A stretch of DNA of 64,000 nucleotides, taken from NCBI RefSeq assembly GCF_010550695.1, contig NZ_JAAGOB010000005.1, forward strand, positions 183,547 to 247,546, given 5' to 3'. Made by a program: the position numbers and the translations under genes. Positions 1 to 64,000 of the stretch are shown piece by piece (the stretch's first letter is position 1; each line of letters begins with the position of its first letter). The notes beneath the pieces were generated by a model. The model saw only the letters and a program-made list of their open reading frames with translations. It searched no databases and was not told the origin of the DNA. Source of the DNA: Phytoactinopolyspora alkaliphila. Lineage in GTDB: Bacteria; Actinomycetota; Actinomycetes; Jiangellales; Jiangellaceae.

Positions 1-416
1 CCCTTCACCGGGAGGAGGTACGAGACGGGGTTCTTCGGCTGCGGGCCGTAATAGTCGTTGGAGCCGAAAACGAAGACTCCGGGCGTGGCGAGCAACGGCT
101 CCAAGGCGTGCAGAACCGCCGGGACGGCCGCGCGGTGAGCCAGATTGTCCCCCGTGTTGACGACGACGTCCGGGTCGAGCGCCGCGAGCCGCCGGACCCA
201 CTCGATCTTGCGCGACTGGTGGGGCGTGAGATGCAGATCCGAGATGTGCAGCACCCGCAACGGCCTGCTGCCCGGTGCCAGGACCGGGACGTCGAAACGA
301 CGCAGGCGAAAGGCGCGCACCTCATAGCCGGCGGCGTAGGCCAGCCCCCCTGCCGCTAGTCCGGCGAGGCCAAGAGCTGTTCGTTTGGCGAATCCCACTC
401 GCCAAGATTGCCACAT
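1..416 (-). CDS. Metallophosphoesterase family protein (3' end outside window)
   Basis: Only the first 138 codons are present; the gene runs off the left edge. After a short N-terminal hydrophobic stretch (about residues 9-28, rich in Ala/Gly/Leu, likely a membrane anchor) the protein shows the calcineurin-like metal-binding motifs HISDLHL, then NTGDN and GSNDYYG, which are the D-x-H, GD and GN(H/D) blocks of the family. It is probably the YkuE/YaeI-like membrane-bound phosphohydrolase common in actinobacteria, of unknown substrate. It is divergent from the yqeY gene, with a 74-bp gap that must hold both promoters. The ATG start gives the full hydrophobic segment before the first motif. Confidence 0.8.
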   Translation of the reverse strand, partial: MWQSWRVGFAKRTALGLAGLAAGGLAYAAGYEVRAFRLRRFDVPVLAPGSRPLRVLHISDLHLTPHQSRKIEWVRRLAALDPDVVVNTGDNLAHRAAVPAVLHALEPLLATPGVFVFGSNDYYGPQPKNPVSYLLPVK

Positions 417-490
417 GGACCGCGAGATCTTCGCATCCTCATTGTCGATCGATGAAGGTTACGGTCGGCTGACACGGCAGACTATGACGC

Positions 491-943
491 ATGGCTTCTC
501 TCAAAGATCGAATCAAAAGTGATTTGACCGACGCGATGCGCGCCCGCGACGACGTCCGCAAGGGCACGTTGCGGATGGTTCTCTCCGCCATCGGCACCGC
601 GGAGGTCGCCGGACAGTCCGCGAAGGAACTCAGCGATGACGAGATCACGGCCGTCCTGACCCGCGAGCTCAAGCGTCGCAGGGAGGCGGCCGAGGCGTTC
701 CGTTCCGGTGGCCGGGCGGACAGCGCCGACCAGGAGGAAGCTGAAGCGGCCATCATCGCCGAGTACCTTCCGACGCCTCTGTCCGACGCGGAGCTGGCCG
801 ACTTGGTCGATCAGGCAGTGGCCGAGGCGGGCGCCGAATCGCCCCGTGACATGGGCAAGGTGATGAAGGTGCTGCAGCCGAAAGTGGCCGGCCGGGCTGA
901 GGGACGCGTCGTCGCCGATGCCGTCAAGGCGCGCCTGAGCTGA
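491..943 (+). CDS. GatB/YqeY domain-containing protein
   Basis: The 150-aa protein matches the usual size of free-standing YqeY proteins (about 150 aa). It opens with a helical segment (KDRIKSDLTDAMRARD), has the family's KRRREAAEAFR and AEYLP stretches, and ends in the MGKVMKVL...A-GRAEGRVVADAVK helix typical of the GatB/YqeY tRNA-binding tail. GatB uses this domain to touch the tRNA in the amidotransferase; the role of the stand-alone protein is unsettled. It stands alone on the + strand and ends at a strong hairpin shared with the convergent asd gene. Confidence 0.9.
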   Translation: MASLKDRIKSDLTDAMRARDDVRKGTLRMVLSAIGTAEVAGQSAKELSDDEITAVLTRELKRRREAAEAFRSGGRADSADQEEAEAAIIAEYLPTPLSDAELADLVDQAVAEAGAESPRDMGKVMKVLQPKVAGRAEGRVVADAVKARLS

Positions 944-948
944 CGCAT

Positions 949-1000
949 CGTTGCGTCCTGCAGAGCGAGGGCCCAGGGCCACGCTTTGCAGGACGCAACG
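949..1000. terminator. Bidirectional hairpin between convergent yqeY and asd
   Basis: An 18-bp inverted repeat (17 of 18 pairs; left arm begins CGTTGCGTCCTG, right arm ends GGACGCAACG) with a 16-nt loop lies exactly between the stop codons of two converging genes. There is no long U-tract on either side, as is common in high-GC actinobacteria. Confidence 0.75.
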
Positions 1001-1012
1001 AAACGGCTGCGG

Positions 1013-2079
1013 TCAGCTGGCGGTGGTCATCTCGGCGGCGACGAGCTCGGCGATCTGGGCGGTGTTCAGAGCGGCGCCCTTGCGCAGGTTGTCGCCGCAG
1101 ACGAACAGCTCCAGCGAATGCGGGTCATCCAGCGAGCGGCGGACCCTCCCCACCCAGGTGGGGTCGGTGCCCACCACGTCAGCCGGAGTGGGGAACTCGC
1201 CACGCGACGGGTCGTCGTACAACACCACGCCGGGAGCGTCACGGAGAATCTCCCACGCCTGCTCGGTGGTGACCTCCCGGGCGAACGTCGCGTGCATAGA
1301 GACCGAGTGGGTGGTGACGACCGGGACACGTACGCACGTGGCGGAGACCTTGAGATCGGGAAGGTCCAGGATTTTGCGAGACTCGTTTCGGATCTTCAGC
1401 TCTTCCGAACTCCAGCCGTCGTCCTTCAGCGATCCAGCCCAGGGCACGACGTTCAGCGCCAGGGGCGCGGGGAACGGTCCCAGATCATCGCCCACGACCC
1501 GGCGTACATCGCCGGGCTGCGATCCGACGTCGCGGTTGCCCGCCACCTTGCTCAGCTGATCGTGCAGGGTGTCGATACCGGCCTGCCCCGCGCCGGAGGC
1601 AGCCTGGTACGAGGAGGCGAAAAGCTGAGTCAGCTCGAGCTCGGCGTGCAGCGCGCCGAGCACCACGATCATGGACAGCGTGGTGCAGTTCGGGTTGGCG
1701 ATGATCCCCTTCGGGCGCGTGCGGGCCGCGCGTGCGTTCACCTCGGGGACCACCAGCGGGACGTCCGGATCCATCCGGAACGCGCCGGAATTGTCCACAG
1801 CGACAGCTCCGCGACTGGCCGCCACCGGGGCCCACTCGGCGGAGACTTCGTCCGGCACGTCGAACATCGCGACGTCCACACCGTCGAAGACCTCCGGTGA
1901 CAGCGCCAGGACCTCGACCTCTTCACCCCTGACTGGAAGCTTGCGGCCAGCCGAGCGCGGCGACGCGATGAGCCTGATCTCACCCCAGACGTTCTGCCGG
2001 GTGGACAGGATCTGCCGCATGACAGTGCCGACTGCGCCCGTGGCACCGACGATGGCGAGAGTGGGCAGACGTGTATCGG

Positions 2080-2083
<4 letters not shown>
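1013..2083 (-). CDS. asd: Aspartate-semialdehyde dehydrogenase
   Basis: This 356-aa enzyme reduces aspartyl phosphate to aspartate semialdehyde with NADPH in the lysine/threonine/methionine/DAP pathway, in the cytoplasm. The N-terminal nucleotide-binding loop GATGAVG is at residues 13-19, and the active-site cysteine is Cys133 in NPNCTT. A later HSVSMHA block holds the general-base histidine. The ATG overlaps the stop of the upstream aspartokinase gene by 4 bp (ATGA), so the two are translationally coupled. This lysC-asd pair is the standard actinobacterial arrangement. Confidence 0.96.
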
Positions 2084-3357
<1,274 letters not shown>

Positions 3358-3473
3358 GGCGCACTCCTTGCGTAAACGTATTTCGTGCCAAGGCAGTCTA
3401 TGCGAGCTTGCCGCCTGACCGGTGAGTGTCCAGATCGCGGAATGATCGTCCGACAGGAGGGACGCCCGGACGT

Positions 3474-4064
3474 CTAGCTGTCGACCTCCGCGAGCAAGGA
3501 CTGCTCGGCCGCTCCGGTGGCGTCGTTGCGCTCATGGTCGAGCCGGGTGTGGGCGATCAGTGAATGCAGGGCACGGAGCGCCGCACCGCAGCTGGATCCC
3601 CACGAGGACAGGTAGGAGAACTGCCACCACCACAGCGCCTCGACCGTCCGGCCCGCGCGGAAGTGAGAGAGCCCATGTAGGAGATCCGCCGCGATGCTGG
3701 CCAGATCGTCCGAGAGCCGGAAGGCGGTGACCCCGCGGTTGGGGTCGACTGGATCGACGACCTCGACATAGGCATCCACCGGATCCAGCAGCTTGGCGAG
3801 GCGCTCGCGGAGCTCGTCGACGTCGGCATCCGGTCCCGTGTCCGGCTCGAACCGATCCTGCGGGACGAGGTCGTTGATGGCACCGAGACGGCCACCGGCC
3901 AAGGAGAGCTGGCTGACCTCGAGGAGCAGCAACGACAGTGAGCTGGCTGGATCTGCGCCGCGGGCGATCTCCCGGAGCGCCAGCAGGAAACTCTCGATCT
4001 GGTCCGCGATCTCGACGCCGAACTCGGCGTATTCCTCGGCGGACGTGGTTATCTGGTCAGACAT
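3474..4064 (-). CDS. DUF5063 domain-containing protein
   Basis: A 196-aa acidic, helical, cytoplasmic protein with no signal peptide or membrane segment. Sequence features that recall the actinobacterial DUF5063 family are the central [12 protein letters not shown] stretch and the tryptophan-rich [14 protein letters not shown] followed by [14 protein letters not shown]. Its ATG overlaps the recR stop by 8 bp, so it sits downstream in the recR transcription unit. Function is unknown; the position behind recR is conserved in many actinobacteria, which suggests but does not prove a link to recombination repair. Confidence 0.75.
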
Positions 4065-4656
4065 CTAGGAGCCTCCTACCCTCGAACGCACGGCCCAGCG
4101 TGACCTCATCGGCATACTCCAGGTCCCCGCCAACCGGCAATCCACTCGCCAAGCGTGTCACACGCAATCCCATGGGCTTCACCAGGCGGGCGAGATAGGT
4201 GGCCGTGGCCTCGCCCTCAAGGTTCGGATCAGTGGCGATGATGAGCTCCGTAATGGTTCCGTCGGCCAGCCGGGTCATCAGCTCCTTGACACGCAGCTCG
4301 TCCGGACCCACACCCTCGATAGGGCTGATGGCGCCACCGAGCACGTGGTAGCGGCCCCGGAACTCGCGGGTACGTTCGATGGCGACGACATCCTTGGATT
4401 CCTCGACCACGCAGACGATCGACGGATCCCGGCGCGGGTCACGGCAGATCTGGCACTGTTCGGCCTCCGCGACGTTTCCGCACACGGCGCAGAACCGGAC
4501 CTTCTCCTTGACCTCCAGCAGGGAGGTGGCGAGGCGGCGGACGTCGTCCGGATCAGCGGCGAGGATGTGGAATGCGATCCGCTGGGCGCTCTTGGGGCCG
4601 ACACCCGGCAGCCGCCCCAGTTCGTCGATCAGGCCTTGGACGACGCCTTCGTACAT
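4057..4656 (-). CDS. recR: Recombination protein RecR
   Basis: RecR (199 aa, normal length) loads RecA with RecO at gaps in DNA. The order of parts is standard: an N-terminal helix-hairpin-helix ([20 protein letters not shown]), a four-cysteine zinc finger (CAVCG...CQIC) around residues 57-72, and a Toprim domain ([14 protein letters not shown] ... [12 protein letters not shown]). The end carries the usual Walker-like region with [22 protein letters not shown]. It lies between ybaB upstream and the DUF5063 gene downstream, the usual dnaX-ybaB-recR order. Confidence 0.96.
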
Positions 4657-4671
4657 GCTCGTGCTCCGTGT

Positions 4672-5094
4672 CTATGCGCGGTGGCCGGGCGGCGAGTCGG
4701 CATCGCCGGGCTCGTCGGCGGACGACGCGGACCCTTCGATCAGCGGTCCACCGGGCGTGCCACCACCCAGCAGTCCTTCGACGTTGGCGTTGATGGAGCC
4801 GAGCTGCTGGCTGGCCAGCCGCTGTACCTCGGCCTGTGCGTCACGAACAGCCGCGACCACCAGGTCGCCCAGCGTCTCTGTGTCTTCCGGATCCACGGCT
4901 GCCGGGTCGATCCGCATCCCGACCAGCTCACCGCCGCCGGTCATGGTGGCCTGGACCAGGCCGCCCCCGGCGCTGCCGGTGACCTCGCTATCGGCCAGAT
5001 CTTGCTGCGCGGACATCAGCTCTTCTTGCATCCGCTGGGCCTGCTGCAGCAGCTGGCCCATGTCGAAACCTTCCGAACCACCAGACGGAAACAC
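4672..5094 (-). CDS. YbaB/EbfC family nucleoid-associated protein
   Basis: The 140-aa protein shows the YbaB core: [23 protein letters not shown] helix, then [34 protein letters not shown] and the dimer helix [19 protein letters not shown]. The family binds DNA as a dimer. The last 25 residues are a charged tail specific to actinobacteria. A second in-frame Met12 (MGQLLQQ) fits the family start better; Met1 is kept because it is in frame with no stop between, but the shorter start is possible. It lies between dnaX and recR. Confidence 0.9.
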
Positions 5095-5183
5095 GGCGGC
5101 AACTCCCTCGAGACGGGCGACGTAGAACCTCGAGCCTACGGCACGCGGACGACACGGCGAGCTTGTGCTCCACGGCGTTTGCG

Positions 5184-7508
5184 TCAGGTGTTGTCCGACT
5201 CCGAGATGACGGTGGCTCCCAAGGTACGGGCCAGGAGTTCCTGTTCGGACTCACCGAACATGTCGAGATCGTCGTCATCGAGATCCGCGCCGTGGTCGGC
5301 GGAGGCAGATGCGCCTGTCGCGCCGGGCTGCTCCTGGCGCTGTGGGGGACGGCTGCGCTGCTGGATGGCGGCCTTGGCCGCAGCCGCGCGCCCGGCTTGC
5401 GCAGGTGGCGCCGGCTGTGCCGCCACAGGCACTGGTGTGGCTGAAGCCGCTTGCGGTTCAGGGGCGTTGTTCTGGGTGGTTGCCGCTCCTGGGGTCGCCT
5501 CCGCGGCCGGTGCGGCGGGACGAGCCGGAGCCGCCTCCCAGCTGCTCGACCGGGTGTCCGGAGGGACGTCGGCAGTTCCGGCGCGGGACCCGCCGCCGGT
5601 GAACCCTGACGAACCGCCCGTCCCGGCTGCCGCGGCGGCGGGATCGGCGGACGGATCGACGATCGCCTCGATGCGGAGTTCGATGAAGAGGACTTCCTTG
5701 ATCGCCTGCCTCAGGTAGGACTGGAAGTCCTCCCGGCGGGCGAACGTGTCCCGCAACGTCGGCTGGCGGAAGGCCAGGGTGAGCACGCCGTCGGCGACGT
5801 CGGCGACAGCCGATTCCTGGGAGATCAGGCTCCATGGCGTGCGCTTGATCTCCCGGAGCCGGGTCAAGACCTCTGGCCACATGCGCCGGACGTCGGCGAC
5901 TCCGGCGCCCGCGGGAACCGACCCGGGTGACACCGGCTGGCTGCTCCCGGCCGGTTCGGCCACTGGTGCGGCCGGGGTGGCGGGCGAGGTGGACTGGGGC
6001 GCCGGCTCGGCCGGTGGCTGTGGTTCTGGCGGCGGAATCGGCTCCCGGGGCCGGGACGGCTCCGTGGGCGGAACTGGCTCTTGCGGTCGCGGGGGCTCAG
6101 CAGGCGGAACCGGCTCACGCGGCCGCGAGGGCTCCGCGGGTGGGACCGGCCCTCCTGGTCGGGCGGGCTCGGGAGGCGGTACCGGCTCGGTGGGCTGCGG
6201 CGGCTGCAACGGCGGCAGCGGTTCGGAGGGGGGCGCCGTCTCCATGGGCGGCGTCGGCCGAGACGCCGGTGCCGCTTGCCCGGGCGGAGAGAACGCCGGT
6301 GCGTGGGCATCACCCGGCGCGCTGGCGGGAGCTGGTGCCGTGGCGCCTCCCAGCCTTCGCTCAAGCCGGTCCAGGCGTGCCTGGACACCGGAGACGGCGT
6401 CGTCGGCGCCGGGAAGCAGCAGCCGGGCACAGACGAGCTCGAGCTGCAGCCGGGTAGGTGTTGCACCCTTCATGGCTGTGATGCCCTCATCGACCACGTT
6501 GGCCAGCCGGATGAGATCGAACGGGCCGAACCGGGCCGCCTGGGTGGTCATCCGCTCTGCCTGTTCTTCCGCGGCGTCGATCAAGCCGTGGGTGGCGGCA
6601 TCGGGTGCGGCCCGCACCACGACCAGGTCCCGGAAGCGTTCCAGGAGATCGGTCAGGAAACGGCGCGGGTCGTGGCCGGAGTCCATGACCCGGTCCACCG
6701 CGGCGAACATGGTGGAGCCGTCGTTGTTGGCGATCGCCTCGACCACGTCGTCCAGCAGCGCCGCGTCGGTGAAGCCGAGCAGCTCGACGGCGAGCTGGTA
6801 CGTGACGCCCTCCTCGCCGGCGCCGGCAATCAGTTGTCCGAGCACCGACTGCGAGTCCCGTGCCGACCCGGCTCCGGCGCGAGCCACCAGCGCGAGCGCC
6901 CCCGGCTCGATCGGGACGCCCTCCTGCTCACAGATCCAGGCAAGGTTCTGCTGGAGAACCTTGCTGGGAATCAGCCGGAACGGATAGTGGTGCGTCCGGG
7001 ACCGGATGGTACCGAGGATCTTGTCCGGCGCCGTGGTGGCGAAGATGAACTTCAGGTGGGCGGGCGGCTCTTCGATGAGCTTAAGCAGCGCGTTGGCGGC
7101 CCCCGGACCTAGCTGATGCGCCTCGTCGATGACGTAGATCTTGAATCGGGACGACACCGGTGCGAAGTGGGCCTTCTCTCGCAGCTCACGGGCGTCGTCG
7201 ACCAGGCCGTGGGTGGCGGCGTCGAGCTCGACGACATCGACACTGCCAGGACCGTTGGGGGCCAGGCTCACACACGACTGGCACGCACCACACGGCTTCG
7301 GTGTGGGCCCCTGCTCGCAGTTGAGCGAGCGAGCGAGAATCCGGGCCGACGACGTCTTGCCGCAGCCGCGAGGGCCGGAGAAGAGGTACGCGTGATGGAT
7401 GCGGTCGTTCTCCAGGGCCCGCATCAGCGGTACTGTCACATGTTCCTGCCCGACGACGTCAGCGAACTGACTCGGCCGGTAGGTGCGGTACAAAGCGAGG
7501 GACGACAC
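5184..7508 (-). CDS. dnaX: DNA polymerase III subunit gamma/tau
   Basis: This 774-aa clamp-loader subunit has the AAA+ core at its start: [12 protein letters not shown], Walker [10 protein letters not shown], a zinc module (C..C..CQSC), Walker B IDEAHQL and the [14 protein letters not shown] sensor block. The start is set at a GTG because the family begins at this peptide and the longer open frame would run into the SRP RNA. The middle is a proline-rich linker with 12-residue repeats; the end is a conserved domain ([20 protein letters not shown]) and an acidic tail with [13 protein letters not shown]. No programmed frameshift slippery site was noticed. Upstream partner is ffs, downstream ybaB and recR. 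Confidence 0.94.
6006..6185 (-). repeat. 36-nt tandem repeat coding five Pro-rich units in DnaX
   Basis: Five consecutive 12-residue units encode variants of P-V-P-P-x-E-P-x-R-P-x-E (for example [12 protein letters not shown] and [12 protein letters not shown]). They lie in the linker between the AAA+ core and the C-terminal domain of DnaX, at about residues 442-501 of the 774-aa form. Unit number probably varies between strains. Confidence 0.8.
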
Positions 7509-7578
7509 CCTGGGAACCCTAGCCCCTGACCCCGACACCGTGCATCTGCCACCGTGATGAAGCTGTGGAAAACAGTAA

Positions 7579-7668
7579 GGACCCCTCGCGCACCCGGAAG
7601 AGCCCACCTACCCTTGCTGCCTTCCGGCCCTGGGGGAGTTCGGCGGGATACCGCCACGCGAGGGGTCG
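7579..7668 (-). ncRNA. ffs: Small signal recognition particle RNA (4.5S-type)
   Basis: On the minus strand the sequence holds the conserved SRP domain IV loop: GGCCGGAAGGCAGCAAGGGT, matching the GGAAG...AGCA core that Ffh binds. The ends pair through a perfect 10-bp stem (ACCCCTCGCG at the 5' side with CGCGAGGGGT at the 3' side). The length of about 90 nt is the bacterial short form. Placement just upstream of dnaX is typical for actinobacteria. Ends are set from the terminal stem and may be off by a few bases. Confidence 0.93.
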
Positions 7669-7795
7669 GCCCCAAGTGTACCCATAGCCCGGCGCTTCTC
7701 CACGCCGAGCCCGTCAGCCGCCCGCGGCAGTGGGGGAATGACCGAACACGCAGCCGATTTCGGCTACAGAGGCATCGTCGGATACGCTCTTCGGC

Positions 7796-7883
7796 GGAGG
7801 ATTCGCCTAGTGGCCTATGGCGCACGCTTGGAAAGCGTGTTGGGTGCAAGCCCTCGCGGGTTCGAATCCCGCATCCTCCGCCA
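7796..7883 (+). tRNA. tRNA-Ser(GGA), integration target of the element
   Basis: Acceptor stem GGAGGAT pairs with ATCCTCC, followed by discriminator G and an encoded CCA. The anticodon arm is CACGC-TTGGAAA-GCGTG, giving anticodon GGA; a long class II variable arm and the T-loop GGTTCGAATCC follow. The 3' half is identical to attR, so the integrated element restores a complete gene here. Confidence 0.96.
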
Positions 7884-7901
7884 CACTGAGCAGGACGGAC
7901 G
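7826..7901 (+). repeat. attL: tRNA-Ser 3' half, copy 1
   Basis: A 76-bp sequence identical to the copy at 20972-21047. It runs from the anticodon stem through CCA and 18 bases beyond. It marks the left end of the intact element, with the integrase stop codon 57 bp further in. Confidence 0.95.
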
Positions 7902-7957
7902 TCGAGCGCTAACTGAATTGGACCACGCCCGGAGTTCGTCCCGTCTCAGTTTCCGTC

Positions 7958-9208
7958 TCATTTGTGGTCCGTCCGGCCTGCTACGTCGCCAGATTTCGGC
8001 TCGCTATCGGCTGGCCAGATGAGTCCGTCTACCCGGTCAGCGACCTGACGACGGATAGTGTCCGTCACGTGCTGATAGCGAGCAGCCATCGAGGTTGACG
8101 ACCAGCCCATGACAGCCATGACAGTCCGCTCGGGGACACCCAGCAGCAGGAGGACCGTTGCAGACGTGTGCCTAGCATCGTGAAGGCGTCCGTCATTGAC
8201 GCCCGCTGCCTTCAGTAACGCCTTCCACTCTCGGTAGTCCGTGTTCGGGGACAGCGCCCGGCCGTCCGGCATCGCGAACACCCAACCTTCGTCACACCAG
8301 AGGTCACCAGCCGCGACGCGCTCGGCGTCCTGCCTGTCCTTGTGCGCCCGCAGGAGAGCGACGATCTCACGAGGTAGTCCGATCACACGCTTGCCCGCCC
8401 GAGACTTCGTGTCCTTCGTGTCGCGATTCACCTGCACTCGCTGCGGGCAGTACCCAGGCGTCTTACCGCACGTTTCACCGCAACCGTGCGCATACTTCGG
8501 GCGCAGACGACTACGGCGCACGCGCAGGACCGCACCCGTCAGGTCGACATCTATCCATCGCAGGCCGAGGGCCTCGCCCTGACGCAACCCGAGTGCAAGC
8601 GCGATGGCCCACCGTGTGCTGTTGCGCCGCTCACTCGCGACCTTCAGAATCCGCTTGATCTCATCGACCTCGTATGGCTCTACCTCATGCTCATCCGGGG
8701 ACGGAGCCTTCGCCAGCATCGCCGGATTCATGGTCAGGTGACCCCGGCGTATCGCCTCATTGAGCGCGGCCCGGATAGTGCGGTGCACGTGGTGAGCCGT
8801 ACCGGCTGCCTTGCCCTGACTCAGCATCTTGGCATACAGCCGTTCCAGATGTTCGGGCGTCAGCTTGTCGAGCTTGTGCGCCCCAATACCTGGGATGAGG
8901 TAGTGGCTGATGTCCACCTTGTAGCCGTCGTGCGTGTAGCCGGAGATGGCCGGTGGCACGGCGATGTTCTCGATCCAGTGCGTCAGCCACTTGTCAACGG
9001 TCCAACGTTGCCCGGCCTTGCGGACCCGGCCCGAGTCACGTTCTTTTTCGAGCGCCCGGACCCTTCTGATGACTGCTGCCTCTGTTTTCGCCTGAACGTG
9101 ACGGCGGTCCGGTTTGCCGTCGTCCTTGATTCCGACCGTGACACGGCCGTGCCAGTCGCCGTCCGCGCCGAGGTAGATACTCGATGCTCCGTTTGGTCTG
9201 CGTCCCAT
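7958..9208 (-). CDS. int: Tyrosine recombinase, site-specific integrase
   Basis: The 416-aa protein has an N-terminal arm-type DNA-binding region, a SAM-like core-binding domain (about residues 70-160) and a catalytic domain. The full catalytic set is visible: Arg209 (LALGLRQGEALGLRW), His343-x-x-Arg346 (HDARHTSA), Trp369 and nucleophile Tyr378 (ARYQHV). It inserts and, with the Xis protein, excises the element at tRNA-Ser(GGA). Its 3' end abuts attL and its start lies 10 bp after the xis gene, the normal AICE order. A cysteine-rich insertion (residues 242-254, CGETCGKTPGYC) is typical of this integrase subgroup. Confidence 0.95.
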   Translation of the reverse strand: MGRRPNGASSIYLGADGDWHGRVTVGIKDDGKPDRRHVQAKTEAAVIRRVRALEKERDSGRVRKAGQRWTVDKWLTHWIENIAVPPAISGYTHDGYKVDISHYLIPGIGAHKLDKLTPEHLERLYAKMLSQGKAAGTAHHVHRTIRAALNEAIRRGHLTMNPAMLAKAPSPDEHEVEPYEVDEIKRILKVASERRNSTRWAIALALGLRQGEALGLRWIDVDLTGAVLRVRRSRLRPKYAHGCGETCGKTPGYCPQRVQVNRDTKDTKSRAGKRVIGLPREIVALLRAHKDRQDAERVAAGDLWCDEGWVFAMPDGRALSPNTDYREWKALLKAAGVNDGRLHDARHTSATVLLLLGVPERTVMAVMGWSSTSMAARYQHVTDTIRRQVADRVDGLIWPADSEPKSGDVAGRTDHK

Positions 9209-9217
9209 CGTTACCTC

Positions 9218-9463
9218 CTATGCCGCGTGGCGGGTGTGGTCGGCGTCGAGCAGGCCAGTCACGTAGGCCTGCAGGCATTCGAACGGGACGCGGCGTAGCC
9301 GTCCGATCTGGACTGATTCCACTTGGCCGGTAGCCAGGAGTTCGCACATCTTGGTTCGGCCGATGTGCAGCACGTGGGCGGCTTCTTCGATGGTCAACAG
9401 CAGTCCTTGCGGGTTGCGCTCGGCCACCTGGGCTTCCATCGTGATCGTTTCCTTCCGGGTCAT
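9218..9463 (-). CDS. xis: Excisionase-like helix-turn-helix protein
   Basis: An 81-aa DNA-binding protein with the winged HTH of the MerR/excisionase type: LLLTIEEAAHVLHIGRTKMCELLATGQVESVQIGRLRRVP. Family role: directs the integrase toward excision. The ATG overlaps the repSA stop by 4 bp (ATGA), so the rightmost start is preferred; Met9 is an alternative. It sits between repSA and int as in pSAM2, where repSA, xis and int form one operon activated by Pra. Confidence 0.9.
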   Translation of the reverse strand: MTRKETITMEAQVAERNPQGLLLTIEEAAHVLHIGRTKMCELLATGQVESVQIGRLRRVPFECLQAYVTGLLDADHTRHAA

Positions 9464-11010
9464 GCCGCTGGTGCGGCCTGGGGGACAGTTGCCGAAAGAT
9501 CTGGGGTGGGTGGCCCGGCGCGGTTCTTGGCGGCTTCGTATTGCTCTCGCCAGGCCTGTCTTCGGGTGATGGCGTGCGCAATGAGCCGCAGATACGAGGG
9601 CGCGTCGGTGTCACCGGGCTTGACGGTTGACCAGTGGTAGCGGGGTTGGCCGTCGGGTCTTGTGGCGGTTGCCGAAAACTCGCCGTGGTCGTCCATCTCG
9701 ACACCGGCATCGGCCAGGACGGTCCGGACGACGGCCGCGCGGTCGGCCTTGTGCTCGGTAAGGGTCTTGCCGGTCCACTTCCGGGAGACGAGGACACGGC
9801 GTCCACCGAGGCCCAAGTGGTCACGGTCATGCGCCTTCGAGCGACACAGACCCGGTGCGAGCCCAGCGCGGGCGTTCTTGGGCTGGATGCCGTACCGCAG
9901 CCAGTTCGCGCACGTGGGTGAGCAGGGCAGCCAGCGGACTTCTTCCGCGATCCGGTCGATATGCGCTCGACGAGCGGCCGAGGGTTCATCGTCGTTGGGG
10001 TCGTCGGAGATGTTCTTGGTCAGGTATTTGGTGAGATACCCGACGCGCCGGTCAGCCGCGGGAGTCCCGACGAGGATGCCTTGCATGTCGATCTGGGTGC
10101 CGAACCGCACCACGTGCGCAGGTTCCGGGTCAACCTCGGCGTCGAGCTGGTCGAGGGCGTCATCCCACGTCGGCAACACCTGCCCGGTGTCAGGGTCGCG
10201 ATAGCCGGCCGTCTGCTCGTCCCACACCGGTACCCGATCCACGTAGACGGGTTCATCGTGGCGGGGCCACCACACTTGGTGATACGTCGCCGCCACCACC
10301 TGCCGGATCAAGGCACGCGGAAACGTCCCTCTCACGGCGGCGTGCAGGTGTGGGGCGAGGCGGCGTTGGGGTTCGACGGCGGCGAAGTACTGCACCGGCA
10401 CCCCGGTGGCGCGGCGCATGTTCTGCCAGAACCGATCTACCACCTTCGGGAAGTGGAGCGCATCGAGCGCGGCACGGTGGTAGTCATACGAGCCGGGATC
10501 CACCGGCACACCCTCGCGGGTCACCCGCCCATAGGAGGGCATAGTGAGGGTGAGGAACATCGACGGCCGGTAGGTCTTGCCGTCCGGGGTATCGAACTCG
10601 CGGCCAAGGGTGGTGTGCTGCTTCGGCGGGCGGGGCAGGTCGTCAGCGTCATCACGGCGACGAGTGGAACGCACCCGACGCGACCCGCTGTCATCCCCGT
10701 CGCCGTCAGTGTCGGTGTCGTCGTCCTCGGGGCCGGTGTCGTCTTGTGTGTCGTCGTCATCGTTGGTGTTGATCAGTGGCTCAACCGTGAGGTGCCAGCC
10801 TTCGCGGCATTGCTGCATCCGCAACCGGCGCGCCCGGTCCGCACACGAGGGACACACGGCCTCGCGGGTGGACCCGCACGGGATCAACACCGTCCGGGTG
10901 TCGCCGGTCAGGGTGTCCGTGAGTTTGGACATGATCGGGCGCACGCACACCCGCTCAGCGACTGCGAGCCCCCGAACGGTGTCGTCGTCCAGGCGAGGCA
11001 GGGCGCTCAC
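9460..11010 (-). CDS. repSA: RepSA-type rolling-circle replication initiator
   Basis: The 516-aa protein carries a cysteine cluster (CGSTREAVCPSC) near its start, an acidic low-complexity stretch (residues about 82-108), and the HUH metal motif in RLAPHLHAAVRG (residues about 221-223). Further on, VGYLTKYLTKNI holds the tyrosine and lysines of the Rep nicking site. Family knowledge: it nicks the double-strand origin to start rolling-circle replication of the excised AICE. The GTG start is chosen because it overlaps the preceding stop by 4 bp (GTGA); the upstream extension of the frame has no support. The origin is often inside or next to repSA but could not be located. Confidence 0.93.
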   Translation of the reverse strand: MSALPRLDDDTVRGLAVAERVCVRPIMSKLTDTLTGDTRTVLIPCGSTREAVCPSCADRARRLRMQQCREGWHLTVEPLINTNDDDDTQDDTGPEDDDTDTDGDGDDSGSRRVRSTRRRDDADDLPRPPKQHTTLGREFDTPDGKTYRPSMFLTLTMPSYGRVTREGVPVDPGSYDYHRAALDALHFPKVVDRFWQNMRRATGVPVQYFAAVEPQRRLAPHLHAAVRGTFPRALIRQVVAATYHQVWWPRHDEPVYVDRVPVWDEQTAGYRDPDTGQVLPTWDDALDQLDAEVDPEPAHVVRFGTQIDMQGILVGTPAADRRVGYLTKYLTKNISDDPNDDEPSAARRAHIDRIAEEVRWLPCSPTCANWLRYGIQPKNARAGLAPGLCRSKAHDRDHLGLGGRRVLVSRKWTGKTLTEHKADRAAVVRTVLADAGVEMDDHGEFSATATRPDGQPRYHWSTVKPGDTDAPSYLRLIAHAITRRQAWREQYEAAKNRAGPPTPDLSATVPQAAPAA

Positions 11011-11294
11011 TGGCACCCCTCCAGCAGAGCTACGGCAGCGGCCGGGGTGAGGCCAAGCTCGCCCGCCCACGCAGCCAGCACCGGCCACACCGGAAGACCC
11101 GGACGCAGATCCGATTCAGCGGGGACGCTGGCGACGGTTTCCGCGAACGTGACAGCGGTTATCGCCTCATTGCGGCTCAACACCCGGTCCGGCAGCCAGG
11201 TCACTTCCCACAGGTCGCCGTCGCAGTCCAACCGTGTCGCCGTGTGGGTCGTGACGTCGCTGGTCATGTACTCAGTAGTGACGATGGTGTTCAT
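11007..11294 (-). CDS. Small AICE protein between tra and repSA, unknown function
   Basis: A 95-aa soluble protein with a hydrophobic Trp/Pro-containing C-terminal half (LPVWPVLAAWAGELGLTPAAAVALLEG). It is coupled to both neighbours by 4-bp overlaps (ATGA with tra upstream, GTGA with repSA downstream), which makes it a real gene of the transfer-replication operon. I do not recognise a family; a role in spread or replication control is only suggested by position. Confidence 0.75.
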   Translation of the reverse strand: MNTIVTTEYMTSDVTTHTATRLDCDGDLWEVTWLPDRVLSRNEAITAVTFAETVASVPAESDLRPGLPVWPVLAAWAGELGLTPAAAVALLEGCQ

Positions 11295-12736
11295 GCCGCG
11301 ACCTCCCCCGCGATGACGTCCAGCGGTGTGGCCCCTATCGAGTGACCGGGCGATGCGTAGGTGTCGCGCATCGCGTGAATGTCGGCGTCGGTCACATGTG
11401 CGGCGCGGACGCGGACGGGTTCGCGGTGCCCGTCGATGAGGACGTACCCGACACCGGGGGTGGTTTCGGGGATGCGGTCGCAGTGCGCGCCACGTTCGCG
11501 GGCACCGTCCCCGAGGACCATGTCCACCTGACCCCGCTCCGTCAGCCTGAGCGCGATCCGGGTCGGGAACAGGTCCCGCACCGCCACGATCTCCTTACGC
11601 GGATCCTGCACCGCCCCCATCACCGAGACTCCGACCGCGCGGCCTTGGGAGAGCACCACGGACAGCGCGGAGGCCATCCGCTTCGACAAGGCCCGGTCCG
11701 GCATATACGCGGTCAGGAACGCCAACTCGTCGATCACGAGCAGGACGAACGGCTCGGACGGGCTCGGCTGGTGCAGCCGGGTGATGCCACGCATCCTTGC
11801 CGCCCGCTCCTGCACGAGGGTGGCGGCGTCCTCATTCACGGTGACCATGGGTTCGGGGTCGTGGGCGAAGCGGGTGAACATGGCAGCGCCGAGGGCAAGC
11901 TCGATGCCGCCTTTCGGGTCCAGCGCCCACACCTGCACCCACCCATCCCGCACACCTGGACCGAGGGCGCGCAGGGTGGACCAGATCACCGACCCCTTCC
12001 CCGCACCGGTCGCCCCCACCACCAGGGCATGCGTTCCGAGGAGCCGTAACCGCCACGTGTCCCCGGATTCACACATCCCGACCGGGAGGGCCTCGAGGTC
12101 CACCGTCTCGGATGGTTCGAGCGCGGGCACGGTCGCGGCGAGGGCGTCGGCGTGGGCGAAGTGCAGGACGATGACGCCGGGTTTCACCGTCTCGACCCGG
12201 CACCCGGTGGCACCGAAGGTGGAGGCGAGTTCGTCGGTTCGGGTTTCGAAGTCGGCCGGGGACTGCCCCATCAGCAGCTTCACCCGCACCCGATCCGTAA
12301 AGGCATTGGAGCGGACCCGGACGATGTGCGGTGCGTAGCGTTCGCTGCCCCAGCCGGTGGACAGTCCGCACATGTGCATCGCAGTGCGCCACCTGCGCCG
12401 ATACACCCAGCCACCGCGCACCCGCGACCGGAACGGATCACCCACGGCGCGGGTAAACGACGAGGGGTGAGTCCACCGCCAGACGCCGAGCACCACCGCC
12501 GCGAGCGTGTAGACGGCGAGGAGGACGGCCACGCCGTGAGTTGTTGCGAGCCACGCCGACACGACGAGGAAAGCCGTGGTGCCGGGATGGCGCAGCGCGT
12601 ACCAGGGAACGAGGAGCGCCAACAGCCCGACACCTTTGGCCAGGGACACGGCGAGGCAGTCGTCGTCACCGGGACGACGCGGGACGTCGTACTCGTCCCC
12701 GTTCACCCGGTCTGTCGCCCAACGCACACCCATCAC
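11291..12736 (-). CDS. FtsK/SpoIIIE-type DNA transfer ATPase (TraSA-like)
   Basis: The 481-aa protein has two or three membrane segments at residues about 32-90, then a P-loop translocase domain: Walker A GATGAGKGS (241-249) and Walker B LLVIDELAF (332-340). The C-terminal third includes the RIALRLTERGQVDMVLGDGA block of FtsK motors, then a short tail. Family knowledge: a single hexameric pump moves double-stranded DNA between mycelia. The tail has no clear gamma domain, so the recognised DNA site is unknown. ATGA overlaps with genes on both sides. Confidence 0.93.
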   Translation of the reverse strand: MMGVRWATDRVNGDEYDVPRRPGDDDCLAVSLAKGVGLLALLVPWYALRHPGTTAFLVVSAWLATTHGVAVLLAVYTLAAVVLGVWRWTHPSSFTRAVGDPFRSRVRGGWVYRRRWRTAMHMCGLSTGWGSERYAPHIVRVRSNAFTDRVRVKLLMGQSPADFETRTDELASTFGATGCRVETVKPGVIVLHFAHADALAATVPALEPSETVDLEALPVGMCESGDTWRLRLLGTHALVVGATGAGKGSVIWSTLRALGPGVRDGWVQVWALDPKGGIELALGAAMFTRFAHDPEPMVTVNEDAATLVQERAARMRGITRLHQPSPSEPFVLLVIDELAFLTAYMPDRALSKRMASALSVVLSQGRAVGVSVMGAVQDPRKEIVAVRDLFPTRIALRLTERGQVDMVLGDGARERGAHCDRIPETTPGVGYVLIDGHREPVRVRAAHVTDADIHAMRDTYASPGHSIGATPLDVIAGEVAA

Positions 12737-12978
12737 GACTCACCCCCACCCGTTGCCTCGCTCGCGGTGGCCTTGGTGGAGCCGCGTGGACGCCGGGACC
12801 GGGCCGGGGGCCGAGTCTTGACGGGTGCCGTGCATGCGTCGCATGCCTGGCCAGGCTCGCTCACGACGAGTTCGTTGCAGACGCCGCAGCGGAACCGCAC
12901 CGCCGCTACCACGCCATGGCCACGGAGCCCGCCTTGGAACAGCGGCTCGGGCATTGCTGGGTCGGTAGAGTTGGACAT
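12733..12978 (-). CDS. Zinc-ribbon small protein of the AICE
   Basis: An 81-aa protein with two CxxC pairs (RFRCGVCN...GQACDACTAPV), a probable zinc ribbon, followed by a basic, Arg/Pro/Ser/Thr-rich tail that could bind DNA. It ends inside the start of the transfer gene (4-bp overlap). A 13-bp-stem hairpin lies just upstream. Function unknown; it could modulate transfer or replication. Confidence 0.7.
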   Translation of the reverse strand: MSNSTDPAMPEPLFQGGLRGHGVVAAVRFRCGVCNELVVSEPGQACDACTAPVKTRPPARSRRPRGSTKATASEATGGGES

Positions 12979-13013
12979 GCCAAGGTCCTTCCTTCACAGG
13001 TTGGGGTTTGGAA

Positions 13014-13057
13014 GGCGCGGGGATCGAAGGTTGGGAAGCCGGTCCGATCCCCGCGCC
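13014..13057 (-). terminator. Hairpin inside the AICE operon
   Basis: A perfect 13-bp inverted repeat (GGCGCGGGGATCG and CGATCCCCGCGCC) with an 18-nt loop lies in the only sizeable gap of the minus-strand operon, between the 90-aa gene and the zinc-ribbon gene. It could be a partial terminator or an RNA-processing site that separates Pra expression from transfer and replication. Confidence 0.5.
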
Positions 13058-13066
13058 GGTCTTATG

Positions 13067-13339
13067 TCACGCGACACGACCCGCACCGGCAGGCGAGGCC
13101 ACGTGGTCGGTTGTCCGGCGAGGAGTGCCGGTGAACGCCTCAGCCGCGTCGTTGACGGCCTGCTGAAGGTGTGTGATCGCGGCGACACTCGTGATGTACA
13201 GCGTCACGTGGTTCCCGAGACGAAGCCTGACGTGAGTGCTCACCCGGTCGTCAGCGAGGACCAGCTGCCACGAGGCCGGATTGCCGTAGACATGGATCGC
13301 CGTGTCTACCGTGACAGAACCGCTGCCCGCCGCCGTCAC
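13067..13339 (-). CDS. Small AICE protein, unknown function
   Basis: A 90-aa soluble protein with beta-strand-like segments (SWQLVLADDRVSTHVRLRLGNHVTLYITSVAAITHLQQAVNDAAEAF). It is coupled to pra by a 4-bp ATGA overlap, so translation supports it. It is the second gene of the operon that starts at the 13.79-kb operator. No family recognised. Confidence 0.7.
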   Translation of the reverse strand: MTAAGSGSVTVDTAIHVYGNPASWQLVLADDRVSTHVRLRLGNHVTLYITSVAAITHLQQAVNDAAEAFTGTPRRTTDHVASPAGAGRVA

Positions 13340-13752
13340 GCGGCATCCTTCACAGCCTGGGCGGGCTTGCCGCCGGGTTTGCGCATCCCCGACGCCCGCA
13401 GCGAGTACCCCTGACGCGGGCGTGGCCCGTTGGTGTCCACATACGGGGTGATCGTCAACCCGTCGAACTCAACCGGCCGAAACGGCGTCCCCGGCAGCGC
13501 CTCAGGTGGGACCGGCTGGACCTCCGCAGCCACCTTCACACTCAGCTCACGCTGACCCTTGCGGGCTTCCGGGTCGGCATCCATCACCGGGACTATCCAC
13601 ACCGGAAGACCTGTGTTCTTGTCCCGCTTCTGCACCGGCTTCTCCCGCGTGGACTGATCGAAGTCCGCTTCCGGCGTGACCTCACCAATCACGAACGCCC
13701 CATGTGGGAACACGGCGCTGAACTGGACTGGGATTCCTCCGCTGACTGCCAT
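13336..13752 (-). CDS. pra: Pra-like activator of replication, integration and excision
   Basis: The 138-aa protein resembles the plasmid replication, integration and excision activators of pSAM2-family AICEs. Matching blocks are VFPHGAFVIGEVTPEADFD, RPVQ-like KPVQKRDKNTGLPVWIVPVMDADPEARK and GTPFRPVEFDGLTITPYV. In pSAM2, Pra turns on the repSA-xis-int operon and is itself repressed by the GntR-type KorSA. Here it heads the leftward AICE operon behind a strong palindromic operator; a GntR-type protein is encoded at 19.3-19.6 kb. Molecular mechanism of Pra is unknown. Confidence 0.78.
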   Translation of the reverse strand: MAVSGGIPVQFSAVFPHGAFVIGEVTPEADFDQSTREKPVQKRDKNTGLPVWIVPVMDADPEARKGQRELSVKVAAEVQPVPPEALPGTPFRPVEFDGLTITPYVDTNGPRPRQGYSLRASGMRKPGGKPAQAVKDAA

Positions 13753-13785
13753 CTTGCCTCCTCTGTAGTGGGACTTTGTGTGAAG

Positions 13786-13806
13786 AATACTGACTCACTC
13801 AGTATT
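13786..13806. promoter_or_regulatory. Palindromic operator between pra and the HTH-TPR regulator
   Basis: Two perfect 8-bp arms, AATACTGA and TCAGTATT, flank a 5-nt centre in an AT-rich 220-bp divergent promoter region. The site is 34-54 bp upstream of pra. It is the best candidate for a KorSA- or HTH-TPR-controlled switch of the element. Confidence 0.6.
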
Positions 13807-13972
13807 AGTCAAGGGTCGCCTTGCTCTTCTCGACCGCTGGCTCTTCAATAGGTCGGCAACTCGTGATTTGATTGTCAATCCAGGAGATGACTGCCAACAG
13901 AGGACTCGGGGGGACTCCGGGGGGACGCGGTAGGCCAGAGACCCAGCACGTCAGCGGAGGGCGAGCGCGGGC

Positions 13973-15127
13973 ATGGATGCAACTTCGATCAACGCGCTAT
14001 GCGAACAACGCGGATGGTCGCGTGCTCGCCTGATTCACGAGCTGCGACGTGTGGCGAGCGTTCGACGTGAGTCCCTGCCATCCGACGAGAGCTTGCTGCG
14101 CATGGTGCGCGAATGGGCGAACGGGAGACGTGGCCTATCCACCTTCTACGCCGAACTCCTCACCGATGTGTTCGGCGTGCGGTTCGGGACCGGCAAGGTC
14201 GAACACAATGGCAGCCCGGACGACAAGCCGACTCCGGCCGCCGAGCAGGCGGATGAGCTAAAACGTCGTCTCGATGCGGCAACGACGATCGACGACAGCC
14301 TTGTTGCGCTCTTTGAGGCTCAGACTCAGTCATTGCGGTTGTTGGATCGCCAATTGGGCGCTGCAAACCTGCTGGCGCAGACTGAAGCACACGTGGAACA
14401 GATGAGTGCTCTATTGCGCTACTCACTCCCGGGCGCTCAGCGAACTGTTCTCGCCGCAGCTGTCGCGGAGGCCGCAGCACTTGCTGGGTGGCAAGCCCTC
14501 GACCTGGGTGATCCCGCGGCGGCATGGCAGCATCACGAGACGGCCAAAGCCGCAGCGCGTGAGTCAGGTAGCGCGGCCATCTTGGCCCATGTAACCGCTC
14601 AGCAGGCCTTCGCCTTGCTTGACCTCGATCAGCCGCACGATGCCCGTGCTGTCGTCCTTCATGCTGAGGAGGCTGCCAGAGGTCAGCTCCCTCCTCTGCT
14701 CAGCTCGTGGTTGTCGGCAGCGCGAGCCGAGGCGGCCGCTGCTTGCGGGGACGATTGGCAGGCGAGGCAGGCCCTCGATCAGGCGGCGCATCTGTTGCCC
14801 GACGACGCGGCTGATCCAGAATTGCCCTTCCTCGTGCTTGATGAAGTGCATTTGCTGCGATGGCAGGGTCATTGTCTTGCTCGCTTGGGATCCGCCGATG
14901 CCATTGACCAACTGTCCGACGCGCTGCGCGATCTCGATTCCAGCTTCACGCGCGCAGCCGCCGGCCTTCATTGCGATATAGCACTTGCCCACGCGGTGCG
15001 GGGTGATCTAGCGCTTGCCACGTCGCAAGCTCAAGAGGCGTCGAGGTTGGCGGCGCAAACCGGATCAGTCCGGCAGCGCCGCAGAATCAAGAGCTTTCTG
15101 AGCCGGGAGCCCGATCCCGGCCACTGA
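13973..15127 (+). CDS. HTH regulator with TPR-like repeats
   Basis: The 384-aa protein begins with an XRE-like helix-turn-helix region (INALCEQRGWSRARLIHELRR ... LLRMVREWANGRRGLSTFYAELL), followed by about 270 residues of Ala/Leu/Asp-rich helical repeats (LAGWQALDLGDPAAAWQHHETAKAAARES and similar), as in TPR regulators that bind small peptides or partner proteins. It is divergent from pra and shares its operator region. Its last 41 bp overlap the 3' end of the convergent Nudix gene. In AICEs this regulator type is common beside pra and the Nudix gene. Confidence 0.85.
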   Translation: MDATSINALCEQRGWSRARLIHELRRVASVRRESLPSDESLLRMVREWANGRRGLSTFYAELLTDVFGVRFGTGKVEHNGSPDDKPTPAAEQADELKRRLDAATTIDDSLVALFEAQTQSLRLLDRQLGAANLLAQTEAHVEQMSALLRYSLPGAQRTVLAAAVAEAAALAGWQALDLGDPAAAWQHHETAKAAARESGSAAILAHVTAQQAFALLDLDQPHDARAVVLHAEEAARGQLPPLLSSWLSAARAEAAAACGDDWQARQALDQAAHLLPDDAADPELPFLVLDEVHLLRWQGHCLARLGSADAIDQLSDALRDLDSSFTRAAAGLHCDIALAHAVRGDLALATSQAQEASRLAAQTGSVRQRRRIKSFLSREPDPGH

Positions 15128-15674
15128 TAGCGAGCACGTGAAGCAATGCAACGAGCGTTCCCGAGTTGCGGATCTCACCGGAACTGATCAGGTCAGCTAC
15201 CCGAGCGAGGGGAACCCATTCCATCCGCTGCATCTCCGTGGTCTCAGTTGGCGCGCCCACCTGGCGCCCGCCACGGGCGAGAAACACATGATGGGGACAC
15301 GTCACGGTACCGATCATCGGCTCGAACGTGACCACCTGCTCCAGAGAGTCCGGCCGGTAGCCAGTCTCTTCCTCTAGCTCACGGGCAGCCGTATCCGACG
15401 CAGATTCGCCTTCGTCGATCAGGCCGCCTGGGAGCTCCCAATTCCATATGTTCGGAACGAAACGATGCCGCCACAGGAGCAAGGCGCGCTCGTTCGTATC
15501 GTCCAGCAACACGGTCATTGCTGCAGCGGGCATCCATACCTTGTGATGCTCGAAACGCTGCCCATCTGGCAGTTGAACGTCCACCAAGCCGAGACGGACC
15601 CACTTGCTCTCGTACAGCGTTCGCTCACCGTGCGCGATCCACCGCGTATCCGACTCAGGCTGCTTGGGCTCCAC
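15087..15674 (-). CDS. Nudix hydrolase, possible Pif-type immunity factor
   Basis: A 195-aa enzyme with an intact Nudix box GGLIDEGE-x7-RELEEETGY (residues 83-106): Gly84, Glu90, Arg98-Glu99, Glu102-Glu103. The fold flanks (ALLLWRHRFVPNIWNWELP, MIGTVTCPHHVFLARG) resemble ADP-ribose/nucleoside-diphosphate pyrophosphatases. In pSAM2 the immunity factor Pif, which blocks redundant transfer between element-bearing cells, carries a Nudix motif; the same position in the element makes that role plausible but unproven. Its 3' end overlaps the convergent HTH-TPR gene. Confidence 0.9.
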   Translation of the reverse strand: MEPKQPESDTRWIAHGERTLYESKWVRLGLVDVQLPDGQRFEHHKVWMPAAAMTVLLDDTNERALLLWRHRFVPNIWNWELPGGLIDEGESASDTAARELEEETGYRPDSLEQVVTFEPMIGTVTCPHHVFLARGGRQVGAPTETTEMQRMEWVPLARVADLISSGEIRNSGTLVALLHVLAISGRDRAPGSESS

Positions 15675-15701
15675 GCCCCCGACCGTACCCGAGACGGTGG
15701 A

Positions 15702-15968
15702 CTAATCTGAACGATCATCCTGATATGCACGGTCTGGGGTTGGCCGACCACCGACACCGGGGCGAGGGCGCGAGCGATGCCACTCAACGATCCGCCCCGG
15801 ACGCCACATGTGGGTTCGGCCAACCGTCATGTCAGGCTCGGGCATCTGGCCCCGGAGACGGTACGAACTGACCGTTCCTATCCTCAAGCCCAGGTAGGCG
15901 GCAACGTCTGACGTCGTCCACCATTCAGCCTGATCATCAGGTGCGTCCGCCACGCCCACCATTGTCAC
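15702..15968 (-). CDS. Helix-turn-helix (MerR/excisionase-like) small protein
   Basis: An 88-aa DNA-binding protein: WWTTSDVAAYLGLRIGTVSSYRLRGQMPEPDMTVGRTHMWRPGRIVEWHRSRP is the HTH plus wing of the helix_turn_helix_17 type. It is co-directional with the Nudix gene, 27 bp upstream of it. A perfect palindrome sits 16 bp upstream of its start, consistent with autoregulation. It could be a second Xis or a repressor. Confidence 0.8.
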   Translation of the reverse strand: MTMVGVADAPDDQAEWWTTSDVAAYLGLRIGTVSSYRLRGQMPEPDMTVGRTHMWRPGRIVEWHRSRPRPGVGGRPTPDRAYQDDRSD

Positions 15969-15983
15969 TCATGGGACTGTCCA

Positions 15984-15999
15984 GTGCACGCCCGTGCAC
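15984..15999. promoter_or_regulatory. Palindrome upstream of the HTH gene
   Basis: GTGCACG and CGTGCAC arms separated by CC form a perfect 16-bp palindrome immediately upstream of the small HTH gene. It is a candidate operator for that protein. Confidence 0.5.
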
Positions 16000-16170
16000 C
16001 AAATATCACCCACGCCGACGTCCAGCCATGAAGACCCGTAGCAGGTGGAAGACGAAAACACGCCTGACTGTGGCAGGTTCCCAAGGAGTACTGACCACCT
16101 ACACTGTTGCCGTCTTGGGGGGTGGAGACGCCTCGTCTCGTTGCCATCAGAGTTCGAGTGGGTAACCGCA

Positions 16171-16956
16171 ATGCAGCCATTCTCAGCTGAGGCGAGTTCA
16201 AGCTGGATAGGTTACGCTCGTAACATGATCCCAGCGAACGGCTCTATCGAGCTTCCCATCTGGGCATTGGCTATGTTCATCATCTTGCCGTCAGCCGTCA
16301 CAGGGTTGTCTAGCTGGCTAATCGCTCGCGGCAATCATAGGCGGCAAGAAAGAAGCCAGCTTCGCGAGCGTGAGCGCGCCGCAGCCACGACGCTCTCGCG
16401 GGCCGTCACGCATTATTTGACAGACACAGAAAATTGGGACGGAAAAGATCCCGCAAGGATCGAAGCCGGGACGCTCGCGATTGTGAAGATCGCAGATGAG
16501 ATTTTGGATGACTTGCCAAAAAAGGTCGAGCCAGTTACAGCGACGATCCAGGCTTGCTTTACGACATCGATTGCATGGCGAGAAATTTGCGACGCAGTCG
16601 TGGTTTCAGATGAAGACAAGAGAGAATTTGCTTCTATCATATTCTTTAATCTAGTGGAATCACATGGCGCGCTCCTTGAGGCCCGCATGAAAACTAAGGT
16701 GGTTCCACAAGAGTTCGTTGAACTGGCCAGTAGACCTATGGAGTACATCGACAGATACAAAGGCAACCTGTTTGATGAAGCTGACGCTATCATAGCCGAT
16801 ATGAAGAGGGGTACGAGCAAAGATAACGTTCCGCAAGAGGTAGCAGAATCAGAACAAAAGGCGATCATTGACCGCATAGCAAGGCTAATGGGATCAACAC
16901 GCATCCAGGGCACATCTACAGGCAACTCTGATCGTCAAGATCAACCACATGAGTGA
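16171..16956 (+). CDS. Orphan membrane-anchored protein in low-GC cargo
   Basis: About 261 aa from an ATG (a second ATG 54 bp on would also include the membrane segment). One strong transmembrane helix at about residues 28-48 (PIWALAMFIILPSAVTGLSSW) is followed by a basic loop and a soluble helical domain of about 200 residues with no recognisable motif. Base use is clearly more AT-rich than the element backbone, which points to separate acquisition. It stands alone on the + strand, convergent with the DprA/PRTase pair. I do not recognise the family; a defence or surface role is possible only by context. Confidence 0.7.
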   Translation: MQPFSAEASSSWIGYARNMIPANGSIELPIWALAMFIILPSAVTGLSSWLIARGNHRRQERSQLRERERAAATTLSRAVTHYLTDTENWDGKDPARIEAGTLAIVKIADEILDDLPKKVEPVTATIQACFTTSIAWREICDAVVVSDEDKREFASIIFFNLVESHGALLEARMKTKVVPQEFVELASRPMEYIDRYKGNLFDEADAIIADMKRGTSKDNVPQEVAESEQKAIIDRIARLMGSTRIQGTSTGNSDRQDQPHE

Positions 16957-17424
16957 CCGTCCGAGCTTAAATAGCCAGCGATTGAGTCATAGTCCCGTGC
17001 GGGCACTACGCGTGGCCTTTTCTCAGCGGTGGACTTACAAAATGCAGACCCCTTGGGGAACTTTTCGGGACGGTTGGACCCACTACCCTGTCGGACATGC
17101 ACAGCTAGGGCAAAGCCTCAAATGGCTACGAACCGCTACGCGCAGCCATGGAAAAGTTCACGCCCGACGCCACTCAGGGCGGTTCCGGCAGCAACACGCC
17201 TCACGCGTCGACCGGGTAGCGCGTTGAGGGACTAGGTCCAACCAATAGACACTGCCGAGTTGACCTCTTTGAGATCAAGGCGGCGCTGACGCGCCGCACG
17301 CGGGCTCGCTTCGGGCATGCGGCCTTGCGGCCGGTCCCTCCGCGACGCCCGCCCGATTGACCCTATTCACCGAACTGAGGCGCGGCAGGCGTCCGGCGTG
17401 GCGGGACAGGCTGGGATGCGTCTA
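16957..17424. other. Noncoding gap with REP-like repeat
   Basis: About 470 bp with no convincing gene on either strand. It contains one copy of the 46-bp palindromic repeat and, right after it, further GC-rich inverted segments. It separates the orphan membrane gene from the 3' end of the phosphoribosyltransferase gene. Confidence 0.6.
17253..17298. repeat. 46-bp palindromic repeat, copy A
   Basis: Identical over 46 bp to the copy at 23722-23767. It has two parts: an imperfect palindrome TTGA-x-CTC-xxx-GAG-x-TCAA, then a perfect hairpin GCGGCGC-TGAC-GCGCCGC. No coding potential. Confidence 0.8.
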
Positions 17425-18174
17425 TCAGGCGGGGCGTCCAACGACGCAGCGAGACAGATCGAACGTCGTCGACCTTCTCAAGTGGCTAATCAGGGCCTGC
17501 GAGTCCGGCCAGGACGGGTTTACCCAGCGCCCTAATACGACGGCCGCCACCTTATTTGCTCCGGCATCCTTTAGGGCATGTGAGAGCGACTGTACACGCG
17601 CACCTGTTGTCCAGGTGTCGTCGAGCAGCAGAATATTCGCTTCAGGTGGAAGGTCCTCGACGACGAATCTGTCCGGATGAAAGTCGCGATCATCAGCCGG
17701 GTAGCAGTCGTTCGCGCGCGCGTTGATAGGCGGCAGGGTCATGCTGCCGTCTATCAACGCTTGGAGCGGGTGGGTGCCCGGCCGAGCGCGTGTGCTTGGA
17801 ACCACTGCGTAGTGTGTGAACTGTGCAGGTGCGATAGCCGTGGACAGACAAATCCGGTGCTTTCTCAAAAATACGAGGATCAGGGCCGTCAGTGCAGCCT
17901 TTGCGCTCGCGGTAGGTCTTGAACTTTTGTACATTACCAGGTTGAAGGCGTGTTGCTCGTTCTGGATTGCGTAAGACACAGGTACAACCAGATCAGCCGC
18001 ATTTGCCCCTGCTTGCCGATGCTGGTTGCACTGATAGCAGCGTGAGTAATCTGGCCGGATTCCCGTGAAGCACACGCGACAGATTCCTGGGCCAGGCGGA
18101 AGTGGATTTCTAAGGAATATTCCCTGCTGGCGGACGGATGCGAGATATGGCTCAAGCGGATCAGATCTGGACAC
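17425..18174 (-). CDS. Phosphoribosyltransferase-domain protein, ShosT-like toxin candidate
   Basis: About 249 aa from a GTG that overlaps the dprA-like stop by 14 bp; an ATG 51 bp upstream is the alternative. Two CxxC pairs near the start (CRVC...CYQC) form a probable zinc finger like that of ComF proteins. The PRPP-binding loop LLLDDTWTTGARVQSL lies in the C-terminal half and is intact (two acidic residues plus TTGA). In ShosTA a PRTase-domain toxin is paired with a DprA-domain antitoxin, and this gene pair has the same composition and overlap. The reaction is unproven; an ordinary ComF-like competence protein is less likely on a mobile element away from core genes. Confidence 0.82.
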   Translation of the reverse strand: MSRSDPLEPYLASVRQQGIFLRNPLPPGPGICRVCFTGIRPDYSRCYQCNQHRQAGANAADLVVPVSYAIQNEQHAFNLVMYKSSRPTASAKAALTALILVFLRKHRICLSTAIAPAQFTHYAVVPSTRARPGTHPLQALIDGSMTLPPINARANDCYPADDRDFHPDRFVVEDLPPEANILLLDDTWTTGARVQSLSHALKDAGANKVAAVVLGRWVNPSWPDSQALISHLRRSTTFDLSRCVVGRPA

Positions 18175-19075
18175 GATTAGCCAAGCTTCTGAGCTTCTCG
18201 TAGCCTGACATTGCGTCGTCCACAAGGCATTCCACTACCGAAAGAAGTTCAGCGAGGGAATCAACGACGTGCACGCCTGGAAGCATGCTATATTCACGTG
18301 CCCAATCATGTTCGAGTAGCTCGCGTGGCATTACGACCGGGCGGCCATGTTTCAGGGCAAGCCGCGCCTGAATGCGTGCGCCGCTCTTCCAGGGAGCTTC
18401 GATCACCGCTGTCGCCGATGCGTATCCGCTCATCACGGCATTTCGCATTGGGAACGTCTTCTTCGTGGGCGGGCTGTCGGGCCAAAACTGGCTCATTAGT
18501 AGGCCGCTCGACGCAATACGCTCTTGGAGTTGTGCGTTCTGCGATGGATAGTGTTCACGGATGCCAGTACCTAGTACGGCAGCAGTCCGACCGCCCGTGG
18601 CTAAGGCTGCTTCGTGAGCGGCCGTATCGATACCTAGAGCTAGGCCGCTAACTACTGTGATGCCGCTCTTCGCCAGCGCTGTCGCAACCGAATGAGCAAT
18701 CTCCAAGCCTCGTTCGCTTGCTCGGCGGGTGCCGACAACTGCAACGCTTCGGCGATCCGGGACAACCGTACCCCGAGTGAAGAGAAGAGGTGGCATCTCG
18801 TGGACATCGCGAAGCTGTTCGGGGTAGGTATCCTCGTAGAACGCGTGCACGCCGATACCTTCGCCCTCCCATTTGTGGATTAGTCGGGCAGCCTCACGTA
18901 CAGCGTCATCGACGTGGCCGAGGGCAAACAGGGGGTCTTGGCCACTGGTCCGCCGATCAAGTACGTCGTGCACGTTTCCGCGATCGACGATCTCGGCCGT
19001 TACTTCTGACCAGCGAACATGTGGCTCTCGAAGCAGCGCGACTAGGGCTGCCTTCTCGACAATATCCGGGGTCAT
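18161..19075 (-). CDS. DprA/Smf-family protein, ShosA-like antitoxin candidate
   Basis: A 304-aa protein with a short N-terminal helical part and the Rossmann-like DprA/Smf domain: VVGTRRASERG (residues 113-123) and SGLALGIDTAAHEAAL (143-158) form the nucleic-acid/nucleotide pocket, and VIEAPWKSGARIQARLALKHGRPV follows. Chromosomal DprA loads RecA on incoming DNA; this copy lacks the C-terminal winged helix and sits upstream of, and overlapping, a PRTase gene inside an AICE. That is the pattern of ShosTA, described in the literature as a toxin-antitoxin pair and anti-phage system. The GC content is lower than that of neighbours. Confidence 0.88.
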   Translation of the reverse strand: MTPDIVEKAALVALLREPHVRWSEVTAEIVDRGNVHDVLDRRTSGQDPLFALGHVDDAVREAARLIHKWEGEGIGVHAFYEDTYPEQLRDVHEMPPLLFTRGTVVPDRRSVAVVGTRRASERGLEIAHSVATALAKSGITVVSGLALGIDTAAHEAALATGGRTAAVLGTGIREHYPSQNAQLQERIASSGLLMSQFWPDSPPTKKTFPMRNAVMSGYASATAVIEAPWKSGARIQARLALKHGRPVVMPRELLEHDWAREYSMLPGVHVVDSLAELLSVVECLVDDAMSGYEKLRSLANRVQI

Positions 19076-19220
19076 ACGTTGATACTAGTCATCTCGAGAT
19101 TCGCAGGTGAGCCCATATCATGGTGGAGGGACATCGTGTCGTCCAGAACAGCCTGACAGCCCGCGTGGAGTCGTATGGCGGCCGTTCCCCTCGTCGCGGC
19201 CATTCTGCGGCCTTCACTTC

Positions 19221-19285
19221 GCGGGTCAAGGGCGCTCGCTGCGCTCGCGTCACTCCGTGATGATCTGCGATCACCCTGGACCCGC
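19221..19285. repeat. Nested palindromes upstream of the DprA/PRTase pair
   Basis: Outer arms GCGGGTCAAGGG and CCCTGGACCCGC (11 of 12 pairs) enclose small palindromes TCAC-tcc-GTGA and TGAT-ctgcg-ATCA and a GCGCTCGC repeat. No gene covers it. It could be a cruciform-forming protein site, a transfer locus or a terminator for the leftward GntR gene. Confidence 0.5.
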
Positions 19286-19309
19286 TGCGTTGCGGCCTAC
19301 GGATGGCAG

Positions 19310-19648
19310 CTATGAGGGGAATGGCTCGAAGTGGCCCCGGCCTCCGGTTCCGCTGTCGTGGGTGGTTGCGTTGCGGGCGTCGGGGTGGCGGATGTAGGTG
19401 CCTTTGTGCCGCAGGGTGATCACGAGGCCTCGGGCGCGTAGTACCCGTGCGGTCTTGCGGATGGTTCCGAGCGAGACGCCGTACTCGGCGGCGAGGTCTC
19501 GCTCACCCGGTATCCGTGCACCGGGGCGCAGCTCACCGACGTCGATGCGGGCGGTGATGTGGTCGGCCACTCGCACGTACAGGTATCCCGGCCCGGCGTC
19601 GTCGGGGTTGAAGGCAGGAATGTCGTGCCTGGCCGTGTAGTCGATCAC
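19310..19648 (-). CDS. GntR-family regulator, KorSA-like candidate
   Basis: About 112 aa from a GTG preceded by GGGAGG at 8-nt spacing; a longer frame starts 60 bp upstream. The winged HTH is clear: VRVADHITARIDVGELRPGARIPGERDLAAEYGVSLGTIRKTARVLRARGLVITLRHKGTYI. There is no effector domain after the HTH, as in short regulators of actinomycete plasmids. In pSAM2 the GntR-type KorSA represses pra and itself. Its position here, at the other end of the element from pra, is unusual but the size and type fit. Confidence 0.85.
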   Translation of the reverse strand: MIDYTARHDIPAFNPDDAGPGYLYVRVADHITARIDVGELRPGARIPGERDLAAEYGVSLGTIRKTARVLRARGLVITLRHKGTYIRHPDARNATTHDSGTGGRGHFEPFPS

Positions 19649-19821
19649 CAGCCGTCGCCTCCCGGTTCGCTGTGTCGTCGGTGACGGCCACAGACCCCGC
19701 CCAGTCAACCGAGGTAGGGGGACCGGGCGGGGGTGTGTGGCCGGCCCGTCATGCTGGTGACGCTACCGATGTGCGACGGGTGGGGCAGCGGCCCGAACAG
19801 GCAGAGAAACGAGACGTGGTG

Positions 19822-19983
19822 TCACTGTGTGTGACGGTCGTGTTCGTGGCGCAGGGTGTCCCGCACGGCGGTCGCTCGGACCACGGCCTCATACGCCCGG
19901 TCGTTCGCTGCTTCCAGCGCGGCGTGCACGGCGTGCAGTTCGGCCAGCAACGCTTCGGTGAGCATCAACGAATCAGCGGCCAT
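19822..19983 (-). CDS. Very small helical protein (53 aa)
   Basis: Starts ATG GCC GCT GAT and ends TGA; the protein is one predicted helix (LTEALLAELHAVHAALEAANDRAYEAVVRATAVRD, written as two parts LTEALLAELHAVHA and ALEAANDRAYEAVV). Its ATG overlaps the stop of the preceding gene (TGATG), which supports it as the third gene of the operon. Function unknown. Confidence 0.55.
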   Translation of the reverse strand: MAADSLMLTEALLAELHAVHAALEAANDRAYEAVVRATAVRDTLRHEHDRHTQ

Positions 19984-20321
19984 CACGACTCACCCCCACC
20001 ATCCCGCTCCCGCAGCGCATCAAGGGTGGCGCGCAGGTCGGTCAGGGCCTGGTCGAGCCGATCCGCTACCTCGCGCACATCGGCCTGGGTGGCCGCGACG
20101 TTCTCCTGGTGCTGGAGCCGTTTCGCCTGGCTGCGCTCCGTCTCGACCTCTAGCTGGGTTTGAACACCGAGTGCGTGGCACACGCGGCCGAGTTCCAGCG
20201 CCATCTGATCGGTGCGCAGGTCCAGCACATTCAACACGTGATCGACATGGCGGGCGTGTTTGCGCCACCCCACAGCCTCACGCAGCTCCGCCAGGGCGTC
20301 CCGGATCGCCTCGACGTCCAT
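19983..20321 (-). CDS. Coiled-coil protein of the AICE right arm
   Basis: About 112 aa, nearly all helical, with heptad-like Leu/Val spacing (AIRDALAELREAV; LEVETERSQAKRL; EVADRLDQALTDLRATLDALRE). It starts at an ATG overlapping the upstream stop (TGATG); a GTG 3 bp earlier is equivalent. It is the second gene of a three-gene leftward operon near attR. No family recognised; a structural or antitoxin-partner role cannot be separated. Confidence 0.65.
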   Translation of the reverse strand: MDVEAIRDALAELREAVGWRKHARHVDHVLNVLDLRTDQMALELGRVCHALGVQTQLEVETERSQAKRLQHQENVAATQADVREVADRLDQALTDLRATLDALRERDGGGES

Positions 20322-20725
20322 CACCGCTCACCACCCCGAGCGAGGAGCTGATGGGCACGCTGATGCGACACACCGAGAATGGTGCCGATGTCGCGCAGCG
20401 CTAACCCCATTTCACCGGCGAGCATGCGTGCCGCCGTGGCCCGTTCGTCGGCGGCAGCACGATTCGCCCATCTCGCGGTATCACGCAGCACACGCGCCCG
20501 AGCGATCCGTTCACGCACCACCACCGGCAACACCGGGCGCACATCCACATCCACCACGGCGACCGGGACACCAAGGGCCTCGGAGAGGATTCGGCGTTGG
20601 TCCCGTACGGCAGCGGCCAGACTCGACACCCGGCAACGCGCCGACGAGTCCTGATCACACTCAACAAGCCACACGCACCCATCCCGTCGAGCAGTACAGG
20701 TGAACGTGTGTAGATTCTCTTCCAC
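20321..20725 (-). CDS. HicB-like N-terminus plus HTH, DNA-binding protein
   Basis: About 134 aa from a GTG with a GGAGG box 8 nt upstream; the longer open frame lacks such a signal. The N-terminal half (TFTCTARRDGCVWLVECDQDSSARCRVSSLAAAV) looks like the HicB-type partial RNase-H fold of antitoxins. The C-terminal half holds an HTH (MGLALRDIGTILGVSHQRAHQLLA). Proteins of this layout are frequent in AICEs and probably regulate transcription. No HicA-like partner is present. Heads the three-gene operon next to attR. Confidence 0.72.
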   Translation of the reverse strand: MEENLHTFTCTARRDGCVWLVECDQDSSARCRVSSLAAAVRDQRRILSEALGVPVAVVDVDVRPVLPVVVRERIARARVLRDTARWANRAAADERATAARMLAGEMGLALRDIGTILGVSHQRAHQLLARGGER

Positions 20726-20753
20726 GGCTGAACCTCCAAGCAGGTTCGGTCCA

Positions 20754-20789
20754 GGCCCCGCCACGGAGTGTCCGCTCCAAGGCGGGGCC
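20754..20789 (-). terminator. Leader hairpin upstream of the right-arm operon
   Basis: Perfect 9-bp arms GGCCCCGCC and GGCGGGGCC with an 18-nt loop lie 29 bp upstream of the GTG of the HicB-like gene. It could attenuate the operon or stop transcription entering from the attR side. Confidence 0.45.
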
Positions 20790-20971
20790 GCCTTCAAAGA
20801 CTGATGTCACATGCGATGCAGGGCCGGGCAGGACACAGCACTGTCACATTCGGCCCGCCGTCTCATTTCCCGTCTCATTCGCAGGCGTTCATGGAGGTTC
20901 ACTTGAGCGCCCTTCTGTCTTCTGACCACGCATTCGGACCCGCCTGAACGCGTGCGGATGGCCGATAGCAG

Positions 20972-21047
20972 GCTTGGAAAGCGTGTTGGGTGCAAGCCCT
21001 CGCGGGTTCGAATCCCGCATCCTCCGCCACACTGAGCAGGACGGACG
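20972..21047 (+). repeat. attR: tRNA-Ser 3' half, copy 2
   Basis: Identical over 76 bp to the 3' half of tRNA-Ser(GGA) and its flank at 7826-7901. No 5' half precedes it, so it is not a tRNA gene. It marks the right end of the intact element and the left end of an older relic. Confidence 0.95.
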
Positions 21048-21103
21048 CCGCATAGCGCTCACAGCGAGCCGGAACCGGCGTCCGTCTGGTCTCATTTCTG
21101 GTC

Positions 21104-21174
21104 TCATTTGGTGTCGTCGCGGTCCATCTGGCCGCGCGTTTTCTCTGCGTCCTCAGTCGCGCCCGCACTTGCTG
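21104..21174 (-). pseudogene. Relic integrase C-terminal tail beside attR
   Basis: Minus-strand codons read ...AEKTRGQMDRDDTK-stop at the same distance and orientation from the att repeat as the stop of the intact integrase (GRTDHK-stop). The flanking bases after the stop (GAGACCAG repeats) also echo those after int (GAGACGG). It is probably the last codons of a different integrase whose element decayed. The similarity is short, so the call is tentative. Confidence 0.45.
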
Positions 21175-21558
21175 CTAGCCGGAGTTGGATAGCCACCAAA
21201 CAAGCGGATCTTCACCCAGACCTTCCGGAGGTTCGCCGGCCAATGCGACGAGGGCCTTGCGTAGCTTGTTCAACCCTGGCCGGGTACGAGGAAACCGGGC
21301 ATGGTGGCAATAGACCACGCCGACATGGCTGGGAACCATGGCGATGGCGGCACTGAATGTGGTGACGTCCTCGGTGACGACCACCCGGTCCTCAGCGACC
21401 GCCGCCTCAAGAACCCGCCGATCGTCAACGCCACGCAGCTCTGGCCTGTGCGCATTCAGTGCCACGGTGTCGACACCTTCGGCGGTCAGTTCCTCTGCTA
21501 GCCATGCCGGGTAGTGCTCGTCCAGCAGGAGCCGGATCTCAGCCCGCTTAGACGGCAT
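21175..21558 (-). CDS. DUF5615 PIN-like toxin candidate
   Basis: A 127-aa protein with the PIN-like DUF5615 pattern: LLLDEHYPAWLAEELTAEGVDTVAL at the start, then DDRRVLEAAVAEDRVVVTEDVTTF. The conserved acidic residues (Asp13-Glu14, the DDRR aspartates and Glu/Asp of TED) could form a metal-dependent nuclease site. The gene overlaps its upstream partner by 11 bp, the usual order antitoxin then toxin. It lies in the relic between att copies 2 and 3. Confidence 0.85.
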   Translation of the reverse strand: MPSKRAEIRLLLDEHYPAWLAEELTAEGVDTVALNAHRPELRGVDDRRVLEAAVAEDRVVVTEDVTTFSAAIAMVPSHVGVVYCHHARFPRTRPGLNKLRKALVALAGEPPEGLGEDPLVWWLSNSG

Positions 21559-21970
21559 CGAGAGCTCGCCGACGCTCCCACGCCGCCATTGCCTCGTCCT
21601 GGCTGGCGTGCTGGCGCTCGATCAGCTCGTCGATCTCCTGGCGGTAGTCCGCCCAATACGCCAAGGCGGCCTCAACATCGGCCAGTGACAACCCGAGCGC
21701 ATCCGCGACCACCGCAGCCGAACGCTCGACCTTGTCATGCTGCAACCACGACTCAGCCACGGTCCACACCTGCGGTCCCACAGCCAGCGCGGCGCGTCGC
21801 TCACCAGTCACCGTGGTCACAAACACGATCCCCGGATGCGCCTCCATGCGCAGCCACTCGCGCACCGCGCCCACGACCACGCTCGACTTTTTCGCCCCAG
21901 ACCGGCGCGCATAGTCGGCCAAGCTCTTGTCCACCTGATCAGGAAACCGCACATTCGTAGGAGATGTCAT
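21548..21970 (-). CDS. RHH plus DUF433-like antitoxin candidate
   Basis: The 140-aa protein starts with a ribbon-helix-helix-like region (NVRFPDQVDKSLADYARRSGAKKSSVVVGAVREWLRM). The second half (GIVFVTTVTGERRAALAVGPQVWTVAESW ... LSLADVEAALAYWADYRQEIDELI) resembles the DUF433 HTH domain found with DUF5615 toxins. It overlaps and precedes the toxin gene. The pair could stabilise the chromosomal relic by addiction. Confidence 0.8.
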   Translation of the reverse strand: MTSPTNVRFPDQVDKSLADYARRSGAKKSSVVVGAVREWLRMEAHPGIVFVTTVTGERRAALAVGPQVWTVAESWLQHDKVERSAAVVADALGLSLADVEAALAYWADYRQEIDELIERQHASQDEAMAAWERRRALDAV

Positions 21971-22064
21971 GCACTACAATGTAGCAACTAATGCCCGATA
22001 CGCGTCTAGGCCGTCATTCCGTCTTTCTAGGCCGCCTCGTTGCAACGGGTCCCGGTCGTGCTGT

Positions 22065-22113
22065 TGCCGAGTTGACTTCTTTGAGATCAAGGGCGGCTCG
22101 CTCGCGCTCGCCG
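22065..22113. repeat. Palindromic repeat, copy B (diverged)
   Basis: The first 26 bp match copies A and C except for one C-to-T change (TTGACTTCTTTGAGATCAA); the following hairpin differs in sequence but keeps GCGGC...GCCGC arms. It directly abuts the third tRNA 3' fragment, so the repeat and the att site have been joined. Confidence 0.7.
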
Positions 22114-22114
22114 C

Positions 22115-22178
22115 GTTGGGTGCAAGCCCTCGCGGGTTCGAATCCCGCATCCTCCGCCACACTGAGTAGGACGGACGT
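22115..22178 (+). repeat. tRNA-Ser 3' fragment, att copy 3
   Basis: Matches tRNA-Ser(GGA) positions from the variable arm to CCA and the following flank, with one change (GAGTAGG for GAGCAGG). Homology with the attL region continues rightward into the integrase tail, so this is the left end of a third, decayed element of the same family. Confidence 0.9.
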
Positions 22179-22233
22179 CGAGCACTATCTGAGAGGGACC
22201 ACGCCCGGAGTTCGTCCCGTCTCAGTCTCCGTC

Positions 22234-22293
22234 TCATTTGTGGTCCGTCCGCCCTGTTACGTCGCCAGATTTCGGCTCGCTATCGGCCGGCCA
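22234..22293 (-). pseudogene. Remnant of an integrase C-terminus
   Basis: Minus-strand codons read PADSEPKSGDVTGRTDHK-stop, identical to the last 18 residues of the intact integrase except Ala to Thr. DNA similarity with the 7839-8017 region is continuous up to 22293 and then stops abruptly, marking a deletion junction. The rest of the integrase gene is missing. Confidence 0.9.
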
Positions 22294-22561
22294 TGCAGCG
22301 CTGATGCGCCTCTGTGGCCAGCTGTCTGCAGAAGCGGTGGACCGACTGCAGATCCGCACTTACGACGAAACCGTGCGGTTCAACATCACGATCGCTGACG
22401 GACACCGGGCCATGGTTCAGCCCTAACTGCATCACACGCGTGGCCTGGACTCGCCAACCTTCCTCTTCGAGGTCAGCGACGACGAACCGCACGGCATCTT
22501 CCCGATCTTCGAACGCGTTGTCACCGAGGCGTGGGACGGTGGGCGTGATGTTGACGCATGA
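22294..22561 (+). pseudogene. Truncated and interrupted regulator-like gene
   Basis: One frame reads ALMRLCGQLSAEAVDRLQI ... NITIADGHRAMVQP, then TAA, then continues in the same frame LHHTRGLDSPTFLFEVSDDEPHGIFPIFERVVTEAW to a TGA that overlaps the next gene's start. The 5' end is cut at the integrase-remnant junction. It looks like the C-terminal ligand-binding part of a plasmid-borne HTH regulator; the in-frame stop and missing N-terminus make it a pseudogene. Confidence 0.6.
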
Positions 22562-23330
22562 ACAGGCATCGGCCGCTGCCATAGACAGGGCGCTCGACGT
22601 GCTAGCCAAAGGTCGAGCAATGGAGCGCTCCTACAAGTCCGACCGTGACTTCGCCACCACCACGGACTTCACGATCGAGGACGAGGTGCGTTCACTCCTA
22701 GGCGAGCTGACTCCTGACATCGGGTTCCTCGGTGAAGAACGCGGCCGCACCGGTCCACGAGAGTCCTACTGGTGTCTTGACCCCATCGACGGCACCACGA
22801 ACTTCAGCCGAGGCCTGCCCACCTTTGGGATCGCGCTGGCGCTCATTGAACACGAGACACCAGCACACGGCGAGATTGTCCTACCTGACCACCGGGAGCG
22901 ATACGCCACCCGCGACGGCCGAGCGTACCGCGACAACGAGCACCTACAAGCCAGCCAGACGTCAAGTGTTGCTGACTCGGTGGTCGCAGTCGGGGACTTC
23001 GCGACCGGGCCTGCCAGCCGAGACGAGAACCGAGACCGCCTCAGGGTCCTTGGCCACATGGCCAACACAGTCGGCAGAGTCCGCATGCTCGGCTCCGCCG
23101 CCACCGACCTCGCATGGCTAGCCGCCGGACGGCTCGACGCCGTTGTCATCCACTCCAACAACTCGTGGGACGTCGCCGCTGGAGTCGCGCTCGCTCGCAC
23201 AGCAGGCGCGATCATCACCCACCACGACGGCAGCCCATACACCCTGACCGGCCCCAACATCCTCGCCGCAGCACCCAGAGTCCACAACGCCATACTCGCC
23301 ATGCTTAACGACCCCCCGACGCGACCCTGA
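22548..23330 (+). CDS. Inositol monophosphatase family protein
   Basis: A 260-aa Mg-dependent phosphatase. Metal-site motifs are GEER (after LTPDIGFL), CLDPIDGTTNFSRG and NSWDVAAGVALARTAGA, in the right order and spacing for the family. Substrates could be inositol phosphate, histidinol phosphate, PAP or a sugar phosphate. The ATG overlaps the end of the broken gene upstream and has a purine-rich box. It is cargo of the third, decayed element or of the chromosome just beyond it. Confidence 0.9.
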   Translation: MLTHEQASAAAIDRALDVLAKGRAMERSYKSDRDFATTTDFTIEDEVRSLLGELTPDIGFLGEERGRTGPRESYWCLDPIDGTTNFSRGLPTFGIALALIEHETPAHGEIVLPDHRERYATRDGRAYRDNEHLQASQTSSVADSVVAVGDFATGPASRDENRDRLRVLGHMANTVGRVRMLGSAATDLAWLAAGRLDAVVIHSNNSWDVAAGVALARTAGAIITHHDGSPYTLTGPNILAAAPRVHNAILAMLNDPPTRP

Positions 23331-23437
23331 AGCGTAAAGGCGTTCTTGACGCGACGACGAACAAGGCTCCCGGATCATCCACGCCGACGTCTTACGTCCG
23401 AAGTTCTACGACTACTTGAACAGGTGAGGTGATAGAC

Positions 23438-23701
23438 ATGGCAGACATCAAGATGCAGAACGACAGCGACGTTGAACGCTGGCTCGACAGTCTCGACCCG
23501 GCCACCACCCCTGCCCGCGACGGTGCCCGCATGCGCCGTATCGCCGCCGCCCGCCAGAACATGGCCGACGCCGAGCAGGAGCTACGAGACGCCGTCGCAG
23601 AAGCCCGCGCCGCTGGAGACACCTGGTCCATGATCGGCATAGCCCTCGGGACGACGCGTCAGGCCGCGTTCCAGCGCTTCGGCAAACACGTCGGCGAGTA
23701 G
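23438..23701 (+). CDS. Small protein with a C-terminal HTH
   Basis: An 87-aa protein with a helical N-terminal half and a C-terminal helix-turn-helix of the type WSMIGIALGTTRQAAFQRFG, as in the tail of many small actinobacterial DNA-binding proteins. The ATG is preceded by AGGTGAGG at good spacing; a GTG 9 bp earlier is less likely. It is co-directional with the phosphatase gene. Function unknown, probably regulatory. Confidence 0.7.
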   Translation: MADIKMQNDSDVERWLDSLDPATTPARDGARMRRIAAARQNMADAEQELRDAVAEARAAGDTWSMIGIALGTTRQAAFQRFGKHVGE

Positions 23702-23721
23702 CCAGCAGCAGCGAAGCCAGT

Positions 23722-23767
23722 TGCCGAGTTGACCTCTTTGAGATCAAGGCGGCGCTGACGCGCCGCA
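23722..23767. repeat. 46-bp palindromic repeat, copy C
   Basis: Exact 46-bp match to copy A at 17253-17298. It lies 20 bp after a gene's stop codon, followed by further GC-rich hairpin-forming sequence, so it could also act as a terminator. Confidence 0.8.
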
Positions 23768-23806
23768 CCGCCCGGCCTCGCGCCGGGCGCATCGCCCGGT
23801 GGCCGG

Positions 23807-24208
23807 TTATCCGGCCGAGGCGGTACTGGGTACGCGCTGTTGCTGCAGGAGCACCTCGTGGTGGGAGCGCTTGAGGTAGCTGCGGATCGCGTCGCGGCTG
23901 CGGGTGAGGCAGGCGATCCGGTCTTCGATGGGAACGAGTTCAGCAGCAAGCTGTTCGGCCACGTTCCGCGGGCAGGTCGGCTCACCGCGGGTGGCCGCGT
24001 CCTCGGTATCGAGGAGCACCCTGACCAGCCGTGTGGGGATACCTGCCCGCACCAGGCTGGCGACGCGGGTGACTCGTTCGACGTGCGCCTCCGTGTAGGC
24101 GCGGTACCCGTTGTCCTCCCGGTCTGTGGTCACCAGACCCTGCTGCTCGTAATACCGGATCAACCGCGGCGCCACACCCGTCCGCTCGGCCAGTTCACCG
24201 ATCTTCAT
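23807..24208 (-). CDS. MerR-family transcriptional regulator
   Basis: The 133-aa protein opens with the MerR HTH and wing (MKIGELAERTGVAPRLIRYYEQQGLV ... GYRAYTEAHVERV), followed by a dimerisation helix and a Cys in PTCPRNV. A short effector part suggests a drug- or redox-sensing member (SoxR/YhdM-like). It is divergent from an MFS exporter with a perfect MerR-type operator between them, so it most likely controls that gene. Confidence 0.92.
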   Translation of the reverse strand: MKIGELAERTGVAPRLIRYYEQQGLVTTDREDNGYRAYTEAHVERVTRVASLVRAGIPTRLVRVLLDTEDAATRGEPTCPRNVAEQLAAELVPIEDRIACLTRSRDAIRSYLKRSHHEVLLQQQRVPSTASAG

Positions 24209-24227
24209 GCTGAATCACCGCCAAGGC

Positions 24228-24249
24228 TTGACATTGACATCAATGTCAA
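24228..24249. promoter_or_regulatory. MerR operator palindrome
   Basis: Perfect 10-bp arms TTGACATTGA and TCAATGTCAA around a 2-nt centre, midway between the divergent merR and MFS genes. The left arm also reads as a TTGACA -35 box, the layout by which MerR proteins twist a long promoter spacer. Confidence 0.8.
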
Positions 24250-24265
24250 ACTTTACCGTGGTCGC

Positions 24266-25474
24266 ATGACCACAACAACCATGCATCCTGCCGCGGCAGC
24301 GAAGTCCTCCCTTCCGTGGCCCGCACTCCTCACTCTCGGCGCGACGACCCTCGTCATGGTCACCGCCGAGATGCTTCCCACAGCCGTGCTCGTCCCGATG
24401 AGCCGAGGCCTCGGCGTCGCCGAGCCGCTGGTCGGGCAGCTTGTCGCCGCGTGGGCACTCACCGTCGTGGTGGCCAGCTTGCCCCTCACGTATCTCACCC
24501 GCAGGATCGACCGGCGCACCCTCATCCTCGCAGGCATCGTCTTGCTGGCGGCCTCGTCGCTCCTGACCGCCGTCGCGCCGGTGTATGCCGTGGCGCTCGC
24601 GGCTCGCCTCGTGGGGGCCGTGTCGGTCGGACTGCTGTGGGCCACCGCCAACGCCCACGTGGCCGACCTAGTGGAGGACAAGGACCTCGGCCAGGCGGTC
24701 GCTGTCGTGCTCGGTGGTGCAACGTTGGGGATGGTGGTCGGCACCCCTGTCGCGCGGCTGATCGCAGACGCGTCGAGTTGGCGTGCGGCCTTCGTGGTGC
24801 TGGCCGTGGCGGCACTCGGAACAGGTCTGCTGGTACGCGCCCTGGTTCCCGCCCGTCCCCGGCGGGCGGCTGCCTCCGCCGACGATCCTGGGCCCGCACG
24901 CGGCCCGCTCGGCCCGACCTTGGTCGTGGTCACGCTGGTCGGCCTCCTGCTCGTCGGGCACTATGGCGCCTACACCTTCATCACCAGACTCGGCGAGCGG
25001 GCCGCGGCTCTCTTGCCGGGCGAGATGAGCGGTCTGCTGCTCGCTTTCGGCCTCGCCTCCGCGGCCGGCGTGGCACTGGCCGGCCGGCTGGCCCGCCGCA
25101 CCACACTCGGACTGATCGCCGCCTCGACGGCTACGGCCTTCATGCTCCTGGCCCTGACGTGGGCCGAGTCACCGGTCTCAGGCCTCGTCACGATCCTCGC
25201 GCTGGGTCTTGCCAGCGGCGCCGTACCACCACTCGCACAGACCGAGATCCTCCGCCTTGCAGGCACCGGGCACCGGGACCTGGCCGCGGCGTTGATCCCC
25301 GTCGTATTCAACGGCGGTATCGCTATCGGCGCGGCGGCTGCAAGCCTGCTCGTCGGACGGGCCGGGCCTGCGGCGTTGCCAATCCCAGCCGCGGCCATCG
25401 CGGCGATCGCCGCGCTCGGCCTGGGAATCGCCGCGGCCCGCCGCCAGTTCAGGGCCGGGGAAAGGCATGCGTGA
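24266..25474 (+). CDS. MFS transporter, drug-efflux type (DHA1-like)
   Basis: About 402 aa with 12 predicted membrane helices. Motifs include MVTAEMLPTAVLVPMSRGLGV in helix 1, TRRIDRRT (the helix 2-3 loop) and LGGATLGMVVGTPVARLI in the helix 5 region, as in arabinose-/chloramphenicol-efflux members such as AraJ/Cmx. The ATG at 24266 lies 16 bp after the operator; the open frame further upstream overlaps merR and is not used. Likely induced by its MerR neighbour on exposure to a toxic compound; the substrate is unknown. Confidence 0.9.
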   Translation: MTTTTMHPAAAAKSSLPWPALLTLGATTLVMVTAEMLPTAVLVPMSRGLGVAEPLVGQLVAAWALTVVVASLPLTYLTRRIDRRTLILAGIVLLAASSLLTAVAPVYAVALAARLVGAVSVGLLWATANAHVADLVEDKDLGQAVAVVLGGATLGMVVGTPVARLIADASSWRAAFVVLAVAALGTGLLVRALVPARPRRAAASADDPGPARGPLGPTLVVVTLVGLLLVGHYGAYTFITRLGERAAALLPGEMSGLLLAFGLASAAGVALAGRLARRTTLGLIAASTATAFMLLALTWAESPVSGLVTILALGLASGAVPPLAQTEILRLAGTGHRDLAAALIPVVFNGGIAIGAAAASLLVGRAGPAALPIPAAAIAAIAALGLGIAAARRQFRAGERHA

Positions 25475-25529
25475 CAACCGTCGGCCTCCGAGCCGGCAGC
25501 GAAGGTGGGTGGCCCGGAGCGTCGTGAGG

Positions 25530-26444
25530 TCACGCCGATACCGCGTGGGACAGGCGTCGCCGGATGGAGTCAGCCGCCCTCTCGACGTCGACGCGAACGG
25601 CACGATGTACGCCGGCCGAGCCTGCGGATCGCTCGAGGACCCCGAGCCGCTCACCCTCCTCGATGACGGTCCAGCTACCTGCCTCCAGCGTGAACAGGTC
25701 GGGCTCGAGCATTGCCAGCACGGCAAGGGGATCGTGCGGACTGGATCCCGCTGTCTCCCTGAAGCGCCACCAGCCGCGGACCTGCTGGTCCACTAGGGTC
25801 GCCAACGGTGAGCCCGAGCGGGTGATCTCGTCGAGATCGGACTCGCTCAGGGCAACCGTCGTGGTCACGTCCAGCCCGACGAAGACGGACGGGATGCCCG
25901 ACGCGAGTACCGTCCGGGCCGCGGCGGCGTCACACCGGATGTTGTGCTCCGGCTCGCCGCGGGAGAACTCGCCGCCCATGACGACGAGCCTGCGCACCGC
26001 GTCCTTCCAGCCCGGGTCACGCTCCAGCGCGGCAGCGACGTTGGTGAGAGGACCGATGGCGACGACGGTCAGCTGCCCGGGATGTTGCCGGGTCGCTTCG
26101 ATCAGTGCGTCGACGCCTCCGAGCGGGCTGATCTCCTCGGCCTCCAGGTCGTCGATGCCCTGGCCCTCGTGGCCCGCCCACCAGACGTCGCGCCCGGACA
26201 GCGGGTCGGCCAGCCCCTCGTGCACCGGTACGTCGTCGCAGCCCATGAGGCGTAGAACCCGGTTGGCCATGCGCGCGCGGAGGGCGACGTCACCGTACAC
26301 CGTGGTGACACCACGGAGGTCGACGCGTGGATCATCGGCGAGAAGAATGAGGGCCAGCAGGTCGTCGACGTCCGAGCCGATGTCGGTGTCGAGCACCACC
26401 GGCCCGATCCCGTCTGCGGGCGGCGTGATCGGCGGTTGAGCCAT
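25530..26444 (-). CDS. Nucleoside hydrolase (IUNH family)
   Basis: A 304-aa enzyme with the calcium-binding signature DTDIGSDVDD near the start, AIGPLTNVAAAL, a VVMGGEFSRGEPEHNIRCDAAAA block and SPHDPLAVLAM near the end, all as in inosine-uridine preferring nucleoside hydrolases. It splits ribonucleosides into base and ribose. The start is the ATG at MAQPP, which has AGGAAGGA upstream; a longer frame adds 34 unsupported residues. The 331-bp gap upstream separates it from the divergent Gfo/Idh operon. Confidence 0.92.
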   Translation of the reverse strand: MAQPPITPPADGIGPVVLDTDIGSDVDDLLALILLADDPRVDLRGVTTVYGDVALRARMANRVLRLMGCDDVPVHEGLADPLSGRDVWWAGHEGQGIDDLEAEEISPLGGVDALIEATRQHPGQLTVVAIGPLTNVAAALERDPGWKDAVRRLVVMGGEFSRGEPEHNIRCDAAAARTVLASGIPSVFVGLDVTTTVALSESDLDEITRSGSPLATLVDQQVRGWWRFRETAGSSPHDPLAVLAMLEPDLFTLEAGSWTVIEEGERLGVLERSAGSAGVHRAVRVDVERAADSIRRRLSHAVSA

Positions 26445-26775
26445 GGACGTTCCTTCCTGGGTCGGCATCGCAGACGCGGAACCAGTATGTGCGGCATCGG
26501 GCTCCGGGTCGAGCGCTGCGTCTCTCACCGAAGTTAAATCGAGCACGGCGGAAGATAGGAGGAGCGGAGGTGGCGGCGCCGACCATATATTCGCATTTCA
26601 GAGACGTAGCGGAGGGCTGCGCATCGCCGCCATGCCGGGGTCTGTAGACGAATCGCACCGTGGGGATTGTGGGAGGGCATGTGACGCTCGATCGGCAGTA
26701 TCCGAGACCTGGGAGCGACGACGTCACGAAGCCTGACGACGTCACGAGTCACGACCGAGTCGCAAGGCCCGGACA
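26445..26775. promoter_or_regulatory. Divergent promoter region with direct repeats
   Basis: No gene seen. A 13-bp direct repeat GACGACGTCACGA occurs at 26717-26729 and 26735-26747, spaced 18 bp centre to centre, just before the Gfo/Idh start; each holds a GACGTC palindrome. It may be the operator of the glycan operon. Confidence 0.5.
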
Positions 26776-27846
26776 ATGAGCCCGGCTCCTCTGAAAGTCG
26801 GTGTGGTCGGCCTCGGCGAAGTAGCGCAGGTCGTCCATCTGCCTATCCTGTCGAGCCGTCCCGACCTGTTCGAGATCGCGGCGGTCTGTGACGTCTCGCC
26901 CAACCTGGTGTCCTTGCTTGGTGAGCGCTATGGCGTGCCAGGGCGCTACATCGACGCCGACTCGTTCATGGCCCATGATCTGGATGCGGTCATGGTGCTC
27001 ACCAGCGACGAGTACCACACCGACCTGGTCATCGCAGCGTGCCGCGCGGGCAAGCACGTGTTCGTGGAGAAGCCGATCTGCCTAAACCTCCGCGACGGAG
27101 AGGCGATCCTCAAAGAGAGGAACAACGCCGGTGTGCAGGTGATGGTGGGGTACATGCGCCGCTACGCTCCGGCGTTCCTGCAGGCCGTCGACGAGGTACG
27201 CAGCTGGGACGCCGTGAACCACGCGTCGCTGCGCGACATCATCGGCCAGAACCGTCTGCTGATCGACCAGAGCAGCGTGGTGGCCCGGTTCGACGTCCCG
27301 GCCGAGGTGGCCGCGGACCGGGACCGTCGCGCCCGGGAGCAGGTGGCCGAAGCCATCGGTGACGTCCCGTCGGATCTGGTGCGTGCCTACCGGATGCTGT
27401 GCGGCTTGGCGATACATGACATCTCGGCCATGCGGGAGATCCTCGGCTCTCCCGTGTCCGTCCGGGCGGCCGCCCAGTGGAGCGGCGGCGGGTTCATGAG
27501 CATCCTCTTCGACTACGGCACCTACTGCGCCAGTCTCGACGTCGGCGTCGACCTGCAGAAGCGATTCGACTGCCACATCGAGGTGGGCTCGGAGCTCAAG
27601 ACGATCAAGGTGCAGTACGACACTCCGTACATCAGGCACCTCCCCACCACATTGCACGTAGCCGAGACGGACGCGGAGGCGCACTCACAGATGATCGTGC
27701 GCCCGACGTTCAAGGACGCCTACGTGTTCGAGCTGGAGACGTTCCACGAGGTGGCGTCGAGCGGTCTCCAGCCGAAGACGGACATCGAGGACTCGTTACG
27801 CGACCTGGAGCTTTTTCAGCACGTCGTGGCCGCATTCCAGCGATAA
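26776..27846 (+). CDS. Gfo/Idh/MocA family oxidoreductase
   Basis: A 356-aa dehydrogenase with the Rossmann start KVGVVGLGEVAQVVHLP, then the family's EKPICLNLRDGEA block (Lys of the E-K-P motif is catalytic) and a C-terminal alpha/beta domain. It oxidises or epimerises a sugar or cyclitol with NAD(P). It is followed after 18 bp by a glycosidase-like gene, forming a two-gene operon. The substrate is unknown. Confidence 0.92.
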   Translation: MSPAPLKVGVVGLGEVAQVVHLPILSSRPDLFEIAAVCDVSPNLVSLLGERYGVPGRYIDADSFMAHDLDAVMVLTSDEYHTDLVIAACRAGKHVFVEKPICLNLRDGEAILKERNNAGVQVMVGYMRRYAPAFLQAVDEVRSWDAVNHASLRDIIGQNRLLIDQSSVVARFDVPAEVAADRDRRAREQVAEAIGDVPSDLVRAYRMLCGLAIHDISAMREILGSPVSVRAAAQWSGGGFMSILFDYGTYCASLDVGVDLQKRFDCHIEVGSELKTIKVQYDTPYIRHLPTTLHVAETDAEAHSQMIVRPTFKDAYVFELETFHEVASSGLQPKTDIEDSLRDLELFQHVVAAFQR

Positions 27847-27864
27847 CAGCAGAGGTGAGATCCG

Positions 27865-29964
27865 ATGGAACGCGGCGTGTACTTCGATGCCTGGTTTCCC
27901 CGCCAGCATTGCTATCACCCCAGTCTGCCGCCGCGGCGGCTGCGGATGGTGGACGATCTGGTCGACTACCGGGCGACCTTGCTGGTGTGGTCGGCGCTGG
28001 GCGGCGGTTCCCTGTCCTTGCCGTACCTGGAGCAGGAGGCGTTCGGCCCGGTCGACGCGCGGTCACGGTTCTACGGCTTCGTGAACGACAGCGAGTTCAT
28101 CGATGAGTGTCACACACACGGCATCAAGGTGTTCGGCATCGTCTTCGAAGCTCAGGGATGGGAGTTCCCGGTGGAGCTCAACGACTCCGAGGACACCGTC
28201 CTGGCCCTCAACGAACTGCGCGGCACCGGCCACCGTGACTGGATGGGGCTGCGGGAGTTCTCACAGAACCGCTACCCGAACCTGTGGAAGCCGCTCGAGG
28301 CGTACTTCCCCGGTGGGCTCGTCAACAGTGACGGGGAACCGGTCACCGACCTGATCGACGAGTGCTGTGCTCGGGACATCCACCAGGTGGCGTGCCACGC
28401 GCACTGGGTGGAGTGCCCGGACCGTGAGCACCAGTGCTACTACATGGACCGCAACAATCCGGTCTGGCGGGAGTACCTGAAGGCGGTGATCCGCATCCAG
28501 GTCGATGCCGGCGTCGACGGTGTCCAGCTGGACGAGGCGGAGCTTCCGATGGGGGCCCTACAGTACGGCGCATGCTTCTGCAAGGACTGCATGAAGGGTT
28601 TTCGCGCCTTCCTCCTGGAGCAGCCACCGGGGGAACGGAGCCCGGAGCTGGCCGGCGTGGACCTGGAGTCGTTTCATTACGGCGACTGGCTGCTGGAACG
28701 CGGCCACGACTTCAAGACCGACCAGCATCTGGCGCCGCTGTTCGACCTTTACCACCGCTTCCAGCGTGCCGCCGTCAAACGGTACTTCGGGGAGCTCGCG
28801 ACCTATGCGCGTGAGTACGGTCGCGAACAGGGCAGAGAGGTGCTCGTTTCGGGCAACTTCTTCAACCTGTACCCGCACTACTACGCGCTCGTGGACGACG
28901 TCGACCTCGTGATCACCGAGATGCGTAACACGACCTACCGGCAACCGGCCTGGTACCGGTACGTGGCCGGCTTCGCGGGCGACAAGGACGTGGTGGTGGT
29001 GGAGAACCCCTACGGCGGGGTGGTGCCGGAGCTCGTCGAGGCGCTGTCGAAGGGCCGCGGCCACGATCTGTTCCAGCTGTCGTTGTACGAGGGTGCCGCC
29101 ATGGGCGCCAACATGACCGTCCCGTACGGCGCGTGGATGGGCAGCCGGATCGAGGATTCCTTCTATGCGCCGCACGAGGTCGCCACCGAGGTGCAGAACT
29201 TCCTCGCCGACCACGACCGGCTGTTCAGCCGCCAGACGTACAACGACATCGCGGTGGCGTTCAGCACGGAGAGCAACGCCGGCCTGATCGCCGCGCAGGA
29301 CCGGAGCGACAACGTGCTCAACCTCTCCGACCACTCGGTGGAGGTTCCGTTCCGTGTGGTGACGACGGTGCTCGCCGACGCGGCGGTCCCGTACGACGTC
29401 GTCATGTTCCCCGACGGTTCCTACGCGCCGGACCGGGTCGACGCGCGCACGCTCGGCCGGTACTCGACCCTCGTATTGCCGAACTGCACGTGGATGACTG
29501 CCGGCCAGATGTCGGCCGTGCGTGGCTACCTTGAGAGCGGCGGGCGGGTCGTCGTCGTCGGCGAGTTCGCGACAGACGTGCCCACTCCCGGACGCGACGC
29601 GATCCTGGCGCATCCGAACACGACACGAGCCACGGCACGGGACGTGGCCGGACTGCTTCCCGTGGGCCGGCAGGTCGAGATCGCCGCCGATGTCGCTGTC
29701 AACATCCATCGCCTCGCCGACGACGTCGCCGCGGTGCACATCGTCAACTACGACTACGCATCCGAACTGGACCAGGTGGTGCCGAAGTTCGACGTCGACC
29801 TGATCATCCGGCTACCCAAGCAGGCCACGCACGCCACCCTGGTCCGGCCGGGCTCCGCGAACGTGGAACTCACGTGCGTGCCCAAACAGGGGGGTGTGCT
29901 GCTGCACATCGACGAGATCGGCCTCTACGGCGTGGTCGTGCTGCATGACGGCCGCTGGGCGTGA
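27865..29964 (+). CDS. Glycoside-hydrolase-like protein with C-terminal trimerisation domain, unclassified
   Basis: A 699-aa cytoplasmic protein with no signal peptide. The N-terminal two-thirds looks like a TIM barrel: DGVQLDEAELPMGALQYG ends with a candidate acid on the strand, and YGACFCKDCMKGFRAF carries the CxxC typical of GH42/GH-A-like and DUF4434-type proteins. The last third (residues about 470-620: AVAFSTESNAG ... LVLPNCTWMTAGQMSAVRGYLESGGRVVVVGEF) is the GATase-like beta-galactosidase trimerisation fold. Coupled with the Gfo/Idh gene. I cannot assign a GH family; an activity on an unusual glycoside is inferred. Confidence 0.75.
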   Translation: MERGVYFDAWFPRQHCYHPSLPPRRLRMVDDLVDYRATLLVWSALGGGSLSLPYLEQEAFGPVDARSRFYGFVNDSEFIDECHTHGIKVFGIVFEAQGWEFPVELNDSEDTVLALNELRGTGHRDWMGLREFSQNRYPNLWKPLEAYFPGGLVNSDGEPVTDLIDECCARDIHQVACHAHWVECPDREHQCYYMDRNNPVWREYLKAVIRIQVDAGVDGVQLDEAELPMGALQYGACFCKDCMKGFRAFLLEQPPGERSPELAGVDLESFHYGDWLLERGHDFKTDQHLAPLFDLYHRFQRAAVKRYFGELATYAREYGREQGREVLVSGNFFNLYPHYYALVDDVDLVITEMRNTTYRQPAWYRYVAGFAGDKDVVVVENPYGGVVPELVEALSKGRGHDLFQLSLYEGAAMGANMTVPYGAWMGSRIEDSFYAPHEVATEVQNFLADHDRLFSRQTYNDIAVAFSTESNAGLIAAQDRSDNVLNLSDHSVEVPFRVVTTVLADAAVPYDVVMFPDGSYAPDRVDARTLGRYSTLVLPNCTWMTAGQMSAVRGYLESGGRVVVVGEFATDVPTPGRDAILAHPNTTRATARDVAGLLPVGRQVEIAADVAVNIHRLADDVAAVHIVNYDYASELDQVVPKFDVDLIIRLPKQATHATLVRPGSANVELTCVPKQGGVLLHIDEIGLYGVVVLHDGRWA

Positions 29965-30011
29965 GCCGGACGGGTCCTGGGCGGGAGCCGGGCGGGGTCG
30001 TGTGCACAAAG

Positions 30012-30038
30012 GGGGCGCGGCCGTCATGGCCGCGCCCC
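30012..30038. terminator. Bidirectional terminator hairpin
   Basis: Perfect 11-bp arms GGGGCGCGGCC and GGCCGCGCCCC with a 5-nt loop, sitting between the converging 699-aa glycosidase gene and the GH10 gene. Confidence 0.85.
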
Positions 30039-30048
30039 GGGGGTCGGA

Positions 30049-31218
30049 TCACCAGATCGGCGTGCGTATCGGCGCGTTGAGCAAGGCGTTGCTTACCGCG
30101 TCATAGGCCGGCTTCGGCTGCAGGTCCGCGTCGAACGGCAGCGGCCTGCGGGGCGTGCCGTCCCGCCGCGGACGGTCCTCCTCCAGCCAGCTGTACCGGT
30201 CGGAGAGGCCGAAGTTCATCACCACCTTGACCGCGGGCTCGTCGAGCGCTACGTCGAGGTAGCGCGCGTACACGTCGGCGACGCCCGGGTCGATGGCGCT
30301 GCCGCGCAGTCCGTCGTCCAGGACATCCATCTCGGTGATCATGATCGGAAGACCACGCGCGGCGATCTCGGCGAGGAAGGCCCGGTACGCGCTCTGGTTG
30401 AATCGAGAGGCGAAGGACTTCGCCTCCAGGTGAGCCTGGATGCCGACGCCCTGCACCGGCACTCCCTGGCCCAGCAGATAGTCGATCGCCTGCAGGTAGG
30501 CAGCCCGCCGGTCCGCCGCCTCGGAGCGCCGTGACGATGTCTCGAATCCGAACTCGTTGATCAGCAGCAACGCGTCCGGGTCCTCCGCCTGGGCGAGGTG
30601 GAACGACTCCGCCACGTACGACGGGCCGATGGTGGCGTACCAGGGAACGCCGTCCCGCAGCATGTTGGCGTCGCTGTCGTAGGGATCGGTGACCTCGTTG
30701 GCTACGAGCCAGGTCTTCACCCGGCCCCGGTACCGGGCCACCATGGCCTGGATGGTGGGGAAGAGCGTGTCGCGTGCCTCCTGCTCAGACATACCCCACA
30801 GGTCATCGTCGGTCCATCCTTCACCGAACCCCTCGTCCCAGGCGAGATGGGCGGCGAAGACGTGCTGATTGTTGGCTTCCGCGTACGCGATGATCCGATC
30901 GGCGTGCGAGAAGTCCAGCGGGGAGCCCGGTGTCGGCTTCAGCCGCCACCAGAGCAGGTCGTCCTCAGTGAACATGATTCCCGCCTCGCGCTGGAACAGC
31001 GCGCTGTAGTCAGGATCCGGCTCCACCTGCCAGGTGGTGGTTGACGCGCCGTAGATGATTCCACGGCTCAGCGCCTGATCCCGCAACGGCGTTCCCGCGA
31101 GGCGGCGATACCCGGCGTTCGCGGCCGGGGCCGTGGACACACCGAGCGCGCCGGCAGCGGCTAGCCCGCCGGCACCCAAGAGCGCCGAACGACGCGTGAT
31201 TCTCCGGTCATTGCGCAT
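30049..31218 (-). CDS. GH10 endo-1,4-beta-xylanase, Tat-exported
   Basis: A 389-aa enzyme. The Tat signal peptide is clear (RRITRRSALLGAGGLAAAGALG, cleavage near ANAG). The GH10 barrel has the acid/base Glu175 in WLVANEVTD and the nucleophile Glu296 in ITEMDV, with GIQAHLE between. It would attack xylan outside the cell. The start is the ATG with AAGGGG upstream; a longer frame upstream adds 93 implausible residues. No xylan-binding module is present. It stands alone, transcribed toward the glycosidase gene. Confidence 0.93.
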   Translation of the reverse strand: MRNDRRITRRSALLGAGGLAAAGALGVSTAPAANAGYRRLAGTPLRDQALSRGIIYGASTTTWQVEPDPDYSALFQREAGIMFTEDDLLWWRLKPTPGSPLDFSHADRIIAYAEANNQHVFAAHLAWDEGFGEGWTDDDLWGMSEQEARDTLFPTIQAMVARYRGRVKTWLVANEVTDPYDSDANMLRDGVPWYATIGPSYVAESFHLAQAEDPDALLLINEFGFETSSRRSEAADRRAAYLQAIDYLLGQGVPVQGVGIQAHLEAKSFASRFNQSAYRAFLAEIAARGLPIMITEMDVLDDGLRGSAIDPGVADVYARYLDVALDEPAVKVVMNFGLSDRYSWLEEDRPRRDGTPRRPLPFDADLQPKPAYDAVSNALLNAPIRTPIW

Positions 31219-31574
31219 AGTTCCCCTTCCGGGTCGAACATGAGAGGGCTCGGCTCTGCGGCACGCAGGAGGTCGTCCGAATTCGTCGAACGACAGTGGC
31301 GATCGCACGGAGGATGATTCGACGTCTGCACAAGCGTAAGAATTCTCGGGCACCCGGCGCCGCGCCTTTGTTCGGCAGTAGTGGATGGAACTTCGGGAAC
31401 TCGACGTAGTTCTGCGGGGAGGGCCGGCCGGCCGCCGGGGGTAAGACAGCCCCAGCTTTCGTGCGTCTGGGTAGTGCCGCGGGGTGGCGCGGGGCACTAG
31501 ACTAACTGCGGCGTTGGAGAACTGTACCGACTAGCTAGTAATGGTGAACGGGTGAGGGCAATGGTTATCGTTTA
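31219..31574. other. Noncoding gap upstream of the GH10 gene
   Basis: About 356 bp. It must hold the GH10 promoter. A weak hairpin with 7-bp arms TAGTGCC and GGCACTA lies at 31472-31499. No convincing gene or known operator was seen. Confidence 0.4.
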
Positions 31575-31949
31575 ATGAATATGCGACCGTTGGTCACGGC
31601 GGCGCCTTGGTGTGCCCTTGTCAGTGGGTATCTGGCGGGCTTGCTGTACGTCTATCAAGTGTTCGTGGTGCTGATGGTGGGCAACGAGCCGCATTACCAG
31701 TGCTCTGAAGAGCGTTTTGGCATTTTCGAACCCCAGCGAGCGCCAGCAATGACGGGGCTGGAGAGCGGATATTTTCATCCGAAGGCGCTTTGTCAATGGG
31801 CCGACGGTGTCGTCGTCTCGATGATTCCGCGGGGTGTCGAGCACGCCTACGACGTGCTGTTCGTCGTCACCTGTGTCTCAGTCGCAGTTGCACTTGCCGG
31901 TGGGGTCGTGAGATTGAGGAGAAGACGACACGCATCGAAGTCTCGATGA
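31575..31949 (+). CDS. Small two-helix membrane protein, unknown
   Basis: A 124-aa protein with two hydrophobic segments (residues about 9-34, PWCALVSGYLAGLLYVYQVFVV split around Gly, and 92-112, VLFVVTCVSVAVALAGGVV) and a soluble loop between them holding two cysteines (YQC and KALCQWADG). The C-terminus is Arg-rich, so both ends are likely cytoplasmic and the Cys loop outside, possibly disulphide-bonded. No clear ribosome site; Met3 is an alternative start. AT content is a little higher than average. Function unknown. Confidence 0.6.
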   Translation: MNMRPLVTAAPWCALVSGYLAGLLYVYQVFVVLMVGNEPHYQCSEERFGIFEPQRAPAMTGLESGYFHPKALCQWADGVVVSMIPRGVEHAYDVLFVVTCVSVAVALAGGVVRLRRRRHASKSR

Positions 31950-31987
31950 AGAGTAATTTGCCCTGGACTCGATATCTATGGAGCTGC

Positions 31988-32962
31988 TCAGCCTTTGAGT
32001 CCGCTGAGGGAGATTCCCTTGATGAAATGGCGCTGGAAGATCATGAAAATGACGAGTACGGGAATGGTGGCGACCACCGAGCCCGCCATCAGCATGTCCC
32101 ACGCCGTCCGGTTCTTCACGACGAAGAGCGCGAGCCCCAGGGGCATCGTGTAGTGCTCAGGGCTGGAGATGATGATAAGCGGCCACAGAAAGTCCTCCCA
32201 CGCGTAGATGAACGTGAAGATCGCGGTCGCGGCCAGTGCGGGCCCGGAGAGCGGAAGTACCACGCGCCAGAAGACCCGGAACTCCCCGGCGCCGTCGACA
32301 CGTGCGGCGTCCAGCAGCTCGTCGGGAATCGTGAGCATGTATTGCCTGAGCAGGAAGATGCCGAAGGCGCTCACCGAGCCGGGAAGGATCAGTCCGTAGT
32401 AGGAATCCAGCCAGCCATGGCCGCCTTGCCCGAGGATGTCGTTGCCGCCGAAGAGCGGGATGTGCTTGAGGACCAGATAGTTCGGGATCAGGGTGATCTG
32501 CGGTGGCACCATCAAGGTGGCGAGGAAGAGCAGGAATATCGTGTCGCGACCCGGGAAGGTCCGCTTGGCGAACACATAGGCGGCCATGGCGTTGAAGAAC
32601 AGCTGCAGGACCGTGATGGAGCTGGCCACGAAGACGCTGTTGGCGAACCACCGAAGGACATCCGCGGATGCTCCGGACCTCGTGCTCTCCGTAGGGATCC
32701 CGAAGAACGTCTTGTAGTTGTCCAGAGTGGGGTCCTCGGGAATCCATTGCGGCGGCCACGAGAAGATGTCGCCCACGTGCTGGAACGACGCGCTGACGAG
32801 CCACGCGAACGGTGCCACGAAGAGCAGGGCGCCGGGCACCAGGATCGCGTAGGCCAGCAGGACCGGCAGCGAGCGCCGGCCGCGGCCCTGGCCAGAACCG
32901 GTCCGGCGGTCGGCGGACCCGGCACGGCCGCGGACTCTCAACGCACCGAGGGGAGAGGTCAC
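31988..32962 (-). CDS. Carbohydrate ABC transporter permease (MalG type)
   Basis: A 324-aa permease with six membrane helices and the EAA loop DELLDAARVDGAGEFRVFWRVVLPLSGPALA, which docks the ATPase. C-terminal helix ends in FMIFQRHFIKGISLSGLKG, the usual MalG tail. The GTG start overlaps the stop of the first permease by 4 bp (GTGA). With the neighbouring permease and binding protein it forms a CUT1 importer; no ATPase gene is present, so a shared MsiK-type ATPase elsewhere is expected. Confidence 0.93.
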   Translation of the reverse strand: MTSPLGALRVRGRAGSADRRTGSGQGRGRRSLPVLLAYAILVPGALLFVAPFAWLVSASFQHVGDIFSWPPQWIPEDPTLDNYKTFFGIPTESTRSGASADVLRWFANSVFVASSITVLQLFFNAMAAYVFAKRTFPGRDTIFLLFLATLMVPPQITLIPNYLVLKHIPLFGGNDILGQGGHGWLDSYYGLILPGSVSAFGIFLLRQYMLTIPDELLDAARVDGAGEFRVFWRVVLPLSGPALAATAIFTFIYAWEDFLWPLIIISSPEHYTMPLGLALFVVKNRTAWDMLMAGSVVATIPVLVIFMIFQRHFIKGISLSGLKG

Positions 32963-33939
32963 TCGTATGCCCTTCGGTAGAGGCGGAGTTGCAGGAGCGT
33001 GAAGACGAAAAGCATCGCGAACAGTGCGTAGGCGAGCGTGCTCGCGTATCCCATCTCGTAGAACTTGAAGGCCGCCTCGTAGATGTAGAACATCATCGTG
33101 GTGGTGCGATCGACCGGGCCGCCCTGCGTCATGACGAAGATCTGCGTGAAGATCTGGAACGAACCGATGATCCCCATCACCATGAGGAACAGCGTGGCCG
33201 GCCGGAGCATGGGAATGGTCACATACCGCAGCCGTGCCCACGCGCCGGCGCCGTCGACCTTGGCGGCGTCGTAGAGCTCTTCCGGCACGGCCTGCAGCGC
33301 GGCGAGGTACACCACCATCGAGAAGCCGACGCCGGCCCACACACTCATCAGAATGATCGAGGGCATGGCCAGGTTCTTGTCGGCGAGCCAGAGCAGCGGC
33401 TCTTCGATCAGGTTCGCCTTCAGAAGGTAATAGTTGAAGAGCCCGAAATCGCCGTTGTACAGCCACTTCCAGATGATGGCGACGACGACGAACGGGGTCA
33501 CCACCGGAAGGAAGTACATGACCCGCAGGATGCCGCGTGCCCGCAAGGGCTGATTGAGCAGCAGCGCGACGACGAGCCCGACCATCATGGTCAGTGGGAC
33601 GGAGGCTCCGGTGAAATACGCCGTGTTGTAGACCGAGCGGCGGAAGCGCTCGTCGTCGAGCAGATCCCGGTAGTTGCCCAGCCCGACGAACGGCTTGTCG
33701 GGCTGGATGATGCTCCACTCGTGGAACGTCAGGTAGAACGCGAAACCCAGCGCGAAAAGGGTGAACACGGAGAACAGCAGAAGCCCGGGCGCCAGGAAGA
33801 GGTACGCGTCCCAACTGCGCGCCATCCGCCACAGCGTGCGGCGCCAGCCCTTGGCCGGCCGCTGGCCGGCTGCCCAGGGTCGCGCGCGCCCGGACGTCCG
33901 GTCCGGGCGCGCACCGACGTTCGTTCTCATCGTCCTCAT
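32959..33939 (-). CDS. Carbohydrate ABC transporter permease (MalF type)
   Basis: A 326-aa inner-membrane permease with six helices and the EAA loop EELYDAAKVDGAGAWARLRYVTIPMLRPATL. The N-terminal 40 residues are basic and cytoplasmic. It pairs with the MalG-type permease downstream and is coupled to the binding-protein gene upstream by an ATGA overlap. Confidence 0.93.
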   Translation of the reverse strand: MRTMRTNVGARPDRTSGRARPWAAGQRPAKGWRRTLWRMARSWDAYLFLAPGLLLFSVFTLFALGFAFYLTFHEWSIIQPDKPFVGLGNYRDLLDDERFRRSVYNTAYFTGASVPLTMMVGLVVALLLNQPLRARGILRVMYFLPVVTPFVVVAIIWKWLYNGDFGLFNYYLLKANLIEEPLLWLADKNLAMPSIILMSVWAGVGFSMVVYLAALQAVPEELYDAAKVDGAGAWARLRYVTIPMLRPATLFLMVMGIIGSFQIFTQIFVMTQGGPVDRTTTMMFYIYEAAFKFYEMGYASTLAYALFAMLFVFTLLQLRLYRRAYE

Positions 33940-35246
33940 TCAGCGAGGATCTGGTTCGCCGCCTCGGCGGCCGCGTCGACCGCCTCGGCGCCGGTCTTCT
34001 CGCCGTAGATCGCCTTCCCAAGCTCCTCGTTGAGGGTCTCTTCCACCTCTGCCCACTTGGGATTGTGGATGACGTTGCCCTTGCCGCAGGTCATCGCCTC
34101 AGCGAAGCCTTCGAGAACGGGCTTCGCCTCGATCAGTTCCGGCGAGTCGAGCAGGCTCTGGTACGGCGGGAGGAGTGTGCCCTCGGACTCGAAGGTCCAC
34201 TCGGCGACGTTGTCGGGATGACCGAGGAACTCGATCCATGTCCACGCCGCGTCGGCGTTCTCGGTTCCGGCGAAGATGACCAGGGCGTCCCCGGCGATGG
34301 TGGTGGCACAGCCCGCGTCCCCCTCCGGCAACGGAGCGGTGGCCCACTTGTCGGAGATGTCCGGGAACTCTTCGTCCAGAACACCGGCGAACCAGGCACC
34401 TGCCATGTACATGGCCACCTGGCCATTGGCGAAGGCGATGCGCCCGTCGTAGGAGTTCGAGTTGAGGTGGTCCGGAGCGGAGACGTCGGCCAGCCCGGCG
34501 TACAGCTCCGCGGCAGCCTTACCGGCGTCGGAGTTGAACTCGACGGTCGACCCGTCCTCACTGAGCAGTTCACCCCCGGCCTGCCACAGCCACGGATACC
34601 AGTAATAGGCCGCCTCGGGTGCGAAGATCTGGTAGCCGTACTGTTGCTCACCTGGCTTGGTCAATGTCTCCGCCGCGTCCTGGAACTGTTCCCACGTGGT
34701 GGGCGGGCCTTCGATTCCGGCCTCGTCGAACAGATCGGTCCGATAGAACAGCCCGGTGGACTCTCCGTCGAAGGGCAGGCCGTAGAAGCTGTCTTCGTAG
34801 CTGGCGAAGGCCCTGAACGCCTCGACGTAATCGTCCGGAACGATCGCGTCGCTGTGCTCGAGGTAGCCGTCCAGATTGACCAGAGCATCGCGTGACGCGA
34901 AGGTCACGACATCACTGGCGTCGACATAGGCCACGTCCGGCGGGTTGCCGCCGGCAATCTGCGTGGTCAGCTTCTGTCGTGCCTGCTCTGCGGGCACGTC
35001 ATGGAACTCGACCGTGATGTTCGGGTGTTCCTCCTGGAACTTCTCGTACAGCCGCTGCATGCCTTCCTCGGAGCCTACCCAGGACGAGAAAGTGATCGTC
35101 ACGGGTTCGTCCGGTTCCTCGACAGGTCCGGCCGCACCGGGTTCGTCGGCCTGGCCGCCATCAGAGCCACAGTTCACCGCAGCCGCCGACAACATGACGG
35201 CAATGCCGAGCGTCATTGCTCGGCGACGTACAGATTTCTGCCTCAC
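33936..35246 (-). CDS. Sugar ABC transporter substrate-binding lipoprotein
   Basis: About 436 aa from a GTG with a strong GGAGG box. A Tat/Sec-like charged start and hydrophobic stretch lead to the lipobox AAVNC, so the protein is a membrane-anchored lipoprotein. The mature part has the family-1 solute-binding layout: VTITFSSWVGSEEGMQRLYEKF, then GGNPPDVAYVDASDVVTFA and YGLPFDGESTGLFYRTDLFDEAG. It is the first gene of the three-gene importer operon. Substrate is probably an oligosaccharide of the surrounding glycan locus. Confidence 0.92.
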   Translation of the reverse strand: MRQKSVRRRAMTLGIAVMLSAAAVNCGSDGGQADEPGAAGPVEEPDEPVTITFSSWVGSEEGMQRLYEKFQEEHPNITVEFHDVPAEQARQKLTTQIAGGNPPDVAYVDASDVVTFASRDALVNLDGYLEHSDAIVPDDYVEAFRAFASYEDSFYGLPFDGESTGLFYRTDLFDEAGIEGPPTTWEQFQDAAETLTKPGEQQYGYQIFAPEAAYYWYPWLWQAGGELLSEDGSTVEFNSDAGKAAAELYAGLADVSAPDHLNSNSYDGRIAFANGQVAMYMAGAWFAGVLDEEFPDISDKWATAPLPEGDAGCATTIAGDALVIFAGTENADAAWTWIEFLGHPDNVAEWTFESEGTLLPPYQSLLDSPELIEAKPVLEGFAEAMTCGKGNVIHNPKWAEVEETLNEELGKAIYGEKTGAEAVDAAAEAANQILAE

Positions 35247-35551
35247 TTTGCCTCCTGGTTCGTCGGGCGCACGCTTGCGGCATGGCCAGACGCGGACGCC
35301 AGAGTGCTCGGCCATGGCCACGTCTTGCCAGGAGAATAACGGGGTTCAGCCACTCGATATCAGGGTGCGAGCCAAACCCCCAAACATAGATCGAGGAGAG
35401 CGGAAAATAAGTCGAGCAGGTCGCCGCACGGCTGTCCTAGTGTCCGTAACCGGGGCAGTCGCGCTGAGACCGGCGCGCCTCACGAACAGGTGGTCACGGC
35501 GGCAGGAACAGCCTGTTCGCACGGCGCCCAGTGGAAAGAAGGAGACTATAG
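35247..35551. other. Divergent promoter gap, importer versus PhyH-GH13 operon
   Basis: About 305 bp between two divergent operons that probably respond to the same sugar. No gene seen. The PhyH gene has a good AGAAGGAG box. I did not find a copy of the LacI-type palindrome of the 40.4-kb region here. Confidence 0.45.
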
Positions 35552-36283
35552 ATGCGACAGCTATCGTCGGAAGAAGTCGAGGCGTTCCGGAAGAACGGAT
35601 ACCTACTCCACAACGAGCAACTGTTCTCCGCCGAAAAGTTCGACCGCCTGTCGGACATCTTCGCCGAGCATCTCGCGGACAAGGGCGAGAAGCTCAGCGA
35701 CGAACTCGACACACCGCACTTCCGGGACCCACGCCTGCTCGAGTTCCTCCTCGCCGACGAGGTACTGGATCTCGTTGAGCCGCTGATCGGACCGAATATC
35801 GCCTTGTGGTCGAGCCATTTCATCTCCAAGGAGCCACACACCGGGCGGGCGACGCCATGGCATGAGGACTCCGCCTACTGGGAGGGACGGTTGAGCGCCT
35901 ACGACCGGATCGTGACGGTATGGCTCTCCCTCGACGGCAGCGACCGGGAGAACGGCTGCATGCGCGTCATCCCGGGCACCCACTCGAACGGATTCTCGGA
36001 GTATTCGCCTGTGGACCAGTCGGTGAATACGTTCCACGCCGAGATCGTCGATGTCGACGAGTCGAAGGGCGTGGACTTCGAACTCAAGCCCGGCGAGTGC
36101 TCACTGCATGACGGCCGCATCATCCACGGCGCTCATGCCAACACCAGCTCGCGGCGGCGAACCGGCTACACGATGCGGTACTTCCCGACGTCCGTGCGGG
36201 TGTACCCCGAGAAGAACCCGGGCTGGAAGATCTGGCTCGGCCGAGGTGCCGACGAGGCCGGCAACGTATACGCCAACGCCTGA
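35552..36283 (+). CDS. Phytanoyl-CoA dioxygenase (PhyH) family protein
   Basis: A 243-aa non-haem iron/2-oxoglutarate-dependent oxygenase. The iron triad appears as the His-x-Asp of TPWHEDSAYW and a distal His in LHDGRIIHGAHANTS; the Arg of RRRTGYTMRYFP binds 2-oxoglutarate. Members hydroxylate small molecules, including compatible solutes and secondary metabolites. It is the first gene of an operon with GH13 and an MDR dehydrogenase, so a modified sugar or sugar-linked compound is a likely substrate. Confidence 0.9.
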   Translation: MRQLSSEEVEAFRKNGYLLHNEQLFSAEKFDRLSDIFAEHLADKGEKLSDELDTPHFRDPRLLEFLLADEVLDLVEPLIGPNIALWSSHFISKEPHTGRATPWHEDSAYWEGRLSAYDRIVTVWLSLDGSDRENGCMRVIPGTHSNGFSEYSPVDQSVNTFHAEIVDVDESKGVDFELKPGECSLHDGRIIHGAHANTSSRRRTGYTMRYFPTSVRVYPEKNPGWKIWLGRGADEAGNVYANA

Positions 36284-36299
36284 CGGGTCGAGGGCTTCA

Positions 36300-38270
36300 G
36301 TGGCGAGGGCGTCAGCTGGGTCTGATCCAGCCGGGCGGCCTGATCCAGCCGGGCAGTGGGATCCCGCCGGGCGGGTGGATCGGGCGGAAGCGGACGTGGT
36401 CTGGGAACAGTGTGACGGCGACGTGTGGGCGTGGAGCAAGAGGGTCGCCGGCAGCAGCGCCGCACACGACGTGCTGGCCCTGCGAGTGCGGGGCAAGGAG
36501 TTCCCAGTGACCAGGTCGGACCGGCGGTTCTGGGCCACGGTGCCGTTGGCGCCGGGCACCAACGCGGTCGAGGCTGTCACCTCGGACTCCTCCGGTCGCC
36601 GAACGGTGGGAACGGTCATGTACGAGGTCCCGCTCCGGGCAGCGCCGACCGCCCGGATCGGCATCGCCGTGACGAGCGGGCAGGTTGTCCTGGACGCGGC
36701 CGGCAGCACACCGAACATGTCCACACGTGCGCCGCTGGCAGAATGCTACTGGTCCGAACGGGACAGCAACCCGGCCCGGCTGCCGTTGCTGGGCGCGCAG
36801 GCCGCCGGCGCCGGGAACGTCGTCAGGGGCAGCACCATACGGATCACTCCTCCCACGGTTGATGGGGAGTATTACGTGCGCTTGCGTGTGGTCGACGAGT
36901 ACGGCGAGGAAGACTGCGCGACGACGTCCTTCGCCGTGGTGGAGGGCCGGCCGCGGATACCCGATCACGACGTGGAGGCTCCGCGCTGGATCCGGGACGC
37001 GCTCGTCTACGGGGTGCTTCCGGCCCGATTCGGCGAGCCGCCCCTGAAGTCCACGATCGCCAGGCTGGATTACCTCAGCGACCTGGGAGTAAACACGTTG
37101 TGGATCGCGCCGGCGACCGCGACGATCCCGCGGCATGCCGGCTACGACGTCGTCGACTATTTCTCGATCCGCGAGGACTACGGCACTGAGGAAGATTTCC
37201 GCGAGCTGGTCGTCCAGGCGCACTCCCGCGGCATGCGGGTGCTCATGGACGTCGTCCCCAATCACACCTCCGAGCTGCACCGGTACTATCAGGACGCGCT
37301 GGGACGGGGCCGGCGATCCGTGCATTGGCACCTGTACCACCGGGACCGCTCGGGAAATGCCACCCACTACTTCGACTGGGTTCACCTTCCCAACCTGGAC
37401 TTCGGCAATCCGGAGGTGCGCACGTTCGTCACTGAGGCGCTGTCGTTCTGGATCCGCGAGTACGACGTGGACGGTTATCGGGTGGACGCGGCCTGGGGCA
37501 TCAAGGAGCGCGGGCCGGACTTCTGGCCCCAGCTGCGCCGCGAGCTCAAGCGGATCAAGCCGGACGTCTTCCTACTGGCCGAAGCGAGCGCCCGGGATCC
37601 CTACTATGCCGGCAACGGCTTCGACGCCGCGTACGACTGGAACCACGACCTGGGTCATTGGGCGTGGGAAGACGTGTGGGTCTCGCCAGACGGTCTGGTC
37701 GAGCGGTTACACGCCGCGCTGACGAACAACGGATCGGGATACCCGGCCGGCTCACTGGTCTTCCGATTCCTCAACAACAACGACACCGGTGAACGCTTCG
37801 TCGTCCGGCACGGCCCGGGACTGACCCGGGTGGCGGCGGCCCTGATGGTCACCGTGCCTGGCATACCCGGCGCGTACACGGGCGACGAGATCGGCGCCGA
37901 CTATCACCCGTATGCCGGCACACAGCCGCTGGGCTGGGACGACGACCCGTTCCGGCTACGGGCCTACTACACCGGGTTGTTCAGGCTCCGGCAGGAACTG
38001 CAGAATCTGCGCACGGGCGGTTTCGCCCGGCTCGAGGCGGAACCCCAGGACAAGGTCTACGCCTACCTGCGATGGTCCGACGACGCTGTGCCGGTAGCGG
38101 TCGTCCTGAACTGGCACGACGAGCCCGTCAGGGCGAATGTGACACTCCCGTCACGCTTCCCGCCCGGCACCGAGGTGACAGACCGGCTTCACGGCGGCCG
38201 GTTCACCGCTTCGGACGGAGTACTGATGGTCGACCTCCCGGCTTACACGGCACGGATACTCTCACCATGA
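36300..38270 (+). CDS. GH13 family alpha-amylase-like glycosidase
   Basis: About 656 aa from a GTG 16 bp after the PhyH stop; the frame is open further upstream but that part overlaps PhyH. Two N-terminal beta domains (about residues 30-230) precede the barrel. GH13 regions are intact: I DVVPNHTS, II GYRVDAAWG with nucleophile Asp396, III LLAEAS with acid Glu428, IV FLNNND. N-terminal domains and GVLPARFG resemble neopullulanase/cyclomaltodextrinase or maltogenic enzymes. No signal peptide, so it works on imported oligosaccharides. Near the start, DPAG is repeated four times. ATGA overlap with the next gene. Confidence 0.92.
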   Translation: MARASAGSDPAGRPDPAGQWDPAGRVDRAEADVVWEQCDGDVWAWSKRVAGSSAAHDVLALRVRGKEFPVTRSDRRFWATVPLAPGTNAVEAVTSDSSGRRTVGTVMYEVPLRAAPTARIGIAVTSGQVVLDAAGSTPNMSTRAPLAECYWSERDSNPARLPLLGAQAAGAGNVVRGSTIRITPPTVDGEYYVRLRVVDEYGEEDCATTSFAVVEGRPRIPDHDVEAPRWIRDALVYGVLPARFGEPPLKSTIARLDYLSDLGVNTLWIAPATATIPRHAGYDVVDYFSIREDYGTEEDFRELVVQAHSRGMRVLMDVVPNHTSELHRYYQDALGRGRRSVHWHLYHRDRSGNATHYFDWVHLPNLDFGNPEVRTFVTEALSFWIREYDVDGYRVDAAWGIKERGPDFWPQLRRELKRIKPDVFLLAEASARDPYYAGNGFDAAYDWNHDLGHWAWEDVWVSPDGLVERLHAALTNNGSGYPAGSLVFRFLNNNDTGERFVVRHGPGLTRVAAALMVTVPGIPGAYTGDEIGADYHPYAGTQPLGWDDDPFRLRAYYTGLFRLRQELQNLRTGGFARLEAEPQDKVYAYLRWSDDAVPVAVVLNWHDEPVRANVTLPSRFPPGTEVTDRLHGGRFTASDGVLMVDLPAYTARILSP

Positions 38271-39247
38271 CCGCGACTGACGATACGAGGCGTCCCATGA
38301 AGCTCGCTGCCCTGAAAGCGCCCTTCACGTTCGAGCTCCTCGACGAGCCGGTGCCGGCAGTCGCACCGGACGAGGTGCTGGTCCGCGTGGAGGTGTGCGG
38401 CGTATGCACGTCGGAACTGGATGCCTGGCAGGGTCGGGGAGACACACCTCTCCCGTACTTTCCGGGCCACGAGGTCAGCGGTGTCGTCGAGGAACTGGGT
38501 ACCGAGGTGACATCGGTGTCCGTCGGCGATCCGGTGGCCGTCTGGGTCACTGAGCGCGGCTTCGCCGAGTACGTGGCCGTCAAAGCCGAGCACTGCTTTC
38601 CGGCTGGTGGCGTCCCGCTCGACCTCGCCCTGGCCGAGCCTCTCGCCTGCGCGGTGAATGCCGTGGAGCTCGCCGACGTGTGTCTGGGGGACGACGTCGT
38701 CCTGATCGGCGCCGGTTTCATGGGCCACCTGGTTCAACAGCTGGTGATGTTGCGCGGTGTCCGCCACGTGATCGTCGCCGACACCCGCCCGGACGTTCTG
38801 GAACGGGCTCTCCGGCTCGGCGCCACCCATGTCGTCGACGTCGGGGTGGAGTCGTTGCCCGCCGTCGTGGCCGACATCACCGACGGCGCCGGCGCAGACG
38901 TCAGTTTCGAGATCACCGGAGCTCAGGGCCCGCTCGGCGTACTCGGCGACGTGACCAGGATGAGCGGGAAGATCGCCCTGGTCGGTTTCCACCAGGGGGA
39001 GAACCGGCAGCTTCCGCTCGGCCAGTGGAACTGGAAGGCCTTTACCCTTGTCAACGCCCATTTCCGTGAGGTGCCGACCATCCTGCGGGGCATGTCGGTG
39101 GGCATGCGGTTGCTCAGGTCGCGGCGGTTGTCTCTGGACGGCCTGGTCACACACCGGGTCGAGCTGGCCGACATCGGGGACGCGTTTGGGCTCGCGCAAG
39201 ACAAGCCCGCCGGTTTCGTGAAAGCGGTTGTGACCTGCTCACGCTGA
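38267..39247 (+). CDS. Medium-chain zinc-type alcohol/sorbitol dehydrogenase
   Basis: A 326-aa MDR enzyme. Catalytic zinc ligands are Cys48-like CGVCTSEL and the GHEVSG histidine-glutamate pair; the NAD fold is VVLIGAGFMGHLVQQL. The four-Cys structural zinc lobe is absent, as in some polyol/sugar dehydrogenases (short MDR members). The ATG overlaps the GH13 stop by 4 bp. Its 3' end overlaps the convergent lacI gene by 9 bp. It probably oxidises a sugar alcohol or sugar of this locus. Confidence 0.9.
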   Translation: MTATDDTRRPMKLAALKAPFTFELLDEPVPAVAPDEVLVRVEVCGVCTSELDAWQGRGDTPLPYFPGHEVSGVVEELGTEVTSVSVGDPVAVWVTERGFAEYVAVKAEHCFPAGGVPLDLALAEPLACAVNAVELADVCLGDDVVLIGAGFMGHLVQQLVMLRGVRHVIVADTRPDVLERALRLGATHVVDVGVESLPAVVADITDGAGADVSFEITGAQGPLGVLGDVTRMSGKIALVGFHQGENRQLPLGQWNWKAFTLVNAHFREVPTILRGMSVGMRLLRSRRLSLDGLVTHRVELADIGDAFGLAQDKPAGFVKAVVTCSR

Positions 39248-40291
39248 CTGGCGTTCCACGAGGCGACACGGCAGCAGGACCGTGCGCCGGGCGCCTGTTC
39301 GTTCGTCGCCGATCCGGCTGAGCAGGAGATCGCCGGCCGCGTTGCCGGCGTCGTAGGCTGGATTGGTCACTGTCGTGAGCGGGGGAGTCACGAGTGACGC
39401 CGCCTCGATGTCGTCGAAGCCGACGAGCGCGATGTCGTCGGGAACCGACAAACCGCGTTCCCGGATGACATCCATGGCGCCGATGGCCATCAGATCGTTG
39501 GCGCAGAACACGGCGTCGGGAGCTGGCTGCCGGGTCAGCAGTTCCCGCATGGCGTCCCGGCCACCCTGCCGCGTCCACTGGCCGGGCAACGTCAGGTCTT
39601 CCCGGAATTCCAGGCCGGCATCGAGGAGTGCGTTCCGGTAGCCCGCGGTCCGGGCGACACCGGAGTCGACGGTGCCCTTGATCATGGCCACCCGGCGTGC
39701 CCCCCGTTCGATGAGATACGACGTGGCCAGCCGAGAACCCTCCTCGTCGTCGGCGGCGACGACATCCACCTCGGGGTGGTCGATGCTCCCGCCGATGCAG
39801 ACGAACGGGGTGCCCAGCCGCACCGGCTCGGCAACCTGGCCCGTGACGACGTGTTCAGACGCCATGGCGACACCGTCGACACCCCGGTCCAGCACGTCCT
39901 GCAGGTACTTCTCTTCCCTGTCCACCAGGGCGTCGGTGTTGCAGATGTAGGTGCCGTACCCGGCGTCGTTCACCGTGTCCGCGAGCCCGCGGGCGAGAGC
40001 GGTGTAGAAGGGGTTCATGATGTCCGGCACGATCACGGCGATCATGTGGGACCGCTTGGTACGAAGATTGCGTGCCACGAAGCTCGGCCGGTAGCCCAGC
40101 TCGCGGACGGCCTGGTGCACTCGTTCCGCCGTGATCGCGGAGACCCGCCGGTTGCCGGAGAGCACATGGGAGACCGTCGTCGGGCTCACTCGCGCGGCGT
40201 GGGCTACCTGCGCGATAGTGACTCGGCCCGGATCCGGGCGCTTGCCCTCGGTGCGCTCGTCCGCGGACGTTCTGTCAGATGTGGGCATCAC
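39239..40291 (-). CDS. LacI-family transcriptional regulator of the glycan locus
   Basis: A 350-aa repressor: HTH and hinge VTIAQVAHAARVSPTTVSHVLSGNRRVSAITAERVHQAVRELGYRPSFVARNLRTKRS, then the periplasmic-binding-like effector domain ending in a GFDDIEAASLVTPPLTTV block. It is divergent from an AraC-type gene, and palindromes between them fit its operator. Expected to control the PhyH-GH13-MDR and importer operons. Confidence 0.93.
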   Translation of the reverse strand: MMPTSDRTSADERTEGKRPDPGRVTIAQVAHAARVSPTTVSHVLSGNRRVSAITAERVHQAVRELGYRPSFVARNLRTKRSHMIAVIVPDIMNPFYTALARGLADTVNDAGYGTYICNTDALVDREEKYLQDVLDRGVDGVAMASEHVVTGQVAEPVRLGTPFVCIGGSIDHPEVDVVAADDEEGSRLATSYLIERGARRVAMIKGTVDSGVARTAGYRNALLDAGLEFREDLTLPGQWTRQGGRDAMRELLTRQPAPDAVFCANDLMAIGAMDVIRERGLSVPDDIALVGFDDIEAASLVTPPLTTVTNPAYDAGNAAGDLLLSRIGDERTGARRTVLLPCRLVERQSA

Positions 40292-40353
40292 ATCTCGTCC
40301 CCTTCATCCCTGGCAGCCGGTGTCGCGGGACCCGCGGTAGGGCTCTTGACAGC

Positions 40354-40402
40354 TATGAAGCCGGTTCATAAGCTAGCACAAATCGGTTGCCAAATCGATT
40401 TG
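40354..40402. promoter_or_regulatory. LacI-type operators between lacI and araC
   Basis: Two palindromes lie in the divergent gap. One is TATGAA-GCCGG-TTCATA (40354-40370). The other is perfect, CAAATCGATTTG (40391-40402), with the central CG typical of LacI sites; a partial CAAATCGG copy precedes it at 40379. Confidence 0.65.
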
Positions 40403-40515
40403 TACTCCTGTTGCGGCGCCGACGCCGCTGTTCGCGACAGGACGCGCACGGTGCTCCTGGGCGGCGTCGAGGAGCCGCCCGGGCCGGGTGGCTCCCGCAG
40501 AGGGAGGCGAGCTCG

Positions 40516-41436
40516 GTGACCACGCCTACGCTGGAGCGCTACACCCGGGACCAGTTCCTCGTGCCGGAGGCACAGATCCGCATCTTGCAGCAACAGGTGC
40601 ATCGGGCAGGAGTCCACTGGCACGAGTTCTACGAGCTTGTCTATGTGGTCGACGGAACGGCGAGCCACGTCGTCAACGGAGCACGGCACCGGCTCGCTCC
40701 GGGCAGCGCGTTCATTCTGACGCCGGCGGATTTCCACGAGATCGTGACCACCCCCGGAGAAGTGCTCGTGTGTTACAACGTGATCATCGATCCGGCTGCT
40801 CTGGACGGCGAACTCGAAGGCCTGGTGCCACCGGCCGACGCCGAGTCGGTCTGGATGGTGGATGATTTCACCGAAGCACGCGCCGACTTCGAGCGGCTCT
40901 GGGACGAGTCGCAATCCGAGCGCCCGGGGACGGCCGTGGTCATGTATGCCCTTCTTCAGTGCGTACTGATCGCGCTCGCCCGGCGGTGCAGCGCCAACCG
41001 TTCCGGGTACGACGACGCTCTGCCGAAAGAGACCGATGCCGGTATCCGCCGGGCGATTCTCTACGTGGACCAGCACTTCCGTGAACCGTTGACCCTCGCC
41101 GGCGTCGCCGCTCAGGCCCATCTGTCGCCGAACTACTTCAGCGAGCGTTTTCACGAGACGACCGGGGTCTCGTTCCAGACCTACCTGCAGCGCCGGCGGC
41201 TCCGATTTGCGCGGTCTCTCCTGGCCGCGACCAATCTGGGCGTGACCGAGGTGTGCCATGCGGCCGGCTTCAACAGCCTCTCGCACTTCGGACGTTCGTA
41301 TCGCCGCAGATACGGCCATTCGCCCTCCGTCGGCAGAACCCAGCGCGCGGGGGTCCAGGATGGTAGCGGCGGCTGGGCAGCGGACACGACCCCGTGGCGG
41401 CTGGGCGGGCGGGACGAGGCGCTCGTCGCCGGGTGA
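40516..41436 (+). CDS. AraC-family transcriptional regulator
   Basis: A 306-aa activator from a GTG with AGGGAGG upstream. The N-terminal half is a cupin-like sensor (HWHEFYELVYVVDGTASHVV ... PGSAFILTPADFHEI). The C-terminal half has the double HTH: REPLTLAGVAAQAHLSPNYFSERFHETTGVSFQTYLQRRRLRFAR and VTEVCHAAGFNSLSHFGRSYRRRYGHSPS. The last 40 residues are a weakly conserved tail. Faces away from lacI and shares its regulatory gap. Confidence 0.92.
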   Translation: MTTPTLERYTRDQFLVPEAQIRILQQQVHRAGVHWHEFYELVYVVDGTASHVVNGARHRLAPGSAFILTPADFHEIVTTPGEVLVCYNVIIDPAALDGELEGLVPPADAESVWMVDDFTEARADFERLWDESQSERPGTAVVMYALLQCVLIALARRCSANRSGYDDALPKETDAGIRRAILYVDQHFREPLTLAGVAAQAHLSPNYFSERFHETTGVSFQTYLQRRRLRFARSLLAATNLGVTEVCHAAGFNSLSHFGRSYRRRYGHSPSVGRTQRAGVQDGSGGWAADTTPWRLGGRDEALVAG

Positions 41437-41556
41437 CGCGATGCGTGGCGCCCGGCCGGTCGCGTACGCGCCGCGATGCGTCGCGCCCTGGTCGCGGTCG
41501 CGCTTACCCCGCGATGGCGGCGCGATGTGTGAAGGAGCCCGTCGGACCGTGGGTCG

Positions 41557-41886
41557 GTGGACGTCCTGGCCCCGGTGCTTTATAGACTACGCGAGGTGAT
41601 TTTCAAGCGTGTAGGCGACGGACGTCCGTATCCGGACCATGACACGCCCCTGCGTGAATGGGCGGAGCTGCCTCCCCGGCCGCTTCGTCTCGACGAGCTG
41701 ATCACCGTCAAGCGGAACCTGGACCTCGAGACGCTGCTGGCCAGCGACTCGACGTTCTTCGGCGATCTCTTCCCGCACGTGGTCGAGTGGAAGGGTGAAC
41801 TCTATCTGGAAGACGGGTTGCACCGTGCGTTGCGAGCGGCTCTCCAGCAGCGCCCGGTCATCCATGCCCGAGTCCTTGAGCTTTGA
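41557..41886 (+). CDS. Conserved actinobacterial small protein, unknown
   Basis: A 109-aa cytoplasmic protein (GTG start; another GTG 39 bp on is also possible). It contains KRVGDGRPYPDHDTPLREWAELPPR and a central LLASDSTFFGDLFPHVVEW followed by YLEDGLHRALRAALQQRPVIHARVLEL. The block is a widely conserved actinobacterial protein that sits beside a LytR_C gene, as here. A ParB/Srx-like fold has been suggested for such sequences by their pattern, but I cannot support a function. Confidence 0.7.
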   Translation: MDVLAPVLYRLREVIFKRVGDGRPYPDHDTPLREWAELPPRPLRLDELITVKRNLDLETLLASDSTFFGDLFPHVVEWKGELYLEDGLHRALRAALQQRPVIHARVLEL

Positions 41887-42087
41887 CAGAGTCGGAACGC
41901 AGCCGTTGTCGAAGGGCGCCCGACGTGACACGGCGGCTTGGTGCGTGCGTGCCGGGTGAACCGCGTCGTCACGGGTTAGGCTTCAGGGCTGGAAGCACGC
42001 TTGCTGTCTCCGGTCTCCGGCCTGGCGCGGGCGCTGCCCTCTCGCGCAGGCGCCGGGACCTGGCGAGGGAACGGACGCGGAGGATCA

Positions 42088-42627
42088 ATGGAGTCCGAAG
42101 AACCGATCGACGAGTACGAGGCCGCACCTCGGCAGACGTGGCGGCACGTCCGCACCGGGATCACGCTGCTCGTGCTCGTGGCGTTCGTGGTCGGAGCAGC
42201 GTGGTACAGCTGGAACAACGTCGTCGCGCCGACCGACGACGACACGTCCACCACGCCGGTCGCTACCGACTGTCCCACCGTCGTCCCGACGGACGCGCCT
42301 CCACCTGAAGAGATCGAGCTCAACGTCTACAACGCCACCAGCCGTAGCGGCCTTGCGCAGCAGGTGGCCTCGCAGATGCGGGACCGAGGCTTCACCATCA
42401 TGGATGTCGACAACGATCCCCTCGGCGCCACGATCGAGGGATCGGCCGAGGTCCGCGCCCATCCGGAACACGAAATCGCCGCTAGCCTGGTCGCCACCAT
42501 GGTGCCGGGTGCGGTGCTGGTTCCCGACGAGCGGGAGAACGCGACGGTGGACCTGGTCCTCGGCGAGAACTTCGACGACCTGGCGGCCGAAGCCGAGCCC
42601 GACGCCACCGCCGACGCCTGCGCCTGA
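42088..42627 (+). CDS. LytR_C domain membrane protein
   Basis: A 179-aa protein: short cytoplasmic tail, one transmembrane helix at about residues 25-46 (TGITLLVLVAFVVGAAWYSW), a Thr/Pro-rich spacer and a LytR_C domain (IELNVYNATSRSGLAQQVASQMRDRGFTIMDVDNDP ... AASLVATMVPGAVLVPDE). The ATG follows GGAGG at 5-nt spacing. The domain occurs on LCP cell-wall ligases and alone; it is extracytoplasmic and probably acts in envelope assembly. Confidence 0.88.
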   Translation: MESEEPIDEYEAAPRQTWRHVRTGITLLVLVAFVVGAAWYSWNNVVAPTDDDTSTTPVATDCPTVVPTDAPPPEEIELNVYNATSRSGLAQQVASQMRDRGFTIMDVDNDPLGATIEGSAEVRAHPEHEIAASLVATMVPGAVLVPDERENATVDLVLGENFDDLAAEAEPDATADACA

Positions 42628-42635
42628 TTCCGATA

Positions 42636-42727
42636 CGCGCCGCGAGGCGAACACCGGTACGCGCCGCGAGGCGAACACCGGCCGCGCCGCGAGGCGAACA
42701 CCGGCCGCGCCGCGAGGCGAACACCGG
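42636..42727. repeat. Four tandem 23/24-bp repeats
   Basis: Core CGCGCCGCGAGGCGAACACC occurs four times head to tail with unit length 24, 23, 23 and 23. It lies just after the LytR_C stop and before the 3' end of the antiporter gene. There are no spacers, so it is not a CRISPR array. Confidence 0.85.
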
Positions 42728-42762
42728 ACCCGTCAGGACCGAGCGCATCGTCCGTTCTCGAA

Positions 42763-44256
42763 TCAGCGTCCGTCCTCGCCGAACCAGCCGGCCAGGCGGC
42801 CGCGTCGTCCCACCGCGCGGAGCCGCCTCTCGGTGGCCGAACGAAGCTGGCGTGGTGCCACGAGCAGCAGCTCGTCGCCGCGCCGGAGCTTGGTCTGACG
42901 TTCGGGGACCTCGGTCTTTCCATCCCGTACCAGCAGCGGAGCGGTGACGCCGGACGGAAGGCGGAGCTCGTTGATGCTGACACCGTGCAGCTTGGACCCG
43001 TCTGGAATCCTGACCTGGATCAGGTCGGCCTCGATCCGCTCCAGCGGTGCGGATTCGAGCTCGGCGTCGTGTGCCGCCACCCCGGGGCCGACACCGAGCC
43101 GGTTCGCCACCCACGGCAGGGCCGGAGCCTGGAGCAGTGTGAAGACGACCGCCACGATGAACACGACCGCGAACAACCAGTCGGCGCCCTCGACCCCCTG
43201 GGCAAGCGGGATGGTGGCGAGGACAACCGGGATGGCTCCCCGTAGTCCGGCGAAAGACAGGAAGAGCTGGTCGGCCAGTGGAACCCTGAACAGAACCGTC
43301 GAGATCCACACGGCCATCGGGCGGGCGACGAAGGTCAGCACCGCGCCGGCGATGACCGCGGCCACGAACGCCTCGGGCATCCTGGACGGTGACGAGAGCA
43401 TGCCGAGCATCACGAACAGCCCGATCTGTGCCACCCAGGCGAGACCTTCGGCGAAGGACCGGGTGGCGGCGCGGTGCGGCAGCCTGGAGTTCCCGAGTAT
43501 CAAGGCGGCGATGTACACGGCCGCGAATCCGCTCGCGTTGGCCATCGCCCCGGTGGCGTAGGAAAGCACCGCCACCGTCATCACCATCAGGGGGTAGAGC
43601 CCGGACGCGGGCAACGCGATACGGACCAGCACGATCGAGGCGAGCCTGCCCAGCGCGTAGCCGATGCCTGCACCCACCACGAGCTGGTACGCGATCAGCA
43701 GCGCGGCCATGCCGATGCCGTCCTCCGCCACCCGCCCGGTGCTGACGAGGACCACCAGCACGATGGTCGGCGCGTCGTTGAGTCCTGACTCCGCTTCCAG
43801 CGCACTCGACAGGCGTTTGGCGAGCGGCACCCTCCGCAGAGTGGAGAAGACGGCGGCGGCGTCGGTGGGAGCGAACACGGCGCCGAGGAGGATGGCCAGG
43901 ATCCAATCGAGGCCGAGGAGGTAGTGACCGACGACGGCCACCACGGCCGTGCTGATCCCCACGCCCACCGTGGCCAGCGCTACGCCGACGCCCAGGGCGG
44001 GCCGGACGTCTTCCCAGCGCGTGGTCAGCCCGCCCTCGGCCAGGATGACGATGAGCGCGGCGTACGCAAGAGACTGCGCCACGTTCGGATCGTCGAACTG
44101 GATGCCCAGGCCTGACTCGCCGATACCGACACCGAGAAGCAGATACAAGACGAGGAACGGCAGCCCGAACCGGACACTGGCCCGGACGGCAAGGATAGCC
44201 GCGACCATGACGAGCGCACCCACGAGCAGGAACACGTTGAGGGTCGTGACGTCCAC
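42763..44256 (-). CDS. Potassium/proton antiporter (CPA1/CPA2 type with TrkA_C domain)
   Basis: About 497 aa from a GTG with GGAAGGGGGAGG upstream. Twelve or so membrane helices cover residues 1-400; conserved blocks are GESGLGIQFDD, VFAPTDAAAVFSTLRR and EAESGLNDAPTIVLVV, with the ND pair typical of proton exchange. The C-terminal cytoplasmic part (IRVPDGSKL-like IPDGSKLHGVSINELRLPSGV ... RGDELLLVAP) is a TrkA_C/RCK-C domain that binds a regulator nucleotide. It may control K+ or cation efflux and pH. Confidence 0.9.
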   Translation of the reverse strand: MDVTTLNVFLLVGALVMVAAILAVRASVRFGLPFLVLYLLLGVGIGESGLGIQFDDPNVAQSLAYAALIVILAEGGLTTRWEDVRPALGVGVALATVGVGISTAVVAVVGHYLLGLDWILAILLGAVFAPTDAAAVFSTLRRVPLAKRLSSALEAESGLNDAPTIVLVVLVSTGRVAEDGIGMAALLIAYQLVVGAGIGYALGRLASIVLVRIALPASGLYPLMVMTVAVLSYATGAMANASGFAAVYIAALILGNSRLPHRAATRSFAEGLAWVAQIGLFVMLGMLSSPSRMPEAFVAAVIAGAVLTFVARPMAVWISTVLFRVPLADQLFLSFAGLRGAIPVVLATIPLAQGVEGADWLFAVVFIVAVVFTLLQAPALPWVANRLGVGPGVAAHDAELESAPLERIEADLIQVRIPDGSKLHGVSINELRLPSGVTAPLLVRDGKTEVPERQTKLRRGDELLLVAPRQLRSATERRLRAVGRRGRLAGWFGEDGR

Positions 44257-44436
44257 GCCCTCCCCCTTCCTGTCCGTCCCGGCGCGGGAGGAAGCACAAG
44301 CGTCCCATGGACAGGGCCGCGAGTGCCTCAAACTGGCGGTGCGCCGGTCCGCATCCGTGATGCGGAATGCCGCCGTACTACCCGGGAAGCGAACAGCCCG
44401 TCCATCCGGACGTCCGGGGGACGGGCTGCTTCGCCG

Positions 44437-44526
44437 TGGCGGTAGCGGTGGGATTTGAACCCACGGAGGAGTTGCCCCCTCACACGCTTTCGAGGCGTGC
44501 TCCTTAGGCCGCTCGGACACGCTACC
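44437..44526 (-). tRNA. tRNA-Ser(CGA)
   Basis: On the minus strand: acceptor GGTAGCG pairs with CGCTACC, followed by discriminator G and CCA. The anticodon arm is CACGC-CTCGAAA-GCGTG, giving anticodon CGA; a long class II variable arm follows. Confidence 0.95.
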
Positions 44527-44595
44527 GCGGACGAGGTTACCGGACGGCGGGCCCGGTGACGAAATCCGGTGCCCGGCAGGGAACGCGGGAAACGG

Positions 44596-45084
44596 TCAGG
44601 GATCGCGCTGGCCGGCGAAGAAGTCATGGAGCACGGCCGCACACTCTACGGCGAGTACTCCGCCGATCACCTCGGGCTGGTGATTGAGCCGCCGGTCGCG
44701 GAGGAGATCCCAGAGCGACCCGGCCGCTCCGGCCTTGGGATCCACCGCCCCGTAGACCACCCGGGCGACGCGGGAGAGGACGAGCGCCCCGGAACACATG
44801 GCACACGGCTCGAGGGTGACCACCACGGTGACTCCGTCAAGGCGCCACGAACCCACGGAGCTGGCGGCCGCCCGGAGGGCGAGCACCTCCGCGTGTGCGG
44901 TGGGGTCGTGATCCTTCTCACGGCGGTTGTGGCCGCGGCTGATGATCTCTCCGTCCGGGCCCAGGACCACCGCACCGACGGGTACGTCACCGGTGCTCAG
45001 AGCCAGCCTTGCCTCGCCGAGCGCCGCTCGCATGGCGGGAGCGTAGGACCGGATCATCGCGGCACGGGGCGTCGGGGACGGCAT
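44596..45084 (-). CDS. tadA: tRNA-specific adenosine deaminase
   Basis: A 162-aa zinc deaminase. Motifs: DPTAHAEVLALRAA holds His-Ala-Glu (zinc ligand His and catalytic Glu) and TLEPCAMCSGALV supplies the two Cys ligands. TadA edits A34 to inosine in tRNA-Arg(ACG). The C-terminal VIGGVLAVECAAVLHDFFAGQR fits the family. The start at MPSPTPRAAM is kept; Met10 is another option. It is divergent from upp. Confidence 0.93.
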   Translation of the reverse strand: MPSPTPRAAMIRSYAPAMRAALGEARLALSTGDVPVGAVVLGPDGEIISRGHNRREKDHDPTAHAEVLALRAAASSVGSWRLDGVTVVVTLEPCAMCSGALVLSRVARVVYGAVDPKAGAAGSLWDLLRDRRLNHQPEVIGGVLAVECAAVLHDFFAGQRDP

Positions 45085-45179
45085 GGACGAAGCCTAGTGC
45101 CCGGGAATCGCCGGCGACCAAGGATCATCACTGATGGCCGGATCAGGACCCGGGCCAAGCCTCATGGCATGCTGTTCGT

Positions 45180-45821
45180 ATGCGCCTGCTTGCCGTCGAC
45201 CACCCGCTCGTCGCCCATAAGCTCGCGGTGCTGCGCGACAAGCACACCAACTCGGCGACCTTCCGCCAGCTCACCGATGAACTGGTCACCTTGCTGGCCT
45301 ATGAGGCGACGCGGGACGCCAGGGTAGCGGAGATCGAGCTGGAGACGCCGGTGGCCACGGCCAAGGGCGTCAAGCTGTCGGCCCCTAAGCCCATGGTGGT
45401 GCCCATCCTGCGCGCCGGTCTCGGCATGCTGGACGGCATGACACGCCTCCTGCCGACGGCGGAGGTGGGCTTCCTCGGCATGATCCGCAACGAGGAGACG
45501 CTGCAGGCCACCACGTACGCCAATCGGCTGCCGGACGACCTCACCGGCCGCCAGTGCTACCTCCTGGACCCCATGCTGGCCACAGGCGGAACGCTGGCTT
45601 CATCGATCGGGTATCTCGTCAGCCGTGGCGCCGATCACATCACGGCGGTATGCCTGCTGGCGGCGCCGGAGGGACTGGAACTCGTCGAGCGTGAGACGTC
45701 GCAGTTGGGGGTGCCCGTCACCGTCGTCACGGCCGCCGTTGACGAGCGGCTCAACGAGAAGGGGTACATCGTCCCGGGTCTCGGCGACGCCGGTGACCGG
45801 CTCTACGGCGTGGCCGACTGA
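45180..45821 (+). CDS. upp: Uracil phosphoribosyltransferase
   Basis: A 213-aa salvage enzyme making UMP from uracil and PRPP. The PRPP loop is [19 protein letters not shown] and the uracil-binding tail [18 protein letters not shown] is intact. Length matches bacterial upp. It is monocistronic and ends at a strong 30-bp inverted repeat shared with the convergent transhydrogenase operon. Confidence 0.96.
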
Positions 45822-45832
45822 TCGACCGCCCT

Positions 45833-45918
45833 ATCCCAACCCCTGGCATGGGTTAAGGTCGTAAATCCGCCCGAAATATCCGATTCCAACGACCTCAACC
45901 CATGCCAGGGGTTGGGAT
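45833..45918. terminator. Very long inverted repeat between upp and pntB
   Basis: 30-bp arms (left begins ATCCCAACCCCTGGCATGGG, right ends CCATGCCAGGGGTTGGGAT) pair at 29 of 30 positions around a 26-nt loop. The right arm ends on the pntB stop codon. It most likely stops both converging operons, though arms this long could also be a small inverted-repeat insertion (MITE-like). Confidence 0.75.
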
Positions 45919-47288
45919 CAGAGGGATTTGAGGGCCGCGACGATTCCGGTCAGCGAGGCCTTCGCGTCGCCGAAGAGCAACGACGTCCGCGGATCGTAGA
46001 GCAGCTCGTTCTCGATGCCCGCGAATCCCGGCCGCATCGAACGTTTGAGGAAGACGACCGCCTTGGACTGGTCGACGTCGAGGATCGGCATGCCGTAGAT
46101 CGGCGAGCCGGGCGAGGTCCGGGCGGCGGGGTTCACCACATCGTTGGCGCCCACGACGAGTGCGACGTCGGTGGTGCGCAGCTGGCCGTTGGCCGTATCC
46201 ATCTCGAGCAACTGCTCGTACGGGACGTTGGCCTCGGCCAGCAGCACGTTCATGTGCCCGGGCATCCGGCCCGCCACCGGATGGATCGCGTAGGTGACTT
46301 CGATGCCGCGCTGTTCGAGGAGCTCGGCCAGTTCGTGAATGGTGTGCTGGGCCTGGGCGACAGCAAGTCCGTAGCCGGGCACGATGATCACCTTCTGGGC
46401 GTAGCCCAGCATGATGGCGACATCGTCGGCACCCGCCGAGCGAACGGGCCGGTCCGACACTGTCCCGCCACCGGCCGTGGAACCGCCCTTGAACGCGCCG
46501 AACAGGATGGAGCTGATCGACCTGCCCATCGCCTGAGCCATCAGCCTGGTCAGGATGGTGCCGCTGGCCCCCACCAGCGTGCCGCCGATGAGAAGGAGGG
46601 CGTTGCCGAGGATGTACCCGCTGGCGGCGACCGCGATCCCGGTGGCCGCGTTCAACAGGGAGATGACGATGGGCACGTCCGCGCCGCCCACCGGTAGCAC
46701 CAGAAGGACGCCGACGATCAGCGCCACCGCTCCGAGGACGGCGCCCAGCCAGGCGCTGGTGCCGTCGCCAGCGTAGAGGAAGCCCGCGAGGACGAGCACG
46801 GCGACGAGCGACACCGCAAGCAGCGTCGGCCCCGCCGGCGGAGTGACCGGCCGCGTGGTGATGAGTTCCTGCAGCTTGAGGAAGGTCACCACGGAACCAC
46901 TGAACGCGATGGCCCCGACGGGAACCGTGAGTACCGCCGCGGCCAGTGGGAACACGGTCTCCGCATCGGAGAGCTCGAGGAAGGCGACCAGGCCGGCGGC
47001 ACCGCCGCCCACGCCGTTGAACAGCGCCACCAGCTGGGGCATCGCCGTCATGGCGACGCGGCGCGCGGCGGGAATGCCGACAGCGCACCCGACGGCGATG
47101 GCCCCCAGGATCCAGGGCAGGTTGTCCAGCTCGTAGACGATGAAGGTGATGATCATCGCCGCGAGCGCGGCCACCGCGCCCAGGAGGTTTCCGGCCCGGG
47201 CGGTCTTCGGCGAGGACAACCCCTTCAGGGCCAGGACGAAGCAGACAGCGGCGACGAGATACGCCAGTTGCGCCCAGATCGGAATCAC
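45918..47288 (-). CDS. pntB: NAD(P) transhydrogenase, beta subunit
   Basis: A 456-aa protein: about nine membrane helices, then the NADPH-binding domain III (VIIVPGYGLAVAQAQHTIHELAELL ... EIT-like EVTYAIHPVAGRMPGHMNVLLAEA ... DVALVVGANDVVNPAARTSPGSPIYGMPIL). It moves a proton while passing hydride between NADH and NADP. The GTG overlaps the upstream stop (GTGA); the longer open frame is a shadow of the upstream genes. Third gene of the three-gene pnt operon. Confidence 0.95.
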   Translation of the reverse strand: MIPIWAQLAYLVAAVCFVLALKGLSSPKTARAGNLLGAVAALAAMIITFIVYELDNLPWILGAIAVGCAVGIPAARRVAMTAMPQLVALFNGVGGGAAGLVAFLELSDAETVFPLAAAVLTVPVGAIAFSGSVVTFLKLQELITTRPVTPPAGPTLLAVSLVAVLVLAGFLYAGDGTSAWLGAVLGAVALIVGVLLVLPVGGADVPIVISLLNAATGIAVAASGYILGNALLLIGGTLVGASGTILTRLMAQAMGRSISSILFGAFKGGSTAGGGTVSDRPVRSAGADDVAIMLGYAQKVIIVPGYGLAVAQAQHTIHELAELLEQRGIEVTYAIHPVAGRMPGHMNVLLAEANVPYEQLLEMDTANGQLRTTDVALVVGANDVVNPAARTSPGSPIYGMPILDVDQSKAVVFLKRSMRPGFAGIENELLYDPRTSLLFGDAKASLTGIVAALKSL

Positions 47289-47689
47289 GCGGCGCCTCCC
47301 GCCGACGCACCGTGACCGGGTCCGGCCGACCCGCCCGGTCCGGTGCCGTTGCCGTTGCCGTTGCCGGTGGCTGGTGGACTCGTGGTGGCCGCATCGGCGC
47401 CCGGCGGTGTCTTCTTTCCCCGGAACATCTCCAGCATGCGATCGGTCACCACGAAACCACCGACGAGGTTGAGGGTGGCCAGGACGACGGCGAGGAGGCC
47501 GATGGCCAGTTCCACCCCGCCGTCGGCATGCCCGGTCACCAGGACAGCGCCGACCAGGATGATGCCGTGGATGGCATTGGCGCCGGACATCAGCGGCGTG
47601 TGCAGGGTCGAGGAGACCTTCGAGACCACCTCGTAGCCGGTGAATGCGGCCAGCACGAAGACCGTCAGCAGGGCGATCTCGGAATCCAT
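47285..47689 (-). CDS. pntAB: NAD(P) transhydrogenase, alpha-2 (membrane) subunit
   Basis: A 134-aa protein with three to four membrane helices (ALLTVFVLAAFTGYEVVSKV, TPLMSGANAIHGIILVGAVLV, GLLAVVLATLNLVGGFVVTDRMLEMFRGKK). The last 35 residues are a Gly/Asn/Pro-rich tail of low complexity. In this split form the membrane part is separate from the soluble alpha subunit. Its ATG overlaps the upstream stop (TGATG). Confidence 0.93.
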   Translation of the reverse strand: MDSEIALLTVFVLAAFTGYEVVSKVSSTLHTPLMSGANAIHGIILVGAVLVTGHADGGVELAIGLLAVVLATLNLVGGFVVTDRMLEMFRGKKTPPGADAATTSPPATGNGNGNGTGPGGSAGPGHGASAGGAA

Positions 47690-48816
47690 CAGCCGTCCCC
47701 TCCGAGCAGTTCGCGCGTGGCCTCGTGCCGCACGGCGCCCTCATGGGTGACGCAGGCGCCGTCGATAATCTCATCGGACAGGTCGACGGTGATCTCGCCT
47801 TCGGCGGTCATCAGGAGCGTGAGGTTCACCACGTTCGCGGCGTACAGCCTGCTGGCGTGCACCGGCAGCTGACTGGGTACGTTGCGTCCGCCCCACAGCA
47901 AGGTCTGTCCTACCCTGATCTCTTCTCCTGGGACGCTGCCCTCGACGTTCCCACCGGACTCGGCGGCCAGGTCGACCACCACGCTGCCCGGCTTCATCGC
48001 CTCGAGGGCCGCGCGTTCCACCAGGAGCGGCGCCTGCCGGCCCGGGACCGCCGCGGTGGTGATGAGGACGTCGGCGGACGAGACATGCGGAGCCAGCCGG
48101 TCCCGCTGCAGTTGGGCGCGTTCCTCGGTCATCTCCCGGGCGTAGCCGCCGGCACCCTCCAGGCTGGGCAGATCGAGCTCGACGAAGCGGGCGCCGAGGC
48201 TGCGGACCTCCTCCGCGGAGGCGGCCCGCACGTCGTAGGCCTCGACCTTGGCGCCCAGCCGCTTCGCGGTGGCGATGGCCTGGAGCCCGGCGACCCCTGC
48301 GCCGAGGACAAGCACCTGTGCGGGCGGCACCGTCCCGGCCGCGGTCATGGACAGCGGGAAGAACCGGGGGAGCCGCTCCGCGGCTATGAGCACAGCGCGA
48401 TAGCCGCCGACCAGCGCCTGCGACGTCAGCGCATCCATCGACTGGGCGCGAGAGATGCGTGGCACGAGTTCGACGGAGAGCGCGGTGACCCCGGCGTCGC
48501 GCGCAGCCCGCACCACATCCAGCTCACTCGATACCGGTAGGAAGGAGATGGTGACGGCGCCCGGCTTGAGCCGGGCGATCCGGTCCGGCTCCAACGGCTG
48601 TACGGAGAGGACGACGTCGGCGCTTTCCAGCACGTCGGACGGTGAAACCTCCGCACCGGCGGCGACATACTGGTCGTCAGGATGGAACGCCCACTCACCC
48701 GCGCCGGGCTCGACGACGACCTCGAGGCCGGCGCCGGTCAGCCGGCCCACCAACTCGGGTACGAGCGCGACGCGGCGCTCGTGCTCTCGGACTTCTCGAA
48801 CTACGGCGGCTCTCAT
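47689..48816 (-). CDS. pntAA: NAD(P) transhydrogenase, alpha-1 (soluble) subunit
   Basis: A 375-aa NAD(H)-binding domain I, related to alanine dehydrogenase: start VVREVREHERRVALVPELV, dinucleotide fold VLVLGAGVAGLQAIATAKRLGAKVEAYDVR, and VLITTAAVPGRQAPLLV. First gene of the three-gene pnt operon (soluble alpha, membrane alpha, beta), typical of actinobacteria. Confidence 0.95.
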   Translation of the reverse strand: MRAAVVREVREHERRVALVPELVGRLTGAGLEVVVEPGAGEWAFHPDDQYVAAGAEVSPSDVLESADVVLSVQPLEPDRIARLKPGAVTISFLPVSSELDVVRAARDAGVTALSVELVPRISRAQSMDALTSQALVGGYRAVLIAAERLPRFFPLSMTAAGTVPPAQVLVLGAGVAGLQAIATAKRLGAKVEAYDVRAASAEEVRSLGARFVELDLPSLEGAGGYAREMTEERAQLQRDRLAPHVSSADVLITTAAVPGRQAPLLVERAALEAMKPGSVVVDLAAESGGNVEGSVPGEEIRVGQTLLWGGRNVPSQLPVHASRLYAANVVNLTLLMTAEGEITVDLSDEIIDGACVTHEGAVRHEATRELLGGDG

Positions 48817-48993
48817 CGCGGCTTGACGCTAACAGAATGGATGCCCGGTCCGGTAGGCCTTCGGCGCTCTGGGTGATCGTTTCACACCGGTCGCCGCACT
48901 GATCGTCAAATCCGCATCGCGCGTCCGGATGCAATGCGGGGTGTGCATAGACTGGGCTCGACGACGCACATTTGTCGCAAGGAGAGGTCGGTC

Positions 48994-49188
48994 ATGGCGA
49001 AGAGCACCCCGGTTGTCGTAGGCGGCATCGCCGTCGGCTTGATCCTCTTCCTTCTGCTACCCACGGCCCTGAAGTGGATCGCGATCATCGCGGTCATCGG
49101 TGTCCCGGTGGCCGGGTATCTGATGCTCGACCCGTCTCAGCGCCGCCGGCTGCGGGAGCAGCGGCGCAGGCGGCGCATAGGTCCCTGA
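48994..49188 (+). CDS. Small single-pass or hairpin membrane protein
   Basis: A 64-aa protein from an ATG with AAGGAGAGG at good spacing. Two hydrophobic stretches (VVVGGIAVGLILFLLLPTAL and WIAIIAVIGVPVAGYLML) are followed by a very basic tail (RRRLREQRRRRR). Small cationic membrane proteins of this type are common in actinobacteria; function unknown. Confidence 0.7.
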   Translation: MAKSTPVVVGGIAVGLILFLLLPTALKWIAIIAVIGVPVAGYLMLDPSQRRRLREQRRRRRIGP

Positions 49189-49207
49189 CCCAGGAGCTCC
49201 CGGCTCT

Positions 49208-49237
49208 CCCGCCGGTCCGTGTGCTGCGGCCGGCGGG
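49208..49237. terminator. Hairpin between the small membrane gene and the FN3 gene
   Basis: Perfect 8-bp arms CCCGCCGG and CCGGCGGG with a 14-nt loop, between converging stop codons. Confidence 0.5.
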
Positions 49238-49289
49238 CGGGTATGGGCCTGGCCGGGCCGTTCCCGTCCCGTTTCAGCGACGGCCGTTG

Positions 49290-50831
49290 TCAGATCTCGG
49301 CCTTGGTCTTGATCTCCAGCACCGCGGACGGGCTGAGGTTGCCCGCGGCGTCGTAAGCCGACACGGAGATGGTGTAGTCGGTGGCTCCTCTGAGGCCGGA
49401 GACGGTCGCCCCCGTGCCGCTGGTTGTGGTGACGCGTCGTCCGTCGACATAGACCGCATAGCCGGTGACACCCACGTTGTCGGTGGACGACGACCAGTCG
49501 AGCACCACCTGGCGGATGCTGGACCGGCCGGTGAGATTGCCGGGCCTCGTTGGCCGGACGGTGTCCAGCGTGGTGCCCTTCGCTGACGCCCGTCCGCTCG
49601 TGTTTCCGGCAGCGTCGACTGCCATGACTGAGACCTGGTAGGAGGTGGCCGGGTCCAATCCACCAACGGTGGCCGAGGTCCCGTTGACCGTCTTCACTCT
49701 CGTGCCGTCCAAGTAGACGACGTATCCCGTCACTCCGACGTTGTCGGACGCCGCACCCCAGGAAGCCGTCAGCGATGAGCCGGACCGGTCGGAGATGTCG
49801 ACGCCCGAGGGCGCGGAGGGTGCCTGTGTGTCCAGCGTGGTCGCGGTGATCGAAGCCTGGGCGCTGACGTTGCCCCCGGCGTCGATCGCGGCGACGGAGA
49901 TGACGTAGGACACGGCGTTCCGGAGCCCGCCGATCGTCGTGCTGGTGCCCCCGACCGTATCCGTGCGTACACCGTCGACGTACACGGCGTAGCCGGTCAC
50001 GCCCAGCTCCGCCGCCGACGCACGCCACGAGACGGTGAGCGACGAGCCGGTCCGCTCCGCGACGCTGAGGCCACCGGGGGTGGTCGGCGGAGCGGGCGGT
50101 TCCGGTTCGCGCGGCGGTGGCTCGTCGTCCGTGGTGTTGTCGGTGCCCCCGCCGGGTGGCGGGGCGGTGGTGGGTGCCGATGTCGGCTCGGACGTCGGCG
50201 ACGACGTCGGCGTGGCCGATTCGGTGGGGTCGGGCGTGCTTGTGGCCGTGGTGCTCGGTTCTGGCGTCGGCAGGAGCGGCGTACTCGTCGGTGGCTGCGG
50301 AGAGTCGGTGACCGGCCGCGGTATCTCCAGCGGCCCGGTGTCGACTTCGGAGCTGATGACCTGGTCGTGGTACTCGTCGGTGACAGCCGTCCCGGGACGG
50401 TCGGAACTCGTCAGGGCCAGGACGGCGATCGAGACGGCCGCAGCGCCGACAAGCCCGGAGCGCGCCACCGCGGCGCGAGGCTTCTGGCGTGCGGGCACGA
50501 CGGCTCGCGCGGGGGCTGGATCGGATCCGTCCACGGTGGGGAAGCTGTCAGGCATGAACGGCCCGCCGGTCCGGCGGCCCATGGTGAGTTCTACCCGGGT
50601 AACCGTGCCGTCCGGCTCGAACTTGTGCAGGGATCGATGACCGCTGGGGTAGTGTGTGGCAGCCGTGATCGGGCGGCCCAGGTGAGCCGCGTACTCCAGC
50701 AGTATCCGGATGACCTCGGCGTTGGTGGTCGCCTCGGCGCGAGGCTCGGCAGCGGCACCGATGAACAGCGTGACCGTGCCGGCGTCGTCGACCAGGATCA
50801 CAGCGTCGGCCGCACCCGAAGGATTGGTCAT
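49290..50831 (-). CDS. Membrane protein with cytosolic N-domain and three FN3 repeats
   Basis: A 513-aa protein. The first 110 residues are a soluble domain (VILVDDAGTVTLFIGAAAEP ... LLEYAAHLGRPITAATHYPSG) of unknown fold. One membrane helix follows (about 125-142, SGLVGAAAVSIAVLALTSS), then a 100-residue Pro/Thr/Ser linker, then three fibronectin type III domains with the GYAVYVDG and VSAYDAAGNLS signatures. Type II topology puts the FN3 part outside. FN3 modules in actinobacteria often sit on polysaccharide-active proteins; no catalytic domain is seen here. The ATG has GGAGGTGAAGG upstream. Confidence 0.8.
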   Translation of the reverse strand: MTNPSGAADAVILVDDAGTVTLFIGAAAEPRAEATTNAEVIRILLEYAAHLGRPITAATHYPSGHRSLHKFEPDGTVTRVELTMGRRTGGPFMPDSFPTVDGSDPAPARAVVPARQKPRAAVARSGLVGAAAVSIAVLALTSSDRPGTAVTDEYHDQVISSEVDTGPLEIPRPVTDSPQPPTSTPLLPTPEPSTTATSTPDPTESATPTSSPTSEPTSAPTTAPPPGGGTDNTTDDEPPPREPEPPAPPTTPGGLSVAERTGSSLTVSWRASAAELGVTGYAVYVDGVRTDTVGGTSTTIGGLRNAVSYVISVAAIDAGGNVSAQASITATTLDTQAPSAPSGVDISDRSGSSLTASWGAASDNVGVTGYVVYLDGTRVKTVNGTSATVGGLDPATSYQVSVMAVDAAGNTSGRASAKGTTLDTVRPTRPGNLTGRSSIRQVVLDWSSSTDNVGVTGYAVYVDGRRVTTTSGTGATVSGLRGATDYTISVSAYDAAGNLSPSAVLEIKTKAEI

Positions 50832-51057
50832 CACCGCCGACCTTCACCTCCCGTCCGCGTCAGCTACTTGATCGGACAACCAACGGGACACGATAGGCGT
50901 TCACGGCTGCATTGGGTACCTGCCGTTCGTGCAGTGGACGCCATGCGGTGCTGACCTGGCATGATGGCGAGCTATCGGAACAAGCTGGCATCGAGGCCCG
51001 CGGTCAGGCATTCTGAGGCGGGAGCCCAAATGGGGCACGAGGCACATGGGGGACGTC

Positions 51058-51237
51058 ATGAGCGCACAGGTGGCTATTGTCTGCGATCGCTGTGGCGATA
51101 TCGGCGGTGTGGGTGCGGCGGCGCAGGAGCTCCGAGCCAGCCTGACCGGATGGAGCTGGCGCAACGGCCTCGACACCTGCCCGCTGTGCCGGCTCGTCAC
51201 GCACCGAGGCGAGGAGCGCAGCGGTACCCAACTCTAG
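51058..51237 (+). CDS. Small zinc-ribbon-like protein
   Basis: A 59-aa protein with CDRCG and CPLC pairs about 32 residues apart, a probable zinc ribbon, from an ATG preceded by a G-rich box; a second ATG 12 bp upstream is possible. Function unknown. Confidence 0.5.
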   Translation: MSAQVAIVCDRCGDIGGVGAAAQELRASLTGWSWRNGLDTCPLCRLVTHRGEERSGTQL

Positions 51238-51300
51238 GGTCCTGCTGCGGGATGGCCTGGTGAGGCTCACCTCGTCACCCGGGGATGGGACACTGGTCTG

Positions 51301-51786
51301 GTGAGTCGTTCGGTATATCGCGCCCCGGTGGCGCTGGCAGTGCGCGGGATCGGATTCGGTGCCGTCGGTCTGGGTGTGGCCCTGATCGCGGCGATATCGG
51401 TCGCCGCCGTAGACCCCGCAGGGGTGGCGGCTGTTGTCCTATGGGTGCTGGTCGCGCTGGTGGCGGCCGCGGCCGTCGTCGTCCTGGCCACGGGCGTTCT
51501 CCGGGCGGCAGGGATGCGGACGCGGCTGGTTCTCGACGACGACGGTTTCACCAACGCCACCGGCCCGCGTTCCGGAGTCCGCCGGGTGCTCTGGCGCGAC
51601 GTGCGCAAGGTGCAGTCCGACGGTCCTGTCGTTCTCGTCGACCTGGCCGGCGCCAAGCAGAGCGTGATCCGGACCGAGATGCTCGACGTCGAGCCCCGTG
51701 AGCTGGCCCGGGAGCTGCGCTCGCGGCTGAACCGGGACCGCGGATACACGCCGTTCGGCACTGCCGAGGTGGACCCCCACCCATGA
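51301..51786 (+). CDS. PH-domain-like membrane protein
   Basis: A 161-aa protein with two hydrophobic helices (residues about 12-34 and 42-66) and a C-terminal bacterial PH-like domain (TRLVLDDDGFTNATGPRSGVRRVLWRDVRKVQSDGPVVLVDL). GTG start. This is a common actinobacterial architecture of unknown function. It is convergent with the LCP gene. Confidence 0.75.
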   Translation: MSRSVYRAPVALAVRGIGFGAVGLGVALIAAISVAAVDPAGVAAVVLWVLVALVAAAAVVVLATGVLRAAGMRTRLVLDDDGFTNATGPRSGVRRVLWRDVRKVQSDGPVVLVDLAGAKQSVIRTEMLDVEPRELARELRSRLNRDRGYTPFGTAEVDPHP

Positions 51787-51840
51787 CCATTGACGATCGG
51801 CGCTGCGATGGCAGGGCCAATCGTCTGTGATCATGGGAGT

Positions 51841-53499
51841 TCAGCAGATGGCGTCGGTCTCGACCGGCTCGTCGTCGGGGAGTTCATCCTCCGTTTCGCC
51901 TTCGCCGGCGGGGTTGTCGCCTGTGTCGTCCGGCGCGGTCTCGGTTGCGCTGGGTGAATCGAGGCTGCCGTCCACGCTGTTCTCGGCGCCGTCGTCGGCC
52001 TGAGGGTCGGCGGAGGCGTCGTCGCTCTCCGAGTCCTCGCCGGTGGCCCGGCTGGTGTCCGTATCCGACGCGTCATCCGGGTCTGTCGCCTCGTCCGGGT
52101 CCGAAGGCTCGAGGTACTCGGCGATGCGGGCGTGCAGCTGCTCATAGTCCGGATTCGCCGATGTGGTGCCCATGCTGCCGAAGAAGCTACGATCCAGGGT
52201 CAGGCTCTCCAGCGTGCCGCTCTGCACCGTGATCATCAACTCGATCAAGGCCGGGAAGAGTTCTTCGGGAACGTCGGTCTCCACCATGTCCTTGGTGGCG
52301 GCGGCCAGACTCTGGTATTGCGTGAGCAGCCTGGTCGGTTCGATCTTGTCCACCATGGCGCTGATGACGCACTGCTGACGCGCCATCCGGTCGTAGTCGT
52401 CGGCGCCGCACCTGGACCGTGCGAACCACAGCGCCTGAGTGCCGTCGAGGTGCTGGTTGTCCCCGGCGTGCACGTAGCCGCGGGGGGTGGTGCAGCCACC
52501 GCCAGGCAGCTCCTTGTTGCCGATCGGGATGTCGCGAGGGACGTCCATGGTCACCCCGCCGAGCGCGTCGACGATGGCCGAGAAGCCATCCAAATTGACC
52601 ATCATGAAGTAGTCGATATCGATGCCCAGCGCACCCTCGACGGCCCATTTGGTGGCATCGGCGCCGCGCTTTTCACTGCCCTCGAACGCCTCCGGGTGAA
52701 GGGCCGGCAGGTTGCGGAACGTCGCGTTGAGCATGTACTCGAGGTCGTCTTCACCGGCGGGCTTGAGCCAGCCCTGGGGGTAGATCGCCGACAGAGGGCT
52801 CTCTTCAGGAAATGGGAAGCCCATGAGGTTCCGCGGGAGCGAGATGGTGGTGGTATCGCCCGTGTGGGTATCGATGCTCGCTACGATCAGGGTGTCCGGT
52901 CGGGCACCCTCGCGTCCGTCGCCGGCATCGCTGCCGAGTAAGAGCAAGTTGAGGGTGGGGATGTCCGCCCACGGATCCTTGTTGTCGGCGATCTCCGGTG
53001 TGGTGAGACTGGCTCCTCCGGAGATGGCGCCGATCAGGTCCCGTTGGGTGAACGCGTTGTTCGCCCCCACGCTCATCGGCGCGACCACCAGTGACGTCGC
53101 CATCACCACCACCAGCGCGCCGCCGAGGCGCTTGCCCGGTGGCAGCCCGTCCGGTTCCAGGAGCCGGTGGGAGATCAGCGCGACGACGAGCCAGACGAGC
53201 GCGGCGGCTACCAGTCCGGCCCCGAGCAACAGCAGCATCTGGCGGTCCCCGCCATACGAGAGCAGCCTGGTGTTCGGGATCAGGACGACGGCCATGAGCG
53301 CGGCTGCCGCAACGAAACCCAGCATGACGAGGAGGAACGTGCCGAGGCGACGTTTCCCGGCGGCGATCAGCCCTACGCCGGGAATCAGCGAGCCGAGCGC
53401 GGTGAATCCGATGAAGCGGCCATAGCGCTGCTGTCGCTGCCGTCGGCGCGACTGCAGGCGGGCTGCACGTGCCCCGCGTCGGCCCCGGGCTCGATCCAC
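51841..53499 (-). CDS. LytR-CpsA-Psr (LCP) family cell-wall polymer ligase
   Basis: A 552-aa protein with a basic N-terminus, three to four membrane helices in the first 150 residues, and a large LCP domain: LLLGSDAGDGREGARPDTLIVASIDTHTGDTTTISLPRNL, then FMMVNLDGFSAIVDALGGVTMDV and LDGTQALWFARSRCGADDYDRMARQQ. The conserved Arg and Asp residues for pyrophosphate binding are present. The tail of about 100 residues is Asp/Ser/Glu-rich and disordered. It attaches wall teichoic-type polymers or arabinogalactan-like glycans to peptidoglycan. No LytR_C domain on this copy. Confidence 0.93.
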   Translation of the reverse strand: MDRARGRRGARAARLQSRRRQRQQRYGRFIGFTALGSLIPGVGLIAAGKRRLGTFLLVMLGFVAAAALMAVVLIPNTRLLSYGGDRQMLLLLGAGLVAAALVWLVVALISHRLLEPDGLPPGKRLGGALVVVMATSLVVAPMSVGANNAFTQRDLIGAISGGASLTTPEIADNKDPWADIPTLNLLLLGSDAGDGREGARPDTLIVASIDTHTGDTTTISLPRNLMGFPFPEESPLSAIYPQGWLKPAGEDDLEYMLNATFRNLPALHPEAFEGSEKRGADATKWAVEGALGIDIDYFMMVNLDGFSAIVDALGGVTMDVPRDIPIGNKELPGGGCTTPRGYVHAGDNQHLDGTQALWFARSRCGADDYDRMARQQCVISAMVDKIEPTRLLTQYQSLAAATKDMVETDVPEELFPALIELMITVQSGTLESLTLDRSFFGSMGTTSANPDYEQLHARIAEYLEPSDPDEATDPDDASDTDTSRATGEDSESDDASADPQADDGAENSVDGSLDSPSATETAPDDTGDNPAGEGETEDELPDDEPVETDAIC

Positions 53500-53667
53500 G
53501 CCAACTCGCCTTTCGGTATACGATCAACAGGCCGCGAGCCAGTCTAGAGGGTGTGCGCCAAATGTGTCCCTTGGCCCGCTCGTGCCTTTCTCAATGTCAG
53601 ACGATCGACGGACCTCGAAGGTTGCACCACGGGTCGCCGCGGGCGAGACGGACAATGGGGTGGCGAG

Positions 53668-54357
53668 CTAACGGCGAGCCAGGAGAAGCTCCCTGACCTG
53701 GTCATCTTCCACCTGTGTGAAGTCGATGAACCATTCGCCGACCGCCATGAAGTCTTCCGGCTCCCGCATGGTCACGACGGTGTCGACGTGTCGCGAAAGG
53801 CGGCGCACAGTGCTGGGCGGTGCGACCGGCACGGCGAGGATCACGCGCGCGGGCGGCGGATCGGCGCCTGAGATCGATTGTGCCGCGGCGAGAGCCGTGG
53901 CGCCCGTGGCGACACCGTCGTCGGTGATGACGACCACGCGCCCGGCGATGCCGGCCGCCGGCCGGCCGGCCCGGAGCTCGTGCTCACGCTCGTGGGCTTC
54001 GCGTTCGGCGCGCTCGAACGCTTTCTCCAGGTCGTCGTCGGTGACGCGACTCATGGCGATGACGTCGGTGTTGTGGACCCGCATCCCGGAGGCGGTCACG
54101 GCACCGAGGGCGAGTTCACGATGCCAGGGCACGCCCGCCTTGCGTACCACGAGGACATCAAGGTCCCCATTGACGACGTCTGCCACTGCGGCGGCGACCT
54201 CCACGCCGCCTCGGGGCAGCCCCAGGACCAGGGGACGGTCTCCTGCCGGTGGGTTGGCGTCGGAGCGCTCGGCCAGGACGGTTCGCACCGCGTCTCCCAG
54301 CTCCCGGCCGGCTTCAGCGCGGTTTGCCCATGGCCCTCGGTCGGATTCGATACTCAT
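53668..54357 (-). CDS. Phosphoribosyltransferase-domain protein
   Basis: A 229-aa protein with a type I PRTase fold: LVLGLPRGGVEVAAAVADVV at the start and the PRPP loop VVVITDDGVATGATALAAAQ. It ends in VDTVVTMREPEDFMAVGEWFIDFTQVEDDQV, the usual tail of the stand-alone PRTases of actinobacteria with unknown base substrate. Not related in context to the AICE PRTase. It is divergent from tRNA-Ser(GCT). Confidence 0.88.
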   Translation of the reverse strand: MSIESDRGPWANRAEAGRELGDAVRTVLAERSDANPPAGDRPLVLGLPRGGVEVAAAVADVVNGDLDVLVVRKAGVPWHRELALGAVTASGMRVHNTDVIAMSRVTDDDLEKAFERAEREAHEREHELRAGRPAAGIAGRVVVITDDGVATGATALAAAQSISGADPPPARVILAVPVAPPSTVRRLSRHVDTVVTMREPEDFMAVGEWFIDFTQVEDDQVRELLLARR

Positions 54358-54416
54358 GACTTTGCCCTGTCGTGGTTTCTACAGGTACCCTTGCGACGCT
54401 GTGACATTCACGGTGT

Positions 54417-54508
54417 GGAGGCGTCGCCTAGTCCGGTTTATGGCGCCCGCCTGCTAAGCGGGTTGAGGTTCACCCCTCTCGCGGGTTCAAATCCCGCCGC
54501 CTCCGCCA
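54417..54508 (+). tRNA. tRNA-Ser(GCT)
   Basis: Acceptor GGAGGCG pairs with CGCCTCC, followed by discriminator G and CCA. Anticodon arm CCCGC-CTGCTAA-GCGGG gives anticodon GCT, with a long variable arm and T-loop GGTTCAAATCC. Confidence 0.95.
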
Positions 54509-54834
54509 CCACCAGCACCAACGCTGGGCCAGTGCCCTCATCGAACTGGCCCAGTACTGGTTGCAGGAGATTTCTACGGAAGGGTCTTTGCTTTCGGCGC
54601 GGGCTGGCTACCGTTCCTTGCATTCGATCAGGAGCTGTGCGGTATCCGGGCCGACCTGGGGAGCTATGGCACAGCGATGTCGACCTTGAATCCTGCAGGC
54701 CGCCGACGAGGTGCTCACCGGCATGGTCAAGGATAGATCTTTCGGATGAGCGCCCGGCATTGGGTCGCTGCAGGCAGCGGCACCAGAGCGCATCGTCCCC
54801 GCACCGAATGTCGATCACTCGCACGGAGGAAACC
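54509..54834. other. Gap after tRNA-Ser(GCT), no gene seen
   Basis: About 326 bp with no convincing coding frame on either strand, no integrase and no second tRNA fragment, so this tRNA is not occupied by an element. The ridA promoter should be at its right end. Confidence 0.4.
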
Positions 54835-55212
54835 ATGTTCCAGGCCATCAGCTCGCCCGACGCGCCACCGCCCGCGGGACCTTATTCTCCGGGGGTCGTC
54901 GTCGGGAATCTCCTGTTCCTGGCCGGACAGGGTCCCTTCGACGCGGCTGGACGCAGGGTGGGAGAGACCTTCGCGGATCAGGTCCGGCAGACGTTCCGGA
55001 ATCTCGAGGCGGTGGCGAAGAACGCGGGGACGAGCCTTGAGTACACCGTCCGGTACGGCGTGTACCTTCGCTCCCTCGATGACTTCGCCGAGTTCAACGA
55101 GGTGGCTCGGGAGTTCCTGAGCGATCCGCTCCCGGCCAGAACGACCATCGAGGTTGCCCTGCGTGGCTTCGACGTCGAGATCGACGCGGTCGTCGCGGTC
55201 CCTTCGGCGTGA
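54835..55212 (+). CDS. RidA/YjgF family enamine/imine deaminase
   Basis: A 125-aa protein with the family pattern AISSPDAPPPAGPYSPGVVVGNLLFLAGQGPFD, QTFRNLEAVAKNAGTSLEYTVRYGVYL and PARTTIEVALRGFDVEIDAVVAV. The arginine of PAR-T-TIEV normally contacts the substrate carboxylate. It clears reactive 2-aminoacrylate-type enamines or acts in a specific degradation route. ATG with GGAGGA upstream. Confidence 0.92.
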   Translation: MFQAISSPDAPPPAGPYSPGVVVGNLLFLAGQGPFDAAGRRVGETFADQVRQTFRNLEAVAKNAGTSLEYTVRYGVYLRSLDDFAEFNEVAREFLSDPLPARTTIEVALRGFDVEIDAVVAVPSA

Positions 55213-55391
55213 CGCGCTGAGGCCAGGCCGAGCGGGCAGGTCCTACGCGGGCTCGGCGTCGCTGAGGTAGGCCTCCGGCGCGGCCGAGGATCTCAGCCTC
55301 GGCAGATGAACCGCGACCGGTCTCCTCGCCCGCCGGCCTCGGCGGCCGCATCGGCCCTTCGTTCCTGCGACGAGTCGACGCGGCGAAAATG

Positions 55392-56135
55392 TCATCGGGA
55401 CAGGGGCACGTCCGTGGCGCTGAGGCTGACGGCGAGCCCCGACTCGGCCGGCCGCACCGAATCGATGGTCAAGTCGTAGGGAAGCGCCGGCAGTGGCACG
55501 TCCACGGACACAGAGCCGGCGATCTGGTCGATCTGAGCTTGAGCTGCCTGCGGGAGGCCGGCCGTTTCGTCGGAGCCCAGCTCGGTCACGCGAAGCTGGA
55601 CAACGTTCCCGTCGACGCTCACGGTCGCGGCGCCTGTCAGGGTCAACGATGCTCCCAGCACGTCGACGGGCAGGCGCACCGCGACCTCGCCACCGCTTGC
55701 GGCGGCCAACTCGAGGCCCTCCATGCCGCTCAGCGCGGCGACGGTGCTGTAGTCGACGAGGCCGGTCCCGTCGAGGCGGCCAGCTCGGACCGGGCCGGAG
55801 CGTTCGATCAGTGTGGACATCGACGCGCTCACCTCGGTGGCGACAAGCTCGACGTCGCGCATCCTGACCTCGTCCGCGCGGACGTCGGGCAGTTCGATGG
55901 TGATCTCCTCGTACTCCCCGGAGACGACCTGGGTCAGGAAGGGGAAACCGCCGACGCTGGCATCCGGTGATCCGGAGTCGACGTCGTATCGGGTCAGCTC
56001 TCTGGACACCTGGTCTGCCACCATCCGGCCGGCGACCCAGGCGCCGATCCGATCGACGGCGACGGCCAGCGCCGCGAGCACCAGCAGCACGATGAGAATT
56101 CGCCGAAACGTCCGCACAGGGGACAACTCTCTCAC
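55392..56135 (-). CDS. DUF2993 (LmeA-like) lipid-binding protein
   Basis: About 247 aa from a GTG, with a transmembrane or signal helix (FRRILIVLLVLAALAVAVDRIG) followed by a DUF2993 domain: GFPFLTQVVSGEYEEITIELPDVRADEVRMRDVELVATEV and AVRLPVDVLG. In mycobacteria LmeA binds lipids and supports mannan elongation; this protein is likely envelope-associated. A longer ATG frame 57 bp upstream is also open. It is transcribed toward the ridA gene. Confidence 0.82.
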   Translation of the reverse strand: MRELSPVRTFRRILIVLLVLAALAVAVDRIGAWVAGRMVADQVSRELTRYDVDSGSPDASVGGFPFLTQVVSGEYEEITIELPDVRADEVRMRDVELVATEVSASMSTLIERSGPVRAGRLDGTGLVDYSTVAALSGMEGLELAAASGGEVAVRLPVDVLGASLTLTGAATVSVDGNVVQLRVTELGSDETAGLPQAAQAQIDQIAGSVSVDVPLPALPYDLTIDSVRPAESGLAVSLSATDVPLSR

Positions 56136-56197
56136 CTGTACGTGGGTGCTCGTTCTCGGCCCTGGTGCGCCCAGCACAGGTGAGCAGGACACCGTGC

Positions 56198-57211
56198 TCA
56201 GGTGCTCTCTCGCACCACCAGGTCGGCCGGCAGCGTCACGGATCGGCGCGGCGCGCCGTCGATGATGTCGAGCAGCACCGTCACCATCTCGGCACTGATC
56301 CGATCGAATGGCTGGTGCATCGTGGTCAGAGGAGGGTCGAGTGCCGCGGCAAGGCCGGAGTCGTCGAATCCGGCGACGGCGACGTCCTCGGGCACCCGCC
56401 GTCCACGCTCGCGCAGCGTGGCCAGAGCTCCGGATGCCATGAGGTCGGAGGCGGCGAAGACCGCGTCGACGTCGGGCGCGCGGTCCAGCAGTTCGGCCAT
56501 GGCGACGGAGCCGGACTTCGCGCTGTAGTCCCCGTACGCGACGAGCCGTTCGTCGAAGCGTTCGCCTACCTCGTCGCGGTAGCCCTGGAGTCGGTAGCGC
56601 CCCCCTGGTGTGTCGAGCGGCCCCGCGATCATCGCGATACTCTCTCGCCCGGTGGAACGCAGATGACGGATCATGGTCCGCGCACCGCCCGCCTCGTCGA
56701 CCGAGACCGACGCCACCAGGTCGGAATACCCGAGCGGGATGCCGCAGGCCACGGCGGGCACGTTCTCGTCCAGAAGCCAGCCGATGAGCGGCTCGTTCTC
56801 GTGTGTGGAGATGAGCAGCACGCCGTCCACATGGCCGGCGGTGACGTAGCTGGCGACGTTCTTGCGTTCCGCCTCAGTTCCCGCGACCAGGAGGACGAGT
56901 GTCATCGAGCGGGCATCCAGCGCCGCGGCCGCACCACGCAACAGGATCGAGAACGTCGGATCCGCGAACAGCATCTGCTGCGGCTCCGTGAGCAGGAACG
57001 CAAGCGAGTTCGCTCGACCGGTGACGAGGCTGCGAGCGTGCTGGTTGGCGCGGTAGCCGGTGGTGCGGATCGCTTGGTCCACGGCGCGGCGCGCCTCGGG
57101 AGAGACCCAGTGCCCGCCGTTGATGACTCGGGAGACCGTGCCACGGGAAACACCTGCGGCGGCAGCGACGTCTCGGATGGTCGGGCGGCGCCGGCCAGGG
57201 GCGGAAGTCAC
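56198..57211 (-). CDS. LacI-family repressor of the galactan locus
   Basis: About 337 aa from a GTG; a longer ATG frame would overlap the operator. HTH and hinge: PTIRDVAAAAGVSRGTVSRVINGGHWVSPEARRAVDQAIRTTGYRANQHARSLVTGR, then the effector domain (AVAGFDDSGLAAALDPPLTTMHQP). It is divergent from the GH42 gene; two copies of a shared motif lie between them, so it most likely senses a galactan-derived sugar. Confidence 0.9.
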   Translation of the reverse strand: MTSAPGRRRPTIRDVAAAAGVSRGTVSRVINGGHWVSPEARRAVDQAIRTTGYRANQHARSLVTGRANSLAFLLTEPQQMLFADPTFSILLRGAAAALDARSMTLVLLVAGTEAERKNVASYVTAGHVDGVLLISTHENEPLIGWLLDENVPAVACGIPLGYSDLVASVSVDEAGGARTMIRHLRSTGRESIAMIAGPLDTPGGRYRLQGYRDEVGERFDERLVAYGDYSAKSGSVAMAELLDRAPDVDAVFAASDLMASGALATLRERGRRVPEDVAVAGFDDSGLAAALDPPLTTMHQPFDRISAEMVTVLLDIIDGAPRRSVTLPADLVVREST

Positions 57212-57239
57212 GGCTCTGACTGTAGCCCAGCCTTCCCGC

Positions 57240-57346
57240 CTGTGCACGGTCACAGTCCAGTAACGGACTCTCCGGACATCTTGTGGCTGGCAGCTACATA
57301 CTGCCTAGACTCAGCGCAACCTGGAACTGGGACCGTGCACAGTCCC
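57240..57346. promoter_or_regulatory. Two operator copies upstream of the GH42 gene
   Basis: The 12-mer CTGTGCACGGTC occurs at 57240-57251 on the + strand and on the minus strand at 57331-57342, where it sits in the near-palindrome GGGACCGTGCACAGTCCC (57329-57346), 23 bp before the GH42 ATG. GTGCAC is the core. Spacing of the two sites would allow looping by a LacI tetramer. Confidence 0.65.
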
Positions 57347-57368
57347 GGCGACGACCCCACGGAGTGTC

Positions 57369-59423
57369 ATGGCGGACAGAAGCACCTGGCCCACCGGTCC
57401 ACAGATCGGCTACGGCGGCGATTACAACCCCGAGCAGTGGCCCCGCGAGACGTGGGACGAGGACATGGCCCTCATGCGCGAGGCCGGGGTGAACTTCGTC
57501 AGCGTCGGTGTCTTCTCCTGGGCATTGCTGGAGCCGCGCGAGGGTGAGTACGAGTTCGGGTGGCTCGACGACCTCCTCGATCTGCTGCACCGCAACGGCA
57601 TCGCCGTCGACCTCGCCACCCCCACCGCGTCTCCGCCGGCCTGGTTCTTCGCCGCCCATCCCGAGGCACGCGTCGTCACCAGGGACGGGACGACGCTGAA
57701 CTTCGGATCCCGTGGCATGGCCTCGCCGAGTTCGCCCGCCTACCGGACCGCCTCGCTGCGGATCGCCGACGCACTCGCGCGGAGGTATGCCGACCACCCA
57801 GCCGTCGTCATGTGGCACGTGCACAACGAGTACGGGGCACCGGTGGGGGAGGACTACTCAGTGGCGGCCGTCGTCGCGTTCCGGGAGTGGCTCCGGGAGC
57901 GGTACGGAACTCTCGACGCGCTCAACGCGGCGTGGGGCACCACCTTCTGGGGTCAGGTGTACGGCGACTGGGCGCATGTCGGTGCTCCGGCCGCGACGCC
58001 GTCGGTGGCGAACCCGGCACAGCGCCTCGACTTCGCCCGTTTCACCGACTATCAGCTACGGGCGTGCTACATCGCCGAGCGTGATGCCATCCGCGGGCAC
58101 GCCCGGCAGCCGATCACCACGAACTTCATGGCGAACGAGTGTCCCACCACCGACGTGTGGGCGTGGGCGCGTGAGGTCGACATCGTCTCGAACGACCACT
58201 ACCTCACCGCTGCGGACGAGCGAGGGCACGTGGGCCTGTCGCTCGCGGCGGACCTCACCCGCTCGGTGGCCGGTGGACGGCCCTGGATCCTGATGGAGCA
58301 CTCCACGTCCGCGGTGAACTGGCAGCCCCGCAACGTAGCCAAGCGGCCGGGAGAGATGGCCCGCAACTCGCTGGCCCACCTGGCCCGTGGCGCCGATGTG
58401 ATCGCGTTCTTCCAGTGGCGGGCGTCGCGTCGCGGTGCGGAGAAGTTCCACTCCGCGATGCTCCCGCACGCGGGGACCGGCTCGCGCGTCTGGCGAGAGG
58501 TGCGTGACCTCGGCGCGGCCGTCTCGCGGCTCGCTGAGGTCTCGGGGTCCACGGTCTCCGCCGACGTCGCCCTGCTCTGGGACACGGAGTCCTTCTGGGC
58601 GCAGGATCTGGAGTGGCGCCCATCCGCCGACGTGCGGCACCGCGAGCGTGTCCGGGCGTATTACGAGCGGCTGTGGCGCGACGGCCTGACCGTGGACTTC
58701 GCCCACCCGTCGGCCGACCTGTCGCGATACCGGCTCGTCGTGGCGCCGGCCTCGTACCTCCTCACCGCGGCGTCGGCGGAGAACCTGCACCGCTACGTCG
58801 CGGGTGGTGGCACGGTGCTCGTGTCGTTCTTCTCGGCCGTCGTCGACGAGCACGACGCCGTCCACGCCGGTGGGTTCGGTGCGCCGTTGCGAGATGTCCT
58901 GGGGCTGCTGGTCCACGAGTTCCTCCCTATGCGAGCGGGAACGACGACGCGCGTGGCGTGGGCGGACGGTGTCCTCGGAAAGGCGGGCGACGTCGTCGCG
59001 GATGTCTGGCAGGAGGACCTCGGCCTCGAGGGCGCCGAGGTGGTAGCGAGCCACCTCGGCGGTCCGGCGTCCGGCGGCCCGGCGATCACGCGGAATCAGC
59101 TCGGCGAGGGCACTGCCTGGTACGTCTCGACGCGTCTCGACATCGACGCGCTCGCGCCCATCCTGCGTGCCGTGTATCGGGACGCCGGTGTAGAGCCGCC
59201 GGGCCTGCCCGACGACGTCGAGGTCGTCGTCCGGCATGGCGAGGACGCGGACTATCTCGTGGCGATCAATCACTCGGAGGAGGGCGCCAAACTCCAGGGT
59301 GTGGACGGCGTCGAGTTGCTCGGCGACGAGCGGGTCACCGGAGGACTGGACCTGCCCGCGGGCGGCGTCGCCGTCCTGCGCACCGCTTCGTCGCGGCGAT
59401 CCGGGGGTGGTCGCCGGCCCTGA
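57369..59423 (+). CDS. GH42 beta-galactosidase
   Basis: A 684-aa intracellular enzyme. Barrel start QIGYGGDYNPEQWPRETWDEDMALMREAGVNFVSVG; acid/base Glu154 in MWHVHNEYG; nucleophile Glu310 in PWILMEHSTSAVNW. The trimerisation domain (VALLWDTESFW ... LVVAPASYLLTAASAENLHRYVAGGGTVLVSFFS) and C-terminal beta domain follow. No signal peptide. It splits beta-1,4-galacto-oligosaccharides taken up by the neighbouring importer. First gene of the locus, divergent from lacI. Confidence 0.96.
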   Translation: MADRSTWPTGPQIGYGGDYNPEQWPRETWDEDMALMREAGVNFVSVGVFSWALLEPREGEYEFGWLDDLLDLLHRNGIAVDLATPTASPPAWFFAAHPEARVVTRDGTTLNFGSRGMASPSSPAYRTASLRIADALARRYADHPAVVMWHVHNEYGAPVGEDYSVAAVVAFREWLRERYGTLDALNAAWGTTFWGQVYGDWAHVGAPAATPSVANPAQRLDFARFTDYQLRACYIAERDAIRGHARQPITTNFMANECPTTDVWAWAREVDIVSNDHYLTAADERGHVGLSLAADLTRSVAGGRPWILMEHSTSAVNWQPRNVAKRPGEMARNSLAHLARGADVIAFFQWRASRRGAEKFHSAMLPHAGTGSRVWREVRDLGAAVSRLAEVSGSTVSADVALLWDTESFWAQDLEWRPSADVRHRERVRAYYERLWRDGLTVDFAHPSADLSRYRLVVAPASYLLTAASAENLHRYVAGGGTVLVSFFSAVVDEHDAVHAGGFGAPLRDVLGLLVHEFLPMRAGTTTRVAWADGVLGKAGDVVADVWQEDLGLEGAEVVASHLGGPASGGPAITRNQLGEGTAWYVSTRLDIDALAPILRAVYRDAGVEPPGLPDDVEVVVRHGEDADYLVAINHSEEGAKLQGVDGVELLGDERVTGGLDLPAGGVAVLRTASSRRSGGGRRP

Positions 59424-59533
59424 TGACCTTTCGACGCCAGTCAGCACACCTCTCCTTCAGCATCCAACAGGTCGCAGCGCCGCGATCGACATGTCGGACG
59501 CGCGCCGTGGCTCACGTTCGAAAGGGACATGTC

Positions 59534-60820
59534 ATGCGCAAGACGCTTATCCGGTTCGCGCCACTTGCTATCGCTGTTCTCCTGGTCGCGTGCGGCGGTG
59601 GTGACGATGCGGGTGATGAGGCCCCGCCCGAAGACACACCCACCGAGGACGCCGGGGAGACCGGCGAGGACGACAATGAGGATCAGACGGCAGGTGGCGC
59701 GCTGACCATCTGGGTCGACGAGAACCGCGAGCCCGCTGTTGCCGCGGCGGCCGAGTTGTTCACCGACGAGACCGGCGTCACGGTCGACCTCGTCGTCAAG
59801 AACTTCGAGGACATTCGCGCTGACTTTCTCGCGCAAGTGCCAACGGGCGAGGGCCCTGACATCACGATCGGGGCGCACGACTGGCTCGGCTCCCTCATCA
59901 TCAACGGCGTCGTCGACTCCGTCGACTTGGGCGCCGCGGCCTCCGAGTTCGAGGACGTCGCGATCGAGGCATTCACCTACGACGGTCAGCTGTACGGTCT
60001 GCCGTACGCGCTCGAAAGCGTCGGGCTGGTGCGAAACACCGAGCTGGCCCCAGATCCGGTCGCCGACACGTTCGACGAGATGATCGCCGATGGACGCGAC
60101 ATCGGCACGTCGCTTCCGTTCGTCATCAACACCAACGGAACCACCGGCGACGGCTACACCTACTACGCCTTCCAGACGTCGTTCGGCGCGCCCGTCTTCG
60201 TGCAGAACGACGACGGGTCCTACACGAACGAGGTCGGCATGGGCGGCGACGCGGGCTACGCGTTCGCGGAGTGGCTCGGGGAGAACGGCATGGCCGGGGA
60301 AGGGCTGTTCAGCACCGACTGGACGATCGACATCGCGGACCAGGAGTTCGCCGACGGCAACGCACCGTACACGGTCGCCGGGCCGTGGGCGATCGGAACC
60401 TACGTGGACGCCGGCATCGAGGTGGCGGTCGACCCGATCCCGTCCGCCGGCGGGGAGACCGCGGCGCCGTTCGTGGGGGTGCAGGGCTTCTTCGTGTCGG
60501 CGCAGAGCGACAACGCGCTGGTGGCCGCCGACTTCCTCACCAACTACGTCGCAACGCCAGATGCCATACGTGCGCTGCACGACGCCGACCCGCGCATCCC
60601 GGCGATGAGTGTCGTGGCGGAGGACGTGGCGGAGGACCCGATCGTCGCCGGCTTCCTCGAAGCCGCCCAGAACGGCGCACCGATGCCGTCGATCCCGGAG
60701 ATGGCCGACGTCTGGGAGCACTGGAACGCGACCCAGGCGGCGATCATCTCCGGCTCGGCCGAACCACGGGAGGCCTGGGACAAGATGCTCGCCGACATCG
60801 ACGCCACGCTCGGCGGCTAA
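59534..60820 (+). CDS. Galacto-oligosaccharide-binding lipoprotein (MalE/GanS type)
   Basis: A 428-aa binding protein: signal and lipobox LLVAC, an acidic spacer (residues about 25-52), then the solute-binding fold (LTIWVDENREPAVAAAAELFTDETGVTVDLV ... ITIGAHDWLGSLIINGVV ... YGLPYALESVGLVRNTEL) ending in the family's PREAWDKMLADIDATLGG. The first gene after GH42, 110 bp on, and followed by two permeases, so it is part of one operon. Confidence 0.92.
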   Translation: MRKTLIRFAPLAIAVLLVACGGGDDAGDEAPPEDTPTEDAGETGEDDNEDQTAGGALTIWVDENREPAVAAAAELFTDETGVTVDLVVKNFEDIRADFLAQVPTGEGPDITIGAHDWLGSLIINGVVDSVDLGAAASEFEDVAIEAFTYDGQLYGLPYALESVGLVRNTELAPDPVADTFDEMIADGRDIGTSLPFVINTNGTTGDGYTYYAFQTSFGAPVFVQNDDGSYTNEVGMGGDAGYAFAEWLGENGMAGEGLFSTDWTIDIADQEFADGNAPYTVAGPWAIGTYVDAGIEVAVDPIPSAGGETAAPFVGVQGFFVSAQSDNALVAADFLTNYVATPDAIRALHDADPRIPAMSVVAEDVAEDPIVAGFLEAAQNGAPMPSIPEMADVWEHWNATQAAIISGSAEPREAWDKMLADIDATLGG

Positions 60821-60823
60821 CCG

Positions 60824-62434
60824 ATGCCCGACGCTGGCACACAGGGCTCGCCGCCACGCCTGGGCGGCGAGCCCCATGCCCGCGCCTGGCGCGGCACCGG
60901 CTGGGGTTTCATCGTCAAGCTGGTGATCATGGCGGCCATCAACGCGGTCGGCCTGGCAATCGTATGGGCCTCCTACGTCGAAGGCTCGTGGGGAATCCTC
61001 GTCGGCATGCTCGCGCTCACGGTGGCGGCGGACTGGGTGTACTTCAGCAAGCGTTCGCTGCCGTCCAAGTACATCTTCCCCGGCATGGCGTTCCTGCTGG
61101 TCTTCCAGCTCTTCACGATGGTCTACACCTTCAACGTGGCGATGACGAACTACGGGACCGGCCACAACAGCACCCAGGATCAGGCGGTCGATGCCCTTCT
61201 CATCCAGAACGAGCGTGCGGTGGACGGCTCCCCGGCGTATCCGCTGACGATTCTCCAGCGCGACGGCGAACTCGGGTTCGCCGTCGTGGCCGGCGGCCAG
61301 GTGCAGGTGGGAAGTGCCGACAGCCCGCTGGCTTCCGCGCCCGACGCGACGGTCGACGGTGACCAAGTGACCGCGGTCTCCGGGTGGGACGTGGTCGACC
61401 GGGCCACCCTGCTGGGGGATCAGGCGTTGCAGCGGCAGGTGCTCGACCTGCGGGTGCCGGTGTCCGAGGACGCCGACGACGGCTCCATCCGCACCCGTGA
61501 GGGCACCCGCGGCACCGTGTACCGGTCCATGCTGGAGTGGGATCCGCAGGCCGAGACGCTGACCGACACCGAGACCAGGGTCGTCTACCGGGCGCGTGAC
61601 AACGGCCGGTTCGTCGCCGATGACGGAACCGCGCTGCCGGTCGGCTGGCAGGTATACGTCGGGTTCGACAACTTCGTGCGCGGGTTCACCGATACCAACT
61701 ACGCTGCTCCGTTCTGGCGCATCGCAGCCTGGACCTTCGCGTTCGCGATCCTCACCGTCGCGACGAGCTTCCTCATGGGCCTGGTCATGGCCATCATCTT
61801 CAACGACCCTCGGGTCCAGGGGCGGAACGTGCTGCGGATGTTGTTCATCCTCCCGTACGCCTTCCCCGCATTCCTGTCCGCGCTGCTGTGGCGCGGCATG
61901 CTCAACGCGAATCCGGACTACGGGATCATCAACGACCTCTTCTTCTTCGGCACACGGATCGAGTGGTTGAACGACCCGTGGCTGGCCAAGCTCGCGATCA
62001 TCGGCGTTAACCTGTGGCTGAGCTTTCCCTACTGGTTCCTCGTCTGTACCGGAGCATTGCAGTCACTGCCGAGTGATGTGCTCGAGGCAGCGCGCATCGA
62101 CGGTGCCGGCCGGTGGCGGACCTGGACGTCGGTCATGCCGCCGCTGCTGCTCATCTCGACGGCGCCGCTGATCATCGCGTCCTTCGCCTTCAACTTCAAC
62201 AACTTCACGATCATCTACATGCTCACCGAAGGTCATCCCCGCTTCACCGACACGTCCGCGGTGCTCGGGCACACCGACATCCTCATCACGATGATCTACC
62301 AGATCTCAGGCGTCGCCGGTGGCCGGGCCGACTACGGCCTGGCCAGCGCGCTGTCGATCATCGTGTTCCTCGTCGTCGGTGTGATCTCCGCGTTCGCGTT
62401 CCGGCGTACCCGCAGACTCGAGGAGATCCTGTGA
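60824..62434 (+). CDS. ABC permease MalF/GanP type
   Basis: A 536-aa permease, longer than usual because of a large outer loop between the first helices (residues about 100-270), as in MalF. Membrane helices follow, with the EAA loop DVLEAARIDGAGRWRTWTSVMPPLLLISTAPL. It starts 3 bp after the binding-protein stop. Works with the MalG-like permease; ATPase not encoded here. Confidence 0.93.
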   Translation: MPDAGTQGSPPRLGGEPHARAWRGTGWGFIVKLVIMAAINAVGLAIVWASYVEGSWGILVGMLALTVAADWVYFSKRSLPSKYIFPGMAFLLVFQLFTMVYTFNVAMTNYGTGHNSTQDQAVDALLIQNERAVDGSPAYPLTILQRDGELGFAVVAGGQVQVGSADSPLASAPDATVDGDQVTAVSGWDVVDRATLLGDQALQRQVLDLRVPVSEDADDGSIRTREGTRGTVYRSMLEWDPQAETLTDTETRVVYRARDNGRFVADDGTALPVGWQVYVGFDNFVRGFTDTNYAAPFWRIAAWTFAFAILTVATSFLMGLVMAIIFNDPRVQGRNVLRMLFILPYAFPAFLSALLWRGMLNANPDYGIINDLFFFGTRIEWLNDPWLAKLAIIGVNLWLSFPYWFLVCTGALQSLPSDVLEAARIDGAGRWRTWTSVMPPLLLISTAPLIIASFAFNFNNFTIIYMLTEGHPRFTDTSAVLGHTDILITMIYQISGVAGGRADYGLASALSIIVFLVVGVISAFAFRRTRRLEEIL

Positions 62435-63336
62435 TGGCCACGACAATGCAGGCTGCCCCCGCGCGAGTCGATTCCCGGTCCGCGGCCGTGCGGCGGCGAC
62501 GCTGGCTGGCAGAGGTGGGCTGGAAATATCCGGTGGGTCTATTGCTCGTGTTCTACGCGGCCTTTCCACTGGCCTACGTCCTTTCAGCGGCCATCGCCTC
62601 ATCCGGGACCCTGACCGGTTCGACGGAGCTGTTCCGGTCGGTCTCCGCGGCCAACTTCACCGCACTCGGTGATACCCAGTTCTGGACGTGGATGGCCAAC
62701 ACCCTCATCATCGCGGGGGCGACGGCGGCCGGATCGGTGCTCATGGGAGCGGCCGCGGCCTACGCGTTCTCCCGGTTCCGGTTCACCGGCCGGCGCGGTG
62801 GGTTGACCGCATTGCTCATCATCCAGATGTTCCCGCAGATGCTGGCATTCATCTCGATCTTCCTACTGTTGCTGGCGCTCGGGAATGTCGTGCCCGCCCT
62901 CGGCCTCAACTCCAGGCTCGCCTTGATCTGCGTGTACCTCGGTGGAGCGCTCGGCACCAACACGTTCCTCATGTACGGGTTCTTCAATACGATCCCGCGG
63001 GAAATCGACGAGGCGGCCAAGATCGACGGCGCCACCCATGCGCAGACCTACTGGACGATCATCCTGCGCCTGGTCACTCCGATCCTGGCCGTCGTCGGAC
63101 TGCTGTCGTTCGTCGGCGCCTTCGGCGACTTCATCCTGGCTCGCATCATCCTCACCTCCGAAAGGAACTGGACGCTCGCGGTCGGCATGTACGCGTGGGT
63201 CTCCGACCAGCTCAATGCGAACTGGGGACTGTTCGCGGCCGGAGCGGTGATCGCGAGCCTGCCGATCCTCACGCTCTTCCTGTTGCTGCAGAGATACATC
63301 GTCGGCGGACTGACTGCTGGATCTGTCAAGGGTTGA
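62434..63336 (+). CDS. ABC permease MalG/GanQ type
   Basis: A 300-aa permease with six helices and EAA loop REIDEAAKIDGATHAQTYWTIILRLVTPILA; the tail LLQRYIVGGLTAGSVKG is typical. The ATG overlaps the upstream stop (TGATG). A longer frame upstream overlaps the first permease and is discarded. Last importer gene before the galactanase. Confidence 0.93.
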   Translation: MATTMQAAPARVDSRSAAVRRRRWLAEVGWKYPVGLLLVFYAAFPLAYVLSAAIASSGTLTGSTELFRSVSAANFTALGDTQFWTWMANTLIIAGATAAGSVLMGAAAAYAFSRFRFTGRRGGLTALLIIQMFPQMLAFISIFLLLLALGNVVPALGLNSRLALICVYLGGALGTNTFLMYGFFNTIPREIDEAAKIDGATHAQTYWTIILRLVTPILAVVGLLSFVGAFGDFILARIILTSERNWTLAVGMYAWVSDQLNANWGLFAAGAVIASLPILTLFLLLQRYIVGGLTAGSVKG

Positions 63337-63412
63337 TCATCGCCCCGGGAAGGAGGACCACCAGCACCAGGCGGAGTCTGTATCGAGGTCGACCGATAGG
63401 AAGCGAGAGATT

Positions 63413-64000
63413 ATGACATCGCACCAGCGACGTGGCGTCCGTGGCCTGACTGCTACGGCCGTGGCCGGAGCACTGCTTCTCACGATTCCGGCGGCGGCCG
63501 CCCCGGATGATGGCGGACCGGTGGAGGCAGGGATCTTCGTGGAGAAAGTGCATGACCTATCTGAGGACTTCATTCATGGCGCCGACATCTCGACGGTCCT
63601 CTCACTTGAAGAGAGCGGCGTGACGTTCTACGACACGGCCGGCAACAAAGCGGATCTGTTCGCGGTGCTGGCCGACGCCGGGATCACCGACATCCGCATC
63701 CGGGTGTGGAACGACCCCTGGGACGCCGAAGGCCGGGGGTATGGAGGTGGCAACGTCGACGTGCCACGGGCGGTCGAGATCGGGCAGAGGGCTACCGCCC
63801 ACGGTATGAGCGTCCTGGTCAACTTCCACTACTCCGACTTCTGGGCCGATCCCAGCAAGCAGCACGTGCCCAAAGCCTGGGAGGGCATGAGCGTCGACGA
63901 GAAGGTCGACGCGCTGGGTGACTTCACTCGCGAGGCGCTCGAGGAGTTCCGGAACGCGGGTGTGGACGTCCGTATGGTTCAGGTCGGTAATGAGACGAAT
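63413..64000 (+). CDS. GH53 arabinogalactan endo-beta-1,4-galactanase (3' end outside window)
   Basis: The first 196 codons are present. A Sec signal peptide (GLTATAVAGALLLTIPAAAA) is followed by the GH53 start FIHGADISTVLSLEESGVTFYDTAGNKADLFAVLADAGITDIRIRVWNDP and HGMSVLVNFHYSDFWADPSKQ. The acid/base block is just entered (VQVGNETN, with Glu of the NE pair). It is secreted to cut galactan into oligosaccharides for the importer. AGGAAGCGAG lies upstream of the ATG. Confidence 0.94.
   Translation, partial: MTSHQRRGVRGLTATAVAGALLLTIPAAAAPDDGGPVEAGIFVEKVHDLSEDFIHGADISTVLSLEESGVTFYDTAGNKADLFAVLADAGITDIRIRVWNDPWDAEGRGYGGGNVDVPRAVEIGQRATAHGMSVLVNFHYSDFWADPSKQHVPKAWEGMSVDEKVDALGDFTREALEEFRNAGVDVRMVQVGNETN

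Follow-up and report, generated by a model that had tools for sequence, protein, structure and literature searches.

The nearest described relatives of the proteins considered here belong to three glycoside hydrolase families and to the Gfo/Idh oxidoreductases. In GH42, represented by beta-galactosidase/alpha-L-arabinopyranosidase structures (5xb7, 3tts), an Asn-Glu motif at the end of barrel strand 4 carries the acid/base, and the glutamate of the LMEH motif is what we take to be the nucleophile, in agreement with structure entries titled 'nucleophile mutant E324A'. For the GH96 alpha-agarase Cm-AGA (9m0b), PMC11311870 reports that the D994 and E1129 mutants are inactive, and it cites other work that names two aspartates (779 and 781) as essential in the GH96 enzyme AgaE, so that the catalytic assignment within GH96 is not settled. 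The GH151 alpha-L-fucosidase ALfuk2 (6tvk) combines a TIM barrel with a Rossmann and a C-terminal domain, and its catalytic residues are D154 at strand 4 and, as acid/base, E235 at strand 6 (PMC10154630). Members of the Gfo/Idh/MocA group include levoglucosan dehydrogenase (6a3i), DgpA (7xr9) and an NAD-dependent sulfoquinovosidase (8qc6).

We compared these systems with a locus in a stretch of 64,000 nucleotides from Phytoactinopolyspora alkaliphila (hereafter the window), where the gene for a Gfo/Idh/MocA-type dehydrogenase (P1) precedes that for a 699-residue protein (P2) which is most likely a glycoside hydrolase of a family absent from Pfam and NCBIfam, built on the GH42/GH96/GH151 plan.

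A gene pair within a larger locus

Both open reading frames of the pair described in the earlier note are present, with coordinates and lengths confirmed (Table 1) and 18 bases between them; the start given there for the region, 26717, is that of an upstream repeat, and the first gene, P1, begins at 26776. What that note overlooked is that the functional unit is larger than the gene pair, extending over about 25530-41436.

Table 1. Features of the P1-P2 locus, in window coordinates.
Feature	Position	Strand	Details
IU_nuc_hydro nucleoside hydrolase-like gene	25530..26546	-	PF01156, E 4.4e-57; divergent from P1
Two tandem 18-base units with exact common 13-mer	26717..26752	.	Upstream of P1
P1	26776-27846	+	Gfo/Idh/MocA-type NAD(P)-dependent dehydrogenase, 356 aa; PF01408
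P2	27865-29964	+	699-aa predicted glycoside hydrolase, unclassified family
D223-E224 codons	28531..28536	+	End of barrel strand 4 (DSSP strand 219-223)
C237-x-C239-x-x-C242 codons	28573..28590	+	Resembles C-x-C-x-x-C of some GH42
E352 codon	28918..28920	+	End of barrel strand 6 (DSSP strand 348-352); predicted acid or acid/base
E380 codon	29002..29004	+	Just past barrel strand 7; aligned to GH42 nucleophile position
GH10 gene	30049..31497	-	PF00331, E 1.7e-55
Sugar ABC importer: two permeases and solute-binding protein	31988..35321	-	PF00528 (two), PF01547
PhyH-type dioxygenase	35552..36283	+	PF05721, E 3.6e-33; H-x-D motif (WHEDS)
GH13-type gene	36375..38270	+	PF00128, E 2.4e-42 on longer ORF 36051-38270
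Medium-chain alcohol dehydrogenase	38297..39247	+	PF08240, PF00107 on longer ORF 38072-39247
LacI-family regulator	39239..40291	-	PF00356
Putative AraC-type regulator	40516..41436	+	Cluster likeness to genes of other loci

Some of these assignments carry further detail. The H-x-D of the PhyH-type protein is presumably its iron motif. The GH13-type gene matched alpha-amylase-type models in NCBIfam, all under cut-off, and its likely orthologues were found only in loci L035 (61%) and L033 (42%), where both are truncated because the locus ends there; eight more GH13 matches, 24-28% identical, were not taken as the same gene. The AraC-type call rests on a cluster member from another locus (L016:12104-12955) with HTH_18 and AraC_binding matches.

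The assignment of P1 to Gfo/Idh was upheld, as the protein matched PF01408 well above the cut-off (E 5.5e-22; 79.2 bits versus 24) and has the EKP lysine, K99, which together with H214 and D215 is invariant in a 28-sequence alignment (A5). Models of P1 (pLDDT 92.0) and P2 were compared with solved structures by VIA Z scores. P1 has the fold (Z 31.1-32.7) and the EKP lysine of 6a3i, 7xr9 and 8qc6 at 15-19% identity, and none of these matches stands out in a way that singles out a substrate or an oxidised position. Across the 50 entries listed the structure matches were tied, at Z 30.7-33.6 over many Gfo/Idh functions, and no inference on the substrate of P1 was drawn from them. The best sequence matches include the C-glycoside oxidoreductases DgpA and DgpA1, over the N-terminal half only; a scan of 10 genes near P2 in the window did not, however, reveal the metal-dependent AP_endonuc-type eliminase (AP_endonuc_2) of DgpA/OGE-type deglycosylation.

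Fold and candidate catalytic residues of P2

Homologues of P2 are encoded at 66 loci in five phyla (phyla by record titles), and 48 of the 67 sequences (66 loci plus the window) were aligned (A1), those omitted being near relatives of kept rows or fragments. That P2 has no assignable family was borne out within Pfam, where no family exceeded its cut-off (best DUF4350, E 0.075), and within NCBIfam, where none appeared at E <= 1; nor did these databases or the structure lists reveal clear membership in a characterised glycoside hydrolase family. Pfam Glyco_hydro_42 gave no match to P2, and of the 48 homologues only 4 reached E <= 0.1 with it (5.2e-4 at best). The GATase-like trimerisation domain proposed in the earlier note is real, if weak by sequence: at E <= 0.1, Glyco_hydro_42M was matched by 21 of the 48 homologues, the strongest match having E 3.3e-5, but not by P2 itself, and GH42 structures align with the model end to end. 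P2 alone gave weak matches to CGTase over the strand-4 stretch (E 0.81 and 0.28). We recognised no description of P2 or its cluster among the open-licence literature matches listed.

The P2 model (pLDDT 93.6, pTM 0.93) is a complete glycosidase architecture of TIM barrel, Rossmann-like domain and beta-sandwich, which together with the structure matches bears out the TIM-barrel-like glycosidase nature suggested earlier. In the comparison with GH42 that had been proposed, the three-domain GH42 fold, its domain order and its trimerisation-type middle domain are all present (Z 17.5-18.9; top 18.9 over 531 residues, rmsd 3.7), but the nearest structure is that of GH96, 9m0b, which matches over the full length (Z 24.5, rmsd 3.1, 545 aligned) and lies 5 Z above the next. 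The GH151 structure 6tvk, whose domain plan P2 also has, followed at Z 19.1 (508 aligned, rmsd 3.8). P2 and 9m0b share 14% identity, so the substrate is not fixed by this likeness, which was detected with the 48-homologue profile (whole-sequence E 3e-12) but not by phmmer with the single P2 sequence at E <= 5. The profile match to 6tvk was limited to the middle domain (E 0.072), and sequence likeness at the family level was found neither to GH96 nor to GH151. Cm-AGA has CBM6 and TSP-3 parts (PMC11311870), whereas Pfam finds neither in P2. GH66, GH164, GH167 and a Novosphingobium rhamnosidase appeared in the structure lists ranked below GH96, and in a viral fold library the two matches that reached E <= 0.001 had TM-scores of at most 0.22 on P2 length.

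Rather than lacking catalytic carboxylates, a point on which the earlier note had let its proposal hang, P2 has invariant acids at barrel-strand ends (limits from DSSP, strand numbering our own): D223, E224 and E352 are kept in all 48 aligned homologues. The profile places D223 on chain index 323 of 9m0b, and index + 671 was the sole offset of 80 tried that put D994, D1004 and E1113 on matching acids; because this offset agrees with the published acids, D223 is the equivalent of GH96 D994. E352 recalls GH96 E1129 in strand position and in spacing (129 vs 135 residues), the alignment and narrower profile stopping short of it, and D223/E352 conform, at position level only, to the GH151 pattern of an Asp at strand 4 and a Glu at strand 6. 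With an Asp ending strand 4 and a Glu ending strand 6 in the model, the predicted arrangement is of the hydrolase type. The motif reported earlier as 'CxxC' is a genuine cysteine motif whose actual form is C-x-C-x-x-C; C237, C239 and C242 are kept in 48, 47 and 48 of 48, align with GH42 entries 4oif, 3tts and 1kwg, and are missing from the aligned stretch of 9m0b.

Distribution of the gene set and possible functions of P2

The partnership of P2 with an NAD-dependent dehydrogenase is genuine: P1 orthologues occur at 35 of the 66 P2 loci, which fall into two clades, with 2 changes on a P2 tree made by a quick method and with 6 of 48 rows lacking a P1 state. The P1-bearing loci usually also have the PhyH dioxygenase and the alcohol dehydrogenase, and the set of P1, PhyH, alcohol dehydrogenase and P2 is kept in Actinomycetota and Paenibacillaceae. 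Gene content was compared over the 52 of 66 loci of 15 kb or longer, with a 40% identity threshold for PhyH and alcohol dehydrogenase that favours window-like relatives; as the alcohol dehydrogenase cluster spans 42 loci, some of them P1-free, its contrast in this comparison is overstated. An amine-oxidase gene (DAO) accompanies P1 in 6 of 32 long loci, too thin a basis for the aminocyclitol or N-methyl substrate that it brought to mind.

On balance we lean towards P2 being an ordinary acid/base hydrolase of an undescribed family, with the redox genes acting downstream. The ABC importer would bring in an oligosaccharide or glycoside, from which P2, probably cytoplasmic given that no signal sequence is evident, would cleave an alpha-linked sugar, perhaps L-configured as its likeness to GH96 and GH151 suggests; Asp223 would serve as nucleophile or base and Glu352 as acid or acid/base, and the released sugar or aglycone would most likely be processed by P1 together with the PhyH and alcohol dehydrogenase enzymes. 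Against this pairing of residues, E224 and E380, the latter kept in 45 of 48 homologues, could form a GH42-like pair; P2 would then be a beta-glycosidase of clan GH-A type whose nucleophile is E380 and whose acid/base is E224 or a nearby residue. When the P2 family was aligned by hhalign to 17 rows of GH42 (probability 97.1, E 5.8e-11), E380 fell on the LMEH glutamate, and the strand-7 position, the cysteine motif of some GH42 members and the GH42 Z scores agree with it. We nevertheless consider a GH42-like mechanism unlikely: the Asn-Glu found in 16 of the 17 GH42 rows (the 17th is a shorter piece) is Asp-Glu in 48 of 48 P2 homologues, followed variably by A, C, T, S, P, F or Y; three homologues have F or Q in place of E380; and the closest structure is that of GH96.

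The P1-linked module suggests redox chemistry, which the ordinary-hydrolase reading leaves downstream. P1 might instead act first, oxidising the still uncleaved glycoside (at C3, for instance); the resulting keto-glycoside would be cleaved through elimination or hydrolysis, either by P2 or by a neighbouring AP_endonuc_2 enzyme, after which the alcohol dehydrogenase or P1 would reduce the product. In keeping with this are the 35 loci in two clades, the DgpA and DgpA1 matches of P1, the presence of P2 in all 5 of the 60 related genomes that have P1 (E <= 1e-60), AP_endonuc_2 and ThuA genes, each of them present at 19 of the 32 long loci with P1, and a ThuA homologue on another contig of the window's genome (57% identical, E 2.4e-73). 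However, 20 of the 66 P2 loci, all with flanks of 5 kb or more on both sides, have no Gfo/Idh BLAST match at E <= 1e-5, and P2 has the same carboxylates there (a further 11 without a match were not counted, their flanks being short); the protein in the window's genome that best matches the L016 AP_endonuc_2 protein is 33% identical and on another contig, the scanned window genes include none, and the structure matches of P1 are tied. Six alignment columns (231, 271, 429, 556, 563 and 598, at the thresholds used) separate 23 P1-bearing from 19 P1-free rows, and none is a carboxylate, so a P1-specific change in the active site was discarded. We therefore regard oxidation before cleavage as doubtful, and the oxidation-elimination route proposed for P2 in the earlier note was not supported, given its hydrolase-type Asp/Glu, the loci lacking Gfo/Idh matches and the unchanged carboxylates.

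It appears very unlikely that P2 uses its glycosidase scaffold for carbohydrate binding or for a transferase or lyase-type function instead. No activity on record was found for its family, and the glucosyltransferase 7vkx is one of its near structural relatives, but the carboxylates and the aromatics W42, W99, W181 and W424 are invariant, and some P2 loci carry ABC importers and GH10, GH13, GH78 or GH106 genes.

Beyond the favoured hydrolase reading, P1, PhyH, alcohol dehydrogenase and P2 may, more tentatively, make up an undescribed catabolic route for a glycoside with an unusual group that is both oxidised and hydroxylated, with P2 founding a specialised hydrolase family; an O-methyl group or a deoxy position would be examples. 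That Gfo/Idh and PhyH are linked in two lineages far apart suggests a sugar that needs oxidation as well as hydrolysis, and knowing that sugar would make sense of a cluster which recurs in soil actinobacteria and Paenibacillaceae. P2 adds to the GH42/GH96/GH151 group a well-conserved predicted family with two named candidate catalytic residues.

The repeat upstream of P1

The 13-bp direct repeat noted ahead of the operon is present, as two exact copies of GACGACGTCACGA (26717-26729 and 26735-26747, an 18-base spacing), with 23 bases between the repeat units and the P1 start codon. With up to 3 mismatches the pair occurs once in the 5.5-Mb genome, and a reversed control pattern not at all. The single 13-mer, at <= 2 mismatches, occurs 11 times in the window against 6.15 expected and is not clearly enriched, 6 of 100 shuffles being equally high. 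The dedicated control that had been suggested was not supported: visual inspection of 401 bases ahead of the nearest orthologue (L010) did not show the repeat, and the P1 upstream region has no 16-mer at <= 2 mismatches in common with the LacI/AraC, SBP/PhyH or PhyH/GH13 intergenic regions, which speaks against an operator common to the locus. At 3 mismatches, the comparison with these regions gave a single GC-rich stretch. The LacI/AraC gap contains a LacI-like palindrome, CAAATCGATTTG.

Gene pair, locus and upstream repeat

The gene for P2, a 699-residue glycosidase-like protein, lies 18 bases downstream of that for the 356-residue dehydrogenase P1 on the same strand. P2 passed the cut-off of none of 24736 Pfam models and matched none of 18950 NCBIfam models at E <= 1, bearing out the earlier note's description of a Gfo/Idh gene paired with a protein without an assignable family. 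Pfam assignments between 25530 and 40291 comprise a nucleoside hydrolase-like gene, P1, P2, GH10, two ABC permeases, a binding protein, a PhyH dioxygenase, GH13, an alcohol dehydrogenase (ADH) and LacI; we read the genes from the nucleoside hydrolase-like gene through the AraC-type gene as a single sugar-use locus.

Features of the window and barrel strands of the P2 model (strand ends from DSSP; strand numbering assigned in this analysis)
Feature	Position	Strand	Remark
P1	26776-27846	+	Gfo/Idh enzyme, PF01408, E 5.5e-22 (Pfam)
P2	27865-29964	+	no Pfam family above cut-off
PhyH-type dioxygenase gene	35552-36283		H-x-D motif
LacI-like palindrome	40390-40403		CCAAATCGATTTGT; between LacI and AraC-type genes
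AraC-type gene	40516-41436		assigned through cluster membership
Separate GH42 gene	57369-59423		no C-x-C-x-x-C motif; aligned with another GH42
ABC permease gene	60824-62434		downstream of separate GH42 gene
tRNA-Ser genes (ARAGORN)	7796-7883, 44437-44526, 54417-54508		the window's three tRNA genes; three different anticodons
P2 barrel strand 4	residues 219-223		ends in D223
P2 barrel strand 5	residues 327-333		contains N331
P2 barrel strand 6	residues 348-352		ends in E352
P2 barrel strand 7	residues 375-379		E380 directly after

Upstream of P1, a 13-mer occurs in two exact copies 18 bases apart, an unusual arrangement at so short a distance, and the genome contains this pair only once. The repeat was not seen in 401 bases of sequence ahead of the nearest orthologue (L010), nor do three further intergenic stretches of the locus share it. 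The dedicated control once proposed for it is unproved.

Fold and candidate catalytic residues of P2

P2 is real, conserved and unclassified, and is probably a glycoside hydrolase of known architecture. Its model (mean pLDDT 93.6) was matched best by VIA-align to the GH96 alpha-agarase Cm-AGA (9m0b; Z 24.5, 545 residues, rmsd 3.1), followed by the GH151 alpha-L-fucosidase 6tvk (Z 19.1) and GH42 structures (Z 17.5-18.9), an order with which Foldseek agreed. The single sequence found no relative in the PDB (only 1cyg, E 0.81); a profile of P2 homologues, by contrast, reached 9m0b with an E-value of 3e-12 and GH42 with values of 3.8e-4 or weaker.

Across 48 aligned homologues, 37 columns are invariant, including W42, W99, W181, D223, E224, C237, C242, N331, E352, E409 and W424. 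The profile aligned D223 to 9m0b index 323, and +671 was the sole offset of 80 tried that put the agarase paper's D994, D1004 and E1113 on matching acids; D223 therefore corresponds to D994. D994 and E1129 variants of the alpha-agarase are described as inactive (PMC11311870), which also cites work naming Asp779 and Asp781 instead in the GH96 enzyme AgaE. E352 matches E1129 by position only, the narrower profile having ended short of it. In GH151, strand 4 is described as carrying the nucleophile Asp and strand 6 the acid/base Glu (PMC10154630); at these positions P2 has D223 and E352, each in 48/48 homologues. A GH42-like reading would instead place E380 at the strand-7 glutamate, as hhalign does with 17 GH42 rows (probability 97.1); however, E380 is missing in 3/48 homologues and the Asn-Glu of GH42 is replaced by Asp-Glu in 48/48, and because of this we favour, from alignment and model, a GH96/GH151-like pair of D223 and E352 as the predicted catalytic residues.

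Partnership with P1 and proposed order of reactions

Co-occurrence and two P1-bearing clades mark P1 and P2 as genuine partners in two lineages. Among 66 loci with P2 homologues from a scan of species genomes, 35 carry P1 orthologues, in line with the pairing noted earlier, and 20 with at least 5 kb on each side have no Gfo/Idh match at E <= 1e-5, a count that leaves 11 loci unscored. On a tree of 48 P2 rows, built by the quick method with SH-aLRT support only, the P1 state requires two changes over 42 scored rows, and P1-bearing rows fall into two starred clades, one of Actinomycetota and one of Paenibacillaceae. Five of 60 related genomes have P1 at E <= 1e-60, all with P2. In loci of 15 kb or longer, PhyH occurs in 28/32 with P1 versus 0/20 without, AP_endonuc_2 in 19/32 versus 0/20, ThuA in 19/32 versus 1/20, and ADH in 27/32 versus 1/20, the last contrast being overstated by the identity threshold.

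At Z 30.7-33.6 the P1 model (pLDDT 92.0) matches many Gfo/Idh structures, such as 1,5-anhydrofructose reductase, levoglucosan dehydrogenase, DgpA, inositol dehydrogenases and NAD-dependent sulfoquinovosidases; no single match is clearly ahead of the others, and we therefore assign P1 no particular reaction. Its K99, H214 and D215 are invariant across 28 aligned orthologues.

In the simplest reading, P2 would hydrolyse its substrate and the redox enzymes would then act on the product. Oxidation first, where P1 is present, would suit the partnership and a ThuA homologue (57%) on another contig of the genome, but we do not favour it: the P2 carboxylates are unchanged in loci without a nearby Gfo/Idh gene, and the genome's closest hit to the AP_endonuc_2 protein of the relatives, at 33% identity, lies on another contig. 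The earlier idea of oxidation-elimination by P2 is not supported, given those carboxylates. Its described precedent (PMC10628242) uses Mn-dependent sugar-isomerase-like enzymes, and a scan of ten window genes around P2 turned up none. The interest of the finding lies in the substrate of P2 and in the meaning of the P1-PhyH-ADH module.

Distribution and neighbouring genes

By record titles and taxonomy, the 66 loci belong to Actinomycetota, Bacillota (including Cohnella, Paenibacillus and Ruminiclostridium), Chloroflexota, Spirochaetota (Treponema) and Verrucomicrobiota (one MAG). The family is rare in its own phylum (2/296 genomes of an even sample at E <= 1e-30, the window's own counted); 7 of the 60 related genomes match at E <= 1e-3, six nearly full-length. 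The window's genome has one copy. Two divergent copies occur in Jiangella asiatica (L040, L053; both without P1), Microlunatus flavus (L031, L063; one with, one without) and the related genome G020, which has no P1.

The PhyH-type dioxygenase accompanying P1 and P2 is closest in NCBIfam to 'chlorinating enzyme', far under that model's cut-off. An amine-oxidase (DAO) gene in six P1-bearing Paenibacillaceae loci, immediately upstream of P2 in one (L044:6838-7995), hints that the substrate may carry an amino or N-methyl group. A GH78 alpha-L-rhamnosidase gene directly follows P2 in Ruminiclostridium and Treponema (L065, assigned by scan; L066, L067 and L073, by membership of protein cluster 27), and a GH106 gene lies near P2 in L033. 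A protein of ~400 residues (cluster 12), encoded after the ABC permeases at L016:16409-17614, recurs in 17/66 loci in total, with no Pfam match at E <= 1e-4 or NCBIfam match at E <= 1e-10.
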